From Sphingobium sp. EP60837 (GTDB taxonomy: Bacteria > Pseudomonadota > Alphaproteobacteria > Sphingomonadales > Sphingomonadaceae), in contig NZ_CP015986.1 of assembly GCF_001658005.1 (NCBI RefSeq), positions 186,001-250,000 of the forward strand: a stretch of DNA of 64,000 nucleotides, in the 5' to 3' direction. A program made the position numbers and the translations under genes. The notes under the pieces were generated by a model. The model was given only the letters and a program-made list of their open reading frames with translations. It was not told the origin of the DNA and searched no databases. Positions 1-64,000 of this stretch are shown here, in pieces (within the stretch, counting starts at the first letter, position 1; the number at the start of each line of letters is the position of its first letter).

Positions 1-2
1 AC

Positions 3-1772
3 AGCGTAGAGGATATGAAGATCCTCTTCGACGGCATCCCGCTCGACCAGATGTCGGTCTCCATGACCATGAACGGCGCGGTCATCCCGATCCTCGCCTT
101 TTTCATCGTCGCGGGTGAGGAGCAGGGGGTCGAGCGCAAGCTGCTCGACGGGACCATTCAGAACGACATTCTGAAGGAGTTCATGGTCCGCAACACCTAT
201 ATCTATCCGCCTGAACCCTCGATGCGGATCATCTCGGACATTTTCGGCTATACCAGCCGCGAGATGCCCAAGTTCAACAGCATCTCCATCTCCGGCTATC
301 ATATGCAAGAAGCCGGGGCGACGCAGGTGCAGGAACTGGCCTTCACCATCGCGGACGGCATCGAATATGTGAAATATGGCGTGGCTTCGGGCCTCGACAT
401 CGACAAGTTCGCTGGGCGTTTGAGCTTCTTTTTCGCCATCGGCATGAACTTCTTCATGGAGATCGCCAAGCTGCGCGCCGCGCGTGTGCTGTGGCATCGG
501 GCCATGACGAAGCTTGGTGCGAGGGACGAGCGGTCCAAGATGCTGCGCACCCATTGCCAGACCTCGGGCGTCTCGCTGACCGAGCAGGACCCCTATAACA
601 ACGTCATGCGGACCACCATCGAAGCGATGGCGGCGATGCTGGGGGGCACGCAGTCGCTCCACACCAACGCGCTGGACGAAGCGATCGCGCTGCCGACGGA
701 CTTCTCCGCCCGCATCGCCCGCAACACGCAGATCGTCATCCAGGAAGAGACCGGCATGTGCAATGTCGTCGATCCGCTGGGTGGCAGCTACTATGTCGAG
801 TCGCTGACCCAGCAACTGGTCGATGCCGCGCAGGAGATCATCGACCGCGTCGGGGCCGAAGGCGGCATGGCCAAGGCGGTCGGCGCAGGCTGGCCCAAGG
901 CAATGATCGAGACGGCGGCCGCTGCGCGCCAAGCACGTGTCGATCGGGGCGAGGACGTCATCGTGGGCGTCAATAAATATCGCCTTGCGAATGAAGACCT
1001 GCTGGAAACGCTTGAGGTCGATAACAGCAAGGTTCGCGAGGCGCAGATCGCGCGTATCAACCGCGTCAAGGCAGAGCGTGACGAAGCACAGTGCCAGGCT
1101 GCGCTGGAATCGCTGCGTCAAGCTGCCGCTGGTCAGCAGTCGATCGAAAACAATCTTCTTGCCCACGCCGTCGAAGCGGCGCGCGCCCGTGCCACGTTGG
1201 GCGAAATTTCCTCCGCCATGGAGGATAGCTTCAACCGCTATGGCACTGTGCCAACGCCGGTGAAGGGCGTCTATTCCAAGCCCTATGGGCATGACAGCCG
1301 CTGGAAACAGGTTCTTGACGGTGTGCAGGCCGTCGAGCGGCGCCTCGGTCGCAAGCCGAAACTACTCATCGCCAAGATGGGGCAGGACGGCCACGACCGG
1401 GGCGCCAACGTGATCGCGTCGGCATTTGGAGACATGGGTTTCGATATCGTGTCGGGCCCGCTGTTCCAGACGCCTGAGGAAACGGTGGTGCTGGCGCTGG
1501 AAAGCGGCGTGGACGTGGTTGGGGCTTCCAGCCTCGCGGCGGGTCACAAGACGCTGATCCCCGAACTCATCAAGCAGCTTCGTGAAAAGGGCCGCAACGA
1601 CATCAAGGTGATCGCCGGCGGCGTCATTCCGCCGCAGGATTACGACTTCCTTCGTGACGCGGGCGTGCAGGGCATTTATGGACCCGGCTCGAACGTCGTG
1701 GAATGTGCGGCCGATGTGCTGCGCCTCCTCGGCCACAACATGCCCCCTGCGGGGCTGGAGGAAGCCGCTTGA
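3..1772 (+). CDS. scpA: methylmalonyl-CoA mutase, C-terminal part (5'-truncated by the window)
   Basis: Adenosylcobalamin-dependent mutase that interconverts (R)-methylmalonyl-CoA and succinyl-CoA at the end of the propionyl-CoA pathway. The frame is open to the left edge, so about 120-130 N-terminal residues of a roughly 715-residue protein lie outside; the ATG at 15 is internal. The visible part holds the rest of the TIM-barrel substrate domain (for example [20 protein letters not shown]) and a C-terminal B12-binding domain with the base-off signature DGHDRG (near 1387-1404) followed by SLAAGH. Catalytic and B12 domains on one chain fit the homodimeric or large-subunit type. bioB starts inside its stop codon and the biotin carboxylase follows, so the three form one propionate-pathway unit. 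Identification is secure; the symbol scpA/mutB is a convention. Confidence 0.95.
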
Positions 1773-2770
1773 ACACCCAGACGCCCCGCACAGATTGGAC
1801 CCGCGACGAGATCGCTGCGCTGTTCGACCTGCCCTTCAACGATTTGATGTTTGAAGCGCAGTCGATCCATCGCGCGAATTTTCCGCGCAATGAAGTGCAG
1901 CTTTCGACCCTGCTGTCGATCAAGACTGGCGGCTGTCCGGAAGATTGCGGCTATTGCAGCCAATCGACCGAGGCGGAAAGCGGCCTGAAGGCCACCAAGC
2001 TGATGGACGTGCAGGCGGTGCTTCAGGCGGCAGCGCAGGCGAAGGATCACGGCTCAGGCCGTTTCTGCATGGGTGCGGCGTGGCGCAATCCCAAGGAACG
2101 GGACATGCCCAAGCTCATCGAGATGGTGAAGGGCGTGCGCCAGATGGGCATGGAAACCTGCATGACGCTGGGCATGCTGTCGGCAGATCAGGCCAAGCAA
2201 CTCGCAGATGCGGGGCTCGACTACTACAATCACAATATCGACACCTCGCCGGAAAATTACGCCAACGTCATCACCACCCGGACCTTCGAGGACCGGATCG
2301 AGACGCTGGAGAATGTCCGTGATGCGGGCATCAATGTGTGCTGCGGCGGGATCGTCGGCATGGGCGAGACGCGGAGCGATCGCATCGGCTTCCTCCATGC
2401 GCTTGCCACCATGCCGCATCCCGAAAGCGTGCCGATCAACGCGCTGGTGCCGGTGGCCGGGACTGTGCTGGGCGACATGCTCAAGGACACGCCGCTCGCC
2501 AAGATCGACGAGGTGGAGTTCGTGCGCACCGTCGCTGTGGCGCGGATCGTTATGCCGCAGTCGATGGTGCGGCTTTCCGCCGGGCGTGAGAGCATGAGCG
2601 AAGCCTGTCAGGCGCTTTGCTTCATGGCGGGCGCGAACAGCATTTTCACCGGCGACAAGCTGCTGACGGCGGCCAATGCCGGCGACGACAAGGATAGCGC
2701 ACTGCTTTCCAAGCTCGGGCTGACGCCGATGATGGCGCAGCCGCATGGGCATCTGGAGGCGGCGGAGTGA
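1769..2770 (+). CDS. bioB: biotin synthase
   Basis: Radical-SAM enzyme that inserts sulfur into dethiobiotin to make biotin. The radical-SAM cysteine motif [11 protein letters not shown] (CxxxCxxC) is near the N-terminus, and the family stretches [11 protein letters not shown] and AGRESMSE follow. I chose the TTG at 1769 as start: it overlaps the upstream TGA (TTGA) and has a GGAGG at about 1757-1761, whereas upstream in-frame codons would add an unrelated 22-residue leader. This gives 333 residues, normal for BioB. Its position between the mutase and the biotin-dependent carboxylase subunit is logical, since that carboxylase needs biotin; no other bio genes are visible here. Confidence 0.95.
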
Positions 2771-2780
2771 TTTTTCCAAA

Positions 2781-2882
2781 CCGTTCGTGCTGAGTAGGGA
2801 CTGAGCTTGGCGAAGGCCCGTATCGAAGCATCCTTCGATACGCCATTTCGACTTCGCTCAATGGCTACTCAGGACGAACGGG
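2781..2882 (+). repeat. intergenic palindromic repeat (family 1, copy A)
   Basis: The sequence opens with CCGTTCGTGCTGAGTAG and closes with CTACTCAGGACGAACGG, forming a long imperfect inverted repeat, and contains the words GAGCTTGGCGAAGG and a TATCGAAG/CTTCGATA inner stem. The words CCGTTCG...GAGCTTGTCGAAGG and GAACGG recur at 14902-14981 and 37597-37677. It fills the gap between bioB and the carboxylase gene and may act as a REP-like element or structured mRNA segment. Confidence 0.75.
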
Positions 2883-2920
2883 GGTGAACAATTTTGATAG
2901 GACTGGGGCAAGGACAGAAG

Positions 2921-4906
2921 ATGGCAATCACCAAGATCCTGATCGCGAACCGTGGCGAAATTGCGTGCCGCGTCATCCGCACGGCGCAGAAGATGGGCAT
3001 CAAGACAGTCGCGGTCTATTCGGATGCCGACGCCCGCGCGCCGCATGTGCTGATGGCGGACGAAGCCGTCCATATCGGCCCGTCGCCCGCTGCTCAATCC
3101 TATCTGATTGCCGAGAAAATCATTCAGGCGTGCAAGGATACCGGCGCCAATGCCGTGCATCCGGGCTATGGCTTCCTGTCGGAGCGTGAGAGCTTCCGCA
3201 AGGCGCTGGACGCCGAGGGCATCATCTTCGTGGGCCCTCCGGCCAACGCCATCGCCGCCATGGGCGACAAGATCGAGTCCAAGAAACTCGCCAAGGCCGC
3301 GGGCGTCAATGTCGTCCCCGGCTATGTCGGCGTGATCGAGGACACCGAGCACGCCGTCCGCATCTCGAACGAGATCGGCTATCCGGTGATGATGAAGGCC
3401 TCGGCCGGCGGCGGCGGCAAAGGCATGCGCCTTGCCTACTCCGAGCAGGATATCCGCGAAGGCTTCGAGGCGACCAAGCGTGAGGGCCTGAACAGTTTCG
3501 GCGACGACCGCGTGTTCATCGAGAAGTTCATCGAAAGCCCGCGCCATATCGAAATCCAGATCCTGGGCGACCAGCACGGCAATATCGTCTATCTCAATGA
3601 ACGCGAATGCTCGATCCAGCGCCGTCACCAGAAGGTGGTGGAGGAAGCGCCATCGCCCTTCGTATCCCCCGAAATGCGTAAGAAGATGGGCGAGCAGTGC
3701 GTCGCCCTGGCGCGCGCGGTCGGCTATTTCAGCGCGGGGACGGTCGAACTGATCGTGTCGGGCGCGGACAAGACCGGCGACGGCTTCTACTTCCTGGAAA
3801 TGAACACCCGTTTGCAGGTGGAGCATCCGGTCACCGAAGAGATCACCGGCCTCGACCTAGTTGAACAGATGATCCGCGTCGCCAATGGCGAGGAACTGTC
3901 CTTCCGTCAGGAGGATGTGAAGATCAACGGCTGGTCGATCGAGAACCGCGTCTATGCCGAAGACCCCTATCGCGGCTTCCTGCCTTCGACGGGTCGCCTG
4001 ATCCGTTACAATCCGCCGGCAACGGGCGACGGCGTGCGCGTCGATGACGGCGTGGTCGAAGGCGGCGAGGTCAGCATGTTCTACGACCCGATGATCGCCA
4101 AGCTGATCACCTGGGCGCCGACCCGTCTGGAAGCCATCGACAAGCAGATCGCTGCGCTCGACCAGTTCGAGATCGAGGGGCCGGGTCACAATATCGATTT
4201 CGTCTCCGCGCTGATGCAGCATGAGCGTTTCCGCTCGGGCAACATCACGACCGGCTTCATCGCCGAGGAATATCCCGAGGGCTTTGCTGGTGCTCCGGCC
4301 TCGGAGACGCTGCTCAAGAAGCTGTCGGCCATCGGCACCTTTGCCGCCATGGCACAGGCGGACCGGGCGCGTCGGATCGACGGTCAACTCGGCAAACGCC
4401 TCGCTCCGCCGACAGGCTGGCAGGTGAAGATCGGTGACGCTATCCATGACGTCGTGATCGATGGCGACGACGTGACCGTCGATGGCGAGGCGATCGACAT
4501 GGCGCTGGAATATACGCCCGGCGACCGGCTGATCGAGGCGGAGTTCGGTGAGGAGCAGTTGGCCGTGAGGATCGCGCCGGTTCGCGCTGGCTTTATCCTG
4601 ACTGCTCATGGCGCGAGCCACAAGCTGCGCATCCTGCCCGCCCATGCCGCGCTGCTGGCCAAGCACATGATTGAAAAGATCCCGCCGGATCTCTCGCGCT
4701 TCCTGATCTGCCCCATGCCGGGCCTGCTGGTCGCGCTGCATGTAAAGGAAGGCGACAAGGTCGAGGCCGGTCAGCCGCTCGCCGTGATCGAAGCGATGAA
4801 GATGGAAAATATCCTGCGCGCGCAAAAGTCGGGCGTGGTGAAGAGCGTGTCGGCGGCGCAGGGCGAAAGCCTGCCTGTGGACGCCATCATCCTTGAAATG
4901 GAATAA
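2921..4906 (+). CDS. pccA: propionyl/acetyl-CoA carboxylase alpha (biotin carboxylase + BCCP)
   Basis: Biotin carboxylase chain of an acyl-CoA carboxylase: ATP-dependent carboxylation of its own biotin, which the beta subunit then transfers to propionyl-CoA. Domains in order: biotin carboxylase N-domain (ILIANRGEIACRVIRTA), ATP-grasp with the glycine-rich loop ASAGGGGKGM, the C-terminal biotin carboxylase domain with EMNTRLQVEHPVTE, a middle BT-type linker domain, and a C-terminal biotinyl domain with the modified lysine in EAMKMEN. ATG 2921 is chosen because it starts directly at the conserved N-terminus and has AAGGA upstream; 661 residues fits PccA. Acetyl- or 3-methylcrotonyl-CoA cannot be excluded from sequence alone, but the neighbouring mutase favours propionyl-CoA. 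The beta subunit is not in the window. Confidence 0.93.
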   Translation: MAITKILIANRGEIACRVIRTAQKMGIKTVAVYSDADARAPHVLMADEAVHIGPSPAAQSYLIAEKIIQACKDTGANAVHPGYGFLSERESFRKALDAEGIIFVGPPANAIAAMGDKIESKKLAKAAGVNVVPGYVGVIEDTEHAVRISNEIGYPVMMKASAGGGGKGMRLAYSEQDIREGFEATKREGLNSFGDDRVFIEKFIESPRHIEIQILGDQHGNIVYLNERECSIQRRHQKVVEEAPSPFVSPEMRKKMGEQCVALARAVGYFSAGTVELIVSGADKTGDGFYFLEMNTRLQVEHPVTEEITGLDLVEQMIRVANGEELSFRQEDVKINGWSIENRVYAEDPYRGFLPSTGRLIRYNPPATGDGVRVDDGVVEGGEVSMFYDPMIAKLITWAPTRLEAIDKQIAALDQFEIEGPGHNIDFVSALMQHERFRSGNITTGFIAEEYPEGFAGAPASETLLKKLSAIGTFAAMAQADRARRIDGQLGKRLAPPTGWQVKIGDAIHDVVIDGDDVTVDGEAIDMALEYTPGDRLIEAEFGEEQLAVRIAPVRAGFILTAHGASHKLRILPAHAALLAKHMIEKIPPDLSRFLICPMPGLLVALHVKEGDKVEAGQPLAVIEAMKMENILRAQKSGVVKSVSAAQGESLPVDAIILEME

Positions 4907-4915
4907 GACTGTTGC

Positions 4916-4950
4916 GTGCTCCCGCCATGTTAGGCGGGGCACCGATTTTT
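4916..4950 (+). terminator. intrinsic terminator after the carboxylase gene
   Basis: Ten bases after the stop, GTGCTCCCGCC and GGCGGGGCAC pair across a 6-base loop with one bulge, followed by GATTTTT. The shape is that of a factor-independent terminator closing the mutase-bioB-carboxylase transcript. Confidence 0.75.
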
Positions 4951-5014
4951 GTCTTGGATGCTCGACCGGTGACGACAGCCCCGGGTCGGCCGAGCGAGGC
5001 TGTCATCACGTGGA

Positions 5015-6100
5015 TCAGCTGGCGGGCCAGCGCCCTTTCAACCATTTGCGTGTGTCTGTCAGGACAGCGGCATCCTCCGGGGTCTGCTTGCCAAAGCCGC
5101 TGTGCGGCATGGCTTCGGCGACATAGAGATCAGCCTCCACGCCAGCAGCCCTGAGCGCAGCATGCATCCTGACCGTGTCGGACAGCAGACGGTCCCTCGT
5201 CCCGGTGACGAGATGGGTAGGCGGAAAGGCGCTCCCCAAATCGCCGAATAGCGGTGAAAGATATGGATGATGCGGGTCGTTGCCGTTCAGGTAAAGCTGG
5301 GTTGAACCAACGCCGTCCGCGTCCCGCAATATGGGATCGAGACCGTTCAGCACCTCCCAGCTATCGCCAGAATTTGTGAGGTCGGTGATGGGAGTTTCAA
5401 GAACAAGGGCGCCCGGCTTCTCCAATCCCGCGTCTCTCACCTTGTGCATTAATGCAGCAGCGAGATTGCCGCCTGCGGAGCCGCCCGAAACCAGGATGTT
5501 CTTTGCGCCGTATTCTGCGAGCAGAGCCTTATACACGGCGAAACAGTCATCAAGACCAGCGGGATAAGGATGATCGGGCGGCATGCGGTAATCCACGGCA
5601 AAGGTGACGCCGCCGAACTGCATCGCCGTGACCTTCGCCAACGCCATGGCGGCGCGGCCGCCGAACAATATCCAGCCGCCCCCATGAATGCTCAGATGCG
5701 CTTTGCGCCGTTCCGCGCCCGAAATGCCGCGGCGGGTGGCGACGTAGCAGGTTGCGCCACCGATTTGCTGCGCTTCGACATCCACTCCGGGCATCTTCAA
5801 TATGGCGTCCGCCGGGAGCGATTGGTTCCCTTCGGCGATATATGCGTGCCAGCCTTCCCGGTCAGACGGCTGCGGAACAGGTCGGGGTGGCGGCTGCATC
5901 GCGCCTTTCCTCAGATAATCTTGCGCCGCCTTGCTGATCGAACTGGGAGGAGGGAAAGTTCGCGCCGCAGGGCAGTCTGAAGAGGCGGACGCAGGCGTTG
6001 TCGCCTCCGCCGTTCCAGCCACAGCAGCCGCCGACAAAGTGATCGAGGCAGCGCCGGACATGATCTCTCTGCGGCTGAAAGAGCCTGGCTCAACGCTCAT
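5015..6100 (-). CDS. alpha/beta-hydrolase (HSL-type esterase), probably exported
   Basis: Hormone-sensitive-lipase-like (family IV) carboxylesterase. It has the oxyanion-hole motif HGGGW, the nucleophile motif GGSAGG, a late Asp in GTRD and the catalytic His in PHSGFG. The N-terminus carries a twin-arginine-like signal (SRREIMSGAAS followed by a hydrophobic stretch and an Ala-rich cleavage region), so export as a folded enzyme is likely. The start is set at 6100: an AAGGGAGGGG ribosome site lies 6-7 bases upstream; a GTG two codons earlier is less well placed. It is divergent from the transporter at 6239 and shares its control region, suggesting that they handle the same ester or its product. 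Substrate unknown. Confidence 0.85.
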   Translation of the reverse strand: MSVEPGSFSRREIMSGAASITLSAAAVAGTAEATTPASASSDCPAARTFPPPSSISKAAQDYLRKGAMQPPPRPVPQPSDREGWHAYIAEGNQSLPADAILKMPGVDVEAQQIGGATCYVATRRGISGAERRKAHLSIHGGGWILFGGRAAMALAKVTAMQFGGVTFAVDYRMPPDHPYPAGLDDCFAVYKALLAEYGAKNILVSGGSAGGNLAAALMHKVRDAGLEKPGALVLETPITDLTNSGDSWEVLNGLDPILRDADGVGSTQLYLNGNDPHHPYLSPLFGDLGSAFPPTHLVTGTRDRLLSDTVRMHAALRAAGVEADLYVAEAMPHSGFGKQTPEDAAVLTDTRKWLKGRWPAS

Positions 6101-6238
6101 ATTCACCCCTCCCTTATATTAAAGAACGAATATGTTCGATTATCCTAATCATGATCCTCTGCAAAGGTCATCCCATCCTTGCCGAGGGGCGGCATTACTC
6201 TAAAAGAATTTGCCAACACACAGGGGGAATGAAGGGGG
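6101..6238. promoter_or_regulatory. divergent control region, esterase / MHS transporter
   Basis: This 138-base AT-rich gap separates two divergent genes and must hold both promoters. Two short inverted repeats lie side by side: CGAA-TATG-TTCG (6127-6138) and GATTA-TCC-TAATC (6138-6150), plausible operator half-sites for a shared regulator. I could not assign -35/-10 boxes with confidence, and no regulator gene is adjacent. Confidence 0.4.
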
Positions 6239-7831
6239 ATGAGGGAGGGGGTGGCCGACAGCGGCTATGTCATGGACGCAAGGCGAGACCGGCTGGTCAT
6301 TTCCGCCTCCGCGCTCGGCACTGTGTTCGAATGGTATGATTTCTACATCTATGGCGTGCTTGCGCCTATCATCGGCCGCACCTTCTTTCCCACCGATAAT
6401 CCGACGGTTGAACTGCTCTATTCGCTGGCGGGCTTTGCAATAGGCTTCGGATTTCGGCCTTTGGGTGCAGCATTGTTCGGTTATCTCGGTGACCGCCTGG
6501 GCCGGAAATATACCTTTCTAGCGACGATCGTCCTGATGGGCGGAGCAACGGCGGGCGTGGGGCTGACCCCATCCGCAGCCAGCATCGGGGCTGCCGCTCC
6601 CATCATCCTCATCCTGCTGCGGATCATGCAAGGGCTTGCGCTGGGCGGGGAATATGGCGGGGCGGCCATCTATGTCGCGGAGCATGCCCCAGCGGGGAAG
6701 CGCGGCTTTTACACCAGCTTCATCCAGGCCGGGGTCATCGGGGGCTTCATCCTGTCGCTGGTCGTCGTCGTCGGAACGCAGATGATTGTGGGCAAGGCCG
6801 CGTGGGAAGCCTGGGGTTGGAGGCTGCCTTTCATCTTCTCGCTCGCACTGCTGGCCATTTCGCTCTGGATGCGCCTGATGCTGCGCGAAAGTCCGGTTTT
6901 TACCGCGATGAAGAAGGCGGGTGAGCAATCCCGCAACCCGCTCAAGGAAGCCTTCACCTATCCGGGCAACAAGCGGCGCATGCTGGTCGCGATGATCGGG
7001 ATCGCGGCGGGCTTCACCGTCATCGCCTATACGGTCATGTTCCAGGCGCTCTATTTCCTGCAGAGCGGCCTGCATGTGTCGCCGGGCACAGCGCAGCTGC
7101 TGGTGGGCGGCAGTGCCTTCGTGGGCATGGGAGCGTTCATCTTTTTTGGCTGGTTGTCCGATCGGGTCGGCCGCAGAAAGCCCATCATTATCAGCTATGC
7201 GCTCGTCCTGCTGCTGCTCATGCCGCTTTACCATTTCATGGGGAGTGTCGCGAACCCAGCCCTCTATCAGGTGGCGGAGCGCGCGCCGGTGGTCGTGTCG
7301 GGACCGGATTGCAGCTTCGACCCATTTGCCAAGGTGCAGCCGAGCGCGTGCGGAAAGCTACTCGATCATTTTTCCAAGCGCGGCATTCCCTATGACAAGC
7401 TAGCTGGTGATCGGCCTGCGGTGACGATCGGCGGCACGACTGTGACCGACCTGAGCACAGACGGGCTGGATGTAGCCCTGACGGCGCGCGGTTATGACTT
7501 CGGCGTCGTCAAGCCCGACTGGCCGCGAGCCATGCTGCTGTTCCTCGCTCTCCTGCTGCTCTGGACATTGTCGGGTGCTACATACGGCCCGGTGGCTGCG
7601 CTGCTGTCAGAATATTTCCCTGCCCGCATCCGCTACAGTTCGCTGTCGATCCCCTATCATATCGGGACCGGCTATTTCGGCGGTTTCCTGCCGCTCGTCA
7701 GCCAATATATCGTGGCGCGGACGGGCGATCCTTATGCGGGCCTATGGTACACCATCGTCGTGGTGGCCGTCGCACTACTGACCTGCCTGATCGCACTGCC
7801 GGAAACGCGCGGCGCCAAGCTGAGCGCGTGA
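6239..7831 (+). CDS. MFS transporter, metabolite:H+ symporter type, with an extra periplasmic loop
   Basis: Twelve-helix major facilitator of the MHS (organic-acid:proton symporter) family. Evidence: the first-helix motif FEWYDFYIYG, the loop motif GDRLGRK, GGEYGGAAIYVAEHAP in helix 5, and GWLSDRVGRRKP in the central loop. Unusually, residues about 341-430 form a hydrophilic insert between helices 8 and 9, with two cysteines (GPDCSF and PSACGK) 13 residues apart, so the protein reaches 530 residues against about 430 for the second MHS protein at 51719. The start is uncertain: ATG 6239 has a purine-rich tract immediately upstream, and ATG 6272 is an alternative. It is probably linked to the divergent esterase. 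Confidence 0.85.
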   Translation: MREGVADSGYVMDARRDRLVISASALGTVFEWYDFYIYGVLAPIIGRTFFPTDNPTVELLYSLAGFAIGFGFRPLGAALFGYLGDRLGRKYTFLATIVLMGGATAGVGLTPSAASIGAAAPIILILLRIMQGLALGGEYGGAAIYVAEHAPAGKRGFYTSFIQAGVIGGFILSLVVVVGTQMIVGKAAWEAWGWRLPFIFSLALLAISLWMRLMLRESPVFTAMKKAGEQSRNPLKEAFTYPGNKRRMLVAMIGIAAGFTVIAYTVMFQALYFLQSGLHVSPGTAQLLVGGSAFVGMGAFIFFGWLSDRVGRRKPIIISYALVLLLLMPLYHFMGSVANPALYQVAERAPVVVSGPDCSFDPFAKVQPSACGKLLDHFSKRGIPYDKLAGDRPAVTIGGTTVTDLSTDGLDVALTARGYDFGVVKPDWPRAMLLFLALLLLWTLSGATYGPVAALLSEYFPARIRYSSLSIPYHIGTGYFGGFLPLVSQYIVARTGDPYAGLWYTIVVVAVALLTCLIALPETRGAKLSA

Positions 7832-7871
7832 CGGCTCGACGCTTGCGGAGGATGCCGCTATCGCGAGGCGG

Positions 7872-8918
7872 ATGACCGTATTTTCCGCTCCCCTGCGTCT
7901 GCGCCTCGACAGCCGCGCCCTTGTGAATAATTGGCGCTGGCTACAACAGCGCAACGGCGCTGCAGCCTGTGGCGCTGCGATCAAGGCGGATGGCTATGGC
8001 GCCGGCGCTGTCGAGGTAATGCGACGCCTGCTGGATGCAGGATGCCGCGACTTTTTCGTGTCGAATTGGGCCGAAGCAAGGCCGCTTGAACCGTTGTTGG
8101 AAGAAGGGATTTCGCTCGCGGTGCTGCACGGCGTGCGAGCTGAGGACATGGAGGTCGCGCTGGCTTCACGCGCGCGCCCCGTTCTGTGCACGCCCGATCA
8201 GATCGTGCGCTGGAAGGCTGCCGGCGGCGGCATTTGCGACCTCATGGTGGATACGGGAATGAACCGGCTGGGGCTCGATTGGCGCGGCGATTCCTTGGCT
8301 GAGATCGAGGGTCTGACCGTCGATACATTGCTCAGTCACCTCGCTTCCGCTGACGAGGATACGCGGCTCAGCCAGCTTCAATTGGAGCGGTTTGGAGCGT
8401 TGAAAGCCAGTGTTCCGGCGCAGCGATACAGTCTGGCGAACAGCGCGGGCATTTGTCTTGGACCGGACTATGCTTTCGATCTGACACGGCCTGGGCTGGC
8501 GCTCTATGGCGGCGTGCCACGGGCGGAAGCGGCGGGAAAGATCGCGCAGGTGGTCTTCCCCCAGGCTCAATTGCTGCAAAGGCGGCATGTGCCAGCGGGC
8601 GACAGCATCGGTTATAATGCAACCCATGTAGTCGTGCGCGACATGGACATCGCTGTGCTGAACATCGGCTATGCCGACGGTTATCTGCGGGCGTTTTCCG
8701 GCCGGGGGATTGTGAAGGCCGGAGACATTGCCCTGGCAGTCGTCGGACGCGTTTCGATGGACCTGGTTGCTGTGGATGTTTCCGCCCAGCCTTCACTGGT
8801 CGAGGGCGATTGGCTGGATATCGACTATGCGCTGCCTGAAGCGGCGGCGCTCTCCGGCCTGTCTCAATATGAATTGCTGACGGGGCTTGGCGATCGCTTC
8901 GATCGGCTTTGGGAGTAA
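7872..8918 (+). CDS. alr: alanine racemase
   Basis: PLP enzyme that makes D-alanine for peptidoglycan. The PLP lysine is in AAIKADGYGAG (Lys38). The substrate-side Tyr region GDSIGYNATH, the GYADGY motif and the C-terminal block VGRVSMDL are all present. At 348 residues the length is normal. It follows the transporter by 40 bases on the same strand and ends at a strong hairpin. Whether it is the biosynthetic (Alr) or catabolic (DadX) form cannot be told: no D-amino-acid dehydrogenase is adjacent, which favours the biosynthetic role. Confidence 0.93.
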   Translation: MTVFSAPLRLRLDSRALVNNWRWLQQRNGAAACGAAIKADGYGAGAVEVMRRLLDAGCRDFFVSNWAEARPLEPLLEEGISLAVLHGVRAEDMEVALASRARPVLCTPDQIVRWKAAGGGICDLMVDTGMNRLGLDWRGDSLAEIEGLTVDTLLSHLASADEDTRLSQLQLERFGALKASVPAQRYSLANSAGICLGPDYAFDLTRPGLALYGGVPRAEAAGKIAQVVFPQAQLLQRRHVPAGDSIGYNATHVVVRDMDIAVLNIGYADGYLRAFSGRGIVKAGDIALAVVGRVSMDLVAVDVSAQPSLVEGDWLDIDYALPEAAALSGLSQYELLTGLGDRFDRLWE

Positions 8919-8928
8919 TCGCAACGGA

Positions 8929-8958
8929 AAGGCCGCCGACTTATCCACCGGCGGCCTT
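8929..8958. terminator. bidirectional terminator hairpin between alr and the thiolase gene
   Basis: Perfect 10-bp stem AAGGCCGCCG / CGGCGGCCTT with a 10-base loop between two convergent genes. The T-rich tails are weak on both sides, so it may act through stem strength or together with Rho. Confidence 0.65.
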
Positions 8959-8978
8959 GTTCATGGCCGAAGCCTAGC

Positions 8979-10151
8979 TCAGCGTTCTATGCACATGGCC
9001 ACGCCCATGCCGCCCCCGACGCACAGGGTTGCGAGGCCCTTCTTCGCGTCCCGCTTCTGCATCTCATAGAGCAAGGTCGTCAGTACGCGCGAGCCCGATG
9101 CACCCACGGGATGACCGATCGCGATCGCGCCGCCATTCACATTGACCTTTTCCGGGTCCCAGCCCAGCTCCTGCCCGACGGCCAGCGCCTGAGCGGCGAA
9201 AGCTTCATTGGCTTCGATTAGGTCCAGGTCGGCGAGCGACCAGCCGGCCTTCGCCAGAGCGTTGCGGGACGCCGGTGCGGGGCCGATGCCCATGATTGCC
9301 GGATCGACACCGCAGGTCGCAAAGCTGGCGATGCGTCCCAGAACGGGCGCATTGCGTTGCGCAGCATCGGCTGCCGTCATGACCACAAGGGCGGCCGCGC
9401 CATCATTGATGCCGCTGGCGTTCCCCGCCGTCACTGTGCCATCCTTCTTGAACGCCGGGCGCAATCCTTGCATCGCCTCTAGCGTGGCGCCTGCGCGGAT
9501 ATATTCATCCGCATCGACGACCGTGTCGCCCTTGCGGCCCTTGATCGTCACAGGGACGATTTCATCCTTGAAGCGGCCCGATGCACGCGCAGCTTCCGCC
9601 TTGTTCTGGCTGGCGACGGCGAACTGGTCCTGCGCATCGCGGCTGATCTGGTACTTCTCCGCCAGATTTTCGGCGGTGACGCCCATATGATAATGGTTGA
9701 ACGCGTCCGTCAGCCCGTCATGCGTCATCGTGTCGATGAACGAGATCGGGCCCATTTTCGCGCCGCCACGCAGATATTGGGCATGCGGAGCGAGTGACAT
9801 GCTTTCCTGACCGCCTGCGACCATGATGCGCGCGTCTCCAGCCTTGATCGCCTGCGCGGCAAGGGCGACGGCGCGCAGGCCCGACCCGCACAGTTGGTTG
9901 AGGCCGATCGCCGTCCGCTCTACCGGGATGCCCGAGTTTACGGCTGCCTGGCGCGCAGGGTTTTGCCCTTGGGCCGCGGTCAGGATCTGGCCCAATATGA
10001 CTTCATCGACTTCCTCGGGCGCAATCCCTGCTTGAGCCAGCGCCGCGACGATCGCGGTGCGGCCGAGTTCATGTGCCGGGGTCGATCCGAACGCGCCCAT
10101 GAAGCTGCCGACAGCAGTGCGCTTGGCGGCGGTGATGACGATGTCTGACAC
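8979..10151 (-). CDS. phaA: acetyl-CoA C-acetyltransferase (thiolase)
   Basis: Condenses two acetyl-CoA into acetoacetyl-CoA, or the reverse. The acyl-accepting Cys is in [11 protein letters not shown], the His in [15 protein letters not shown], and the second catalytic Cys in LCVGGGMG near the C-terminus. At 390 residues it is full length. The start is a GTG (protein [12 protein letters not shown]) with GAGGATCAGGA just upstream. It lies 45 bases downstream of the PhaC-like gene on the same strand and near PhaR, so a role in polyhydroxybutyrate precursor supply is likely. No phaB reductase is visible. Confidence 0.93.
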
Positions 10152-10196
10152 TATCCTGATCCTCGCTGAAGAAACCGGCCTGTTGCCGCAATATCA

Positions 10197-11285
10197 TCAT
10201 CCCCCATGGCTTGAAAGCCAAAGGGAGAGCGGGTCCCACAGCAGTTCCTGGGCGCGGCTGCCCACTATCATCCCGACATGGCCGAGTTGCAGGGTGACGC
10301 CATCCGCAAGTTCGGGCGCGGCGCTGGCGGGCACGATCCGGTCGGTAGCGGAGCGCACCGACAAGGCCGGGCAGCGCAGCCGCGCCGGATCGACCTTGGC
10401 GCCATCAACCTGCCATTCGGCAAGGCCCGTGACGTTGCCGCCATAGAAGGTTTCGAACAGCTCGCGACCGGCGGCGAAGGTGAGGGGAGGGCCGCCATTG
10501 GCCCAATCCTCCACGGCGAGGAAGGCGCGCTCAGCCTCTGAACCCGGTTCCATGTTCATGAAGGCGGCATATTTGCGGATCGTCCGCGCGGGGTCCATCG
10601 CCCAGAAGCCAGACTGCAAGACCTCCATGGGGACATAGCCGAGCCTTTCGCTCGTCGCCTTTGCGCCTTGCCAAAGTGAGCCGATGAGGTTGCGATCTTC
10701 CGTGGGAAAGCCGTCAAACTGCCATGGTGCGGCGATAGTCGCGATGGCGGTCACATCGGTGACGGACGCCGCGCCTAGGGCCAGGGTTCCGCCCAAACAG
10801 TAGCCCACAAGGATGGGCGGCCGAGGCAGGGCCTCCAGCATCGGCAAGAGCCGTTGGGTTACATGATGATCAAGACCCAGGCTCGCATCCTTGGCTGACG
10901 GCTGGCCCCAATCCACTAGATAGGCGTCATGCCCTGCTGCAGCCATGTGGCGCAGCATGGAACGTCCCTCGGACAGGTCGAGAACTTGGGGCGGGTTGAT
11001 GAGCGAGGGTATGAAAACAACCGGCGCCCGGCCATTTTCCCTGCCGTAGTGCAGCAATTTGGCGCTGCCAGAAGCCGCAAATGATGCAGGGCTGGGAGGA
11101 GGAGCGGGGCGCTCTGCGGTCTGATATTTACGTAAACCTTGGAAGGCGAGCCTTCGAAGATCAGGATCATTCTCCGTTTCGCGCCATAAAATGCTGAGAA
11201 AGAGGGGTAATGGCCGCGGTCCATGTTGCGGTGCGGCAACCCCCTGTGCTAATGCGGAATGTGCAGGTGTGGGAGAGGAATCCAT
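10197..11285 (-). CDS. PhaC-like alpha/beta-hydrolase (polyhydroxyalkanoate synthase family)
   Basis: Alpha/beta-hydrolase with the synthase-type lipase box GYCLGG (Cys nucleophile), an Asp in SATDRIVPA and a His in QLGHVGMIVG, the Cys-Asp-His triad of PHA synthases. The segment FIPSLINPPQVLDL and GRSMLRHMAAAGHDAYLVDW also match the family. At about 362 residues it is much shorter than class I/II PhaC (about 560-600) and nearer class III PhaC, but no PhaE partner is visible, so polymerase activity is not proven. The start is uncertain: ATG 11285 overlaps the phaR ATG on the other strand, ATG 11327 lies inside phaR, and neither has a clear ribosome site. It sits upstream of phaA in the same direction. 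Confidence 0.8.
   Translation of the reverse strand: MDSSPTPAHSALAQGVAAPQHGPRPLPLFLSILWRETENDPDLRRLAFQGLRKYQTAERPAPPPSPASFAASGSAKLLHYGRENGRAPVVFIPSLINPPQVLDLSEGRSMLRHMAAAGHDAYLVDWGQPSAKDASLGLDHHVTQRLLPMLEALPRPPILVGYCLGGTLALGAASVTDVTAIATIAAPWQFDGFPTEDRNLIGSLWQGAKATSERLGYVPMEVLQSGFWAMDPARTIRKYAAFMNMEPGSEAERAFLAVEDWANGGPPLTFAAGRELFETFYGGNVTGLAEWQVDGAKVDPARLRCPALSVRSATDRIVPASAAPELADGVTLQLGHVGMIVGSRAQELLWDPLSLWLSSHGG
11225..11255 (+). promoter_or_regulatory. candidate phaR promoter with TGC-rich operator
   Basis: An inverted repeat GTTGC-N6-GCAAC (11225-11240) contains the TGC-type words that PhaR proteins are known to bind. It overlaps a possible -35 (TTGCGG, 11226-11231), followed 18 bases later by TAATGC (11250-11255) preceded by TGTGC, an extended -10. 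Autorepression by PhaR is the inference. The site lies inside the antisense PhaC-like reading frame. Confidence 0.4.
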
Positions 11286-11886
11286 GGCCAAAACCAAGAC
11301 CGCCAATGAATCAGAGCCGGTCATCATAAAGAAATATGCGAACAGGCGTCTCTATAACACGGAAACGTCGAGTTACATCACGCTGGATCTGTTATCGCAA
11401 ATGACTCGTGAGGGGCGCGAGTTTGTGGTCGTGGACGCCAAGACCGGAGAGGATATTACGCATAATGTCCTCACGCAAATCATCATGGAGGAGGAGCAAC
11501 GGGGCAAGAATATGCTGCCGGTCAACTTCCTGCGCCAGCTGATCGCCATGTATGGCGATTCCATGCAGTCCATGGTGCCGCAATATCTGGAAGCGTCGAT
11601 GGAAGCGTTCCGCAAGAACCAGATGCAGTTTCAGGAGGCGATGAAGGGCGCGTTTGGCGGGGGGCCGCTGGCCGAAATCGCCAAGCGCAACATGCAGATG
11701 TTCGAAGCCGCTGCCACCGCGTTCGGCGGCGTTCCTGGCATGCCGGGAATGCCTGGGATGCCCGGCATGCCTGGCGTGTCGCCGGCGCCAGCTACCGCAG
11801 CATCCGGCGACGACAAGGATGACGAGATTGCGGACCTGAAGGCGCAGCTTGCTGCACTGAATGCGAAGATCGACAAGCTGAGCTGA
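11284..11886 (+). CDS. phaR: polyhydroxyalkanoate synthesis regulator PhaR
   Basis: DNA-binding repressor that senses PHB granules and controls phasin and PHA genes. The conserved N-terminal PHB/PHA accumulation DNA-binding domain is clear (IIKKYANRRLYNTETSSYIT), followed by the PHB-binding-like helix region (LPVNFLRQLIAMYGDSMQ). The C-terminus has a GMP tripeptide repeated four times (near residues 153-166), then an acidic linker and a short leucine-rich helix (IADLKAQLAALNAKIDKLS), likely a coiled coil for oligomerisation. ATG 11284 has GGGAGAGGA upstream and starts directly at the family N-terminus; 200 residues. It is head-to-head with the PhaC-like gene. Confidence 0.93.
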   Translation: MAKTKTANESEPVIIKKYANRRLYNTETSSYITLDLLSQMTREGREFVVVDAKTGEDITHNVLTQIIMEEEQRGKNMLPVNFLRQLIAMYGDSMQSMVPQYLEASMEAFRKNQMQFQEAMKGAFGGGPLAEIAKRNMQMFEAAATAFGGVPGMPGMPGMPGMPGVSPAPATAASGDDKDDEIADLKAQLAALNAKIDKLS

Positions 11887-11942
11887 GCCCGAGCGTTCGG
11901 GCTCGACGGGACGGCGCGCTTGGCCTATGGCGCGCCTTCTTT
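11885..11942 (+). terminator. terminator hairpins after phaR
   Basis: Two stems in series. GAGCCCGA/TCGGGCTC with a 4-base loop (11885-11904) overlaps the phaR stop. GGCGCGC/GCGCGCC with a 10-base loop (11913-11936) is followed by TTCTTT. The second has the tract expected of an intrinsic terminator and ends 25 bases before proS. Confidence 0.65.
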
Positions 11943-11967
11943 AAGACATAAGAACAAGGCCCGATCC

Positions 11968-13494
11968 GTGAAGCACGCCCTTTCCGTTACCCGCGAACAG
12001 GATTTCGCCGCCTGGTACCAGGCTGTCGTTTCCGAAGCCGATATGGCTGAGGAAAGCGGCGTGCGCGGCTGCATGGTTATCCGGCCCTGGGGCTATGGCA
12101 TCTGGGAACGGATGCAGAAGTTGCTGGACGATCGCATCAAGGCGACCGGCCACGAAAATTGCTATTTCCCGCTCTTCATTCCGCTTTCCTATTTTGAGAA
12201 GGAAGCTGAGCATGTGGACGGCTTCGCCAAGGAAATGGCGGTCGTCACGCACCATCGCCTGATCCAGAAGGACGGCAAGCTGGTGCCCGATCCGGAAGCG
12301 AAGCTGGAAGAACCGCTGGTCGTCCGTCCGACTTCCGAAACGGTGATCGGCGCAGCATTTTCCCGCTGGGTGCAGAGCTGGCGCGACCTGCCGGTGCTGA
12401 TCAATCAGTGGGCCAATGTCGTCCGCTGGGAAATGCGCACCCGTATGTTCCTGCGCACGGCCGAGTTCCTCTGGCAGGAAGGCCACACGGCTCACGCCAC
12501 CGTCGAAGAGGCGATGGAAGAGACGATGAAGATGCTGGAAGTCTATCGCAGCTTCGCGGAGGAGTGCGTCGCTCTCCCCGTCGTAGCTGGCGAAAAGCCG
12601 GAGAATGAGCGCTTTCCCGGCGCGGTCGCCACCTATTCGATCGAAGCGATGATGCAGGATGGCAAGGCGCTGCAGGCCGGGACGTCGCACTTCCTGGGCA
12701 CTACCTTTTCCAAGGCGCAGAACATCAAGTTCCAGAACGCCGAAGGTAGCCAGGAACTGGCACAGACCACCAGCTGGGGCGTCTCCACCCGGATGATCGG
12801 GGGCCTCATCATGGTGCATGGTGACGACGACGGTCTCCGTGTGCCGCCGCGGCTTGCCCCCTATCAGATCGTCGTCGTGCCGATGCTGCGCGACAATGAT
12901 GAGGATACGGCGATCCTGGATTATTGCGGCGATCTGGTCGCGGAGTTGAACAAGAAGGACGCGTTCCGCGAACCCGTTCGCGCGCTGCTCGACCGGCGCC
13001 CCGCGAAGGCCGCGAACAAGCGCTGGGGTTGGGTCAAGAAGGGCGCTCCGATCGTCATCGAAGTCGGTGGCCGCGATGTTGCGGGCGGCAATGTGTCCGT
13101 GCTACGCCGCGACCGCCTCTATCGCGAGGATGGCAAGCTCGATAGCCAGATCGTGGCGAAGGGTGATTTCCTGGGCGCGGCGACGACCATGCTGGAGGAG
13201 GTCCAGCAGGCCCTGTTCACCGACGCACAGGCGCGGCTGCAGGGCAATATCGACACATCAATCACCGCGCTTGATGCGCTGAAGGCTTATTTTGCTGCCA
13301 GCAAGAAACCTGGCTGGGCGCTGGTCCAGTGGGCCAAGCCAACCGGCGCGGCGCTGGACAAGGTGATCGAGTGGCTGAAGGGTGAGAAGCTGACGCTGCG
13401 CAATGTGCCGCTAAATGCGGATGCGGCGGATAGCAGTTGCATCTTTACCGGCGAGAAGGCGGTGGAACGGGTATTGGTGGGCCGGAGCTACTGA
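11968..13494 (+). CDS. proS: prolyl-tRNA synthetase (short, archaeal/eukaryote-like type)
   Basis: Class II aminoacyl-tRNA synthetase charging tRNA-Pro. Evidence: class II motif 2 (RWEMRTRMFLRTAEFLWQEG), TGHENCYFPLFIP, the ligand loop ending in QTTSWGVSTRMIGGLI (motif 3 region), and an anticodon-binding domain from about residue 285. There is no INS editing insertion, and the C-terminal extension ends in a Tyr, as in the archaeal/eukaryotic-type enzymes common in alphaproteobacteria. GTG 11968 is chosen because the conserved protein begins KHALSVTREQDF; a TTG at 11920 would lie in the terminator. The ribosome site is weak. 508 residues. Confidence 0.92.
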   Translation: MKHALSVTREQDFAAWYQAVVSEADMAEESGVRGCMVIRPWGYGIWERMQKLLDDRIKATGHENCYFPLFIPLSYFEKEAEHVDGFAKEMAVVTHHRLIQKDGKLVPDPEAKLEEPLVVRPTSETVIGAAFSRWVQSWRDLPVLINQWANVVRWEMRTRMFLRTAEFLWQEGHTAHATVEEAMEETMKMLEVYRSFAEECVALPVVAGEKPENERFPGAVATYSIEAMMQDGKALQAGTSHFLGTTFSKAQNIKFQNAEGSQELAQTTSWGVSTRMIGGLIMVHGDDDGLRVPPRLAPYQIVVVPMLRDNDEDTAILDYCGDLVAELNKKDAFREPVRALLDRRPAKAANKRWGWVKKGAPIVIEVGGRDVAGGNVSVLRRDRLYREDGKLDSQIVAKGDFLGAATTMLEEVQQALFTDAQARLQGNIDTSITALDALKAYFAASKKPGWALVQWAKPTGAALDKVIEWLKGEKLTLRNVPLNADAADSSCIFTGEKAVERVLVGRSY

Positions 13495-13502
13495 ACGATT
13501 TC

Positions 13503-13587
13503 CCCTCCCGTATGTGGGACGGGATTAAGGGTGGAGCCGCGCCACGCACGCGCCCACCTCCCAGCCCCTCCGCATGCGGCAGGGGGG
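13503..13587. repeat. GC-rich inverted-repeat gap between convergent proS and hslU
   Basis: The gap contains CCCCTCCCGTATGTGGGACGGG and, after 40 bases, CCCCTCCGCATGCGGCAGGGG, two related imperfect hairpins in the space between convergent genes. They probably serve as bidirectional terminators or a small palindromic repeat of the genome; no coding potential is seen. Confidence 0.4.
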
Positions 13588-14889
13588 CTAGAGTACATAT
13601 TTGCTAAGGTCGGTATTCCGCGCAACTTCGTTCAGTTGCTTGCCGACATAGGCTGCATCGATCACCAGCGTTTCACCCTGGCGGTCCTCTGCGTCGAAGC
13701 TCACATCTTCCAGCAGCTTTTCCATCACGGTCTGAAGGCGGCGTGCGCCTATATTCTCAACCTCGCTGTTGACCTCCGCTGCGATCTTCGCCACCGCGCG
13801 GATGCCGTCCGGCGTCAGATCGATGGTCACGCCCTCAGTCGCCAGCAATGCGCGATATTGCGCAACAAGGCTGGCTTTCGTGTCGGAGAGGATGGCGACG
13901 AAATCATCTTCGGTCAGCGCCTTGAGCTCCACGCGGATCGGCAAGCGGCCCTGAAGCTCAGGCAGCAGGTCGCTAGGCTTCGCCACATGGAACGCGCCCG
14001 ACGCGATGAACAGGATATGGTCGGTCTTGAGCGGGCCATATTTGGTCGAAACCGTTGTGCCCTCGATCAGCGGTAGCAAATCGCGCTGCACACCTTCGCG
14101 GCTGACAGAGCCGCCGCGTACATCGCTGACCGCGATCTTGTCGATCTCGTCCAGGAAGACGATGCCGTTCTGCTCGGCGCTGGCGATAGCGACGCGGGCG
14201 ACATCATCCTGGTCGAGCCGCTTGTCCTGCTCTTCCTCGACCAGCTTGTCCCAGGCTTCCGCAACCCGCAGCTTGCGACGCTTCTTCTGCGTCTGGCCGA
14301 AAGCCTTGGACATCATGTCGGACAGGTTGATCATGCCGATCTGGCCGCCCATGCCGGGAATTTCCATCGGCATGGAGGGGCTGTCGGCAACCTCTACCTC
14401 CACCTCGACGTCATTCATCTGGTCATTCTCGATCCGTTGACGGAAGGAGAGGCGTGTCGCCTCGCTCGCTTCCTTGCCTGTGAGCGCGTCAAGCAGGCGG
14501 CCCATGGCGGCCTCGGAGGCAGCCTCGCGCACGGCCTCGCGGCGGCGGTCCTTTTCCAGGCGAACGGCTTCTTCGACCAGGTCGCGGACGATCTGCTCGA
14601 CGTCGCGGCCGACATAGCCGACCTCGGTGAACTTGGTGGCTTCGACCTTTACGAAGGGTGCGTCGGCCAGCTTCGCGAGGCGGCGGCTGATCTCCGTCTT
14701 GCCGCAACCCGTGGGGCCGATCATCAGGATGTTCTTGGGCGTCACTTCGTCGCGCAAATCGGGTGAGAGGCGTTGACGCCGCCAGCGGTTGCGCAATGCC
14801 ACGGCGACGGCGCGCTTGGCATCGGCTTGCCCGATGATGTGCGCGTCCAGCGCGGAGACGATGGCTTTGGGGGTCAGGTTGTCGTTCAT
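13588..14889 (-). CDS. hslU: HslU, ATPase of the HslUV protease
   Basis: AAA+ unfoldase that feeds substrates to the HslV peptidase. Walker [16 protein letters not shown] and the pore motif GYVGRD (near residues 89-94) follow each other closely, then comes the intermediate I-domain (about residues 110-240) and Walker B FLDEIDKI. The C-terminus ends NTDLSKYVL, matching the conserved tail that inserts into HslV. 433 residues is normal. It lies 95 bases downstream of hslV with a palindromic repeat between them, and is expected to share the heat-shock promoter ahead of hslV. Confidence 0.97.
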
Positions 14890-14901
14890 GTCTTTGGAAA
14901 T

Positions 14902-14981
14902 CCGTTCGCCCTCAGCTTGTCGAAGGGCATTTCTTTAAGTTGAAGAGAAGGGAAGAGCTTCGACCAGATCGACCCGAACGG
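14902..14981 (-). repeat. intergenic palindromic repeat (family 1, copy B)
   Basis: Begins CCGTTCGCCCTCAGCTTGTC and ends CGAACGG, with the GCTTGTCGAAGGGCAT word shared with the copy at 37597. It lies in the spacer between hslV and hslU, so it would be transcribed and could form a stem in the bicistronic mRNA. Confidence 0.75.
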
Positions 14982-14983
14982 AG

Positions 14984-15550
14984 TTAAGTTACCGAGGGCA
15001 ATTCCTCGATCACCAGTTGGTCGTTGGTATAGACGCAGATATCCGCCGCCACGGCCATCGCCTTGCGGGCGAGCGTTTCCGCATCCTCTTCATACTCCAC
15101 CAGCGCGCGGGCGGCGGCGAGGGCGAAGTTGCCGCCTGACCCGATCGCCGCGACGCCGCCCAGCGGCTCCAGTACATCGCCATTGCCAGTCAGGATCAGC
15201 GTTACTTCCTTGTCGGCGACGATCATCATCGCTTCCAGGTTGCGCAGATATTTGTCGGTGCGCCAGTCCTTGGCCAACTCCACGGCGGCGCGCATCAACT
15301 GGCCGTTATGCCGTTCCAGCTTTGCTTCCAGCCGTTCAAACAGGGTGAAGGCGTCAGCCGTCGCGCCTGCAAAGCCGCCAATGACCGACCCGTCATGCAG
15401 GCGGCGGACCTTGCGGGCGTTCGGTTTCATGACGGTCTGGCCCATGGAAACCTGGCCGTCACCGGCCACGATCACCTTCCCGTTCTTACGTACCGACATG
15501 ATGGTGGTGCCGTGCCAGACCGGCATGGCGCTGGAGCGTTGGTCGTTCAT
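14984..15550 (-). CDS. hslV: HslV, peptidase of the HslUV protease
   Basis: Proteasome-beta-like threonine peptidase. After WHG the mature chain begins with the catalytic Thr ([20 protein letters not shown]), and [11 protein letters not shown] and [15 protein letters not shown] are family blocks. Two starts are possible: ATG 15550 (MNDQRSS...) and ATG 15526 (MPVWHG...). The candidate heat-shock -10 ends at 15559, placing the transcript start close to 15552. The mRNA would therefore be leaderless for 15550 or have a roughly 25-base leader for 15526; neither ATG has a clear ribosome site. First gene of the hslVU pair. Confidence 0.95.
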
Positions 15551-15558
15551 GGCGCGGC

Positions 15559-15587
15559 ATATGGGAGCGAATGGGCTACCGCGCAAG
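15559..15587 (-). promoter_or_regulatory. candidate RpoH (heat-shock) promoter for hslVU
   Basis: On the minus strand CTTG (15587-15584), an 18-base spacer and CCCATAT (15565-15559) match the alphaproteobacterial sigma-32 pattern CTTG-N17/18-CYTATNT with one mismatch. The pattern is cited from memory. Position immediately upstream of a classical heat-shock operon supports it. Confidence 0.5.
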
Positions 15588-15666
15588 CATAGTAGCCCGG
15601 GGCGCTGGATCGTGGCATTTTCTAGACGGAATTATGACAATTCGTTCAGGAACCAATTCCGGTTAA

Positions 15667-15695
15667 TTGACTTTGTGCGGAGCAGCACGGATCAT
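15667..15695 (+). promoter_or_regulatory. sigma-70-type promoter for the small gene at 15723
   Basis: TTGACT (15667-15672), a 17-base spacer and GATCAT (15690-15695, 4 of 6 to TATAAT). The predicted start near 15702 leaves a 20-base leader that includes the GGGAGGA ribosome site. Confidence 0.5.
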
Positions 15696-15722
15696 GAAGA
15701 CTGGTGAACGGGAGGAAATCCA

Positions 15723-15911
15723 ATGTCTCTGAAGGCCAGAGCGCGGGAAAAAGTCGAGCGCGCGGGGATCTCCAACTACACCTTCGACCATGATGTTCTG
15801 GTGATGTGCGGCGTCCGCTACACCCTCGCCGCGTGCAACTGCGGCGAACCGGATTGCGATGGCGTCCGGCTGGAAAGAAACGCGGCCATGGGCAGCCGCG
15901 TTCTTCAGTAA
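15723..15911 (+). CDS. small Cys-rich conserved hypothetical protein
   Basis: Sixty-two residues with a strong ribosome site (GGGAGGAAATCCA before ATG). It has no signal peptide or membrane segment. Four cysteines are present: one in VMCGV and a cluster CNCGEPDCDG, which could bind a metal or be redox active. I do not recognise a named family; the clear start signals and its own promoter argue that it is a real gene. It lies between hslV (divergent) and the entericidin-type gene (convergent). Confidence 0.7.
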   Translation: MSLKARAREKVERAGISNYTFDHDVLVMCGVRYTLAACNCGEPDCDGVRLERNAAMGSRVLQ

Positions 15912-15932
15912 TTCAAGCGATGATCGCTCAGC

Positions 15933-16058
15933 TTACATAGCGCGGTCGCCTGCGCGACCGACGGATTCAATATCGCGGCCCACACCCTGAACGGTGTTGC
16001 AGGCTGCCAGGCCGGAGAGAAGAAACCCGGCAATCACGAAGGCAATGGTTTGACGCAT
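15933..16058 (-). CDS. entericidin A/B-family small lipoprotein
   Basis: A 41-residue reading frame. It starts MRQTIAFVIAGFLLSGLAAC, a lipoprotein signal whose lipobox LAAC gives Cys20 as the lipidated residue. The mature part NTVQGVGRDIESVGRAGD has the conserved N-T-x-x-G-x-G-x-D-I pattern of entericidins. A GGGAG ribosome site lies 8-12 bases upstream of ATG 16058. Members are small membrane lipoproteins, in enterobacteria linked to envelope stress and stationary phase. No partner copy is adjacent, so an antidote/toxin pair as in ecnAB is not shown. Confidence 0.85.
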   Translation of the reverse strand: MRQTIAFVIAGFLLSGLAACNTVQGVGRDIESVGRAGDRAM

Positions 16059-16146
16059 AGACAGTCACTCCCTTTCTGGTCTCGCAACTAAAGCGGCCCC
16101 ACAAAAAGGCAATAAGCCCAATTTACGATTTCGGTTTCACCCCTGC

Positions 16147-16175
16147 TTGACAGGAGCGGTGACGGGTGCCAATGG
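16147..16175 (+). promoter_or_regulatory. possible tRNA-Val promoter
   Basis: A perfect -35 TTGACA (16147-16152) lies 41 bases before the tRNA, but the -10 at 17 bases (CAATGG) is poor, so only the -35 is convincing. Confidence 0.35.
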
Positions 16176-16193
16176 CCGCATCCTCCTTTCAGG

Positions 16194-16268
16194 GGGCGCG
16201 TAGCTCAGCGGTAGAGCACACCCTTCACACGGGTGGGGTCACAGGTTCAATCCCTGTCGCGCCCACCA
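16194..16268 (+). tRNA. tRNA-Val (anticodon CAC)
   Basis: Acceptor stem GGGCGCG pairs with CGCGCCC, followed by discriminator A and encoded CCA. The anticodon stem CACCC/GGGTG encloses the loop TTCACAC, giving anticodon CAC (reads GUG). The T-loop GGTTCAATCC is canonical. Confidence 0.96.
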
Positions 16269-16309
16269 TGACCTCCCTTGGTCGTGGTAGGAAAGATTAT
16301 TTCCCTACA

Positions 16310-16339
16310 TTGATCTTTTCAGCTCCCAGGCGCTAACTT
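16310..16339 (+). promoter_or_regulatory. candidate promoter of the S9 peptidase gene, leaderless geometry
   Basis: TTGATC (16310-16315), an 18-base spacer and TAACTT (16334-16339) are followed after six bases by the ATG at 16346. Transcription would begin at or next to the start codon, and no ribosome site is present. Confidence 0.4.
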
Positions 16340-16345
16340 CGCCGA

Positions 16346-18580
16346 ATGACGATTTCCTCTTATGCGAAGGGTGGCGCGGCCATCGGCGCGCTGCTGGCGA
16401 CCGCGACGGTTCCAGCCGCAGCCGAGCAAAAGCTGACGCTGGAGCGCGTCTTTGCCAATCCCGATCTATCTGGGCCTCAGCCGCGCGCGTTGAAATTGTC
16501 GCCGGACGGCAAGCTGGTCACATTGCTGAAACCGCGGACGGATGAAAAGGAGCGGCTCGATCTCTGGGCGATCGACAGTTCGACGGGGGTCGAACGGATG
16601 CTGGTCGATTCGAAGAAGGTGGGGAGCGGTGCGGAATTGTCCGAGGCCGAGAAGATGCAGCGCGAACGGGACCGCTCGATCGCTGGAAATACGGGCATCG
16701 TCAGCTACGACTGGGCGCCCGATGGCAAGAGCATCCTGGTCCCTGTCGATGGCGATCTCTTTTTGGCCGCGCTGGATGGTCGCGTCACACGGCTAACCAA
16801 CACACCCGAAGGCGAGTTGAATGGGATCGTCAGCCCCAAGGGCGGCTTCGTTTCCTTTGTGCGCGAGGGTAATCTCTTCGTGCAGCCGATCGGTGGACGG
16901 GAACGCCAACTGACCCAAGGTGCGAGTGACACGGTAAGCTGGGGCGTCGCCGAGTTCGTCGCACAAGAGGAAATGGATCGCCGCACCGGCTATTGGTGGT
17001 CCCCGGATGATGCGATGATCGCCGTCGCTCGCGTCGATGAGGGGCCGGTAGGTATCGTCACGCGGACCGCCATCGGTGGCGAGGGAACGAAGGTTTATCA
17101 GCAGCGCTATCCCGCCGCCGGAACGCCTAACGCGCTGGTCGATCTCTATGTCATAAAGCCGGATGGATCGAGCCAGGTGAAGGTCGATCTGGGGCATGAA
17201 CGCGACATTTATCTGGCGCGCGTTGATTGGTCGAAGGATGCCAGGACTCTCTATGTCCAGCGTCAGAGCCGCGACCAGAAGACGCTGGACCTGCTCGCGG
17301 TCGATCCCACCACGGGCAAGGCCAAGGTGCTGCTTGCTGAAAGAGCAAAGAGCTGGGTCAACCTCAGCAACAATTTCACGCCGCTTGGTGATGGCAGCTT
17401 CCTCTGGTGGTCTGAAAAGAGCGGTCATGGCCATCTCTATCATGTGCGCGACGGCTCCTGGACGCCGCTGACCAGCGGCCCGTGGGAGGTGCGCGATGTT
17501 GTCGCCGTCGATGAGAAGCAGGGCCTCGTTTATTTCACCGGCAATCGCGAAACGCCGCTGGAACAGCAACTTTATGCCGCGCCTCTGTCGGGCAAGGGCA
17601 AGCTGCGCCAGTTGACCAGCAATGGCTGGTGGAACGACGCCGTCATGGACGCCGCCGCCACCCGCGTCGTGATCGCCCGCAGTAACACGGATCAGCCGAA
17701 GCAGGTCTATCTGGCCGACACCGGCGGCAAGCGGCTGCAGTGGCTGTCAGAAAATGCAGTGGCGGACGGCCATCCCTATGCGCCTTATCTCGGCAGCCAC
17801 GTGAAGACGCGCTTCGGCACGATCAAGGCAGCGGACGGATCGACGCTTTACACCCGCATCATGACTCCGCCGCTGGAAGCAGGGAAACGCTATCCGGTCT
17901 TCATGCTGCATTATGGCGGACCGGGTGCGGGCCGGATCGTGACCAATCAATGGAGTTCGCCGCTCTACCAATATCTGGTGGATAGAGGCTGGATCGTCTT
18001 CGCGGTGGATAATCGGGGCACGCCCGATCGTGGCAAGGCGTTCGAGGATCATCTTTACCGTGCGATGGGCACGGTCGAGGTCGAGGATCAATTAAAAGGC
18101 GTCGAATGGTTGAAGGCTCAGCCCTATGTCGATCCTCAGCGGATCGCGACCTATGGCTGGTCCTATGGCGGATACATGTCCGTGAAGCTGTTGGAGAAGG
18201 CGCCCGGCGTCTTTTCCGCTGCGATCGCTGGCGCTCCGGTCACGCGATGGGAATTGTATGACACCCATTATACCGAACGCTACCTCGGCAAGCCGCAGGA
18301 CAAGCCTAGCGCCTATCCCCACTCGGGCGCGATCGATGACGCCGTGAAGATCAAGGACCCGCTGCTGCTGGTCCACGGCATGTCGGACGACAATGTCGTG
18401 TTCGACAATATGACGGCCCTTATGGCGAAGATGCAGGCGGCCGCCGTGCCGTTTGAATTGATGGTCTATCCCGGCCAGACTCATCGTGTGGGCGGTCCCG
18501 GCATCAGCGTCCATCTTTGGCGCACGATTGAGGATTTTCTGGCTCGCCACGGGACGGCGCCCGATGCTCCGTCGAAATAG
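16346..18580 (+). CDS. S9 family peptidase, dipeptidyl-peptidase IV-like, exported
   Basis: Prolyl oligopeptidase-family serine peptidase that should remove N-terminal dipeptides. A Sec signal (about residues 1-26, ending PAAAE) is followed by a DPP4 beta-propeller N-domain holding the substrate-amine-binding double Glu in AQEEMDR, then the alpha/beta-hydrolase domain. The catalytic triad is Ser606 in GWSYGGYMS, Asp681 in HGMSDDNV and His713 in GQTHRVG; the substrate loop DNRGTPDRG is also present. At 744 residues it is full length. Its promoter seems to give a leaderless mRNA. The location after tRNA-Val has no obvious functional meaning. Confidence 0.93.
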   Translation: MTISSYAKGGAAIGALLATATVPAAAEQKLTLERVFANPDLSGPQPRALKLSPDGKLVTLLKPRTDEKERLDLWAIDSSTGVERMLVDSKKVGSGAELSEAEKMQRERDRSIAGNTGIVSYDWAPDGKSILVPVDGDLFLAALDGRVTRLTNTPEGELNGIVSPKGGFVSFVREGNLFVQPIGGRERQLTQGASDTVSWGVAEFVAQEEMDRRTGYWWSPDDAMIAVARVDEGPVGIVTRTAIGGEGTKVYQQRYPAAGTPNALVDLYVIKPDGSSQVKVDLGHERDIYLARVDWSKDARTLYVQRQSRDQKTLDLLAVDPTTGKAKVLLAERAKSWVNLSNNFTPLGDGSFLWWSEKSGHGHLYHVRDGSWTPLTSGPWEVRDVVAVDEKQGLVYFTGNRETPLEQQLYAAPLSGKGKLRQLTSNGWWNDAVMDAAATRVVIARSNTDQPKQVYLADTGGKRLQWLSENAVADGHPYAPYLGSHVKTRFGTIKAADGSTLYTRIMTPPLEAGKRYPVFMLHYGGPGAGRIVTNQWSSPLYQYLVDRGWIVFAVDNRGTPDRGKAFEDHLYRAMGTVEVEDQLKGVEWLKAQPYVDPQRIATYGWSYGGYMSVKLLEKAPGVFSAAIAGAPVTRWELYDTHYTERYLGKPQDKPSAYPHSGAIDDAVKIKDPLLLVHGMSDDNVVFDNMTALMAKMQAAAVPFELMVYPGQTHRVGGPGISVHLWRTIEDFLARHGTAPDAPSK

Positions 18581-18612
18581 GAGAGCTTTGCCGCGGTGTA
18601 GCCGCTTCATGC

Positions 18613-18640
18613 TGGACAATTACCGCAGCGGCGCTATGGC
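18613..18640 (+). promoter_or_regulatory. possible asd promoter
   Basis: TGGACA (18613-18618), a 16-base spacer and TATGGC (18635-18640) lie 40 bases before the asd start; a moderate match only. Confidence 0.3.
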
Positions 18641-18679
18641 GCGCACTCCGCAATTTTGCATGGAGTGGAGTCTTTAGTC

Positions 18680-19705
18680 ATGGGTTACAAGGTCGTCGTC
18701 GTTGGTGCCACGGGCAATGTGGGCCGCGAAATGCTGACCATTCTCGCCGAGCGCGAGTTTCCTATTGACGAGATCGCGGCGGTTGCATCGCCCCGGTCGC
18801 AGGGTTTGTCCGTCGATTTCGGCGACACCGGCAAGACCATCAAATGCCAGAATATCGAGCATTTCGACTTCAGCGGATGGGACATCGCCCTGTTCGCGGC
18901 GGGCTCCGGCCCGACGGCCGAATATGCGCCCAAAGCGGCGGCCGCCGGTTGCGTGGTGATCGACAATTCGTCGCTCTACCGCATGGACCCGGATGTACCG
19001 CTGATCGTGCCCGAAGTGAACCCAGACGCGATCGACGGCTACAAGAAGAAGAACATCATCGCGAACCCGAACTGCTCGACCGCGCAGATGGTGGTGGCGC
19101 TCAAGCCTTTGCATGACGCCGCCAAGATCAAGCGCGTCGTCGTCGCCACCTACCAGTCGGTGTCTGGCGCGGGCAAGGCGGGCATGGACGAGCTGTTCGA
19201 ACAGTCGCGCAACATCTTCGTCGGCGATCCGGCGGAGGCGAAGAAGTTCACCAAGCAGATCGCCTTCAACGTGATACCGCACATCGACGTCTTCCTGGAC
19301 GATGGTTCGACCAAGGAAGAATGGAAGATGGTTGCGGAGACCAAGAAGATCCTCGATCCCAAGGTGAAGGTCACGGCGACCTGCGTGCGCGTCCCCGTGT
19401 TCGTCGGCCATTCCGAGGCGCTGAACATCGAGTTCGAGAATGAGATTTCGGCCAAGGAAGCGCAGGACATCCTGCGCGAAGCGCCGGGCATCATGCTCGT
19501 CGATAAGCGCGAGGATGGCGGCTACGTCACCCCGGTCGAATGTGTCGGCGACTATGCGACCTTCGTCAGCCGCGTCCGTGAAGACTCGACCGTCGATAAT
19601 GGCCTGTCGCTCTGGTGTGTCAGCGACAATCTGCGCAAGGGCGCGGCGCTCAACGCTGTGCAGATCGCCGAACTGCTGGGCCGTCGTCACCTCAAGAAGG
19701 GCTGA
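18680..19705 (+). CDS. asd: aspartate-semialdehyde dehydrogenase
   Basis: NADPH-dependent reduction of aspartyl phosphate to the semialdehyde, the branch point to lysine/diaminopimelate, threonine and methionine. The Rossmann motif VVVGATGNVGREML is at the N-terminus, and the catalytic Cys in NPNCSTAQM and the downstream catalytic-domain segment VFVGHSEAL are seen. ATG 18680 is preferred over upstream codons because it starts at the Rossmann strand and has GGAGTGGAG upstream; 341 residues. The next gene starts 10 bases after its stop. Confidence 0.96.
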   Translation: MGYKVVVVGATGNVGREMLTILAEREFPIDEIAAVASPRSQGLSVDFGDTGKTIKCQNIEHFDFSGWDIALFAAGSGPTAEYAPKAAAAGCVVIDNSSLYRMDPDVPLIVPEVNPDAIDGYKKKNIIANPNCSTAQMVVALKPLHDAAKIKRVVVATYQSVSGAGKAGMDELFEQSRNIFVGDPAEAKKFTKQIAFNVIPHIDVFLDDGSTKEEWKMVAETKKILDPKVKVTATCVRVPVFVGHSEALNIEFENEISAKEAQDILREAPGIMLVDKREDGGYVTPVECVGDYATFVSRVREDSTVDNGLSLWCVSDNLRKGAALNAVQIAELLGRRHLKKG

Positions 19706-19714
19706 GCCCATCGG

Positions 19715-20407
19715 ATGATATCCGGTGCTGCTGCCGTCTGGAAAAGCCTTCCGATAGCGCAGCGCCGGATGATCCTGCTTTTGCTCGCGGCCATCGCCGC
19801 CGCGCAGATCAACCAGCCTTATCCCGAACTGTCACCGCTGCAACATGGGCCAACGCTGGTTTTGGCGTTCGTTGCCCCCTGGCTTCTGAGCCGCTGGCCG
19901 CTGACGAACGGCGCTGTCGCCTGCATATTAGCCTTCCTGCTGCTGCACACCTTGGGTGGCCGCTACATCTATTCCTATGTGCCCTATGATAACTGGGCGC
20001 GCGCTATCACTGGTCATGATATTTCCGGCACATTCGGGTGGCGGCGCAACGGCTATGACCGCCTTGTGCATTTTGCTTTCGGCCTGCTGCTGACACCACC
20101 GCTCACGCAGTTCGCGCGGCGTTGGGGCGGAATGTCTCTGGGGTGGAGCCTGCTGTTTGGCTTCGTCGCAATCGGCTTCGTCGGCGCACTTTATGAAATG
20201 TTCGAATGGCTGCTGACGCTGATGGCCGAGGGAGAAACGGCCGATTGGTATAATGGCCAGCAGGGCGACGTGTGGGACCCGCAAAAGGACATGGCGGCGG
20301 CTCAGGCGGGCGCGCTAATCTCGATATTGTTTCTGTGCGTGCGCCCGTCTCGACAAGGCGGGGCTGACGCCATATCGCACCCGGCTACATCTACGGAGCG
20401 ACCATGA
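19715..20407 (+). CDS. DUF2238 (YjdF-like) inner-membrane protein
   Basis: Integral membrane protein of 230 residues with about six hydrophobic helices. The family signature is present: NGYDRLVHFAFGLLLTPP, then YEMFEWLLTLM and QGDVWDPQKDMAAAQAGA. The function of the family is unknown. It overlaps the following hydrolase gene by four bases (ATGA), indicating translational coupling. Confidence 0.85.
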   Translation: MISGAAAVWKSLPIAQRRMILLLLAAIAAAQINQPYPELSPLQHGPTLVLAFVAPWLLSRWPLTNGAVACILAFLLLHTLGGRYIYSYVPYDNWARAITGHDISGTFGWRRNGYDRLVHFAFGLLLTPPLTQFARRWGGMSLGWSLLFGFVAIGFVGALYEMFEWLLTLMAEGETADWYNGQQGDVWDPQKDMAAAQAGALISILFLCVRPSRQGGADAISHPATSTERP

Positions 20408-21165
20408 CGGACCTTGCAATGGAAAAGCTGGAGATCAAGGGGCTTGGTGGTTTGCCCATCGCCGTGCATGTCGCGGGCGAAGGGCGCGATTTGGTCCTGA
20501 TCCATGGCTATTTCTCCAACGCTTACACGAATTGGGTACGCTATGGCCATGCCGCCCGTTTGGTGGAGGCTGGCTTCCGCCTAATCCTGCCTGACTTGCG
20601 TGGCCATGGTGAGAGCGGAAAGCCGCATGACGCCGCTGCCTATCCGCCCGACGCGCTGACCGATGACAATCTGGCTGTGATCGAACAGCTGGGGCTGACT
20701 GACTATGATCTGGGCGGTTATTCGCTAGGCGCGCGCACCACGGTGCGGATGCTCGCACGGGGCGCAACCCCGCGCCGCGTTGTCCTGGCGGGCATGGGCT
20801 TGCGCGGCCTCGTCCACACCCTCGACAAGGGCGGCTACTACAAGAAGGTCCTTACCAACCTTGGTACGTTTGAGCGCGGTACGTCCGAATGGATGACGGA
20901 GGCGTTTCTCAAGACCACCAAGGGCGATCCGGTGGCAATGCTCCACATCCTCAACACCTTCGTCGATACGCAAGCCGAGAAGATCGCGACTTTCACCCAG
21001 CCGGTGGAAGTCATCTGCGGCGCGGACGATCAGGACAATGGCGTCGCACAGGAACTTGCCGACGCGCTACCCAACGGCCGTTATGTGGAGATTCCCGGCA
21101 ATCACATGAATGCCGTGACCCGGAAAGAGTTGGGGCAGGCTATACTGGATTTTCTCAGCGTCTAA
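20404..21165 (+). CDS. alpha/beta-hydrolase
   Basis: Cytoplasmic-type alpha/beta-hydrolase of 253 residues without a signal peptide. The oxyanion segment LIHGYFSN, the nucleophile motif GYSLGART, an acidic residue in ICGADDQDN and the His in PGNHMNAV form a complete triad. The fold resembles haloalkane dehalogenase/lactone or ester hydrolases, but the substrate cannot be inferred. Its start overlaps the stop of the upstream DUF2238 gene. Confidence 0.85.
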   Translation: MTDLAMEKLEIKGLGGLPIAVHVAGEGRDLVLIHGYFSNAYTNWVRYGHAARLVEAGFRLILPDLRGHGESGKPHDAAAYPPDALTDDNLAVIEQLGLTDYDLGGYSLGARTTVRMLARGATPRRVVLAGMGLRGLVHTLDKGGYYKKVLTNLGTFERGTSEWMTEAFLKTTKGDPVAMLHILNTFVDTQAEKIATFTQPVEVICGADDQDNGVAQELADALPNGRYVEIPGNHMNAVTRKELGQAILDFLSV

Positions 21166-21203
21166 GTGCCTGACCGCGAACGTGCAAAGTCGATGGGCTG
21201 TGC

Positions 21204-22658
21204 TTAGCGGAACGGGGGTTCGTTGAAGGCCCGCAGCTTGCGACTATGCAGCTTGGGCCCTTCCTGTCGCAGCAATTCGCAGGTCATCAACCCGACGCGC
21301 AAATGCCCAGAGATCGCTTCTTCATAAAATCGGTTTGCCTGTCCTGGCAATTTAAGTTCGCCATGGATCGGCTTGTCTGAAACGCAAAGCAGCGTCCCGT
21401 ATGGCACCCGGAAACGATAGCCTTGTGCCGCAATGGTGGCCGACTCCATGTCAATCCCGACGGCGCGCGATAGGCTGAAGCGCAAGGCGGAACTGGAATA
21501 ACGCAGCTCCCAATTGCGGTCGTCGGTGGTTACGACCGTGCCCGTGCGCAAGCGCCGTTTGAAATCCTCTTCGTCATTACCGCCCAACACCGCCTCGGCC
21601 GCTTTCGCTAGGGCGACCTGCACCTCAGCGATGGCTGGCACCGGAATCTCGGGCGGCAGCATGTCATCCAGCACCTTGTCATCGCGCAGATAGGCATGGG
21701 CCAGCACATAGTCCCCGATCCGCTGGCTGGGACGCAGGCCGCCGCAATGGCCAATCATCAGCCAAGCTTCCGGGCGCACTACCGCCAGATGGTCGCATAT
21801 AGTCTTGGCGTTGGCCGGTCCAACACCGATATTCACAAGCGTTATCCCGCTGCGGTTCGGCGCGATCAGATGATAGGCGGGCATTTGGTGCTTGCGCCAG
21901 GCGCTGTCGGCGATCATCCGGGCCGGATCAGCCGTCTCGCGCGTCACATAGACGCCACCCGCGCCAGACAGCGCCGTGTAGGGCGCGCCTTCCCGCCGCA
22001 ACTCCGCGCAGGCCCAGTCCACGAATTCGTCCACATAGCGGTGATAGTTGGTGAAGAGGATATAGCGCTGAACATGTTCCGCTGGCGTGCCGGTATAATG
22101 TTTCAGCCGGGCCAGAGAGAAATCGGTACGCAACCCGTCGAATAGCGCCAGCGGCCGGTGTCCTTCCGCATTCGCCATGAAGAGGCCGTCCGCAATCTCA
22201 TCGCCGATCTCAGCCAACTCAGTCGCCGGGAAATGCCGCGCCAGTTCGGTCGGCGGCGTCCCATCCAGCGCGCTGATGTCGAGGCCATCGAGCACATAGG
22301 GAAAGGGAATTTGCTGGTCGCTGATCCCCGTTTCGACCGCGACGCCATAATCCCGGACCAGCAGGTCGATCTGTTCCGACAGATAGTCGGCAAACATGCC
22401 TGGCCGGGTAACGGTGGTCACATAGAGGCCCGGTTTCGACAGGCGCGCGAACGATCGGCCGGGCGGCGGCGCGTCGGTCTCCGCATTATGCGTGATGCGC
22501 AGTTCGGGATAACAATATCGGCGGTCGGATTTCGCCTCTGGCGGAGGCACGCTGCCATCGCGGCCATAAGCCTGCATCGCCTCGCGCAGATTTCCGATGG
22601 AGGCCTGATATATCCGGTCGAGTTGCGCAACCGCCGCGCTGCCGATGCTTTTGGTCAT
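21204..22658 (-). CDS. amn: AMP nucleosidase
   Basis: Splits AMP to adenine and ribose 5-phosphate, a purine-salvage and adenylate-level control enzyme. The N-terminal AMP-nucleosidase domain (about residues 1-180) precedes a nucleoside-phosphorylase-like catalytic domain with VNIGVGPANAKTICDHL and MIGHCGGLRPSQRIGDY, then GIDMESATIAAQGYRFRVP. At 484 residues the length matches the family. It is convergent with the hydrolase gene and lies downstream of the peroxiredoxin gene on the same strand with an 80-base gap. Confidence 0.95.
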   Translation of the reverse strand: MTKSIGSAAVAQLDRIYQASIGNLREAMQAYGRDGSVPPPEAKSDRRYCYPELRITHNAETDAPPPGRSFARLSKPGLYVTTVTRPGMFADYLSEQIDLLVRDYGVAVETGISDQQIPFPYVLDGLDISALDGTPPTELARHFPATELAEIGDEIADGLFMANAEGHRPLALFDGLRTDFSLARLKHYTGTPAEHVQRYILFTNYHRYVDEFVDWACAELRREGAPYTALSGAGGVYVTRETADPARMIADSAWRKHQMPAYHLIAPNRSGITLVNIGVGPANAKTICDHLAVVRPEAWLMIGHCGGLRPSQRIGDYVLAHAYLRDDKVLDDMLPPEIPVPAIAEVQVALAKAAEAVLGGNDEEDFKRRLRTGTVVTTDDRNWELRYSSSALRFSLSRAVGIDMESATIAAQGYRFRVPYGTLLCVSDKPIHGELKLPGQANRFYEEAISGHLRVGLMTCELLRQEGPKLHSRKLRAFNEPPFR

Positions 22659-22738
22659 CGACCCTTGCTACCGCAGATATGTGACGGAAGAAAGCCGAGG
22701 CCGCGCGGCAAAGAGGATGCCGCGCGGTCTTTTTAAGT

Positions 22739-23221
22739 TCAGAGCTGGCCCAGAAGATGGTCCGCCGAAGAAACCTGGAAGCTGCCCGGTTCCTCGACAT
22801 TCAGTTCGGCAACCACGCCGTCCTTGACGATCATCGAGAAACGCTGCCCCCGCGTGCCCATGCCGAACTTGCTGCCGTCCATGGTGAGCCCGAGCGCCTT
22901 CGCAAAGTCGCCATTGCCGTCCGCCAGCATGGTAACCTTCTCATCCGCGCCGGCAGACTTGCCCCAGGCGCCCATCACGAAAGCGTCATTGACGGCGGTG
23001 CAGGCGATTTCATCGATGCCCTTTTCCTTCAACACTTCGGCTTTTTCGACGAAGCCGGGCAGATGCTTGGCCGAGCAGGTCGGGGTGAAGGCGCCGGGAA
23101 CGGAAAAGAGCGCAACAGTCCGGCCTGCGAAATACTCGTCGGAGGAGACCTGCTCCGGACCATTATCGGTCATCTTGGTGAAGGTGGTGGCGGGGATGCG
23201 ATCCCCCTTGCTGATGGTCAT
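22739..23221 (-). CDS. peroxiredoxin (Prx5-type)
   Basis: Thiol peroxidase of 160 residues. The peroxidatic Cys49 is in PGAFTPTCS, the signature of the Prx5 subfamily, and a second Cys (about 73) is in EIACTAV. Conserved GKSAGADEKVTMLAD and RFSMIVKDGVV follow. It probably reduces peroxides with a glutathione/glutaredoxin or thioredoxin partner. It is divergent from yqgE with 135 bases between them. Confidence 0.93.
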   Translation of the reverse strand: MTISKGDRIPATTFTKMTDNGPEQVSSDEYFAGRTVALFSVPGAFTPTCSAKHLPGFVEKAEVLKEKGIDEIACTAVNDAFVMGAWGKSAGADEKVTMLADGNGDFAKALGLTMDGSKFGMGTRGQRFSMIVKDGVVAELNVEEPGSFQVSSADHLLGQL

Positions 23222-23322
23222 GTTCTGTCTCCTGCCGTTGTAGCGCGGGAGGTCGGCGCTGCCGCGCGCTCTGTCAAGGGCACGAATGTGCCGCGTTGCC
23301 TCCTGCGAACGACAGCCCGCCA

Positions 23323-23350
23323 TTGGCAAAGACGCTGGGCGGCGTATATT
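23323..23350 (+). promoter_or_regulatory. yqgE promoter, leaderless geometry
   Basis: TTGGCA (23323-23328), a 16-base spacer and TATATT (23345-23350) are followed after six bases by ATG 23357. The expected transcript start coincides with the A of the start codon, and there is no ribosome site. Confidence 0.6.
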
Positions 23351-23356
23351 CGCACC

Positions 23357-23917
23357 ATGAACCAGTCCCGCTCCTATGCCGGTCAGTTCCTGCTCGCGCT
23401 GCCGGGCATGGAAGATATGCGTTTCGATCATTCGGTCGTGGCCATTTGCGTCCATGATGAAAATGGCGCCCTGGGCATCTCGGTCAGTGACGAGATCGAA
23501 GGGGTGGGGCTGCACGACCTGCTCGACAGTTTCGACATCGACGCGCGTAATGTGCCCGACCTGCCGGTGCTGCGGGGAGGGCCAGTCGAACCCCGCCGTG
23601 GCTTCGTCCTCCACTCGCTCGATTGGAAAGGGCATGACATGGTGGAGGTCGGTCCTGATTGGGGCCTGTCCGGCTCGCTCGAAATCCTGAAAGCCATTGC
23701 AGAAGGCACCGGCCCCAGCCGGTATATCGTCGCGCTCGGCTATGCAGGGTGGGGTGCTGGTCAACTGGACCGGGAAATGAGCGGAGAAAGCTGGTTCCCG
23801 GTGGATTGCACCGCGGACATTCTATTCACCGTCCCGGCGGAAAAGAAATGGGCCGCCGCTTATGCCGCGGCCGGAGTCGATGCTTCTCATCTTGTGAGCG
23901 GCGCGGGTTCGGCCTGA
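23357..23917 (+). CDS. YqgE/AlgH family protein
   Basis: Conserved bacterial protein of the UPF0301/DUF179 family, 186 residues. The typical start GQFLLALPGMEDMRFDHSVV and the block YIVALGYAGWGAGQLDREM are both present. AlgH of Pseudomonas has been linked to alginate control, but the biochemical role is unsettled. ATG 23357 begins at the family N-terminus. It seems to be translated from a leaderless mRNA. Confidence 0.9.
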   Translation: MNQSRSYAGQFLLALPGMEDMRFDHSVVAICVHDENGALGISVSDEIEGVGLHDLLDSFDIDARNVPDLPVLRGGPVEPRRGFVLHSLDWKGHDMVEVGPDWGLSGSLEILKAIAEGTGPSRYIVALGYAGWGAGQLDREMSGESWFPVDCTADILFTVPAEKKWAAAYAAAGVDASHLVSGAGSA

Positions 23918-24101
23918 CGCGGCGCCAGATTTTTCTGTGGTCATTTCCGATGCCGCCGCGCAACGATGGCGGTTAGCATGGCTTGTTTCTGCATCGTAAC
24001 TGAACCGAATGCGGTAAAATTCCGCTAACCCTGTCTGTTGACGATGCGGCAAGCGGACGGGCGCACCCTCTGGCACAGGATATTGCACGGGGGTTTACAT
24101 T

Positions 24102-24638
24102 ATGAAGAAGTTTGTGGCGGCAGTCATTGCCGCGGCGATGCCGCTTGCGCCAGCCAGCGCCTCAACTTGTTGGAAGCCGGTTGCTGTAGAAGCCGCGCAA
24201 ATCCGCGATTTTGAGATGATGCTGATGGTATCCGCGTTGCGCTGCCGCTCCACCGGCAGCAATTTCCTCACAGCCTATAATCGCTTCATCCGCGAAAAGC
24301 GGGAGGCCCTGACACAGGTTAACGATGAACTGCGTGAACATTTCCGCTCGGTGGCTGGGCCTGTCGGTGCGCTGGGGGCCTATGACAATTATGTGACCCA
24401 GCTCGCGAACGTCTATGGGGCGGGAGCCGATGGGCTTGCTTGCCGGGATCTTCAGTCAATCACGGACGCCGCCAACGCGCTGCCTGCGACCCGCTCGGCT
24501 CTGCTGGAACTAGCCGACGCGGCCGGAGTCACCCCTCATTTGTCGGGCGCCCGCTGCGATGTGGTGATGGCGATCGCTGGTAAGGAAGTGGAGAGCAGGG
24601 CATCTGTCGCCGTCGCTGCGCGGGACCCGCAGGACTGA
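24102..24638 (+). CDS. exported hypothetical protein
   Basis: A 178-residue protein with a clear Sec signal peptide (about residues 1-21, cleavage after PASAS). The mature part is mostly helical by composition and has four cysteines (TCWKP, LRCRS, LACRDL, ARCDVV) that could form two periplasmic disulfides. I do not recognise the family. The start is well placed: ATG follows a GGGGG tract. It precedes ahcY with a strong hairpin in between. Confidence 0.7.
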   Translation: MKKFVAAVIAAAMPLAPASASTCWKPVAVEAAQIRDFEMMLMVSALRCRSTGSNFLTAYNRFIREKREALTQVNDELREHFRSVAGPVGALGAYDNYVTQLANVYGAGADGLACRDLQSITDAANALPATRSALLELADAAGVTPHLSGARCDVVMAIAGKEVESRASVAVAARDPQD

Positions 24639-24640
24639 CA

Positions 24641-24708
24641 TAAAGAAAACTTTATATTGAGTTGCCATCAACGGCGGCGATTGGTAAAGCGCAGCCCATC
24701 GCCGCCGT
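24641..24708 (+). terminator. hairpins between the exported protein gene and ahcY
   Basis: ATAAAG-AAAA-CTTTAT (24641-24656) starts just after the stop codon. It is followed by an 11-bp perfect stem ACGGCGGCGAT/ATCGCCGCCGT with a 16-base loop (24671-24708) and GTTTCG. The second stem probably terminates the upstream transcript, but it could also be part of an ahcY leader. I do not see the SAH-riboswitch core. Confidence 0.5.
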
Positions 24709-24758
24709 TTCGCTCGTCGAGCGGCTCCGGCACATTCTAGACCAATGGAGACCCGCTC

Positions 24759-26168
24759 GTGGCCACCGCACCCGCCGCTCAGGCGCAGGATTATGTGATC
24801 GCCGACATCAGCCTTGCCGCTTTCGGCCGCAAGGAAATCGAGATCGCCGAAACCGAAATGCCCGGCCTGATGGCGCTTCGTCAGGAATTTGGCGCTGCCA
24901 AGCCGCTGAAGGGCGCGCGCATCACCGGATCGCTGCACATGACGATCCAGACCGCCGTGCTGATCGAAACGCTGGCCGAACTGGGCGCCGAGATCCGCTG
25001 GGCCTCGTGCAACATCTTCTCGACCCAGGACCATGCCGCCGCCGCCATCGCCGCGCGCGGCATCCCCGTCTTTGCCGTCAAGGGCGAGACGCTGGAAGAA
25101 TATTGGGACTATGTCATCCGCATCTTCGAATGGGGTGACACGACCTGCAACATGATCCTGGATGACGGCGGCGACGCCACCATGTTCGCTCTGTGGGGCG
25201 CGCGTGTCGAAGCTGGGGAAGAGCTGTTCACCCCCGGCAATGAGGAAGAAGAAATCTTCGTCGCGACGCTGAAGCGTTACCTCGCCGAGCGTCCGGGCTA
25301 CCTCACCAAGACCGTCGCCGCGATCAAGGGCGTCTCGGAAGAGACCACCACCGGCGTTCACCGCCTCTATGAACTGGCGAAGAAGGGCAAGCTTCCCTTC
25401 CCGGCGATCAACGTCAACGACAGCGTCACCAAGTCGAAGTTCGACAACCTCTACGGCTGCAAGGAATCGCTGGTCGACGCCATCCGTCGCGCCACCGACG
25501 TCATGCTGGCTGGCAAGGTCGCCGTGGTCGCTGGCTTCGGTGACGTGGGCAAGGGTTCGGCCGCCTCGCTCCGCAACGGCGGCGCCCGCGTGCTGGTGAC
25601 CGAAGTCGATCCGATCTGCGCGCTGCAGGCGGCGATGGAGGGCTATGAAGTCGTGACGATGGAAGAAGCGGCGACCCGCGCCGACATTTTCGTCACCGCG
25701 ACCGGCAATGAAGACGTCATCACCGTCGATCACATGCGCGCGATGAAGAACATGGCGATCGTCTGCAACATCGGCCACTTCGACAGCGAGATCCAGATCG
25801 CTGGGCTCAGCAACATGAAGTGGACGGAAATCAAGCCACAGGTCGATGAAGTCGAATTCGCTGACGGCAAGAAGATCATCGTCCTCGCCAAGGGCCGCCT
25901 TGTGAACCTGGGCTGCGCCACCGGCCACCCGAGCTTCGTCATGTCGTCCAGTTTCACCAATCAGGTGCTGGCGCAGATCGAACTGTGGACCAAGTCGGAC
26001 ACCTATAAGAACGACGTCTATGTGCTGCCCAAGCATCTGGACGAGAAGGTCGCCGCGCTTCACCTTGAAAAGCTGGGCGTGAAGCTGTCCAAGCTGACCC
26101 CCAAGCAGGCCGCCTATATCGGCGTGACCCAGGAAGGGCCATTCAAGCCGGACCATTACCGCTACTGA
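24759..26168 (+). CDS. ahcY: adenosylhomocysteinase
   Basis: Hydrolyses S-adenosylhomocysteine to adenosine and homocysteine, keeping methylation running. Present: [18 protein letters not shown], the NAD-binding motif [16 protein letters not shown], and the active-site block [17 protein letters not shown]. The C-terminal tail ends KPDHYRY, the conserved Lys/Tyr contributed to the neighbouring subunit. The start is GTG 24759, with TGGAG eight bases upstream; 469 residues. It is followed by a strong terminator, so it forms its own transcript. Confidence 0.97.
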
Positions 26169-26180
26169 GCGAACAGGGAA

Positions 26181-26205
26181 GGGGAGGCCAACGCCTCCCC
26201 TTTTT
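26181..26205 (+). terminator. intrinsic terminator of ahcY
   Basis: Perfect 8-bp stem GGGGAGGC/GCCTCCCC with loop CAAC followed by TTTTT, 12 bases after the stop. The remaining 150 bases to divL hold no gene that I can see. Confidence 0.92.
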
Positions 26206-26356
26206 GTTGGTGGCCGCCAGGAGTTGTGGCCGCGCCTCAAGCGTATCAATGATAATTCTTTCCCTCTGACCGCTTCACGCTGCCTGCGAGTTGGGTTAGT
26301 CCCCTGATAATCATGCAAAGGGGCTGGCAGGTCGTGACGAGGGGTAAGCAGACGCA

Positions 26357-28705
26357 ATGACGTCATTGACCCCTCTTGCCGCCACCATATTGGGAATCGT
26401 GCTCGCCGGATGGCTCGCCGCCGGCGTCTGGGCCTTATCGACGGGCCAACGCATGCGGCGAGAAGGGACGCAGGCGCAGGGCAAATTCGACCGCTTGTCG
26501 AGCCTTCTGGCATCCGCGCCCGCTGCGCCCGTCATTATCCATGCCGACGGCCGGATCGAAGCCGCAGATCGCCTGGCCAAATGGCTGGGCAAGGACCGTG
26601 TTCCCACTTTTGTCTCTGAACTGACCGCTTCCGATGGGGGCCTGGAACCAGAGGATGCCGCCGCCCTTGCGCAGGAAATCGCCGCCGCTCAGCGTGCCGG
26701 GCGCAGTTTCGCGCTGCCGGTCCGCGGCGAAGGTTCTTCGCGCCTGCTCCTTGTTCGTGGCGCGCCTGCGGGGCCGGTCCTGGCGGAGAGCGGCGGCGTG
26801 GTCCTCTGGATTTTCGACGCGACCGACAGCCAGTCCGAAATCCAGGCGTTGACGAGCAAGGTTGAGCAATTGCGTGACGCGCTGGAGGCGCTGGCTGGCC
26901 TAGTCGAAGCCGCACCCTTCCCGATGTGGCATCGCACCCCGGACATGCGTCTCAGCCTCGTCAACGCCGCTTATGTCCGTGCGGTGGACGGGGACAATGC
27001 GGCCGACGTTATCGCCCACGGCACGGAACTGGTAGAGGCGGTTGGCGGATTGAGCCCCGAAGCGGCGGCCGAACAGGCGCTTGCAGAAAGCCGCGCTGTA
27101 GAACGGATGGTGCCCGCCACCATCGATGGTGAGAGGCGCACGATGCGCGTCGTGGATGTGCCCCTGGGCGATGCTGGTGTCGCAGGTTTCGCGATGGACC
27201 AGAATGAACTGGAGCAGGCCCGCGTCGAGCATCGCCGCCTGGAAGACGCGCAGCGCGACTTGCTTGATCGTCTTTCCGCCGGCGTGGCGCGCTTCGGCCC
27301 GGACCGGACGCTGCGCTTCTGGAACCAGCCGTTCATGAGCCTGTTCGGCCTTGATCAGGACCATCTTGCCGACCAGCCGGTGTTCGAGCGCGTGCTGGAC
27401 CGCATGCGGGAAGCGCGCCGCCTGCCGGAACATCGCGACTTTCCCGCTTGGCGCGCGGAACGCCGCGAATGGTTCCTTTCGCCCGATCCCCGCGAGGAAA
27501 ACTGGCTGCTTGCCGACGGCACCCATTTACGCGTCTATGCCCAGCCGCTGCCGGACGGCGGCTTGCTCCTCATCTTCGAGGATCGCACCGAGCAGGTGCA
27601 GCTTTCCAGCGCGCGCGACACATTGCTGCGGGTCCGTACCGCGACCTTCGACAATCTGTTCGAGTCGATCGGCGTCTTTTCCTCCGACGGCCGCTTGTCT
27701 CTCTGGAACAGCCGGTTCCGCACGATCTGGGACATTTCCGAAGACCTGCTGGCCCAGCATCCGCGCATCGACGAACTGCTGCGCGCCGTTCAGTCGCGCC
27801 TAGCCAAGCCGCAACAGGCCAACCTCGTTCGCGAACTGGTTCGTGCGGCCACGGTTGAGCGTAAGCAGCGCGTCGGCCATGTCGGTTTTGCGGACGGCCG
27901 CATCTTCGAATTCGCCGCTATCCCGTTGCCTGATGGGAACGCGCTTTTCACCATGCTCGATGTCACCGACAGCCGCCGCGTCGAACAGGTGCTGCGCGAC
28001 CGCAACGAAGCACTGGAGCAGGCCGATCGGGTGAAGACGGCCTTCGTCACCAATATGAGCTACGAATTACGCACGCCCCTCACCACCATCGCGGGCTTCG
28101 CCGAGATGATGAGCGCAGGTTATGCGGGCGAGATCAGCGAGTCGGCGAAGGAATATGTCGATGGTATCTTGCAGAGCACCAACCGGCTCTCGATGCTGAT
28201 CGACAATGTTCTGGACCTGACCCAGGGCGAAGCGGGAACACTGCCGATTGATCGCAGTCCGGTCGATCTTGCCGAATTGGCGAAGGAAAGCGTCGCGCGC
28301 ATCAAGGGCGAAGCCACGGCTAAGGGGATAGACCTGGCCCTATCGCTTCATGAAACGCTGGGCCAAGTCGAAGGTGACCGCCGCAGGATCGGCCAGGCGC
28401 TCGACCACCTGCTGGAAAATGCCGTCTGCTACAGCGGGCGTGGCGCGCGCGTGCTGCTGCATGGCGATGGCAGCGAAGACAGCGCTCGGCTGGTCGTATC
28501 AGATAACGGTCCCGGCATCACGGTTCAGCGTCAGGCAAGCCTGTTCGATGCCGCTGCCCGTGCGGAGCAGGCGCGCAATGGAGAGAAGGCGGGTATCGGC
28601 CTGCCGCTGGCCAAGCAGTTGGCCGAAGCGCACGGCGGAAGCCTGCAACTTGTGTCCGAGCCGGGGCAGGGCACCATGGCCGTGATTGAGCTTCCCCGTG
28701 GCTGA
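26357..28705 (+). CDS. divL: DivL-type cell-cycle sensor kinase with Tyr in place of the phosphorylated His
   Basis: Membrane-anchored PAS histidine-kinase homologue. One N-terminal transmembrane helix (about residues 5-25) is followed by several PAS-like segments to about residue 540, then an HisKA domain whose H-box reads NMSYELRTPL: Tyr569 replaces the usual His. The ATPase domain is complete (N-box LLENAV, DNGPGI, GIGLPLAKQLAEAHGG). This substitution is the hallmark of Caulobacter DivL, which controls CckA and so CtrA in the cell cycle. The length (782) and the downstream neighbours tsaE and a phosphotransferase gene also fit. No strong ribosome site is seen. It overlaps tsaE. Confidence 0.9.
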   Translation: MTSLTPLAATILGIVLAGWLAAGVWALSTGQRMRREGTQAQGKFDRLSSLLASAPAAPVIIHADGRIEAADRLAKWLGKDRVPTFVSELTASDGGLEPEDAAALAQEIAAAQRAGRSFALPVRGEGSSRLLLVRGAPAGPVLAESGGVVLWIFDATDSQSEIQALTSKVEQLRDALEALAGLVEAAPFPMWHRTPDMRLSLVNAAYVRAVDGDNAADVIAHGTELVEAVGGLSPEAAAEQALAESRAVERMVPATIDGERRTMRVVDVPLGDAGVAGFAMDQNELEQARVEHRRLEDAQRDLLDRLSAGVARFGPDRTLRFWNQPFMSLFGLDQDHLADQPVFERVLDRMREARRLPEHRDFPAWRAERREWFLSPDPREENWLLADGTHLRVYAQPLPDGGLLLIFEDRTEQVQLSSARDTLLRVRTATFDNLFESIGVFSSDGRLSLWNSRFRTIWDISEDLLAQHPRIDELLRAVQSRLAKPQQANLVRELVRAATVERKQRVGHVGFADGRIFEFAAIPLPDGNALFTMLDVTDSRRVEQVLRDRNEALEQADRVKTAFVTNMSYELRTPLTTIAGFAEMMSAGYAGEISESAKEYVDGILQSTNRLSMLIDNVLDLTQGEAGTLPIDRSPVDLAELAKESVARIKGEATAKGIDLALSLHETLGQVEGDRRRIGQALDHLLENAVCYSGRGARVLLHGDGSEDSARLVVSDNGPGITVQRQASLFDAAARAEQARNGEKAGIGLPLAKQLAEAHGGSLQLVSEPGQGTMAVIELPRG

Positions 28706-29156
28706 ACCGGCCGTCGCCTTGGCGAATGAAGCGGACATGCTGGCGCTCGGCCGCCGCCTCGCCGATCTGGCGCGCATTGGCGACGTCATCGCGCTGGAAG
28801 GCGGCCTCGGAGCGGGCAAGACGACGCTGGCGCGCGGAATATTGGAAGGGCTGGGCCTCGAAGGGGAAGCTCCGAGCCCCAGCTTCGCCATCGTCCAGCC
28901 CTATGACGTGCCCGAAGTGAAGCTGCCCGTCGCTCATGTCGATCTCTATCGTTTGGATCATGCGGAGGAAGCGGAGGAGCTGGCGCTCGATGACTATCTC
29001 ATGGACAGTCTGCTGATCGTCGAATGGCCCGACCGTTTGGGTCCGGACACCTGGCCCGATGCGCTGCGGCTCCACATCGACATCGAACCCAACGGCGCTC
29101 GGCGCTTGACAGCGCGCGTGCCGGACGCTTGGACGGAGCGATGGTCGCAGATATGA
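28698..29156 (+). CDS. tsaE: tRNA threonylcarbamoyladenosine biosynthesis ATPase TsaE
   Basis: P-loop ATPase needed for the t6A37 modification of ANN-decoding tRNAs. Walker A LEGGLGAGKTTLARGIL, PSPSFAIVQPY and VAHVDLYRLDHAEE are family motifs; about 152 residues. GTG 28698 is the chosen start, overlapping divL by eight bases; a TTG at 28686 is possible. It is translationally coupled to divL and to the kinase gene that follows. Confidence 0.92.
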   Translation: MAEPAVALANEADMLALGRRLADLARIGDVIALEGGLGAGKTTLARGILEGLGLEGEAPSPSFAIVQPYDVPEVKLPVAHVDLYRLDHAEEAEELALDDYLMDSLLIVEWPDRLGPDTWPDALRLHIDIEPNGARRLTARVPDAWTERWSQI

Positions 29157-30139
29157 TCCCGCCCGCCGCCGCTCCCGCGTTCCTCTCAGCTGCAGGGTGG
29201 GAGCGTGCGGCGATCGTTCCGCTGGCGGGTGACGCCTCTTTTCGCCGCTATTTCCGCGTCGTCGATGGCGCCCGCCGCGCCGTGCTGATGGATGCGCCGC
29301 CGCCTCATGAGGATCCGCGTCCCTTCATCGCCATTGCCGAGCATCTGGTGGGGCAGGGTTTTGCAGCACCCGCCATCCTGGCGCGCGATCTTGATGAAGG
29401 CTTGGTGCTTATCGAGGATTTCGGCGACCTGCGGGTCAAGGAACATCTGGACGATCGTCCCGTCGATGAGGTCGAGGTTTATACGCGCGCCGTCGAACTG
29501 CTCGCCGACCTCCACCGCCTGCCCGCCGCAGACTTGCCGCCCTACGACCGCGAAGTGTATCAGCGGGAGGCTGGCCTGCTCACCGAATGGTATTGCCCGG
29601 CCATCGGTCTGCCCGTGAATGCGGACGCCTATGTTCGCGCATGGGACGCTGTGTTGCCGATCGTCGAACAGTCCGCCAGTTCCAGGGTCACCGTGCTGCG
29701 TGACTATCATGCCGAAAACATCATGCTGATCGATCGGCCTGAAGCACGCGGCCTGGGCCTTCTCGACTTCCAGGACGCGCTGGCGGGCCATCCAGCCTAT
29801 GATCTTGTGTCGCTGCTCCAGGACGCCCGGCGCGATGTGCCGCCGGCCGTAGAAGCTGCGATGCTCGACCATTATCGCGTGATCGCCAATCCGCCAGCCG
29901 ACTTCGACGCCGCCTATGCAGTCCTTGGCGCTCAGCGCAATGCGAAGATCATCGGTATCTTCACCCGCCTTTGGAAGCGTGACGGAAAGCCGCGCTATCT
30001 TTCCTTCCTGCCCCGCATGTGGGACTTGCTGGAGCGCGATCTCGCCCATCCCGCCCTTGCGCCGGTCGCAGAATGGTTTGCCGGGAATATCCCGGCAGAC
30101 AAGCGCCATGCCGCTCTTCAGGATCAGGCCCCGGCATGA
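29153..30139 (+). CDS. amgK: N-acetylmuramate/N-acetylglucosamine anomeric kinase AmgK
   Basis: Aminoglycoside-phosphotransferase-fold sugar kinase; AmgK phosphorylates MurNAc (and GlcNAc) at C1 in peptidoglycan recycling. The catalytic loop RDYHAENIM (DxHxxN) and the metal-binding LLDFQDALAGHPAYDL are clear, and the N-terminal GDASFRRYFRV is the family nucleotide loop. It is followed immediately by the matching uridylyltransferase, which makes the assignment much firmer than the fold alone. The start ATG 29153 overlaps the tsaE stop (ATGA); ATG 29141 is an alternative. 328 residues. Confidence 0.88.
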   Translation: MIPPAAAPAFLSAAGWERAAIVPLAGDASFRRYFRVVDGARRAVLMDAPPPHEDPRPFIAIAEHLVGQGFAAPAILARDLDEGLVLIEDFGDLRVKEHLDDRPVDEVEVYTRAVELLADLHRLPAADLPPYDREVYQREAGLLTEWYCPAIGLPVNADAYVRAWDAVLPIVEQSASSRVTVLRDYHAENIMLIDRPEARGLGLLDFQDALAGHPAYDLVSLLQDARRDVPPAVEAAMLDHYRVIANPPADFDAAYAVLGAQRNAKIIGIFTRLWKRDGKPRYLSFLPRMWDLLERDLAHPALAPVAEWFAGNIPADKRHAALQDQAPA

Positions 30140-30846
30140 TCGACACGGCAATGCTGATGGCGGCAGGGCTCGGCAAGCGGATGCGTCCGCTCACGGCGAC
30201 CCGGCCAAAGCCGCTGGTCAAGGTTGCAGGCAAGCCCTTGATGGATCATGCGCTCGCCCGGCTTGCGGCGGGTGGGGTCCGCAAGGTCGTGGTGAACGTC
30301 CATTATCTCGCCGACACCGTGGAGGCGCATCTGCATGCGCAATGCAACGGCATGCAGGTGCTGATTTCCGACGAGCGGGCCAAGCTGCTGGAGACGGGCG
30401 GGGGGCTCATCCATGCCCGGCACCTGCTTGGGGACAAGCCCTTCTTTTGCGCCAATAGCGACAATCTGTGGATCGACGGCCCGCAGGAAACATTGGGCAT
30501 GATGCAGCGCCTGTGGGACCCCGATCGGATGGATGCGCTGCTGTTGCTGGTGCCGCTGGCCAGAGCGCACTGTCATACGGGTCCTGGTGACTTCCACATG
30601 GACGCAACCGGCCATCTCAGCCGGCGCAAACCCGCCCATGTCGCGCCCTTCGTTTTTACAGGTGTGCAGATCCTCTCGCCCAGCCTGCTGGTCGATCCGC
30701 CATCGGACGTCTTCTCCACCAACATTTTCTGGAATCGGGCCATAGAGGCGGGCCGTCTCTATGGCGTATCGCACCAGGGCCTCTGGTTCGATGTCGGCAC
30801 GCCGCGCGCCATTCCGATTGTAGAGTCTATGCTCGCTCATGGGTGA
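30136..30846 (+). CDS. murU: MurNAc-1-phosphate uridylyltransferase MurU
   Basis: Nucleotidyltransferase that turns MurNAc-1-phosphate into UDP-MurNAc, so the cell bypasses MurA, the fosfomycin target. The signature MLMAAGLGKRMRPLTATRPK with KPLVKVAGKPLMDH is at the N-terminus, ANSDNLW carries the metal-binding Asp, and the C-terminal FDVGTPRAI is conserved. 236 residues. Its ATG overlaps the amgK stop (ATGA), and its own end overlaps addB by eight bases. Confidence 0.9.
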   Translation: MIDTAMLMAAGLGKRMRPLTATRPKPLVKVAGKPLMDHALARLAAGGVRKVVVNVHYLADTVEAHLHAQCNGMQVLISDERAKLLETGGGLIHARHLLGDKPFFCANSDNLWIDGPQETLGMMQRLWDPDRMDALLLLVPLARAHCHTGPGDFHMDATGHLSRRKPAHVAPFVFTGVQILSPSLLVDPPSDVFSTNIFWNRAIEAGRLYGVSHQGLWFDVGTPRAIPIVESMLAHG

Positions 30847-33814
30847 TCGCACCCGGCCTGCGTTGTTTAACATCCCGGCGCACCGTGCCTTCTCCGACGC
30901 GCTGGCCGCAGGCATCATCGCCCAGCATGGGGGCGACGCCATGGCTTTGGCACAGGGCATGATCCTGCTGCCGACCAACCGCGCCATCCGCGCGGTCAGC
31001 GACGCCTTTGTCCGCCGGTCAGGCGGTGGATTGCTGCTGCCGCGACTGGTCGCGATCGGTGATCCGGACCTGGGAGAGCAGGCCGGCGGGGCGCTCGATC
31101 CGCTGGGCGAGGGGGAAGCGATCCCGCCCGCGATCGCGCCGATGCGGCGGCAAATGATCCTGGCCCGTATGGTGCAGCAGGCGTCCAGCCCGCCCATCGA
31201 TGCGGCCCAGGCGATCAAGCTCGGACAGGCGCTCGGCGCCGTGCTCGACCAGATGCAGGTGGAGCGGGTGCCCGTCACGGCGCTCGGCGATCTGTCCCTT
31301 TCCGACGAGCTTTCCGGCCACTGGCAGCGATCGCTCGATCTCTTTTCCATCCTCATCCGTCGCTGGCCGGAGGAACTTGCCCGGCTCGGCCTCATCGACC
31401 TTGCCGATCGGCGCAATCGCTTATTTGATCGACTGGCTGCGCGCTGGGGCGAGGAGTCGCCGTCTGGCTTCGTCATCGCCGCAGGGATTGCGACAACAGC
31501 GCCCGCCGTCGCCAGCCTCCTCCGGCAGATCGCAATTCTGCCGCGCGGCAGTGTCGTGTTCGCCGGGCTGGATCAGGAAATGGACGATGTGGCCTGGGAC
31601 GCGATCGGCCCATACCCAGCGGACCCGATCACAGGCCGTGCCCCGGCAGGGCATGAAAGCCACCCCCAATATGCCCTGAAGCGTCTGCTCGACCGGATGA
31701 GCGCGACGCGCGACGATGTGGCGCTGTGGCGCTGGGGCAGCGAGCATGACGCGCGGGCAGTCCGCAACCGCAACATCTCGAACGCGATGTTGCCTCCCCG
31801 CCTCACCAGCCGCTGGCGCGATCTCAAGACGGCCGACCGTTCGCTCGCTGGGGTGGAGGCGCTGGAAGTGGCGACACCCGGTGAGGAAGCGCAGGCAATC
31901 GCTATAGCGTTGCGCGAAGCCATCGAGACGCCGGGCCGCACCGCAGCCTTGGTCACCCCCGACCGTCAACTCGCGACTCGTGTCTCCGCCCACCTGGCGC
32001 GATGGGGCATCGCGGCCGATGATTCCGCTGGTCTGCCACTGTCGCGCCTGCCGCCCGGCACGTTGCTCATCGCTCTTGCCGAAGCGGTGGCGGAACGCTT
32101 CGCGCCCGTTGCCATGCTGACATTGCTGAAACATCCGCTGGTGATGCGCGGCGATCAGCGTTTGCCTTGGCTGGAGGGCGTGCGCGGGCTGGATTTATTG
32201 CTCCGCGGTCCGCGTCCTCCCGCTGGACTCCAAGGCATCGACATTTTGCTCGCCGCGCGGGAGGGAGAGGACCGCCAGCGCAACCTGCGCGCGCAAGTGC
32301 TGCAATGGTGGCAGACAGCCCGCGCGCTGCTCCTTCCCTTGGAGCAGGTCTTCACTACCGCTCCGTCCTTCTCGGCTCAACTCGCCGCGATCCGGGAGCA
32401 GGCCGGGATATTGACCGGCGACGCAGTCTGGTCGGGCGTCCAGGGCCGCGCCGCCGCCGATCTTTTCGCCGAAATGGAGCAGGCCGCCGCTGAAGGGCCG
32501 CAGCAGGCAGATGTCCGCTCGCTCCCGACCCTCCTCGACCATATGCTCGGCGGCCTGTCCATCCGTCCGGTGCAAGGCGGCCATCCCCGTATCGCCATCT
32601 TGGGTCTCATCGAGGCGCAGCTTGTGCAGGCTGACGTCATGATCCTGGGGGGCCTCAACGAAGGCACTTGGCCTGGCCTGCCATCGCCCGACCCCTGGCT
32701 CGCTCCCCGGATCAGGCGGGAGCTTGGCCTTCCGGGGCTTGAGAGCCGTATCGGGCGCGCTGCCCATGACTTTGCGAGCGCGCTCGGCGCTCCCCATGTC
32801 CTCATCACCCGCGCCAGAAGAGGTACGGGAGGACCTGCTGTCGCCTCCCGCTTCTGGCTGCGGCTAAAGGCCATGGCGGGGCCTCAGTGGAAGAGCGCGG
32901 ACCGCTACGCCGCGCTCGCGCAGGCGCTCGACCGTCCAACCAGCCACAAGCCCAGCCGCCGTCCGGCGCCAGTTCCGCCCGGGTCCGTCCGCCCAAAGCT
33001 GATCGCCGTCACCGACGTCGATCGCCTGAAAGCGGATCCCTACGCCTTCTACGCCAAGCGCATCCTGCGGCTGAACCGCCTCGATCCGATCGATGCCGAC
33101 GCGGGGCCGGCATGGCGGGGCACAGCCGTTCATGAAATTCTCCAGCGGTGGGCCGAGGCTGGGCGTCGCGACCCGGCTGATCTTGAAGCTCGTGCCCGCG
33201 CCATGTTCGACCGGCCCGATGTTCACCCGCTGCTCAAGGCCCTGTGGCAACCCCGTCTTATCGAAGCGATCCGATGGATCGCTGTGGAGGTCGCCGCCGA
33301 TCAGGCCGCGGGCCGCACGATCCTAGCCGTGGAAACCGACGGCCGCGCCGATATCGCTGGCGTCACCCTGACAGGCAAGGCCGATCGGATCGATCGCATG
33401 CCGGGCGGCTCGCTCGCCATCGTCGATTACAAGACGGGCAAGCCCCCCAGCGCCAAACAGGTGAAGGCAGGCTATTCGCTGCAATTGGGCCTGCTCGGCT
33501 TGATTGCGGAGCAGGGCGGCTTCCCTGCAATCGATAGTGCGCAGACGGCAGGCTGTTTCGAATATTGGTCGCTCGCCAAGAAGAATGACGCATTCGGTTA
33601 TCGGGACAGCCCGGTTGATCCGATGGGCAAGCGCGACAAGATCGTGACGGCCGACTTCACCTCCTTCGTCCATGCCCGGTTCGAGGAGGTGGCTGGCGCT
33701 TATCTCACCGGCCAGGCTCCCTTCGACGCGCAGGTAAATCCTGAAGTGGCCAGCTATGGCGATTATGACCAGTTGATGCGGCTGGAAGAATGGTATGGGC
33801 GCGACGATGGCTAG
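30839..33814 (+). CDS. addB: double-strand break repair protein AddB
   Basis: Nuclease/helicase-like subunit of AddAB, which resects DNA ends for RecA. The N-terminal half is a degenerate helicase fold without a canonical Walker A. The C-terminal PD-(D/E)xK nuclease has IVDYKTGK near residue 862 with GYSLQLGLLG following. The whole 991-residue protein contains a single Cys, so it cannot hold the four-Cys Fe-S staple known from Bacillus AddB; this fits the alphaproteobacterial form. It starts within the end of murU (8-base overlap) and overlaps addA likewise. Confidence 0.93.
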   Translation: MGDRTRPALFNIPAHRAFSDALAAGIIAQHGGDAMALAQGMILLPTNRAIRAVSDAFVRRSGGGLLLPRLVAIGDPDLGEQAGGALDPLGEGEAIPPAIAPMRRQMILARMVQQASSPPIDAAQAIKLGQALGAVLDQMQVERVPVTALGDLSLSDELSGHWQRSLDLFSILIRRWPEELARLGLIDLADRRNRLFDRLAARWGEESPSGFVIAAGIATTAPAVASLLRQIAILPRGSVVFAGLDQEMDDVAWDAIGPYPADPITGRAPAGHESHPQYALKRLLDRMSATRDDVALWRWGSEHDARAVRNRNISNAMLPPRLTSRWRDLKTADRSLAGVEALEVATPGEEAQAIAIALREAIETPGRTAALVTPDRQLATRVSAHLARWGIAADDSAGLPLSRLPPGTLLIALAEAVAERFAPVAMLTLLKHPLVMRGDQRLPWLEGVRGLDLLLRGPRPPAGLQGIDILLAAREGEDRQRNLRAQVLQWWQTARALLLPLEQVFTTAPSFSAQLAAIREQAGILTGDAVWSGVQGRAAADLFAEMEQAAAEGPQQADVRSLPTLLDHMLGGLSIRPVQGGHPRIAILGLIEAQLVQADVMILGGLNEGTWPGLPSPDPWLAPRIRRELGLPGLESRIGRAAHDFASALGAPHVLITRARRGTGGPAVASRFWLRLKAMAGPQWKSADRYAALAQALDRPTSHKPSRRPAPVPPGSVRPKLIAVTDVDRLKADPYAFYAKRILRLNRLDPIDADAGPAWRGTAVHEILQRWAEAGRRDPADLEARARAMFDRPDVHPLLKALWQPRLIEAIRWIAVEVAADQAAGRTILAVETDGRADIAGVTLTGKADRIDRMPGGSLAIVDYKTGKPPSAKQVKAGYSLQLGLLGLIAEQGGFPAIDSAQTAGCFEYWSLAKKNDAFGYRDSPVDPMGKRDKIVTADFTSFVHARFEEVAGAYLTGQAPFDAQVNPEVASYGDYDQLMRLEEWYGRDDG

Positions 33815-36800
33815 GAAATCAAGCGCTCTCCAGCCGCTCGCCGGCGCGCAGGCGCTGGCCGCCGCGCCTGACGCGCATGTCTGGCTTTCCGCCTCGGCCG
33901 GAACGGGCAAGACCCATGTGCTGACTGCTCGCGTCTTTCGCCTGCTGCTTCAGGGCGTGCGGCCGGAAAATATCCTCTGTCTCACCTTCACCAAGGCTGG
34001 TGCGGCCGAAATGGCCGACCGCATTCATGATCGCCTCGCCGCCTGGGTCCAGATGGAGGAGGGCGAACTTTTCGCGGATCTGGAGGCGCTTCACGAAGAA
34101 TCCGGTCCGGAGGCGCGCGACCGCGCTCGTCGCCTCTTTGCCGAAGTGCTGGAATCCACCGGCGGCGGTCTTCGCATCCAGACCATCCATGGCTTCTGTC
34201 AGCAGTTGCTGACCGCCTTTCCGCTAGAGGCCGAACTATCCCCCGGTTTCCGTCCCCTTGACCAGCGCGAACAGGCGCATCTAGCCCGCCAGACGCTCGC
34301 GGACCTCGTCGTGCGCGCGCAGGAGCAAGGCGACGATGCACTGATGCAATCGCTGCAGGCGATCAGCTTGCGCTTGGGCGAGGGCGGGGCGGAGCAATTC
34401 CTCATCCGCTGCGCTGCGCACCTCCCGGCGCTTGAACAGTTGCCGGAAGGCATCGCCCCCTGGCTCTACCGCGAACTCGGCCTGCCCGAAGGCGATATTA
34501 TCGCCCACATCGCCAGCGAATGCGACGACGCGCAGTTTGATATGCGTTCTCTCGCCTGGGTTGCGCAGGCCAATGCGGATTGGGGCACAGGTCGTGCGCT
34601 CGAACGTTGCGATCGCATCGCTCGCTGGCGCGCCCTCGACGCCCTTGGGCGAGCCGAGATGCTCGCTGATCTGCACGCGGCCTGGGCGAAGGCGGACGGC
34701 GACATCATCTCCGCCAAGGGCTGGGTGCCGCCAATCGATGGCTATGGCGAAGCAAGCGCGCGGCTCCATTCCCGCTGTGCCGAGCTGTTGAGCCTCAAGG
34801 CGCTGGCCACCTATGCCGACCTGCTCGCCCAGGGGCTGCACGCCGGACGCGCCTACGCCCGCGCCTATGGCGAAGCGAAGCAACTCGCCGGGGCCGTCGA
34901 TTTCAACGACCTGATCGCCCGCACCGCGGGCCTTCTGTCGCAGCCCGGCATTGCCGACTGGATCCGCTACAAGCTCGATCAGCGCATCGATCACATCATG
35001 GTCGATGAAGCGCAGGACACCAATGTCAGCCAGTGGCAGATCGTCGGCGCCCTCGCCGCCGAGTTTTTTGCTGGCGAGGGCGCGAAGGGCGACAGGGTTC
35101 GAACCGTCTTCACCGTGGGCGATTTCAAGCAGGCGATCTTCGGATTCCAGGGCACCAGCCCGCAGGCATTCGCCGCCGCTCAGATCCTGTTTCAGCGTCA
35201 TGCCGAGGATGCCGATCATCCCTTTCACGACCTGTCGCTGGAACGCAGCTTCCGTTCCACCCCCGCGGTGCTGGATGTCGTCGATCATACTATCGCCACC
35301 TTGAACGCCGAAAGACTGGGCCTCCCTCAAGGCGATGTCCGCCATATCAGCGCTAATCGCTTTCCCGGCGAGGTCCTGCTCTGGAAACCGGCCATCGCGG
35401 GCCTGTCTGATGACGCGGAGGGGGAGGAGGATTGGGTCGCCGATCAGGAACGCCTGCTCGCTCAGAATATCGCCCGCCAGATCCGCCAATGGATCCATGA
35501 CCGCATGATGCTCGAAAGCCGCGGCCGACCTGTCACCGCCGGCGACATCATGATCCTCGTCCGCCGCCGCAGCGAACTCGCGCGCCTGATCGTCGCGCGA
35601 CTTTATGAGGAGGGGGTCGCCGTTGCCGGTATCGACCGCCTGCGCCTCAACGCGCCGCTTGCCGTGCGCGACCTGCTGGCGGCGTTGCGCTTCGCCGTAC
35701 AGCCCGAAGATGATCTGAACCTCGCCGCGCTCCTCGTCTCGCCGCTGATCGGCTGGTCGCAGGACGATCTGATGATCCGCGCCATGGGACGCCGGATCGG
35801 CTTGTGGCAGCATCTTGCGCGCACGTTGGACGACGATTTGCTCGCGCCACTCCGCACCCTGCTGGGCCGCGCGGACCTCACCACGCCCTACCGTTACCTG
35901 GAAGCAATCCTGTCCGGCCTCATGGAGGGACGCCGCCGCCTGATCGAGCGGCTGGGCATCGAGGCCACCGACCCGATCGAGGAATTGCTGAACGCCGCGC
36001 TCGCTTTCGAGAGCGACGACCATCCCTCGCTCCAACGCTTCGTCGATTGGTTCGACCGGGGCGAGGTGGAGATCGTCCGCGATGCTGCGGCGCAGGGCGA
36101 CTCGCTTCGTCTGTTGACGGTCCATGGGGCAAAGGGCCTCCAGGCGCCGGTCGTCATACTGGCTGACGCCTGCCTCGATCCGGATGCCGGAACGCGTAGC
36201 GACTCGCTGGCGTGGAATGGCCTGCCGATCCTCGCCCCGCGCAAATCGGAGCGGCTTGGCCCCATAGGCCAGGTGCTGGAGGACGCCCGCGCCGCCGAGC
36301 GGGAGGAGCATTGGCGGTTGCTCTACGTCGCGCTTACGCGTGCAGAGGAAAGGCTGATCGTTACCGGCTCGCTCGGCCCCCGCGCCAGGGGGCTGTCTCA
36401 GCCCGAAAGCTGGTTCAGCGCCGTTGAAAATGCGCTCATCGCTTTGGGCGCCGAGTGGGAGGATGACCCCCTATGGGGCGCCCGCCGCCGCTGGCAAGGT
36501 AGGGAAGTCCTGCCATCTCGCGCACCCGAAACCTCAACGGTCAGCGAAAGCGCAGTCCATGCCGAACCGGTCTGGCTGCGCCAGCCTGCGCCGGAGGAAG
36601 CGCGTCCGCCCCGGCCCCTGGCGCCGTCCGCGCCGGTCGAGGATGACGTTCCCTATCCCCCGCCTACGCCCGCCATGCGTGCCGCCAGCGAACGCGGCCG
36701 ATGGCTGCACGCGCTGTTCGAACGCTTGCCCGATGTGCCCCCAGGCCAGCGCAGGGAGCGCGCAGACCGGTGGCTTCAGCAGCAGGGTGCTTCGGACTCC

Positions 36801-37235
36801 GCGTTGCGTCATGACATCATCGCTCAGGCGTTGCGGGTGATCGAAGACAGCGATTTTGCGCCTCTCTTCAAACCCGGAGCCTTGGCCGAAGCCCCGGTCG
36901 CGGCGGTCGTCGGCGAGGTGGTCGTTGCAGGAACGGTGGACCGCCTTTGCGTCTCTCCGGATCTGGTGCAGGTCGTGGATTTCAAGACTGGCCGCATCGC
37001 CCCCCTGACGCCGGAGGAAGTGCCGTCCGCCCATGTGCGCCAGATGGCCGCCTATGCCGCCGCGCTTCAGGTGATTTTCCCCAACCGCCGCATTGAGGCG
37101 GGGCTCCTCTATACCAGCGCGCCGCGCCTGATCACGCTTCCCGATGATCTGCTGGCAGCGCACAAGCCCGGCTTCTACCCCGCGGAGGAGAATTTGCCGC
37201 TTTCACCCGTTGAGACGGGTGCGTCATCATCCTAG
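33807..37235 (+). CDS. addA: double-strand break repair helicase AddA
   Basis: UvrD-family helicase-nuclease. Walker A SASAGTGKTHVLTARV is near residue 30, Walker B is IMVDEAQDTN, other motifs are GDFKQAIFGFQG and LLTVHGAKGLQAPVV, and LLYVALTRAEERL is helicase motif VI. The C-terminal nuclease domain shows VVDFKTGR with a QMAAYAAALQ helix. ATG 33807 overlaps addB by eight bases; ATG 33795 would add four residues. 1142 residues. trxA follows after 30 bases. Confidence 0.95.
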   Translation: MARKSSALQPLAGAQALAAAPDAHVWLSASAGTGKTHVLTARVFRLLLQGVRPENILCLTFTKAGAAEMADRIHDRLAAWVQMEEGELFADLEALHEESGPEARDRARRLFAEVLESTGGGLRIQTIHGFCQQLLTAFPLEAELSPGFRPLDQREQAHLARQTLADLVVRAQEQGDDALMQSLQAISLRLGEGGAEQFLIRCAAHLPALEQLPEGIAPWLYRELGLPEGDIIAHIASECDDAQFDMRSLAWVAQANADWGTGRALERCDRIARWRALDALGRAEMLADLHAAWAKADGDIISAKGWVPPIDGYGEASARLHSRCAELLSLKALATYADLLAQGLHAGRAYARAYGEAKQLAGAVDFNDLIARTAGLLSQPGIADWIRYKLDQRIDHIMVDEAQDTNVSQWQIVGALAAEFFAGEGAKGDRVRTVFTVGDFKQAIFGFQGTSPQAFAAAQILFQRHAEDADHPFHDLSLERSFRSTPAVLDVVDHTIATLNAERLGLPQGDVRHISANRFPGEVLLWKPAIAGLSDDAEGEEDWVADQERLLAQNIARQIRQWIHDRMMLESRGRPVTAGDIMILVRRRSELARLIVARLYEEGVAVAGIDRLRLNAPLAVRDLLAALRFAVQPEDDLNLAALLVSPLIGWSQDDLMIRAMGRRIGLWQHLARTLDDDLLAPLRTLLGRADLTTPYRYLEAILSGLMEGRRRLIERLGIEATDPIEELLNAALAFESDDHPSLQRFVDWFDRGEVEIVRDAAAQGDSLRLLTVHGAKGLQAPVVILADACLDPDAGTRSDSLAWNGLPILAPRKSERLGPIGQVLEDARAAEREEHWRLLYVALTRAEERLIVTGSLGPRARGLSQPESWFSAVENALIALGAEWEDDPLWGARRRWQGREVLPSRAPETSTVSESAVHAEPVWLRQPAPEEARPPRPLAPSAPVEDDVPYPPPTPAMRAASERGRWLHALFERLPDVPPGQRRERADRWLQQQGASDSALRHDIIAQALRVIEDSDFAPLFKPGALAEAPVAAVVGEVVVAGTVDRLCVSPDLVQVVDFKTGRIAPLTPEEVPSAHVRQMAAYAAALQVIFPNRRIEAGLLYTSAPRLITLPDDLLAAHKPGFYPAEENLPLSPVETGASSS

Positions 37236-37265
37236 ATATCCGCCCAACTGAAGGAGATATATAAT

Positions 37266-37586
37266 ATGGCTACCAAGGCAGTCACCGACCTTAGCTTTCA
37301 GGCGGACGTGATCGACGCCGACAAGCCCGTGCTCGTCGATTTCTGGGCAGAATGGTGCGGCCCCTGCAAGATGATCGGCCCAGCCTTGGAGGAAATCTCC
37401 GACGAACTGGCAGACAAGGTCACGATCGCGAAGATCAACATTGACGAGAATCCGGAGGCCCCCGGCAAATATGGCGTGCGCGGTATTCCGACGATGATCC
37501 TGTTCAAAAATGGCGAAGCCGCCGCGACCAAGGTCGGTGCGGCTCCCAAGAGCGCGCTCAAGGGCTGGATCGAAAGCGTCCTGTAA
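37266..37586 (+). CDS. trxA: thioredoxin
   Basis: Small disulfide reductase of 106 residues. The active site is [11 protein letters not shown], with the cis-Pro loop RGIPTMILF and the buried Asp in [15 protein letters not shown] very strong ribosome site (AAGGAGATATATA before ATG) suggests high expression even within the addBA transcript. Its stop is followed by a palindromic repeat that may terminate or stabilise the mRNA. Confidence 0.97.
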
Positions 37587-37596
37587 GCCATCTCGT

Positions 37597-37677
37597 CCGT
37601 TCGCCCTGAGCTTGTCGAAGGGCATCCGCTTCATTCGAAGAAGAAGGGCTGGGCTTCCACAAGCTCAGCCCGAACGG
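37597..37677 (+). repeat. intergenic palindromic repeat (family 1, copy C)
   Basis: Begins CCGTTCGCCCTGAGCTTGTC, shares GAGCTTGTCGAAGGGCAT with copy B, and ends CAAGCTCAGCCCGAACGG, so its ends are inverted. It lies between convergent trxA and the phosphatase gene and supplies the last codons and stop of the latter. Confidence 0.8.
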
Positions 37678-38477
37678 GCTTCACCGAACAGCGTCTCGGC
37701 CGCTGCGTCCCACAGGCGCGGCGACGATGCACCCAGCAGTCCCCGGCGCAAATCGCCTACCATGTAAGGCGACCCGTCCAGCCGCTGGCAACAGCCGCCT
37801 GCTTCATTGAGCAATAACGTCCCTGCCGCATGATCCCATGGCAAGGTGCGGGCAAATACTGACACGTCATTCTGCCCAAGGACCAGGCGCGGATATTGCT
37901 CGGCTGCGCAGCGCGGAATGTCCACCAGCGTGAAATTCCCGTCCGCACGCGCCTGAATGTCCGCGCGCTCCTCAGGCGTCATGAAATAGACCGCGAGCGC
38001 CGCGATCGGCAGCACGTCACCGCTTTCCCGCGCTTGCACCCGCTCGCCGTCGATATGGCTGCCAGCACCGAGAATGGCGTGGCACAGCCTTCCCGTCAGC
38101 GGGTCCAATATCCATCCCGCCAACGTGGTGCCTGCATCCGCCAATGCGATCATGATGCCGAAAGGCGGCCGCCCCGCCGCAAAATTCCCGGTGCCATCTA
38201 TGGGGTCGATGATCCAGTTCAGCCCGTCACCGGCCCGTTCGAGGATCGCCGGGTCCGCTGCACAAGCTTCCTCGCCGATGATCCCGGCTTCCGGCAGGAT
38301 GCTCGCCAGGCCCTCGGCCAGCCTGATCTCGCTTTCCTTGTCCGCGATGGTGACAAGGTCATCGACGGCTTTCTCGCTGATCTCCTCGGCCCGCAGATTC
38401 TGATAGCGCGGCATGATCACATCCCGCGCGACCTCGCGCATCAGAGCGACGACCGGATCATGCAGTTCGATCGGCAT
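37665..38477 (-). CDS. inositol-monophosphatase family phosphatase
   Basis: Mg-dependent sugar/polyol phosphatase of 270 residues. The metal site is GEEACA with IIDPIDGTGNFAAG, and the second signature is PWDHAAGTLLLNEAGG. Family members include inositol-phosphatase, CysQ and the HisN histidinol-phosphatase of actinobacteria and some proteobacteria; the substrate cannot be told here. ATG 38477 overlaps the argJ stop (TGATG), so it is coupled to argJ, which hints at an amino-acid-pathway role without proving it. Its last residues (ARSG) and stop codon are encoded by a palindromic repeat. Confidence 0.85.
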   Translation of the reverse strand: MPIELHDPVVALMREVARDVIMPRYQNLRAEEISEKAVDDLVTIADKESEIRLAEGLASILPEAGIIGEEACAADPAILERAGDGLNWIIDPIDGTGNFAAGRPPFGIMIALADAGTTLAGWILDPLTGRLCHAILGAGSHIDGERVQARESGDVLPIAALAVYFMTPEERADIQARADGNFTLVDIPRCAAEQYPRLVLGQNDVSVFARTLPWDHAAGTLLLNEAGGCCQRLDGSPYMVGDLRRGLLGASSPRLWDAAAETLFGEARSG

Positions 38478-39703
38478 CAGCTGCGATAATCCGCGTTGAT
38501 CGAGATATATCCGTGCGTCAGATCGCAGGTCCACACTGTCGCACGGCCTTCGCCCAGGCCCAGGTCGACGCCGATCTCAATATCCTGCCCCTTGAGGTGT
38601 GCCGCTACGGGTGCTTCGTCATAGCCTTCAACGGCGAGGCCAGCCGAAGCGACCTGCGTCACGCCGAAGCGGATGGACAGCTTGTCCCGATCAGCGGGCT
38701 CACCCGCCTTGCCCACGGCCATGACGACGCGGCCCCAGTTGGCGTCTTGGCCCGCAATCGCGGTCTTCACCAGGGGCGAGTTGGCGATCGATAGCGCGAT
38801 GCGATGCGCGCTTGCGTCACTGTCCGCACCTTCGACATTGATTTCGATGAACTTGGAAGCGCCCTCGCCGTCACGCACCACCAGATGCGCCAGTTGCAGG
38901 CAAAGGTCGCCAAGCGCAGCCTGGAAGGCGTCCGCGCCCGCATCATCCATCGATGCAAGCGGGGCATTGCCCGCCTTGCCCGTCGCGAAGGCCAGAACCG
39001 TGTCGCTGGTCGAAGTATCGCTATCGACCGTGATGCAGGAGAAGGTCCGCTTGTTCGCGGCCGACAGCATCTGCTGCAGCAGCTTGGGCTCGATCGCGGC
39101 GTCCGTGAAGATATAGCCGAGCATCGTCGCCATATCCGGCGCGATCATGCCCGAACCCTTGATGATCCCCACCAACTCGACCCGCGTGCTGCCGATCATC
39201 GCACTTGCGCGTGCGCCCTTGGCATAGGTGTCGGTGGTGCCGATCGTGTTCGCAGCTTCTTCCCAGCCGCAAGCAGGTGCGGTGAAGGCTGCTTCCAGTC
39301 CGGCCTCCGCCTTGTCCACGGGCAGCGGCACTCCGATCACTCCGGTCGAGGAAATGAACACGTCCGAGGGCAGGCATCCCAGATGGTTCGCAACCTTCGC
39401 CGCGATCGCCTCGACGGCGGCCCGGCCGCGATGGCCAGTGAAGGCATTGGCATTGCCCGCATTCACCACCAGCGCGCGCGCTGAGCCCAGCGGGATGGCG
39501 TCACGGCACCATTCGACCTCGGGGGAAGGGCACTTGCTCTGCGTCGTGACACCCGCCACCACGGTGCCCTCGGCCAGCTCGGCATAGGTCAGATCACAGC
39601 GGTCCCAATTCTTATACCGGGCCCGCGCCACGCGCATGGTCACCCCAGCAATGGGAGGAAGATCGGGAAAAGCTTCGGGGGCAAGGGGAGAACGCTGTGT
39701 CAT
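38477..39703 (-). CDS. argJ: bifunctional ornithine acetyltransferase / N-acetylglutamate synthase
   Basis: Recycles the acetyl group from N-acetylornithine to glutamate in arginine biosynthesis. The self-cleavage and nucleophile site is the Thr in [17 protein letters not shown], with KGSGMIAP just before it and [16 protein letters not shown] in the beta part. It is autoprocessed into two chains. 408 residues, full length. Divergent from secA, with a 153-base gap containing the secA promoter. Confidence 0.96.
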
Positions 39704-39763
39704 TGGGGCGGATTAGCGGATATGCGGCGGCGGTCAACATTCGCCCGCGTCAACTGCTCTCAA

Positions 39764-39792
39764 TTGACTATCTTCCGCCCAAACCCTAAATC
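39764..39792 (+). promoter_or_regulatory. secA promoter
   Basis: TTGACT (39764-39769), a 17-base spacer and TAAATC (39787-39792). The expected transcript start near 39799 leaves a leader of about 58 bases before ATG 39857. Confidence 0.5.
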
Positions 39793-39856
39793 GCCGCGCA
39801 TATCCGTGCGCGTCACCTTGAACAGGGTGCGCGACCCCCTTTTGTCAGGAACTTGC

Positions 39857-42589
39857 ATGTTCGGCGCACTCGCCAAGTCAGTCTTCGGATCGTCCAACGA
39901 CCGCTACGTCAAGTCGCTGGGCAAGATCGTCGATCGCATCGCTTCCTTCGAGCCGGCCATTTCCGCCATGAGCGACGAGGAACTGACGGCGCAGACCACC
40001 AAGTTCCGGGAACGCCTGGCTCAGGGCGAAACCCTGGACGACCTGCTTCCCGAAGCCTTCGCCACCGTCCGCGAAGCCGCCAAGCGCACGCTGGGCCAGC
40101 GCCATTATGATGTCCAGATGGTCGGCGGCATCGTGCTCCATCGCGGCGAGATCGCCGAAATGCGCACTGGCGAGGGTAAGACGCTGGTCGCGACGCTCGC
40201 CACCTACCTCAATGCGCTGGAAGGGAAAGGCGTCCACGTCGTCACGGTGAACGACTATCTCGCCAGCCGCGACTGCGACTGGATGGGCCAGGTCTATCGC
40301 TTCCTTGGCCTGACCACCGGCGTGATCGTCCCCAATTTGTCGGAGGATCAGCGCCGCGAAGCCTATAATGCCGACATCACCTACGCGACGAACAACGAAC
40401 TCGGCTTCGACTACCTGCGCGACAATATGAAATATGACCGCGCGTCGATGGTGCAGCGGCCCTTCAACTTCGCCATCGTCGATGAGGTGGACTCGATCCT
40501 GATCGACGAAGCCCGTACGCCGCTGATTATCTCGGGCCCCACTGACGACAAGTCGGAACTCTACGTCGCTGTCGATGCGATCGTGAAGCGCCTCGACGAA
40601 CCCGACTATGAGAAGGATGAAAAGCAGCGCACCGTCACCCTGACCGAGGATGGCACCGAAAAGATTGAGCGCATGCTGGAGGATGCGGGCCTGCTTGAGG
40701 GCGCGAACCTCTATGATTTCGAGAACACCGCCGTCGTCCACCACGTCAATCAGGCGTTGCGTGCGAATGTCATGTTCCGCCGGGACATCGATTACATCGT
40801 AAAGGATGGCAAGATCATCATCATCGACGAGTTCACTGGTCGAATGATGGAAGGTCGCCGGTGGTCGGACGGCCTGCATCAGGCTGTGGAGGCCAAGGAA
40901 GCCGTCCAGATCGAGCCGGAGAACCAGACACTCGCTTCGATCACTTTCCAGAATTTTTTCCGCATGTACCCGAAGCTCGGGGGCATGACCGGCACGGCCG
41001 CAACGGAAGCGACCGAATTCTACGAAATCTACAAGATGAACGTCGTTACCATCCCGACCAACCGGCCGGTGCAGCGTGTCGATGAGGAAGACAGCTTCTA
41101 CAAGAATCTCGAAGACAAATTCCGCGGCATCGCAAAGACCATCAAGGTCCATGCGGAAAAGGGGCAGCCGGTCTTGGTCGGCACGGTGTCGATCGAAAAG
41201 TCTGAAATGCTGTCCGAGTTCCTGAACCAGGAAGGCGTCGAACACGCGGTCCTCAACGCGCGTTTCCACGAAAGCGAAGCCCACATTGTGGCGCAGGCGG
41301 GCCGCAAGGGCGCGGTGACCATCGCCACCAACATGGCCGGTCGCGGCACCGACATCAAATTGGGCGGCAACCTGGAAATGCGCGTCGAGGACGAGCTGCG
41401 CGATGTGCCGGAGGGCCCGGAGCGCGAGGCCGCCATCGCCCGGATCGAGGCGGAGATCGAGGCCGAGAAGGCCGAGGTGCTCGCTGCCGGTGGCCTGTTC
41501 GTGCTTGCGACCGAGCGCCACGAGAGCCGCCGCATCGACAACCAGTTGCGCGGCCGCTCGGGCCGTCAGGGCGATCCCGGCCTTTCGCGCTTCTATCTCA
41601 GCCTCGACGATGACCTGATGCGCATCTTTGGGCCGGACACGATGTTCGCGAAGATGATCCGCTCGAACCTGGAGGATGGCGAAGCGCTGCCCCCCTCCAA
41701 ATGGCTCAGCAAGGCGATCGAAACCGCGCAAAAGAAGGTCGAGGCGCGCAACTACGATATCCGCAAGCAGGTCGTCGAATATGACGACGTCATGAACGAC
41801 CAGCGCAAAGTCATCTACGAGCAGCGCGCCGATATCATGGACGCCGACACGGTGGATGATGTGGTCACTGACATGCGCCGTGAAACGGTCAATGACTTGG
41901 TCGGCGCATCCTGCCCGCCCGGCACCTATCCCGAACAATGGGATATCGACCGGCTCAAGGCGCGCACTGCCGAAATCCTTGGCCTGGAACCTGATTTCGA
42001 CGCCTGGCTCTCCGAAGACGCCGTCGATCCGGAGATGATCGAGGAACGTCTGAATGCGCTGGCCGACGAGTCAGTGGCGGAGAAGGTGAAGGAGATCGAT
42101 CCGGAAAACTGGCACATGATCGAAAAGTCGATCCTGCTCCAGAGCCTTGATCACCATTGGAAGGAGCATCTCTCCACCCTCGACGCCCTCCGCCAGGTCG
42201 TTCATCTGCGGGCCTATGCGCAAAAGACGCCGATCAACGAATATAAGCAGGAAGCTTTCGCCCTGTTCGAGCGCATGCTCAGCAATATTCGCGAGGACGT
42301 AACCGGCTCGATCGCCCGCGTTCAGTTCCGGATGGAAGAACCGCTCCCCGAGTTCGATTTGCCCGTGCTGCCCGACTTCATCACCACGCATATCGACCCC
42401 TTCTCGGGCGAGGATAATAGCAGCGACATTGATGCAGGCCAGCTCGGCGGCATTACAACCACCCTGCCGCGGCCACCTGTCGGGAATGCACAGCCAGGCG
42501 ACTTCGCCAATCTCGATATCAGCCGCAATGCGCCATGCCCCTGCGGTTCCGGACAGAAATATAAGCACTGCCACGGCGCCTTGGCCTGA
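39857..42589 (+). CDS. secA: preprotein translocase ATPase SecA
   Basis: Motor of Sec protein export. NBD1 has Walker [14 protein letters not shown] and Walker [18 protein letters not shown]; the preprotein cross-linking domain, NBD2 ([17 protein letters not shown] and [10 protein letters not shown]), and the helical wing and scaffold follow. The C-terminal zinc motif [14 protein letters not shown] that binds SecB or phospholipid is intact. ATG 39857 has CAGGA upstream and starts at the family N-terminus; 910 residues. Confidence 0.98.
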
Positions 42590-42620
42590 TTACCAGCGGG
42601 TCCAAAATCATTCACTCGTC

Positions 42621-42697
42621 ACCCCGGACTTGATCCGGGGTCCCGCTTTGTCCTGGGGTTCGCTAAGCGATACGAAGGCCCCGGATTACCTCCGGGG
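42621..42697. repeat. palindromic repeat (family 2) downstream of secA
   Basis: Two stem-loops: ACCCCGGA-CTTGA-TCCGGGGT (42621-42641) and CCCCGGA-TTACC-TCCGGGG (42679-42697). They share the CCCCGGA core with each other and resemble the CCCCGGACTTGATCCGGGGT repeat common in alphaproteobacterial intergenic DNA. It lies between convergent secA and the DUF983 gene. Confidence 0.8.
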
Positions 42698-42721
42698 TAA
42701 CGGATCAAAATCAGGAGACGC

Positions 42722-43138
42722 TCACCCCCCGCGATCATCCCCATGCAACTTCGCCCAAAGGTCGGCGGTCCCGGCCTCCTGCGCCTTCGTCACATATTGC
42801 GCCGCCACCAGCCAACCCTTGATCGGCCGCAACGGTAGCACGGTCGTCAAGATCAACACCGGAATGCCCACCGCGATGTGCACCCACAGCGGCGGGCGGG
42901 CCAATATCTCCAGCATCACGATGAAGATCACGCCCGGAACGCAGGCGAACAACTGCACGAACACCGCCGGGCCATCGGCAGGGTCCGCGAAGGAATAGTC
43001 CAGCCCGCACACCTCACACCGGTCCCGCAGCGTCAGGAAGCCTCGAAAAATATGCCCCTCGCCGCATCGCGGGCATCGCCCCAGTGCTCCGGTCTCGATC
43101 GGCGACCGGCGCGGCCAGTTCTTGGCGGGTTGAGCCAT
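42722..43138 (-). CDS. DUF983 family membrane protein
   Basis: Small protein of 138 residues with an N-terminal zinc-ribbon-like pair of CxxC motifs (GRCPRCGEG and DRCEVCGLDY) and two hydrophobic helices (about residues 60-85 and 90-115). This layout is that of DUF983 proteins, often near cytochrome oxidase genes elsewhere but not here. ATG 43138 is preferred (AAGGGAAAAC upstream); ATG 43156 is possible. Function unknown. Confidence 0.82.
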   Translation of the reverse strand: MAQPAKNWPRRSPIETGALGRCPRCGEGHIFRGFLTLRDRCEVCGLDYSFADPADGPAVFVQLFACVPGVIFIVMLEILARPPLWVHIAVGIPVLILTTVLPLRPIKGWLVAAQYVTKAQEAGTADLWAKLHGDDRGG

Positions 43139-43366
43139 GTCTTGTTTTCCCTTGTCCATCATCTGGCCTTTGCTTTGCATGGCCCCATGTGAGGACAACG
43201 CGTTCGAATTCAATTGGCCTTTTTGTCCCACTCCCGCGCGAGGTCAGCTGAGCCAATCAGGCCGTGATTGTCTGACGCTACGGAATAAGGGATCTTCCGG
43301 ATTGCCGCGCCCCATGTCCTCTGCTACACGGCGACGCGATTTGGATGCCCGACAGCATACAGGTCA

Positions 43367-43402
43367 CGCCCCCGGCATCCCTTGCGCGGGGGCGTTTTCT
43401 TT
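43367..43402 (+). terminator. strong plus-strand terminator without an upstream plus-strand gene
   Basis: CGCCCCC (43367-43373) pairs with GGGGGCG (43388-43394), followed by TTTTCTTT. The nearest upstream plus-strand gene is secA, 780 bases away across an antisense gene. The hairpin also lies just after the minus-strand gene ending at 43417, and the AAAGAAAA before the stem on that strand is typical of bidirectional terminators. The rest of the 43139-43416 gap shows no open frame with good start signals. Confidence 0.7.
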
Positions 43403-43416
43403 AAAGATCTGCCGGC

Positions 43417-43653
43417 TTAATGCGCGGACTTACCGGCGCCTCGATCGCCCGGCATGTCGAAATTTTCCATGGCGTCGTGCAACACCTGATCCGGGCAAGA
43501 GGCCGCCAGCGCCCTTACCTTGTAGCGCAGCGCCAGTTCCCGATGTGCAGCGACCTCCTCGGCAGAAGCATGCCGGGCCAAGGCATTGTTTGCCTTGGCG
43601 GCTTCCTCCCGCGCACGCCGGAAAAGATAACGTGCGTCTGTATTGCCAGTCAT
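43417..43653 (-). CDS. small conserved hypothetical protein
   Basis: A 78-residue cytoplasmic, helix-rich protein (MTGNTDARYLFRRAREEAAK...). ATG 43653 has GGGAGG six bases upstream, the best start here. It contains one Cys and no membrane segment. I do not recognise a family. A CTTAAC/GTTAAG inverted repeat lies 54 bases upstream. Confidence 0.65.
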   Translation of the reverse strand: MTGNTDARYLFRRAREEAAKANNALARHASAEEVAAHRELALRYKVRALAASCPDQVLHDAMENFDMPGDRGAGKSAH

Positions 43654-43706
43654 CGCAAACCTCCCGATCGAGAAATTCGATGTTAGCATGATGATGACCG
43701 CTACTC

Positions 43707-43722
43707 CTTAACGCTGGTTAAG
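43707..43722 (-). promoter_or_regulatory. CtrA-like TTAA-N6-TTAA site
   Basis: On the minus strand CTTAACCAGCGTTAAG combines the two TTAA half-sites with TTAACCA, seven of the eight bases of the CtrA half-box TTAACCAT. The spacing is six instead of the usual seven. It lies upstream of the 78-residue protein gene. Confidence 0.3.
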
Positions 43723-43754
43723 CAGCAGGCAGCCCCGTAACGATCGTCAAGATG

Positions 43755-43844
43755 TGGCGGACAGGGTGGGATTCGAACCCACGGTGAGCGTAAACCCACG
43801 GCGGTTTTCAAGACCGCTGCCTTAAACCACTCGGCCACCTGTCC
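43755..43844 (-). tRNA. tRNA-Ser (anticodon TGA)
   Basis: Minus-strand acceptor GGACAGG pairs with CCTGTCC, with discriminator G and encoded CCA. The anticodon arm GCGGT-CTTGAAA-ACCGC gives TGA (reads UCA). A long variable arm (GTGGGTTTACGCTCAC) and T-loop GGTTCGAATCC are typical of tRNA-Ser. Confidence 0.96.
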
Positions 43845-43992
43845 GTGCGGAGCTTCCTAGCGAACCTTGTGGCCAAGCCAAGCGCAAAATGACCAAAATG
43901 GCGTTTCGGCGCGTTCTTGGCTGATGATGGCGATGACGGGGATTTCGCCTCCCCGCTTCACTGTGCCACAAAGGGGCGAGGGAGATTCTTCA

Positions 43993-45039
43993 ATGCGTTC
44001 AACCATTCACTCGCTTCTGCTGCGTTTCGCCGTGATCACGGCGGGAAGCCTGATGGCGGGCGCTGGCATGACGCAAGACATGGGGCAGGACCCGGCTTTC
44101 CGTTCTTATCTGGAGTCCCTGCGGCCCAAGGCCACCGCCATGGGCATTCGTCCCGCGACATTGGATTCCGTGTTCCCGACGCTCACGCCCAACCCCCGCG
44201 TGGTCCAGCTGGATCAGAGCCAGCCGGGGGGAGGGGCCTATTCGCCTATCCCCAATTTCGAACCCTATCGCCGTCAACATGTCGATGCGGCCCGCATCAG
44301 CCGGGGGCGGACAGCCTATCTCGCCAACCGGGCGCGGCTTTCCAGGATCGAAGCGGAAACTGGCGTGCCTGAAGAAATCATGGTCGCGATTTACGGCCAT
44401 GAAACCAATTACGGCTCCTATGTCGGCGATTTCGACCTGATCCGATCGCTCGCGACCTTGTCCTATGAGGGCCGGCGCCGCAGCCTGTTCGAACCTGAAT
44501 TGCTCGCCACGCTCAAGATGCTCGACAATGGCGTATCTCGCAGCCGTTTGGTCGGCAGTTGGGCAGGCGCTACCGGCTATCCGCAGTTCCTTCCCAGCGT
44601 CTATTTGCGCCTTGGCAAGGATGGGGACGGGGATGGCCGCATCGATATCTGGAACAGCGAAGCCGATGCGCTCGCCTCGATCGCCAACTATTTCGTCAAT
44701 GCCGGATGGCGGCGCGGTCAGCCTTGGGGCGTGGCCGTATCGGTGCCCGCAACCTTCGACCGCGCCAGCGTCGCTGCGCGTACCACTCCAGCACGATGCC
44801 CCCGCGTGTTCAATCGCCACAGCCGCTGGCTGAGCATGGCCGAATGGCGCAGCCGCGGCATCATGGCCTCCGGCGGGAGCTGGCCTGCGGATGGGGTGAT
44901 GGCGACGCTGCTGGAGCCCGACGGCCCGGGCAAGACCGCCTATCTGCTCACCAGCAATTATCGGGCGATCCTCGACTATAACTGCTCGAACTTCTACGCC
45001 TTGTCGGTGGGCCTTCTGGCGGACGCCGTCAGGCAATAA
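43993..45039 (+). CDS. lytic murein transglycosylase (MltB/SLT family)
   Basis: Cuts the glycan strand of peptidoglycan, leaving 1,6-anhydroMurNAc. A signal peptide (about 1-24) is followed by the transglycosylase domain with the catalytic Glu in IYGHETNYGSY and the structural block GATGYPQFLPSVY, then an EF-hand-like DGDGDGRIDIWN segment. Cysteines near the C-terminus may form a disulfide. ATG 43993 has a GAGGGAG ribosome site. The lipobox of E. coli MltB is missing, so it is probably soluble in the periplasm. It fits functionally with the recycling genes amgK/murU. Confidence 0.92.
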   Translation: MRSTIHSLLLRFAVITAGSLMAGAGMTQDMGQDPAFRSYLESLRPKATAMGIRPATLDSVFPTLTPNPRVVQLDQSQPGGGAYSPIPNFEPYRRQHVDAARISRGRTAYLANRARLSRIEAETGVPEEIMVAIYGHETNYGSYVGDFDLIRSLATLSYEGRRRSLFEPELLATLKMLDNGVSRSRLVGSWAGATGYPQFLPSVYLRLGKDGDGDGRIDIWNSEADALASIANYFVNAGWRRGQPWGVAVSVPATFDRASVAARTTPARCPRVFNRHSRWLSMAEWRSRGIMASGGSWPADGVMATLLEPDGPGKTAYLLTSNYRAILDYNCSNFYALSVGLLADAVRQ

Positions 45040-45152
45040 TTACGCCGGGATGTTCCGCCTGCGCCAGCCCTCTTGAGAATGTGCGTGTCATGGCTAATGA
45101 CTGGCACAGGGCATTCTCATTACCCGAATCCACCAGTGCGAAGGCAGTCCTC

Positions 45153-46316
45153 ATGAAAAAGTCCGTAGCCGCCATCCTCTTTGTCGGATTGCTGGCGCAG
45201 CCGCTCACGGCTGCAGCGCCGCCTTATACAAGCGAGGCGCCGATCGCTTATATGAAGGACTTGTCCTCGGGAGCGGTGCTTTACGACAAGGGCGGTGAAA
45301 CGCGCATGCCACCTGCCTCGATGGCGAAGATGATGACGGCCCATGTCGCCTTCCGCCTTATCCAGAAGGGCGATCTGAAACTCGACACGAAATTCACCGT
45401 GCGGCCGGAAACCTGGAAGCAGTGGCACGGCCCCGCCGCCGGATCGACCATGTTCCTTTCGGTGGGGGAACAGGTGTCGGTGGAAAATCTCCTCCATGGC
45501 ATCGTCACCCTGTCCGGCAATGACGCCTGCGTCGTTTTGGCTGAGGGAATCGCAGGGACGGAGCAGGCTTTCGTCGCGCTGATGAATGATGAAGCCAAGC
45601 GTCTTGGCCTTAAGAACAGCCATTTCGGCACCAGCAATGGCTGGCCCGATGAGGGCGTTACCTATGTGACTGCCGAGGATCTCGCCCGCCTCGCGGAAGC
45701 GACCATCGAGGAAACGCCGGACCTCTACAAGCGCTTCTACGCCACCCGCTCCTTCACTTGGGGCAAGACGATGGGCGGGTCCGACATCGCGCAGGCCAAC
45801 CGCAACCCGATTCTGGGCAAGGTGGCTGGCGCCGATGGTCTCAAGACCGGCCATACGGAGGAGGCCGGTTACGGCTTCACGGGTTCCGCCGAACAGGATG
45901 GCCGCCGCCTGGTAATGGTCGTTGCCGGCCTTCCCACCTTCAACGGCCGCGTCGCCGAATCCGTCCGCTTCATGGATTGGGGTTTCAAGGCGTGGAAGGC
46001 GCAGCCGCTTTTCAAAAAGGGCCAGACGGTTGAGACCGCCGAAGTCCAACTCGGCAGCTCGACCAGCGTCCCGCTCGTCGCGCCGCAGGACATGGCGGTG
46101 ACGCTGCCTCGCACCGCGTCGGGCAATGTTGCGGTGAAGGTCGCCTATACCGGCCCGATCAAGGCGCCGATCGCCAAGGGGCAGAAGATCGCCGAGTTGA
46201 TCGTCTCCACGCCCGACACGCCGCCGCAGGTGCTGCCGCTCGTTGCAGGCGAGGACGTGTCTGAAGCAGGCGTGTTCGGCCGCCTGTGGAACGGCCTGAA
46301 GTCCTTCTTCGGGTGA
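45153..46316 (+). CDS. dacC: D-alanyl-D-alanine carboxypeptidase (class A, low-molecular-weight PBP)
   Basis: Trims the terminal D-Ala from peptidoglycan stem peptides. A signal peptide (about 1-20) precedes the penicillin-binding triad SMAK (in PPASMAKMM), SGN (in TLSGNDAC) and KTG (in GLKTGHTEEAG); a beta-rich PBP5 C-terminal domain and a short amphipathic tail ending WNGLKSFFG likely hold it to the membrane. ATG 45153 starts at MKKS; 387 residues. Its stop overlaps the tmk GTG (GTGA). The choice of dacC over dacA is a convention. Confidence 0.93.
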   Translation: MKKSVAAILFVGLLAQPLTAAAPPYTSEAPIAYMKDLSSGAVLYDKGGETRMPPASMAKMMTAHVAFRLIQKGDLKLDTKFTVRPETWKQWHGPAAGSTMFLSVGEQVSVENLLHGIVTLSGNDACVVLAEGIAGTEQAFVALMNDEAKRLGLKNSHFGTSNGWPDEGVTYVTAEDLARLAEATIEETPDLYKRFYATRSFTWGKTMGGSDIAQANRNPILGKVAGADGLKTGHTEEAGYGFTGSAEQDGRRLVMVVAGLPTFNGRVAESVRFMDWGFKAWKAQPLFKKGQTVETAEVQLGSSTSVPLVAPQDMAVTLPRTASGNVAVKVAYTGPIKAPIAKGQKIAELIVSTPDTPPQVLPLVAGEDVSEAGVFGRLWNGLKSFFG

Positions 46317-46939
46317 CGCGCGGCCGTTTCATCACCTTGGAAGGCGGGGAGGGCGCGGGCAAATCGACGCAGGTGCGGGATCTCGCCGCCGCCCTGCGCG
46401 CCCATGGCCTGGAAGTCGTCGAAACCCGGGAACCCGGCGGCAGCGACGGCGCAGAGGCAATCCGCGCGCTGCTCCTGACCGGCGCGGCCGACCGCTGGAG
46501 CCCGCGCGCCGAAGCCTTGCTCTTCGCCGCTGCCCGCGCCGACCATATCGAAAAGACCATTCGCCCCGCGCTCGATCGCGGCGCATGGGTGCTGTCCGAC
46601 CGCTTTCTCGACAGCAGCCGCGCCTATCAGGGCATGGGCGAGTTGAGCGACGCCGACATATTGGCGCTCCATGATGTCGGCAGCGGCGGCTTCCTGCCCG
46701 ACCGCACTTTCATTCTCACCCTCCCTGAAGCCGAGGCCGAAGCCCGCGCCAATGTCCGCGACGGCGGAGAGGCCGACCGCATCGGCGGCCGTGACCGTGC
46801 CTTCCACCAGCGCGTCGCCCAGGCTTTCACCCGCTTCGCCGCTGAGGACCCGGTGCGTATCCGCCCGATCGACGCGTCCGGAGACCCCGCCCAGGTCACC
46901 GCTCGCCTGCTCGAGGCGATCCGCGACCTTCTCGCATGA
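46313..46939 (+). CDS. tmk: thymidylate kinase
   Basis: Phosphorylates dTMP to dTDP. P-loop LEGGEGAGKSTQ, the DR motif in LSDRFLDSSRAYQG and the TREPGGSDGAEAIR loop are present; 208 residues from a GTG start overlapping the preceding stop. It overlaps holB by four bases (ATGA), a very common pairing of tmk with the delta' clamp-loader gene. Confidence 0.96.
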   Translation: MTRGRFITLEGGEGAGKSTQVRDLAAALRAHGLEVVETREPGGSDGAEAIRALLLTGAADRWSPRAEALLFAAARADHIEKTIRPALDRGAWVLSDRFLDSSRAYQGMGELSDADILALHDVGSGGFLPDRTFILTLPEAEAEARANVRDGGEADRIGGRDRAFHQRVAQAFTRFAAEDPVRIRPIDASGDPAQVTARLLEAIRDLLA

Positions 46940-47907
46940 CCACCATCGTCGGCCATGACGCGCAAGCCGCCATGCTGCTCGCCGCCGCCCGCAGCAGTCG
47001 CATGCATCATGGCTGGATCCTCGCCGGGCCGCGCGGTATCGGCAAGGCCAGCTTCGCCCGCGCCCTGGCCATCCGCCTGCTCGCCGAAGCCGCTGGACCA
47101 GCGCCCGACGCACCGGGGCTCTCCGTCCCGGCAGACCACCAGGTTCGCAAGCTCATCGAAGCCGACGCGCACCCTGACTATGCCGAACTTTATTGCCTCG
47201 AAAAGGAAAGCGGCACCGCCCGCAACATCAGCGTCGATCAGGTCCGCGGTCTTCAGCGGCTGATCCAGTCCGCGCCCTCGCTCTCTTCCCGCCGCATCGT
47301 CATGATCGACAGCGCCGATGATCTGGAACGTGGCGCGGCCAACGCCTTGCTCAAGACGCTGGAGGAGCCGCCCGCCGACATGCTCTTCCTGCTCGTCAGC
47401 CACGCGCCCGGCCGCCTGCTGCCGACGATCCGCTCCCGCTGCCGCACCTTGCGCTTTGACCCGCTGAACGATGAGACCATGCGCACCGTCCTGCGTCGCG
47501 AAAAGCCTGACCTACCTCCCGACGAAATCGAAACGCTCGCCGCGTTGGGCGAGGGCGCGCCCGGCAAGGCGCTGCGTTACGCCGGGCTCGACGTCGCGCA
47601 GATTGACGGCATCCTGCGCACCATCGCGCGGGAAGGGGACCCCGGCAATCGTCACCGCCTCGTCCTCGCCAAGGCGCTCTCCGGCAAAACCGCCCGCCCC
47701 CGGTACGAAGCCTTTCTCGAGCGCGTCCCGGCCTTCATCGCCGATGCCGCCCGTCAGCGCAGCGGTCCGGCGCTCGGCGTGGCGCTCGACCGCTGGGAAG
47801 CCTCGCGTCAACTCGCGGGCGGCGCGATCATTCTCTCACTCGATCCCGCTGCCGTCGCCTTCGAACTTGCCGGTCACGTTGCCGCACTTGCGCCTGATCC
47901 GCGCTGA
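46936..47907 (+). CDS. holB: DNA polymerase III delta' subunit
   Basis: Clamp-loader subunit of the replicative polymerase. The degenerate P-loop segment GWILAGPRGIGKASFARALA, the SRC motif region (IRSRCRTLRFDPL) and MIDSADDLERGAANALLKTL are typical. Few cysteines are present, so the zinc finger of E. coli delta' seems to be absent. 323 residues. Coupled to tmk and followed by metG after 43 bases. Confidence 0.93.
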   Translation: MTTIVGHDAQAAMLLAAARSSRMHHGWILAGPRGIGKASFARALAIRLLAEAAGPAPDAPGLSVPADHQVRKLIEADAHPDYAELYCLEKESGTARNISVDQVRGLQRLIQSAPSLSSRRIVMIDSADDLERGAANALLKTLEEPPADMLFLLVSHAPGRLLPTIRSRCRTLRFDPLNDETMRTVLRREKPDLPPDEIETLAALGEGAPGKALRYAGLDVAQIDGILRTIAREGDPGNRHRLVLAKALSGKTARPRYEAFLERVPAFIADAARQRSGPALGVALDRWEASRQLAGGAIILSLDPAAVAFELAGHVAALAPDPR

Positions 47908-47950
47908 AAAGCGGCTTTGCGCGCGCCTCAACAGCCGCTAGGGAAGGCCC

Positions 47951-49513
47951 ATGTCGCAGCCCTATACGATCACCACCGCCATCTCCTATCCGAACGGCCG
48001 CCCCCATATCGGCCATGCCTATGAAGTGATCGCCACCGACGCGATTGCTCGGTTCCAGCGGATGATGGGCCGTGATGTCTTCTTTCAGACCGGCACCGAC
48101 GAGCATGGCCTGAAAATGGCCCAGACGGCGCGCAATCGCGGCATCGAACCGCGCGCGCTTGCTGACGAAATGTCAGCCTATTTCAAGGATATGAACGATA
48201 GGCTGAACATCAGCTATGATCGTTTCATCCGCACCAGCGAGCCTGATCATCACCGCGCCTCCCAGGCCATCTGGCAGGCGATGGAGGCAAGCGGCGACCT
48301 GTATCTCGGCCGTTACGAAGGCTGGTATTCAGTCCGCGACGAAGCCTTTTACGACGAAAAGGAACTGGTCGAAGGGGAGGGCGGTGAGAAGCTATCGCCC
48401 CAGGGCACGCCGGTCGAATGGACAGTCGAGGAAAGCTGGTTCTTCCGCCTTTCAGCTTATCAGCAAAAGCTGCTTGACCTCTACGCCAGCCAGCCCGACT
48501 TCATCCAGCCCGACAGCCGCCGCAATGAGATCATGCGCTTCGTCGAGGGTGGCCTTTCGGACCTCAGCGTCTCGCGCACCAGCTTCGATTGGGGCGTGAA
48601 GGTGCCAGGCGCAGACGGCCATGTTATGTATGTCTGGGTGGACGCGCTCACCAATTATCTGACCGGCTGCGGCTATCCCGATGACGCCGAACGCATGGCC
48701 CGCTACTGGTCCGACGGTGGTGACATCACGCACATCATCGGTAAGGATATCGTGCGTTTTCATGCGGTTTACTGGCCAGCGTTCCTGATGAGTGCGAAGC
48801 TGGCACTGCCTAAACAGATATTCGGCCACGGCTTCCTCCTCAACCGCGGGGAGAAAATGTCGAAGTCGGTCGGCAATGTCGCCGACCCGATGGAATTGGC
48901 CGATCGCTTCGGCGTGGATCAACTGCGCTATTTCCTCCTGTCCGAAGTCACCTTCGGCAATGACGGCAGCTACAGCGCCGAAGCCATCGTCGCTCGCTCC
49001 AACAGCGATCTCGCCAACAGCTTCGGCAACCTTGCTCAGCGCACCTTGAGCTTCATCGCCAAGAATCTGGAGGGCCGCCTTCCGCAACCCGCAGCGCAGG
49101 ATGTCGATAGCGAGCTCCTCAACACCATTGCAGAAGCCGCCCGGACCTTTCAGTCGGCGATGGCCGATCTTGCTCCTTCGGTCGCGATTGAGGCATGGAT
49201 GCGCGCTGTTTTCGCCTGCAACGCCTATATCGACGCGCAGGCGCCATGGGCGCTTCGCAAGACTGACCCCGCCCGCATGGAGGCAGTTCTCGCGACGCTC
49301 TACGAAGCCATCGCGAGCCTCGCCATCATTATCCAGCCCATCATCCCGGCCAGCGCCACCGCGCTGCTCGACCAGATGGGCATCGGCGGAGAAGGGCGAA
49401 CCTTTGCCGCCATCGGCACCGATTTCTATGCCGATCTGCGCGCCACCGGCTTTACCTTGAGCCCGCCGAAACCGCTTTTCCCGCGCCTTGAACTGACCGA
49501 AGCGGACGCCTGA
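47951..49513 (+). CDS. metG: methionyl-tRNA synthetase
   Basis: Class I synthetase charging tRNA-Met and initiator tRNA. HIGH motif RPHIGHAYE, KMSKS motif GEKMSKSVGNV, and the anticodon-binding helical domain at the C-terminus. At 520 residues it is the short form: no C-terminal tRNA-binding (Trbp111-like) domain and no zinc-knuckle cysteines, as usual in this group. tatD begins four bases after its stop. Confidence 0.96.
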   Translation: MSQPYTITTAISYPNGRPHIGHAYEVIATDAIARFQRMMGRDVFFQTGTDEHGLKMAQTARNRGIEPRALADEMSAYFKDMNDRLNISYDRFIRTSEPDHHRASQAIWQAMEASGDLYLGRYEGWYSVRDEAFYDEKELVEGEGGEKLSPQGTPVEWTVEESWFFRLSAYQQKLLDLYASQPDFIQPDSRRNEIMRFVEGGLSDLSVSRTSFDWGVKVPGADGHVMYVWVDALTNYLTGCGYPDDAERMARYWSDGGDITHIIGKDIVRFHAVYWPAFLMSAKLALPKQIFGHGFLLNRGEKMSKSVGNVADPMELADRFGVDQLRYFLLSEVTFGNDGSYSAEAIVARSNSDLANSFGNLAQRTLSFIAKNLEGRLPQPAAQDVDSELLNTIAEAARTFQSAMADLAPSVAIEAWMRAVFACNAYIDAQAPWALRKTDPARMEAVLATLYEAIASLAIIIQPIIPASATALLDQMGIGGEGRTFAAIGTDFYADLRATGFTLSPPKPLFPRLELTEADA

Positions 49514-49517
49514 ACCA

Positions 49518-50306
49518 ATGTTGATCGACAGCCATTGTCACTTGAATTACAAAGGCTTGATCGAAGATCAGCAGAATGTGCTTGAGCGCGCGCGCGGGGC
49601 GGGCGTGGACCTGATGCTCAACATCGCCACCCGCGAAAGCGAATGGGACGCTGTTCTCGCGACTGCGGAGCATGAGCCCGATGTCTGGGCGACGGTCGGC
49701 ATCCACCCCCATGAAGCGGACGAGCATCCCCATGTCGATACCGCCAAGCTGGTCGAGCGCGCCGCCCATCCGCGCGTTGTCGGCATCGGTGAAACCGGCC
49801 TCGACTATTATTATGATCATAGTGACCGCGACCGGCAGCAGAACAGCTTCCGCGCCCATATCACCGCGTCGCGCCAGACCGGACTGCCGCTGATTGTCCA
49901 CACGCGCGACGCTGAAGAGGATACGCTGGCCATTCTGCGCGACGAGATGGAGAAGGGGGCCTATCCCGGCGTCATCCACTGTTTCACCGCCAGCGGCGCC
50001 TTCGCCGACGCGGCGCTGGAGCTGGGCTTCTATATCAGCATCTCCGGCATCGTGACCTTCAAGAACGCGAAGGACCTTCAGGAAACCGCCGCGCGCTTGC
50101 CGCTCGACCGGCTGTTGATTGAAACGGACTCGCCCTTCCTTGCTCCCGTGCCCCATCGCGGCAGGCCTTGCGAGCCGGCCTTCGTCGCCGACACTGCCCG
50201 CTTCCTGGCCAATCTACGCCGTGAAAGCATCGAGCGGCTGGCCGAGGCTACGTCCAACAATTTCCATACCCTCTTCAGCAAGATCGGAGCCTCGGAGGCC
50301 GCATGA
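49518..50306 (+). CDS. TatD-family metal-dependent hydrolase
   Basis: TIM-barrel metalloenzyme; family members act as DNases and D-aminoacyl-tRNA deacylases. Metal ligands are in LIDSHCHLNY, GIGETGLDYYYD, LIVHTRDAEEDT and IHCFTASG, and the closing Asp is in LIETDSPFLAPVPHRG. 262 residues, full length. It overlaps the next gene by four bases (ATGA). In many bacteria it follows metG or holB, as here. Confidence 0.93.
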   Translation: MLIDSHCHLNYKGLIEDQQNVLERARGAGVDLMLNIATRESEWDAVLATAEHEPDVWATVGIHPHEADEHPHVDTAKLVERAAHPRVVGIGETGLDYYYDHSDRDRQQNSFRAHITASRQTGLPLIVHTRDAEEDTLAILRDEMEKGAYPGVIHCFTASGAFADAALELGFYISISGIVTFKNAKDLQETAARLPLDRLLIETDSPFLAPVPHRGRPCEPAFVADTARFLANLRRESIERLAEATSNNFHTLFSKIGASEAA

Positions 50307-51088
50307 GCCTCAAGCTCACCATCCTGGGGTGCGGCACTTCGTCGGGCGTTCCGCGGATCGGCAATGATTGGGGTACATGTGATCCCAATGAGCCTAAAAA
50401 CCGGCGCACCCGCGTCTCTATCCTGGTCGAAAGTCCGACTACGCGGCTGCTCGTCGATACCTCACCGGACATGCGCGCTCAGCTGCTGGCGGCCGATGTT
50501 ATCCATATCGATGCGATCCTGTGGACCCACGATCACGCTGATCACAGCCACGGCATCGACGATGTGCGGCAACTTTACCATCATCGCCGCGCGCCGGTGC
50601 CGGGCTATGCTCGCCGCCAGACATTGAAGCTGCTGAACGAACGTTTCGCCTACGCCTTTGAAGGCCGTCAGGGCTATCACCCAACCATAGAACCGCATGT
50701 TCTTCCCGATGGCTTGCGCATCGGCGACATCGATATCACCTGTACGGACCAGCCCCATGGTGAGATTTTCTCGACCGGCTTTCGCTTTGCACATGGCGGC
50801 AGGTCCGTCGGATATGCAACTGATTTTCATGCACTTACCCCAGAGATGATCGCCCTTTATGATGGCCTGGATATCTGGGTCGTCGATGCGTTGCGGGAAA
50901 AGCCCCATCCAACCCATCCTCATCTCGCATTGACCCTGGACGGCATCGCTGCGGTTAGTCCTGGCCGCGCCATTCTGACCCATATGGACCAGAGCATGGA
51001 TTATGCGACACTGCGGCAAAGCCTGCCCGACGGTATCGAACCGGGCTATGACGGCATGGTGATCGAATTGAGCGAGGCGGGGGATTGA
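50303..51088 (+). CDS. MBL-fold metallohydrolase (PhnP-like)
   Basis: Metallo-beta-lactamase-fold phosphodiesterase-like protein of 261 residues. The start ILGCGTSSGVPRIGN and the zinc motif WTHDHADHSHGIDD (HxHxDH) are typical of PhnP-type cyclic phosphodiesterases; later ligands are in GYATDFHAL and ILTHMDQSMDY. No phosphonate genes are nearby, so the substrate is open. Coupled to tatD. Confidence 0.88.
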   Translation: MSLKLTILGCGTSSGVPRIGNDWGTCDPNEPKNRRTRVSILVESPTTRLLVDTSPDMRAQLLAADVIHIDAILWTHDHADHSHGIDDVRQLYHHRRAPVPGYARRQTLKLLNERFAYAFEGRQGYHPTIEPHVLPDGLRIGDIDITCTDQPHGEIFSTGFRFAHGGRSVGYATDFHALTPEMIALYDGLDIWVVDALREKPHPTHPHLALTLDGIAAVSPGRAILTHMDQSMDYATLRQSLPDGIEPGYDGMVIELSEAGD

Positions 51089-51092
51089 TGGC

Positions 51093-51722
51093 ATGAATGG
51101 CGACCAGGCGATGTCCAGCCTCTGGTATGTCCTGGCGCTCGTCCTCGTCGGATCGGCTCTTCTCGCCCGACGCGCGCCCTTGGGCGGCATGCTCCGCATG
51201 GCGCTGCTTTGGGTTATCATCTTCGCTATCCTACTCGGCCTCTTCAAAATGGGTGAGCAGGCCGGCCTTTTTTCGAGCCGGATGAACGGGGTAGGGGACG
51301 GTGCTTCCTCCCCGTCGGCTCCAGAGGCGCCCCTGCCACCCGCGCGTGCAGAGGGGCAAGCGCTGCGGATATCCATCGCACCAGACGGCCATTATTGGGT
51401 GGAAGGAAGCGTCAACGGTACGCCGACACGCTTTCTCATAGACAGCGGCGCCAGCATCACCGCATTGTCGGTCGGTTCGGCGCGAGCCGCGGGGTTGAAC
51501 TTCGATCTTGCCGCACCTGGCGTATCGATGATGACGGCCAATGGGAAGATAGACGCCAAGCGTTCTTCCATTTCCACCCTCGCCATCGGCCCGATCCGTG
51601 CGAGCGATCTGCCGATCGTCATTTCGCCGGCCTTTGGGGAGGTGAACGTCATTGGCATGAACCTGCTTTCGCGCCTGAAAAGCTGGGGCGTGCAGGATGG
51701 TGAGATGGTCCTGACGCCATGA
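51093..51722 (+). CDS. retropepsin-like aspartic protease, membrane anchored
   Basis: Two N-terminal hydrophobic helices (about residues 8-25 and 32-52), a Pro/Ala-rich linker, then a single-lobe aspartic protease domain with the catalytic FLIDSGASITALS and the flap-side IGMNLLSRL. This is the clan AA, TIGR02281-like family; such proteases must dimerise. 209 residues from ATG 51093; ATG 51111 is possible. The protease domain should face the periplasm. It overlaps the transporter gene that follows (ATGA). Confidence 0.85.
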   Translation: MNGDQAMSSLWYVLALVLVGSALLARRAPLGGMLRMALLWVIIFAILLGLFKMGEQAGLFSSRMNGVGDGASSPSAPEAPLPPARAEGQALRISIAPDGHYWVEGSVNGTPTRFLIDSGASITALSVGSARAAGLNFDLAAPGVSMMTANGKIDAKRSSISTLAIGPIRASDLPIVISPAFGEVNVIGMNLLSRLKSWGVQDGEMVLTP

Positions 51723-53020
51723 CCGCGCCGCTCCCTCATCGTCCGCCGACGCAGCGCGAGCGGCTGAAGGCGATCATCGGTGGGTCCACGGGCAATCTGG
51801 TCGAATGGTATGACTGGTATGCTTATGCCGCCTTTACGCTGTATTTCGCCCCGCATTTCTTCCCGAGCGAGGATCGCACCGCGCAACTGTTGAGCGCGGC
51901 CGGCATCTTTGCCGTTGGCTTCCTGATGCGGCCGATCGGTGCCTGGGCCATGGGTGTCTATGCCGATCGTCATGGCCGAAAAAGCGGCCTGACCCTGTCT
52001 GTCGCACTCATGTGCGCCGGGTCGCTGCTCATCGCCGTGACGCCCGGTTATGAGGTGATCGGCGTAGGCGCGCCCCTGCTCCTGGTCGTTGCCCGCCTCA
52101 TTCAGGGCCTCTCGATCGGTGGTGAATATGGCGCCAGCGCGACCTATCTGTCCGAGATGGCTGGCCGCGATAGGCGCGGTTTCTACTCGAGTTTTCAATA
52201 TGTTACATTGATAGCCGGACAGCTTGTTGCAATTTGCGTTCTGCTTGTACTTCAGGGCGTGCTTAGCGACCAACAACTCGACGAGTGGGGCTGGCGCATA
52301 CCCTTTCTGATTGGCGGCGGTCTTGCTGTCATCGTCTTCTGGCTCCGCCGCGGTCTCAGCGAAACGCAAAGCTTTCATGTCGCCAAAGCCGAGTCCGCGC
52401 CCCGGTCAGGCTTCATCGAACTTGTGACGAACCACCCGCGCGAGACACTGACTGTTATGCTGCTCACTGCGGGCGGCACGATCGCATTCTATGCCTATTC
52501 CATCTACATGCAGAAATTCCTGGTCAACACCTCTGGTCTGAGCCGGGAAGCCGCATCGCAAATCAATGGCATAACATTGTTATTTTTCATGATGTTACAG
52601 CCTGTTGCTGGCGCCCTATCGGATCGCATCGGGCGCAAGCCGCTGATGATCGGCTTTGGCGTCCTGGGCGTGCTTTTCACCTATCCCATCTTCGCGACGC
52701 TGGCCGTGACCCGCGATCCGCTGATCGCCGGTCTGCTGGTGATGGCGGGGCTCATCATCGTTACCGGCTACACATCGATCAACGCTGTCGTAAAAGCCGA
52801 GCTTTTCCCGGCGCATATTCGGGCGCTTGGCGTGGCGCTTCCATATGCGCTGGCCAACACGCTGTTCGGCGGCACGGCGGAGTTTGTCGCGCTCTATTTC
52901 AAGCAGGCGGGGATCGAGCAGGCGTTCTACATTTATGTGACGGTGATGATCGGCATCTCGCTGATCATCTACATCCGCATGCGCGACACGCAGCGCCACA
53001 GCCAGATCCGCGAAGACTGA
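51719..53020 (+). CDS. MFS transporter, metabolite:H+ symporter (KgtP-like)
   Basis: Twelve-helix MHS-family organic-acid symporter of 433 residues. Helix 1 NLVEWYDWYAYAAF, loop YADRHGRKSG, helix 5 GGEYGASATYLSEMA and the central loop ALSDRIGRKPLM are seen; alpha-ketoglutarate permease is the nearest named type. It lacks the extra periplasmic loop of the paralogue at 6239. It is the last gene before the dif-like site and the insertion sequences. Confidence 0.88.
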   Translation: MTAPLPHRPPTQRERLKAIIGGSTGNLVEWYDWYAYAAFTLYFAPHFFPSEDRTAQLLSAAGIFAVGFLMRPIGAWAMGVYADRHGRKSGLTLSVALMCAGSLLIAVTPGYEVIGVGAPLLLVVARLIQGLSIGGEYGASATYLSEMAGRDRRGFYSSFQYVTLIAGQLVAICVLLVLQGVLSDQQLDEWGWRIPFLIGGGLAVIVFWLRRGLSETQSFHVAKAESAPRSGFIELVTNHPRETLTVMLLTAGGTIAFYAYSIYMQKFLVNTSGLSREAASQINGITLLFFMMLQPVAGALSDRIGRKPLMIGFGVLGVLFTYPIFATLAVTRDPLIAGLLVMAGLIIVTGYTSINAVVKAELFPAHIRALGVALPYALANTLFGGTAEFVALYFKQAGIEQAFYIYVTVMIGISLIIYIRMRDTQRHSQIRED

Positions 53021-53111
53021 GTTGATGGTGTGGAATGCATCTAAGGACAGTTTGCCGATCTCGCCGGACCGACCGCCGCCAGATGCCTCCCACTTGCATG
53101 ACCAGATATCA

Positions 53112-53139
53112 ATTTAACATAATATATATTATCGGACAT
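53112..53139 (-). other. dif: chromosomal dif site (XerC/XerD recombination site)
   Basis: Read on the minus strand, the 28 bases are: XerC arm ATGTCCGATAA (53139-53129), centre TATATA (53128-53123), XerD arm TTATGTTAAAT (53122-53112). The XerD arm is identical to that of E. coli dif, the centre differs by one base from E. coli TGTATA, and the XerC arm keeps the CG-ATAA end. It stands in an AT-rich intergenic patch of a GC-rich genome. dif is where XerCD, activated by FtsK, resolves chromosome dimers in the terminus. A chromid or plasmid dif is also possible. The insertion-sequence pair begins seven bases away on the XerC side. Confidence 0.87.
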
Positions 53140-53145
53140 AAGGCC

Positions 53146-54849
53146 TGTAAGCGCCGGATAGAAATGACACCCCTCTGCTAGATAGAAATGACACCCTTGG
53201 GCGTCCTTAGCAGAGCTGGGTGGCATGGTCCTCCTGGCAGTTCGGGAGGACGCGCTTATGACGGTGGTGGCGATGAGCCATGGCGAGCTTTCGCGGTTTG
53301 ATACATTGTCGCGTGTGGATCGCGGCGAACTGCGGGTCGAGGATGCTGCGCAACTGCTGGGCTTGAAGCGCCGGCAGATTTTCCGGTTGCTTGACCGACT
53401 GCGAACCGAAGGCGCTTCAGGCCTGGTGTCGCGCAAGCGTGGTCGGCCGAGCAACCGGCGTCACAGCGATGCCTTTCGCGAGCGCGTCCTTACGATCGTC
53501 CGCACGCATTATGCGGATTTCGGACCGACCCTGGCGCGTGAATATCTGGCGGAACGTCACGACATTTCGGTGGGCTGTGAGACGCTGCGGCAGATGATGA
53601 TCGAGGCGGGAATCTGGCAGGATCGCGCCGCGCGTCGTTCTCGCCCCTATCAACCGCGTCACCGGCGGGAGTGCCGTGGGGAGCTGGTCCAGATTGACGG
53701 TTCGGAGCATGCCTGGTTCGAGACTCGCGGTCCCAAATGCACGCTGCTTGTCTACATCGACGACGCGACCAGCGAGCTGTTGCACCTTAAGATGGTCGAG
53801 AGCGAGAGCACCTTTTCCTACATGGAAGCGACCCGCGAATATATCGAGCAGCACGGCAAGCCGGTGGCCTTTTATTCCGATAAACACACGGTCTTTCGTA
53901 ACCCCAAGGCGACCGCAAAGGGTGATGGGATGACACATTTCGGGCGCGCGCTCGATGCGCTGAACATCGAGATCATCTGCGCCAACTCGCCGCAGGCCAA
54001 GGGCCGGGTCGAGCGAGCCAACGGTACCTTACAGGATCGCCTGATCAAGGCGATGCGCCTGGAAGGTATCTCGTCGATCGAAGAAGCGAACGTCTTTCTG
54101 CCGAGCTACATGGTTGGGCACAATGCGCGCTTCGCTCGTCCGGCCGCAGACAGTCGCGATTTACACCGACCTCTGGCACCGCGGGATGATCTGCGCTCTG
54201 TCATGGTCTGGCGCGAACAGCGGACAGTCACTGCTGCGCTGACGCTGCACTATAACAAAGTTCTGTTCCTCTTGGAGCCGAACCCGTTCAGCAAGGAACT
54301 GGTGCGCAAGCGCGTGGATGTCTGTGAATATCCTGACGGCACAGTCGAGATCCGCCACGAGGGGCGCTCCCTTCCTTACAGCCTGTTTGACAAGATGCCC
54401 CGGATCAATCAACCTGCCATCGTCGATAACAAGCATCTCGACGCGGCACTGGCGCTAGCAAAGGAAATCCAGGCGATCGCGCCGCATCACCGGCAGCGGA
54501 ACAACTATGCCCCTGCTCGCCGCGACCAGCCCGCGCATTTGTTCCCCGAACCGGAGGCGCCGGCGAAGATCGACGGACGCCGGTTGGGCGGGGCAAAGCT
54601 CAAACGTCGTCCCCGGCTCAGCCCGGCGGAGTTACGAGCGCACGGCACGCTCGAGTTCGTGAAGGCGCGCTAAAGCGGTTCTGACCGAGCCCGCTGCCTT
54701 CGCAGCGGGTCCGTGCCCTTCCCCTCCACTGTTACGCCATCAGCAGGGTCTGCGCTGCGCTATCCCGAGGGCTCCACGCAGCCCCTGCTGTCATTAATGG
54801 TGTCTTTTCTATCGGGGACAGATAGTGTCTTCTCTATCCGGTGCGAACA
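53146..54849 (+). mobile_element. insertion sequence, ISNCY/IS1202-type, copy 1 (1704 bp)
   Basis: Bounded by imperfect terminal inverted repeats: the left end TGTAAGCGCCGGATAGAAAT and the complement of the right end TGTTCGCACCGGATAGAGAA. Each end carries two GATAGAnAnGACAC words (left 53157-53170 and 53181-53194; right, inverted, 54825-54838 and 54800-54813), probably transposase-binding sites. The 5-bp direct repeat AGGCC precedes it (53141-53145) and follows it (54850-54854). It holds one transposase gene and, after that gene, a CCCGCTG/CAGCGGG hairpin (54690-54709). Confidence 0.93.
53258..54673 (+). CDS. ISNCY/IS1202-type transposase, copy 1
   Basis: DDE transposase of 471 residues. An N-terminal helix-turn-helix region (ELRVEDAAQLLGLKRRQIFR) is followed by a basic linker and an rve-like catalytic core: first Asp in VQIDGSEHAWF, second in FYSDKHTVFRN, and Glu in KGRVERANGTLQDRL. 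I chose ATG 53258 because GGGAGGA lies seven bases upstream; an ATG at 53225 has no such site. The family name is from memory of similar sphingomonad proteins. The gene is intact, so the element is potentially active. Confidence 0.92.
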   Translation: MTVVAMSHGELSRFDTLSRVDRGELRVEDAAQLLGLKRRQIFRLLDRLRTEGASGLVSRKRGRPSNRRHSDAFRERVLTIVRTHYADFGPTLAREYLAERHDISVGCETLRQMMIEAGIWQDRAARRSRPYQPRHRRECRGELVQIDGSEHAWFETRGPKCTLLVYIDDATSELLHLKMVESESTFSYMEATREYIEQHGKPVAFYSDKHTVFRNPKATAKGDGMTHFGRALDALNIEIICANSPQAKGRVERANGTLQDRLIKAMRLEGISSIEEANVFLPSYMVGHNARFARPAADSRDLHRPLAPRDDLRSVMVWREQRTVTAALTLHYNKVLFLLEPNPFSKELVRKRVDVCEYPDGTVEIRHEGRSLPYSLFDKMPRINQPAIVDNKHLDAALALAKEIQAIAPHHRQRNNYAPARRDQPAHLFPEPEAPAKIDGRRLGGAKLKRRPRLSPAELRAHGTLEFVKAR

Positions 54850-54854
54850 AGGCC
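54850..54854. repeat. AGGCC spacer between the two insertion sequences
   Basis: The same five bases also flank the pair on the left (53141-53145) and right (56559-56563), the pattern expected if a second copy inserted into the target duplication of the first or if the unit IS+AGGCC was duplicated. Confidence 0.9.
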
Positions 54855-56558
54855 TGTAAGCGCCGGATAGAAATGACACCCCTCTGCTAGATAGAAATGA
54901 CACCCTTGGGCGTCCTTAGCAGAGCTGGGTGGCATGGTCCTCCTGGCAGTTCGGGAGGACGCGCTTATGACGGTGGTGGCGATGAGCCATGGCGAGCTTT
55001 CGCGGTTTGATACATTGTCGCGTGTGGATCGCGGCGAACTGCGGGTCGAGGATGCTGCGCAACTGCTGGGCTTGAAGCGCCGGCAGATTTTCCGGTTGCT
55101 TGACCGACTGCGAACCGAAGGCGCTTCAGGCCTGGTGTCGCGCAAGCGTGGTCGGCCGAGCAACCGGCGTCACAGCGATGCCTTTCGCGAGCGCGTCCTT
55201 ACGATCGTCCGCACGCATTATGCGGATTTCGGACCGACCCTGGCGCGTGAATATCTGGCGGAACGTCACGACATTTCGGTGGGCTGTGAGACGCTGCGGC
55301 AGATGATGATCGAGGCGGGAATCTGGCAGGATCGCGCCGCGCGTCGTTCTCGCCCCTATCAACCGCGTCACCGGCGGGAGTGCCGTGGGGAGCTGGTCCA
55401 GATTGACGGTTCGGAGCATGCCTGGTTCGAGACTCGCGGTCCCAAATGCACGCTGCTTGTCTACATCGACGACGCGACCAGCGAGCTGTTGCACCTTAAG
55501 ATGGTCGAGAGCGAGAGCACCTTTTCCTACATGGAAGCGACCCGCGAATATATCGAGCAGCACGGCAAGCCGGTGGCCTTTTATTCCGATAAACACACGG
55601 TCTTTCGTAACCCCAAGGCGACCGCAAAGGGTGATGGGATGACACATTTCGGGCGCGCGCTCGATGCGCTGAACATCGAGATCATCTGCGCCAACTCGCC
55701 GCAGGCCAAGGGCCGGGTCGAGCGAGCCAACGGTACCTTACAGGATCGCCTGATCAAGGCGATGCGCCTGGAAGGTATCTCGTCGATCGAAGAAGCGAAC
55801 GTCTTTCTGCCGAGCTACATGGTTGGGCACAATGCGCGCTTCGCTCGTCCGGCCGCAGACAGTCGCGATTTACACCGACCTCTGGCACCGCGGGATGATC
55901 TGCGCTCTGTCATGGTCTGGCGCGAACAGCGGACAGTCACTGCTGCGCTGACGCTGCACTATAACAAAGTTCTGTTCCTCTTGGAGCCGAACCCGTTCAG
56001 CAAGGAACTGGTGCGCAAGCGCGTGGATGTCTGTGAATATCCTGACGGCACAGTCGAGATCCGCCACGAGGGGCGCTCCCTTCCTTACAGCCTGTTTGAC
56101 AAGATGCCCCGGATCAATCAACCTGCCATCGTCGATAACAAGCATCTCGACGCGGCACTGGCGCTAGCAAAGGAAATCCAGGCGATCGCGCCGCATCACC
56201 GGCAGCGGAACAACTATGCCCCTGCTCGCCGCGACCAGCCCGCGCATTTGTTCCCCGAACCGGAGGCGCCGGCGAAGATCGACGGACGCCGGTTGGGCGG
56301 GGCAAAGCTCAAACGTCGTCCCCGGCTCAGCCCGGCGGAGTTACGAGCGCACGGCACGCTCGAGTTCGTGAAGGCGCGCTAAAGCGGTTCTGACCGAGCC
56401 CGCTGCCTTCGCAGCGGGTCCGTGCCCTTCCCCTCCACTGTTACGCCATCAGCAGGGTCTGCGCTGCGCTATCCCGAGGGCTCCACGCAGCCCCTGCTGT
56501 CATTAATGGTGTCTTTTCTATCGGGGACAGATAGTGTCTTCTCTATCCGGTGCGAACA
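54855..56558 (+). mobile_element. insertion sequence, ISNCY/IS1202-type, copy 2 (1704 bp)
   Basis: A second copy in the same orientation, with the same length and ends as copy 1; I found no base difference in the parts that I compared. The repeat unit is 1709 bp. Its right end abuts AGGCC (56559-56563) and then the mazG upstream region. Confidence 0.93.
54967..56382 (+). CDS. ISNCY/IS1202-type transposase, copy 2
   Basis: Encodes a protein identical over its whole length to copy 1, with the same GGGAGGA ribosome site and the same DDE residues. Being downstream of copy 1 in the same orientation, it could be reached by read-through transcription unless the hairpin behind the first transposase gene stops it. 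Confidence 0.92.
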   Translation: MTVVAMSHGELSRFDTLSRVDRGELRVEDAAQLLGLKRRQIFRLLDRLRTEGASGLVSRKRGRPSNRRHSDAFRERVLTIVRTHYADFGPTLAREYLAERHDISVGCETLRQMMIEAGIWQDRAARRSRPYQPRHRRECRGELVQIDGSEHAWFETRGPKCTLLVYIDDATSELLHLKMVESESTFSYMEATREYIEQHGKPVAFYSDKHTVFRNPKATAKGDGMTHFGRALDALNIEIICANSPQAKGRVERANGTLQDRLIKAMRLEGISSIEEANVFLPSYMVGHNARFARPAADSRDLHRPLAPRDDLRSVMVWREQRTVTAALTLHYNKVLFLLEPNPFSKELVRKRVDVCEYPDGTVEIRHEGRSLPYSLFDKMPRINQPAIVDNKHLDAALALAKEIQAIAPHHRQRNNYAPARRDQPAHLFPEPEAPAKIDGRRLGGAKLKRRPRLSPAELRAHGTLEFVKAR

Positions 56559-56635
56559 AGGCCGTTGCCCTATAACCGGACCCCTCCGCCAACTTCAATC
56601 TTCTCGCTATTTCATTCATCAATTCAGGACCGCCC
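56559..56635 (+). promoter_or_regulatory. mazG upstream region with a -10-like TATAAC
   Basis: TATAAC at 56571-56576 is a good -10, with a 60-base leader to the mazG ATG, but no -35 is visible at 16-18 bases upstream because the insertion sequence ends there (56558). The original -35 region now lies 3.4 kb away, left of the IS pair. Confidence 0.35.
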
Positions 56636-57424
56636 ATGACTTCTGAGACAAAGGCAAGCCCCGCCGACATCATGCCGCTCGCCAATGTCATGGCCCGACT
56701 TCGCGATCCTGAAACCGGCTGCCCCTGGGACATTCAGCAAGACTTCGCCAGCATTGCGCCCTACACGATAGAAGAAGCCTATGAGGTCGCTGACGCCATC
56801 GAGCGCAACGACATGCCCGCGCTCCGCGACGAGCTGGGCGATCTCCTGCTACAGGTTGCCTTCCACAGCCGAATGGCGGAGCAAGCGGGTCATTTCACGC
56901 TTCAGGACGTGATTGATGGCGTCACTGAAAAGATGATCCGCCGCCACCCGCACATCTTCGGCAACGGCATTCCGCGCGAACATGGCCACGCCCAATGGGA
57001 AGCCATCAAGGCCGCCGAACGCGCCGGTCTCGATCCGGACGGCAGCGCGCTTGCGGGAGTCGCCCAAGCGCTGCCCGCGCTACTCCGCGCCGAAAAGCTC
57101 CAGAAGCGCGCTGCCCGAACTGGCTTTGATTGGCTTGACACTCAGGGCGTCCTCGCCAAGATCGAGGAAGAACTGCAGGAAGTTCATGAGGCAGCCTCCC
57201 CACAAGAACATCATGAGGAAATCGGCGACCTGTTGTTCGCCGTGGTCAACCTCGCCCGCCACCTCAAGGTCGATGCCGAAACCGCACTCCGCTCCGCCAA
57301 CGCCAAGTTCGAGTCACGCTTCCGGGTGATGGAAGAGATCGCAGGCGAGGAATTTGACGCTCTGCCGCTCGATGACAAGGAGGAGCTTTGGCAACGAGCC
57401 AAGCGCCGATTGGCCGAGCAATAA
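56636..57424 (+). CDS. mazG: nucleoside triphosphate pyrophosphohydrolase MazG
   Basis: Hydrolyses (d)NTPs to NMP and PPi, cleaning nucleotide pools. Two MazG domains are present: N-terminal with CPWD, EEAYEVADAIE and RDELGDLLLQVAFH, and C-terminal with EELQEVHEA and HEEIGDLLFAVVNLARH. 262 residues, full length. It converges on hflX with only seven bases between their ends. Its promoter region has been reshaped by the insertion sequences. Confidence 0.95.
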   Translation: MTSETKASPADIMPLANVMARLRDPETGCPWDIQQDFASIAPYTIEEAYEVADAIERNDMPALRDELGDLLLQVAFHSRMAEQAGHFTLQDVIDGVTEKMIRRHPHIFGNGIPREHGHAQWEAIKAAERAGLDPDGSALAGVAQALPALLRAEKLQKRAARTGFDWLDTQGVLAKIEEELQEVHEAASPQEHHEEIGDLLFAVVNLARHLKVDAETALRSANAKFESRFRVMEEIAGEEFDALPLDDKEELWQRAKRRLAEQ

Positions 57425-57431
57425 TCGGCGG

Positions 57432-58766
57432 TCAGATCGTCGCGCGTTTCCGGAAACGGGCAAGCGCGGACTCCGAAAGCCGGACATCGATGATCATCTC
57501 TCCGTCCCCAGCCGTGCTGTCGATCACCTCGCCATGCTCATGCAGCCACGCCAGCGCCGCGCCATCCGACAGCCGCACCTGTAGTTGATGGACTTGCGCC
57601 CCAGCGGTCAAACGGCCGCTGATCGTCCGTTGCAGGTCATCCACCCCTTCTCCGGTAAGCGCCGACAGGATCACGACATCATCCCGCCGGGACGCCATCT
57701 CGCGCACTTGTCCGGCCGCATCTTCGTCCAGCAGATCGAGCTTGTTCCACGCTTCGATGATCGGCGGAGCTTCATCTCCCTCTTCTCTCGCCTCGAGCGC
57801 GCCCTCCCCCGCTACGCCAAGCTCGCTCAGCACGTCGATCACGTCGTCTCGCTGCGCCTCGCTGTCGGGATGCGCAATGTCGCGGACATGGATGATGAGG
57901 TCTGCAGACAGCACCTCTTCCAGAGTGGCCCTAAAGGCCGCGATAAGCTGGGTCGGAAGGTCCGACACAAAGCCCACGGTATCCGACAGGATCGCCTTGT
58001 CCAAACCCGGAAGCGCAATCTGGCGCATGGTCGGATCAAGCGTTGCGAACAGCAGATCCTCCGCCATCACATGCGCGCCTGTCATCCGGTTGAAAAGAGT
58101 GGATTTCCCGGCATTGGTGTAGCCAACCAGCGCGATCACCGGCCACGGCGCACGTTGCCGCCGCGCCCGATGCAGGCTTCGGGTCCGCGTGACCTGATCC
58201 AGTTCCCTGCGAATCTTCGCCATCCGGTCGCGGATCATCCGCCGGTCCGCTTCGATCTGCGTTTCACCCGGGCCGCCAAGGAAGCCGAAGCCGCCTCGCT
58301 GCCGTTCAAGATGCGTCCAACTGCGAACCAGTCGCCCCGCCTGATAGTCAAGATGAGCGAGTTCGACCTGGAGCCGTCCTTCATTGGTGGCCGCGCGCTC
58401 GCCGAAGATTTCCAAGATGAGCCCGGTCCGATCGATCACCTTGGCTTCGGTCGCCTTTTCCAGATTGCTCTGCTGAACAGGGCTAAGCGCGTTGTCCACG
58501 ATGACCAGTTCGGCCTCTTCCATTCGCGCCAGCGTCGCGATCTGATCGACCTGGCCACCGCCGAACAGCGTTGCCGGCTTTCGATCGCGCACACGAAAGG
58601 CTTGAGCGGCACGCACATCGATGCCGATCGCCAGTGCGAGCCCCTTTGCCTCCTCTAGCCGTGCCTCGCTGTCGCGCCGCTCGACACCATGAACCTCTGC
58701 GCGCACGACAACAGCGCGCGCGCCGCGCGATACCTCATCGGCAGAATCGCGATTGAAGACCGCCAT
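57432..58766 (-). CDS. hflX: GTPase HflX
   Basis: Ribosome-associated GTPase that splits stalled or hibernating 70S ribosomes. The HflX N-domain (glycine-rich ATLFGGGQVDQI), the linker GGFGFLGGPGETQIEADRR, and the G-domain with G1 VGYTNAGKSTLF, G3 DTVGF and G4 NKLD are all present. 444 residues. An AGG ribosome site lies seven bases before ATG 58766. It follows hfq on the same strand with 65 bases between, the conserved alphaproteobacterial hfq-hflX order. Confidence 0.96.
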   Translation of the reverse strand: MAVFNRDSADEVSRGARAVVVRAEVHGVERRDSEARLEEAKGLALAIGIDVRAAQAFRVRDRKPATLFGGGQVDQIATLARMEEAELVIVDNALSPVQQSNLEKATEAKVIDRTGLILEIFGERAATNEGRLQVELAHLDYQAGRLVRSWTHLERQRGGFGFLGGPGETQIEADRRMIRDRMAKIRRELDQVTRTRSLHRARRQRAPWPVIALVGYTNAGKSTLFNRMTGAHVMAEDLLFATLDPTMRQIALPGLDKAILSDTVGFVSDLPTQLIAAFRATLEEVLSADLIIHVRDIAHPDSEAQRDDVIDVLSELGVAGEGALEAREEGDEAPPIIEAWNKLDLLDEDAAGQVREMASRRDDVVILSALTGEGVDDLQRTISGRLTAGAQVHQLQVRLSDGAALAWLHEHGEVIDSTAGDGEMIIDVRLSESALARFRKRATI

Positions 58767-58831
58767 GATCGCCTAACGCATCAGGCGCCGGCCCGCTTCA
58801 TACGAAGACGGGCCGAAGGAATATAAATTGG

Positions 58832-59314
58832 TCAATCCTCGCCCTCGCCTTCACCGCTGAGATCGAGCGCATGGAGGGGCTGAACGGTGGAAATGGCGTG
58901 CTTGTAAACCAGCTGGACCATGCCATCACGTTCCAGCAGCATGCAGAACAGATCGAAAGCGGCGATCTCCCCCTGCAGCATAACGCCATTAACGAGGAAC
59001 ATCGTGACCGGGCTTCCGGACTTACGGACCGCGCTAAGGAAAATTTCCTGCAGCAGCTTCGGCTTCGCATTGCCGTCACTCGCTTTGCGCAAGTCTGTCA
59101 GGTCCATGGACTGGGCCGGCATCACGGTGGAGATCGCATGCTTGTAAACTAGCTGCGACTGACCATCGCGCCGCAACAGGACGGAGAAGTTGTCGAACCA
59201 AGTGATGATCCCCTGCAGCTTCACGCCCTTGACCAGGAACATGGTCACCGGGGTTTTGCTCTTGCGCAGGTTGTTTAGGAAAATGTCCTGAAGATTGTTG
59301 AGTTTGTCGGCCAC
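58832..59314 (-). CDS. hfq: RNA chaperone Hfq, tandem two-domain form
   Basis: sRNA-mRNA chaperone, here as one 160-residue chain with two Sm domains at an exact 80-residue period. Domain 1 covers about residues 5-66 ([26 protein letters not shown]); domain 2 covers 86-146 ([26 protein letters not shown]). YKH is kept in both (57-59 and 137-139). Domain 2 has changed Asp10 to Glu90, Lys29 to Asn109 and Lys32 to Met112. A linker of about 20 residues and an acidic tail (GEGEGED) complete it. GTG 59314 is chosen: AAGGTG lies six bases upstream and the protein then starts MADKLNN; GTG 59323 has no site. Trimers of this chain could form the usual six-Sm ring. Confidence 0.95.
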
Positions 59315-59464
59315 GGTCTTCACCTTATTGGCGGGACGTTACCCGCTCTCGCACCCCTGGGCAGGGCGTCTTGCCTGCTCCCGCCTGCCGGAAGCGATTG
59401 GGAAACTACCGCAATTGCGAACAGCCGTCCATGCCCCAGATGCGGTATGGCTCACGCGATTCCG

Positions 59465-60838
59465 TCAGTTGTCCTTGCCGTCAGTAATGCCCAGCAACTT
59501 CAGCTTGCGGTGAAGCGCGGAGCGCTCCATCCCGATGAAGGTTGCGGTGCGCGATATGTTTCCCGAAAAGCGCCTGATTTGAATGCGCAGATATTCGCGT
59601 TCGAAACTCTCCCGGGCTTCCCGCAGCGGTGCTCCCATGATCGCAGACTGGCCCATTCCCTCGCTGGAACCATTGTTGGTCAATTCGCTGGGCAGCATGT
59701 CGAGTTCGATCCGCCCGATACGCTCACCGGGCGCAAGTATCATCGTGCGCTCAATTACGTTGCGCAACTGACGAACATTGCCCGGCCATTCATTCGCCTG
59801 AAGCGCGGCCATGGCGTCACTCGCGATTTCCGGTGAAGGCACGCGGCGGTCAGCGGCAAAGCGGGCGAGATAATGTTCGACCAGCGGCGGGATGTCATCG
59901 CGCCGTTCGGACAGCGAGGGAATGACAAGCGGCACGACGTTGAGGCGATAGAAGAGATCCTCGCGGAACCGGCGCTCTTCTATTTCCACTCCCAGGTCAC
60001 GCGCGGTCGATGAAATGACCCGCACATCCACCTTAACCTGGCGTTGCCCACTCACGCGCGTGAAGCTCTGGTCGGTCAGAACCCGCAGGATCTTGCCCTG
60101 CGTTGTGAGCGGCATGTCTGCGATCTCGTCGAGATAGAGCGTGCCACCATGCGCCTGCTCAAGATAGCCGGGGCGTACCAGGCCGCTTGGGTCTTCCACT
60201 CCGAACAGTTCTTCTTCGACGCGATCGGGGTCCATACGCGCCGCAGCCACGACGATGAAAGGCGCGTCGGCCCTGCCGCTCCAACTGTGGAGCATCCGAG
60301 CTGCGACCTCCTTGCCGACCCCGGCCGGCCCGGAAATCAGTACGCGGCTCCCGGTGCCTGCCACTTTCTTGATCGTCGCGCGCACCCCGTTGATCGCGGC
60401 CGACGTGCCGGTCAGCTCATCATCCTGGCCAAAGCGGGCGCGCAAAACCTGATTCTCGCGCCGCAGCCTTTCCGTCTCTGTCGCGCGGGAGACCAGGTGC
60501 AACAAGCGGTCGGCTTCGAACGGCTTTTCGATAAAGTCTGCCGCGCCTTTTCGGATCGCTGCGACCGCCGTATCGATATTGCCATGTCCCGAAATCATCA
60601 GCACGGGAATGGTGAGGTCGCGGCGCTTGATCTCATCGAGCAGTTCCAGCCCATCAAGCTTCGATCCCTGCAGCCATACATCGAGCAGGACCAGAGACGG
60701 CCGCCGTGCATCCAGCGCCTCGATCGCGCTGTCGCTGTTGGCCGCGGTACGGGTGGAAAAGCCTTCATCCTCGAGCACGCCCGCGACCAGGTCGCGAATG
60801 TCCTCTTCATCATCGACTACCAGAATATCAAGCGCCAT
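59465..60838 (-). CDS. ntrX: nitrogen/redox response regulator NtrX, without the GAFTGA loop
   Basis: Response regulator of the NtrY-NtrX pair. Receiver domain (phospho-Asp53 in LLDVWLQ, Lys105 in IEKPF), an AAA+ domain with Walker A SGPAGVGKE and Walker B GTLYLDEIAD, and a C-terminal Fis-type helix-turn-helix (RTATFIGMERSALHRKLKLLG). Between ELFG and GTLYLDEI (about residues 214-231) only VEDPSGLVRPGYLEQAHG remains: the sigma-54-contacting GAFTGA is gone and the loop is several residues shorter than in NtrC. It is therefore unlikely to activate sigma-54 directly. 457 residues; it overlaps the ntrY end by 11 bases. Confidence 0.93.
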   Translation of the reverse strand: MALDILVVDDEEDIRDLVAGVLEDEGFSTRTAANSDSAIEALDARRPSLVLLDVWLQGSKLDGLELLDEIKRRDLTIPVLMISGHGNIDTAVAAIRKGAADFIEKPFEADRLLHLVSRATETERLRRENQVLRARFGQDDELTGTSAAINGVRATIKKVAGTGSRVLISGPAGVGKEVAARMLHSWSGRADAPFIVVAAARMDPDRVEEELFGVEDPSGLVRPGYLEQAHGGTLYLDEIADMPLTTQGKILRVLTDQSFTRVSGQRQVKVDVRVISSTARDLGVEIEERRFREDLFYRLNVVPLVIPSLSERRDDIPPLVEHYLARFAADRRVPSPEIASDAMAALQANEWPGNVRQLRNVIERTMILAPGERIGRIELDMLPSELTNNGSSEGMGQSAIMGAPLREARESFEREYLRIQIRRFSGNISRTATFIGMERSALHRKLKLLGITDGKDN

Positions 60839-63080
60839 TGGCCGTCACTTTTCCTTTGGACAAGGTTACAACCTGCCCCTCTTCCAATTTCTCCAACGCG
60901 GCTGATGGAAAGCGCAACGTCACGCTTGTGCCTCCGCCATCCGCATCACTCAGGCGAATTTCGCCCATATGTTCCTCCACGATCTTCTTTACGATCGCGA
61001 GGCCCAGACCCGTACCCTTGCTGCGCGTCGTCATATAAGGCTCCAGCACGCGCTCCCGTTCCGGCGGTAGTCCGATGCCGTCGTCCCTGACCTCGATCAG
61101 CAGATGCCCATCCTCCTGCGCAAGGGTCATGCGAACATGGCCCCGCGCCTCCCCTTCGACGGGGTCGGGTTTAGGCTCTATGGCTTCCACCGCATTCTTG
61201 ACGATGTTGGTCAGGGCCTGCCCCAGTTGCCGCCGGTCGCAGACCAATTCCATATTGGGTGAAGCACTGCGGAATTCAAACCGCACATCCGGATGCGCCA
61301 CCTCATGCAGAAACAGCGCATGACGGGCGATGTCCGCCACTGCCTCGCGCCGGAACACTGGTTTGGGCATGCGTGCGAAGGATGAGAATTCGTCCACGAT
61401 GCGTCGCAAATCTCCGACCTGCCGAACGATCGTGCCGGTCAGCCGGGTAAAGGTCGCCTTGTCGCTGGTAACCTCGTCAGCATAGCGGCGCTGCAGGCGT
61501 TCCGCGGCGAGTTGGATCGGGGTCAGCGGGTTCTTGATTTCATGAGCGATGCGCCGCGCGACGTCGGACCATGCGGCGCGACGCTGGTCTGACAACTGCT
61601 GCGTTATGTCATCAAAGGTAAGGATGTGGCGCGACGCATCCTCCGAAACCTTGACCGCCAACGTCCGCACTTCGCCATGAGCACGCGTTTGGACGATGCC
61701 AGCCCCCTCCTCCGATGCGATGAGAGCTGCAAGTTCCGGCGACACCGCCGTCAGCGGCCGCCCCACCGGATCATCCCCTTCCCTCACGAGAATAGCCGCC
61801 GCGGAGCTGTTCAGCAGGAGAATGATCCCGTCGCGATCCACCGACAGCACGCCCGCCGACACGCCCGACAAGATTGCTTCGATAAAGGCGCGCCGCTCAT
61901 CGAGTTGGCTATTCGCCGCCACAAGCGCGCCTGTTTGTGCCTCCAGTCGCTGGGTCATCCGATTGAAGGCTGCGGCCAAGGTGCCGATCTCGTCGCGCGC
62001 TTGCGGATTGGACACGCGCGCCGACAGGTCTCCCGCCGTGATGCGCCGGGCTGCCGTCACCAACTCATTCACAGGGCGGACCATCCAGTCAGCCACTGCC
62101 AGCGCGATATAGACCGCTATGCCGACAAGCAGCAAAGACCCAACGAACAATGCGACGTTGAAACGAAGCTGCAATGCGCGGGATTGGGCAGCAAATATAT
62201 CATAGTCTGAGAGCACTTTTTGCGCGCGTTCGACGTTGCTGAACGCCGTGGAACCGGAATCGCGCGTCGCATACAGATATATTTTCGCACCGGGATAGAG
62301 CAGCGTCACCGCTTCGATCTGGTTGGGTTTGGCAGCAACGACGACATTCTCGCCTGCTTCCAACCTTTTAACGACCTCCAGTGACAGCATTTCCGAAGCT
62401 GGGCGGCTGTCTGGATCGACGGTGGCTGCAGTACGCGCGACACCGTCCTTGCCGACTTCGATAATCGCCGATCGGTTCAGTTTCCGCGTCACGACCTGAT
62501 AGATATAGCCTTCCGCAAAGCGGGGGCTCGAAACATTGGACTGCGTCAGATAGTCGCGGAGGTCGCTCGCCATGGTGACCGTTTCGTCGCCAACCTCCCG
62601 CAAATTCTGTTCATAATAGCCGCGGGCGAGGTCGCTTGCATTTTGCAACATTCCGCGTGCGCTGTCGGAAAACCAGAACTGCACGCCATATTGGAACAGG
62701 AGGGAAGCGAAAATTACCACCAGCAACATCGGCACGCTGGCGACGATCGAGAAGATGGCGACCAACCGCACGTGAAGCTGACCCTCGCTCCCGATCGCCG
62801 ACTGTGCCGCGCGGCGCTTGGCGACCCGGCGTCCCAGTAGAACTAGCAGCGCAATTGCAGGGACAAGATTGCCGACCAGCAGCAGGGCGACGATGGGCGG
62901 CGTCAACAACGTGTAGGACTGGCCCTGGCCCGAGAGCAGAAAGTAGGTGAGGCCCGCCGTCCCGAGAAAAAGGAGGAGCGTGATAGTCTCGACCAGCGGC
63001 GCCAGGTGACGACGTAGGAAGGGCGGAAAATATCTCTTCCATGCCCGACCTCGCGTGGAGAGAGTCACTGCACCTTGCAT
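60828..63080 (-). CDS. ntrY: sensor histidine kinase NtrY
   Basis: Membrane sensor kinase for NtrX. N-terminal hydrophobic helices (about residues 25-85 hold two, another lies near 120), a periplasmic segment to about 275, a further membrane helix, a HAMP domain (VNELVTAARRITAGDLSARV), a PAS domain, then the H-box RRIAHEIKNPLTPIQLAAER and the ATPase boxes NIVKNAVEAIE, DDGIGLP and GTGLGLAIVKKIVEEHMG. ATG 63080 is the preferred start (750 residues); codons further upstream add an unlikely Cys-rich leader. It lies 95 bases downstream of ntrC. Confidence 0.93.
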   Translation of the reverse strand: MQGAVTLSTRGRAWKRYFPPFLRRHLAPLVETITLLLFLGTAGLTYFLLSGQGQSYTLLTPPIVALLLVGNLVPAIALLVLLGRRVAKRRAAQSAIGSEGQLHVRLVAIFSIVASVPMLLVVIFASLLFQYGVQFWFSDSARGMLQNASDLARGYYEQNLREVGDETVTMASDLRDYLTQSNVSSPRFAEGYIYQVVTRKLNRSAIIEVGKDGVARTAATVDPDSRPASEMLSLEVVKRLEAGENVVVAAKPNQIEAVTLLYPGAKIYLYATRDSGSTAFSNVERAQKVLSDYDIFAAQSRALQLRFNVALFVGSLLLVGIAVYIALAVADWMVRPVNELVTAARRITAGDLSARVSNPQARDEIGTLAAAFNRMTQRLEAQTGALVAANSQLDERRAFIEAILSGVSAGVLSVDRDGIILLLNSSAAAILVREGDDPVGRPLTAVSPELAALIASEEGAGIVQTRAHGEVRTLAVKVSEDASRHILTFDDITQQLSDQRRAAWSDVARRIAHEIKNPLTPIQLAAERLQRRYADEVTSDKATFTRLTGTIVRQVGDLRRIVDEFSSFARMPKPVFRREAVADIARHALFLHEVAHPDVRFEFRSASPNMELVCDRRQLGQALTNIVKNAVEAIEPKPDPVEGEARGHVRMTLAQEDGHLLIEVRDDGIGLPPERERVLEPYMTTRSKGTGLGLAIVKKIVEEHMGEIRLSDADGGGTSVTLRFPSAALEKLEEGQVVTLSKGKVTANGA

Positions 63081-63175
63081 AGTGGCTTTCTTACAACAAC
63101 GCCGTGCTTGTTCAAACACAGTAATTAGGGCGGCGTGTCCCTTGGCCGGACACTTCAGTCGGCTCGTCCCAGCGA

Positions 63176-64000
63176 TCAGTCCGCAATGCGCAATTGGAGC
63201 GGGTCCAATCCATAGTCCGTCAGCTTTTTCCGCAGAGTGTTCCGGTTGATCCCCAGGAGCCCGGCCGCGCGAATCTGATTGCCGTCCACGCTCGCCAGCG
63301 TTTCCTGGAACAAGATTGGCTCGATTACGGCGAGCAGGTCGTCATGCAAATTCCGGTTGGGCTGGCCTAGGCCAATGCCCAGCTGCCGCTTCGCCCATTC
63401 CCGTACGGCCTGACCAAGTTGATCCGCCGGCGCCGCATAATCGGCTGGCACCATGTCGAGCGGTAGGCTGTTACGAAGCACATCTGCCGCAATCACATTT
63501 TCACGGCTTAGCACCGCGAGCCGCTGCATAAGATTCTGCAACTCGCGGACATTGCCTGGCCAATGATAGGCCATCAGAAGCTGTGCCGCGTCGTCGGAGA
63601 GTGACTTGCGCGGCAACCCCTCTTGCGCGGCGCGATCAAGGAAATGCCTGGCCAACAAGATCACATCCTCCCGTCGCTCCCGCAGCGCTGGCAGTGAGAT
63701 GGGCACGACATTCAACCGGTAGTAGAGATCCTGCCGGAATTTGTTTTCCTCGATCAGCCGCGGCAGGTCTTTATTTGTAGCGGCGATGATGCGGACATTC
63801 ACGCGTACGGGCTTGGATCCGCCGACGGTCGTCACCTCGCCTGATTGTAAAACGCGCAGCAACCGCGTCTGCGCCTCCATCGGCATGTCCCCGATTTCAT
63901 CGAGGAAGAGCGTGCCGCCCTGCGCCTGCTCGAACTTTCCGGCTGTCCGAACACTCGCCCCTGTGAAAGCGCCCTTTTCATAACCGAACAGTTCGGCTTC
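63176..64000 (-). CDS. ntrC: nitrogen regulation protein NtrC, C-terminal part (5' end outside the window)
   Basis: Sigma-54-dependent activator of nitrogen-assimilation genes. The frame is open to the right edge; the visible 274 residues start in the AAA+ domain at [14 protein letters not shown], with the intact GAFTGA loop, then [12 protein letters not shown] (Walker B), the arginine-finger region [13 protein letters not shown] and the Fis-type C-terminal helix-turn-helix ([19 protein letters not shown]). The receiver domain is outside the window. The intact loop implies that the genome also has RpoN. First visible gene of the ntrC-ntrY-ntrX-hfq-hflX series. Confidence 0.96.

Follow-up and report, generated by a model that had tools for sequence, protein, structure and literature searches.

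The dif site of the main chromosome of Sphingobium sp. EP60837 and its adjoining insertion sequences

A stretch of 64,000 nucleotides from Sphingobium sp. EP60837 (C1:186001-250000, hereafter the window) was analysed around a dif-like sequence. The best explanation of this region, with a probability of about 0.94, is the dif site of the main chromosome with adjoining copies of a dif-hunting insertion sequence (IS) of the IS1202/ISAjo2 type. The initial annotation had proposed a chromosomal dif at this position, and the site is indeed a correctly called, ordinary chromosomal dif, itself of an already known kind. The value added beyond that call lies in the dif-hunting transposons and in the genus-wide pattern of dif centres and flanks.

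The dif site and its replicon

On the minus strand the site reads ATGTCCGATAA-TATATA-TTATGTTAAAT, giving 28 bp in an 11+6+11 layout with a GC content of 18%, and its inner 14 bp, ATAATATATATTAT, form a perfect palindrome. Reading of the bases bore out the initial annotation with respect to the 28-bp sequence, its coordinates, layout and AT-richness, and its intergenic place between the end of the upstream gene at 53020 and the start of the first IS at 53146 (Table 1). The XerD arm is identical to that of E. coli dif, as the initial annotation had stated. The site is flanked on one side by an MFS transporter gene and on the other by two IS followed by mazG. When the DNA of the dif region was compared with plasmids, three records were found, all of which aligned only within the MFS-gene part.

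Table 1. Features of the dif region (positions in the window)
Feature	Position	Strand	Details
GC-skew turning point	24001-32000		positive to the left, negative to the right; about 23 kb from dif
MFS transporter gene	51719-53020	+	XerD-side neighbour of dif
Chromosomal dif	53112-53139	-	XerC arm ATGTCCGATAA 53129-53139; centre TATATA 53123-53128; XerD arm TTATGTTAAAT 53112-53122
Target duplication AGGCC (5 bp) beside IS copy 1	53141-53145		base 53140 separates AGGCC from the XerC arm
IS copy 1	53146-54849	+	1704 bp; starts 6 bp off the XerC arm
Transposase of IS copy 1	53225-54673	+	482 aa; NCBIfam transpos_ISNCY_2, 499 bits (cut-off 250)
AGGCC between the IS copies	54850-54854		
IS copy 2	54855-56558	+	same as copy 1 in 1704 of 1704 bases
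Transposase of IS copy 2	54934-56382	+	protein identical to that of copy 1
Third AGGCC, outer flank of IS copy 2	56559-56563		
mazG	56636-57424	+	nucleoside triphosphate pyrophosphohydrolase; XerC-side neighbour of dif

The full 28-bp pattern, searched with up to three mismatches, matched once in the window and not at all in 100 dinucleotide shuffles of it. The initial annotation had proposed a scan of the whole genome, with many copies or a better site on the same replicon speaking against the call; the same search gave a single match in 4,261,696 bases, and the reversed control pattern gave none. A relaxed 15-letter arm pattern, also allowing three mismatches, matched 20 places in the genome compared to 21 for its control, so that only its best matches are informative. 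The dif site has one mismatch to this pattern and all other places on C1 need three, leaving no better dif on C1.

The assembly comprises four contigs, C1 (2,669,660 bases), C2 (1,130,726), C3 (269,215) and C4 (192,095), each of which was assumed to be one circular replicon. C1 was taken as the main chromosome because it is the largest contig and carries the best matches to DnaA (at 1,093,481) and to the FtsK gamma domain (at 1,505,040; 92.5 bits), together with the two strongest XerC/D-like genes (at 682,431 and 982,516; 258.8 and 204.4 bits to TIGR02225). A third relative, at 175.5 bits, was found on C2. Both recombinases of C1 fell short of the 329.6 bits set as the NCBIfam XerD cut-off, and the assignment of one to XerC and the other to XerD is therefore presumptive. 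The terminus, which had been ascribed to the main chromosome or a chromid, is thus that of the 2.67-Mb main chromosome.

A change of GC skew near 53 kb had also been anticipated. The skew does turn inside the window, but at about 24-31 kb, and the cumulative peak near C1:216 kb is offset by about 23 kb (0.9% of C1) from dif at C1:239.1 kb. PMC2731167 places dif 17.8 kb from the skew peak in Novosphingobium aromaticivorans and, in Rickettsia prowazekii, 32.8 kb from it, and differences within 0.00-1.39% of the genome are mentioned in PMC3025954. The KOPS motif GGGNAGGG was counted in about 350 kb sampled out of the 2,670 kb of C1, giving 44 plus and 4 minus in the half-circle to the left of dif and 11 plus and 41 minus to the right (Fisher p 2e-13). 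Between 150 and 290 kb of C1, once the motifs of the IS copies had been excluded, the best polarity cuts were at about 237.5-243.5 and 245.5-247.5 kb (27 of 33 motifs agreeing); dif falls within these cuts and the skew peak outside them. The KOPS-like motifs in the IS copies, one in each (54716 and 56425, minus strand), are both directed to dif. In sparse 10-kb samples with 0-6 motifs each, the polarity turned again between 1.36 and 1.49 Mb. By these samples the position opposite oriC put forward in the initial annotation is indicated only roughly, the exact antipode of dif being 1.57 Mb. Given the published offsets of similar size and the KOPS reversal, the terminus reading stands.

By analogy with E. 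coli and Vibrio, XerC would bind arm ATGTCCGATAA and XerD arm TTATGTTAAAT. In a chromosome dimer, septal FtsK would track KOPS toward dif and activate XerD, and XerC and XerD would make one crossover over the 6-bp centre, restoring monomers. The site shares with the dif/XerCD/FtsK system of E. coli the length of 28 bp, the 11+6+11 layout, the conserved XerD arm, the intergenic place and the KOPS reversal, the skew turn lying about 23 kb away. Among proteobacterial dif sites (Carnoy & Roten 2009, PMC2731167), that of N. aromaticivorans, AGGATTGATAA TAATCA TTATGTAAATA, is close to it. It differs from known dif sites in the TATATA centre, which makes the inner 14 bp palindromic, and in the distance of the skew turn. 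Among open-licence papers, none was found with Sphingobium and 'dif site' together, and none on dif in sphingomonads was among the matches listed.

Insertion sequences beside the dif site

Two identical tandem IS copies, absent from the initial annotation, occupy positions 53146-56558. Each is bounded by TGT...ACA and has imperfect terminal inverted repeats of 25 bp (80% complementary), with a second copy of an inner repeat near each end. Residues D158, D219 and E263 of the transposase were invariant in an alignment of seven sequences, and a PDB sequence search with this protein returned nothing at E 1. The pair are best explained as dif-hunting transposons of the IS1202/ISAjo2 type, and their position, orientation, duplications, stacking and genus-wide regularity were seen directly. 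Mechanistically, the DDE transposase would recognise dif, or Xer proteins on dif, and the IS would insert in one orientation 6 bp off the XerC arm, producing the 5-bp duplication. Repeated insertion would then stack copies in tandem with the newest nearest dif. Since the 28 bp of dif are left intact, the site should still work.

In Acinetobacter, the ISAjo2 group of the IS1202 family lies 5 bp off the XerC arm of dif and pdif sites (Harmer, Pong & Hall 2023, PMC10132070). According to the same source, relatives of the group elsewhere have target duplications (TSDs) of 3-5 bp. Transposases of the family are marked by relatedness to TnpAjo2 (25-56% among members) and by a TnsB-like fold. The IS described here resemble the ISAjo2 group in the TGT...ACA ends, the imperfect inverted repeats of about 25 bp, the inner repeat near each end, the 5-bp TSD, the single DDE-type transposase and the fixed orientation on the XerC side of dif. 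They are larger (1704 bp and 482 aa, compared to 1.5 kb and 441-457 aa), and their spacing from the 11-bp XerC arm is 6 (or 7) bp rather than the 5 bp of Acinetobacter, with 16-17 bp in some Sphingomonas relatives. They also differ in forming tandem stacks at one dif and in that the dif-like site of every contig is marked. The transposase was assigned to NCBIfam ISNCY, and kinship with the ISAjo2 group was judged by the features of the element.

Dif-like sites in the genome and the genus

An exact inner-arm pattern of 13 letters, ATAA-N6-TTATGTTAA, gave one site each on C1, C2, C3 and C4 and no others in the genome. With the 15-letter pattern the best matches were the C1 site (one mismatch), C2:35975 (one), C3:200205 (two) and C4:51596 (two), and three further places with two mismatches were found on C2. 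The central hexamers are TATATA on C1, TAAGGA on C2, TAGTAA on C3 and TAACAG on C4. All five copies of the transposase in the genome adjoin a dif-like site, two on C1, two on C2 and one on C4. On C2 the dif-like site is followed by a 79%-identical relative and then by a copy identical to the C1 IS, with CGGCC before, between and after them; this order and the triple CGGCC show that the stack there grew through repeated insertion at one target.

KOPS polarity also reverses at the C2 site, with counts of 35/5 to the left and 5/17 to the right (p 5e-7; 266 of 1,131 kb sampled). No polarity was detected on C3 (5 plus/6 minus left, 14 plus/18 minus right; 156 of 269 kb sampled) or on C4 (4 plus/11 minus left, 6 plus/10 minus right; 92 of 192 kb sampled). 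FtsK-dependent xrs sites on large plasmids (PMC11724359) and KOPS and dif on large extrachromosomal replicons (PMC13342612) have been described. The dif-like sites on four contigs and the KOPS polarity of C2 agree with such systems, whereas C3 and C4 differ from them in the lack of polarity in the samples. The gene beside the C2 site did not prove to be a general chromid anchor, matching in 11 of 61 genomes at E 0.001; its identity was at least 84% in five of these 11, the genome under study included.

At the C3 site a lone IS-like end, CGCTTACA, lies 6 bp off the XerC arm (L016 8203-8260, G000:C3; read there as TGTAAGCGGTGGATTCTAAATC). No transposase match accompanied it in the adjoining 2.4 kb or anywhere on C3. 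Its core, TAGAATCCACC, recurs at the sites of G022:C4, G020:C29 and G035:C82, and ends with this core perhaps belong to another dif-hunting element.

Across the genus, the inner-arm pattern was present in all 61 genomes searched, at 146 sites, and its control matched once in all. In the 60 genomes where mazG was found, a dif-like site lay within 6 kb of it in 46 and within 20 kb in 48 (mazG-address sites). The transposase query returned 64 matches in 23 of the 61 genomes. When matches covering at least 430 residues were considered, 27 of 31 had a dif-like site no more than 4 kb away, and these 27 shared one orientation. Three of the remaining four (G055:C213, G008:C64 and G042:C25) had no site, and each was within 240 bp of a contig end. 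The fourth, at G058:C5:1237707, adjoined no more than a half site, TTATGTAACTG, which stands in the XerD register. This IS (L117, G058:C5:1237707-1239152) is 345 kb from the dif-like site of its contig, in register with a TTATGT half-site, at the apparent end of a short-chain dehydrogenase gene, and is a possible off-target insertion.

The terminal tetramer TACA was found outside the XerC arm at a distance of 6 bp at 37 sites and 7 bp at 11, a total of 48 of the 138 dif-like sites with sufficient flank, and once in all at the 28 other offsets between 0 and 29; the 138 sites are not all independent, because some come from related genomes and others, the three of G004 for example, are duplicates. 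At 36 of the 48 mazG-address sites no IS-type TACA end was present. In addition, 80 named loci were kept out of at least 555 relatives, some loci being records of the same genomes. Among the listed loci with enough upstream DNA, 46 of 77 had a dif-like site with at most one mismatch within 330 bp upstream, compared to none of the 77 for the reversed control pattern at up to two mismatches. In these 46, TACA was at 6 or 7 bp in 35, at 5 bp in one, only at 16-17 bp in eight and in two it was not found.

The 16-17 bp spacing, observed in L167, L168, L177, L187, L189, L191, L192 and L208, mostly Sphingomonas, is about one helical turn beyond 6-7 bp, and two loci have both. In several loci of Caulobacterales, Microvirga and Bosea, the sequence found at 6-7 bp resembles, by eye, a lineage variant of dif. 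On the other side of the site, 11 of 136 dif-like sites have the motif ACTGTCCATGTAAACTGT, or a near match, starting exactly 11 bp past the XerD arm. In G021:C1 (L248 2468-3778) a motif of this type is followed by a 420-aa protein of the phage-integrase family, so that the XerD side of dif may serve as a docking place for another type of element. Two contigs had unusual complements of sites. G049:C1 (3.65 Mb) has three (1328787, 2235870 and 2530190), whose centres are TAAGGA, TGTTAC and TATATC, as would follow from a fusion of replicons. In G018, C1 is the contig with mazG but lacks any site of the exact inner-arm pattern, and the chromosomal dif of this genome must differ from the pattern or have moved.

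It is possible, if doubtful, that targeting is determined by the XerD half-site, alone or with XerD on it, read at a fixed distance, and not by XerC as proposed for ISAjo2. The G058 insertion would fit this, as it keeps TTATGTAACTG in the XerD register at a spacing of 6 bp without a dif-like XerC arm. So would L178 (Croceicoccus), with TTATGTGAAAT, a poor XerC arm and 6 bp, and two ISKpn65 sites in Table 8 of PMC10132070, where TTATGT is present and the XerC part is hardly conserved. Such cases are few, however, and XerC may bind poor arms cooperatively; the authors of PMC10132070 themselves suggested XerC. Three Sphingomonas loci (L188, L193 and L196), which may represent one inherited event, keep TTATGTTTACC and lack a dif-like XerC arm; at a distance of 15 bp, however, their TACA falls out of the 6-7 bp register.

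It is very improbable that the C1 site is a pdif of a mobile element or plasmid, carried by or made with the IS copies, and that the true chromosomal dif lies elsewhere, even though IS copies flank the site and pdif sites are known to have IS1202-type neighbours (PMC10132070). Neither the IS ends nor the TSDs enclose the site, KOPS reverse around it and C1 holds no better candidate; the conserved mazG address, mostly free of IS-type TACA ends, led to rejection of this explanation. The terminus and intergenic DNA tolerate insertions, but it is hardly credible that the IS stand beside dif by chance or through such tolerance, given that all five copies in the genome adjoin a dif-like site, that 27 of the 31 long transposases of the genus do so in one orientation, that TACA keeps to 6 or 7 bp at 48 of 138 sites, and that dif-like sites recur upstream of the named relatives and not in their control.

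Central hexamers and XerD-side flanks

Divergent dif centres on non-homologous chromosomes are known (Val et al. 2008, PMC2533119; PMC2731167, section 7), and the 2008 authors reasoned that chromosomes with the same centre would be open to fusion through Xer recombination (PMC2533119). The replicons studied here likewise each have their own central hexamer. They differ from those systems in that this reaches contigs of 269 and 192 kb, and in that the hexamer at one address varies by species among the relatives and is swapped in one pair.

The 146 sites had 29 centres, the most frequent being TATATA (47), TAAGGA (19) and TATATC (19). All centres were different in 42 of the 48 genomes having more than one site. 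Over all 146 sites, equal centres within a genome numbered 10, compared to 20.0 ± 4.0 after shuffling (27 of 5000 shuffles as low). In 20 near-complete assemblies (57 sites) there was one, compared to 6.3 ± 2.3 (48 of 10000 as low). This sole repeat, in G032, involved two stretches identical at 100% (709 bp) and 99.5% (600 bp), one of them with a contig end 3.4 kb away. Equal centres were not depleted among the 99 sites of the 61 genomes that have a centre other than TATATA (9, compared to 7.0 ± 2.5). Shuffling of the mazG-address centre over 38 genomes gave three equal, compared to 5.8 ± 1.8, with 985 of 10000 shuffles as low.

At the 48 mazG-address sites the centre was TATATA in 31, TAAGGA in 11, TATACA in two and four others once each. 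Where the address had TAAGGA (11 genomes with other sites), TATATA was found elsewhere in five and TAAGGA in none. Where it had TATATA (21 genomes), TAAGGA was found elsewhere in six, the genome under study included, and TATATA in none (Fisher p 0.002, on 5/0 and 0/6). A quick tree was built from mazG DNA with 49 rows, of which 45 had a state, mazG of G014, G043 and G016 being outside it; on this tree the centre changed at least 14 times. Between TATATA and TAAGGA eight changes were needed, of which at least four were forced by starred branches. Clustering of these two centres on the tree was not beyond that of shuffles (114 and 119 of 500 as low).

The 100 bp past the XerD arm were compared for 139 of the 146 sites, seven at contig ends being left out. 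Pairs of a mazG-address site and another site scored at least 25 in 15 of 64 cases within genomes compared to 80 of 4160 between genomes (p 4e-12). Four genomes were then set aside: G032 and G004, in which both sides are identical, and G021 and G040, with a flank that bears an integrase in the former and is cut by a contig end in the latter. Without them, 11 of 58 within-genome pairs remained (p 2.5e-8); the C2/C4 pair of G007, with a score of 20.5, was not counted. The eleven genomes are G001, G002, G008, G012, G013, G014, G019, G028, G030, G035 and G039. Starting at the XerD arm, their shared blocks run for 48-164 bp and are 85-100% identical; the centres differ, and no match was seen on the XerC side, where for G008 and G028 only about 145 bp of one side could be compared. 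In nine of the eleven, the partner in the same genome was the best match of all compared sites; in G012 and G019 the best foreign chromosomal flank was slightly better.

The pair G013 and G014 is the one in which centres are swapped reciprocally between two addresses, the block tracking the genome and not the address. The second address has orthologous neighbours in both, with ORFs 81-98% identical, some in overlapping frames. A mere dispersed repeat was considered for the XerD-side block and rejected, as in G014 the whole 77 bp was matched only by the two dif sites (40 of 59 first-look candidates scored). The tail of the block, CTGTCCAACTCGCTGTC, is dispersed, with tens of copies in several genomes including G013, G014, G001, G012 and G032; in G013, 40 + 38 copies were counted compared to 4 + 5 for the control. 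In the genome of the window this tail was not found at up to two mismatches, and the shared block with swapped centre was not seen there either.

Tentatively, the main chromosome and the second large replicon of Sphingobium could repeatedly exchange DNA at dif, the hexamers moving between addresses and seldom being equal in one cell. Under this reading a block of 50-160 bp starting from the XerD arm would become alike within one genome and differ from species to species. Most simply, Xer recombinases would form Holliday junctions between replicons, these would branch-migrate to the XerD side, and equal centres would be selected against, since they would fuse the replicons. The odds of this are lowered by the state of the assemblies: G001, with three contigs, is near-closed, but the other ten of the eleven are drafts with some 30 contigs or more, in which the second contig is a presumed separate replicon. 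Alternatively, the second replicon may have repeatedly captured the chromosomal dif end, both sites may lie on one replicon, for which the ten draft assemblies leave room, or the shared blocks may be assembly errors. Exchange between replicons at dif was not found in print among open-licence papers.

In this organism, dif is the anchor of the terminus in a genome of four contigs, and each large DNA molecule of a single cell can have its dif-like site tagged by dif-hunting transposons. The IS ends offer a practical tag for locating dif sites and for work on how the Xer complex is read by a transposase. The genus provides a natural test set for the 2008 idea that cohabiting replicons need different dif centres. 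Should closed genomes bear out the swapped hexamers and the shared blocks on the XerD side, these would be evidence of recombination between a chromosome and a second replicon at dif in nature.
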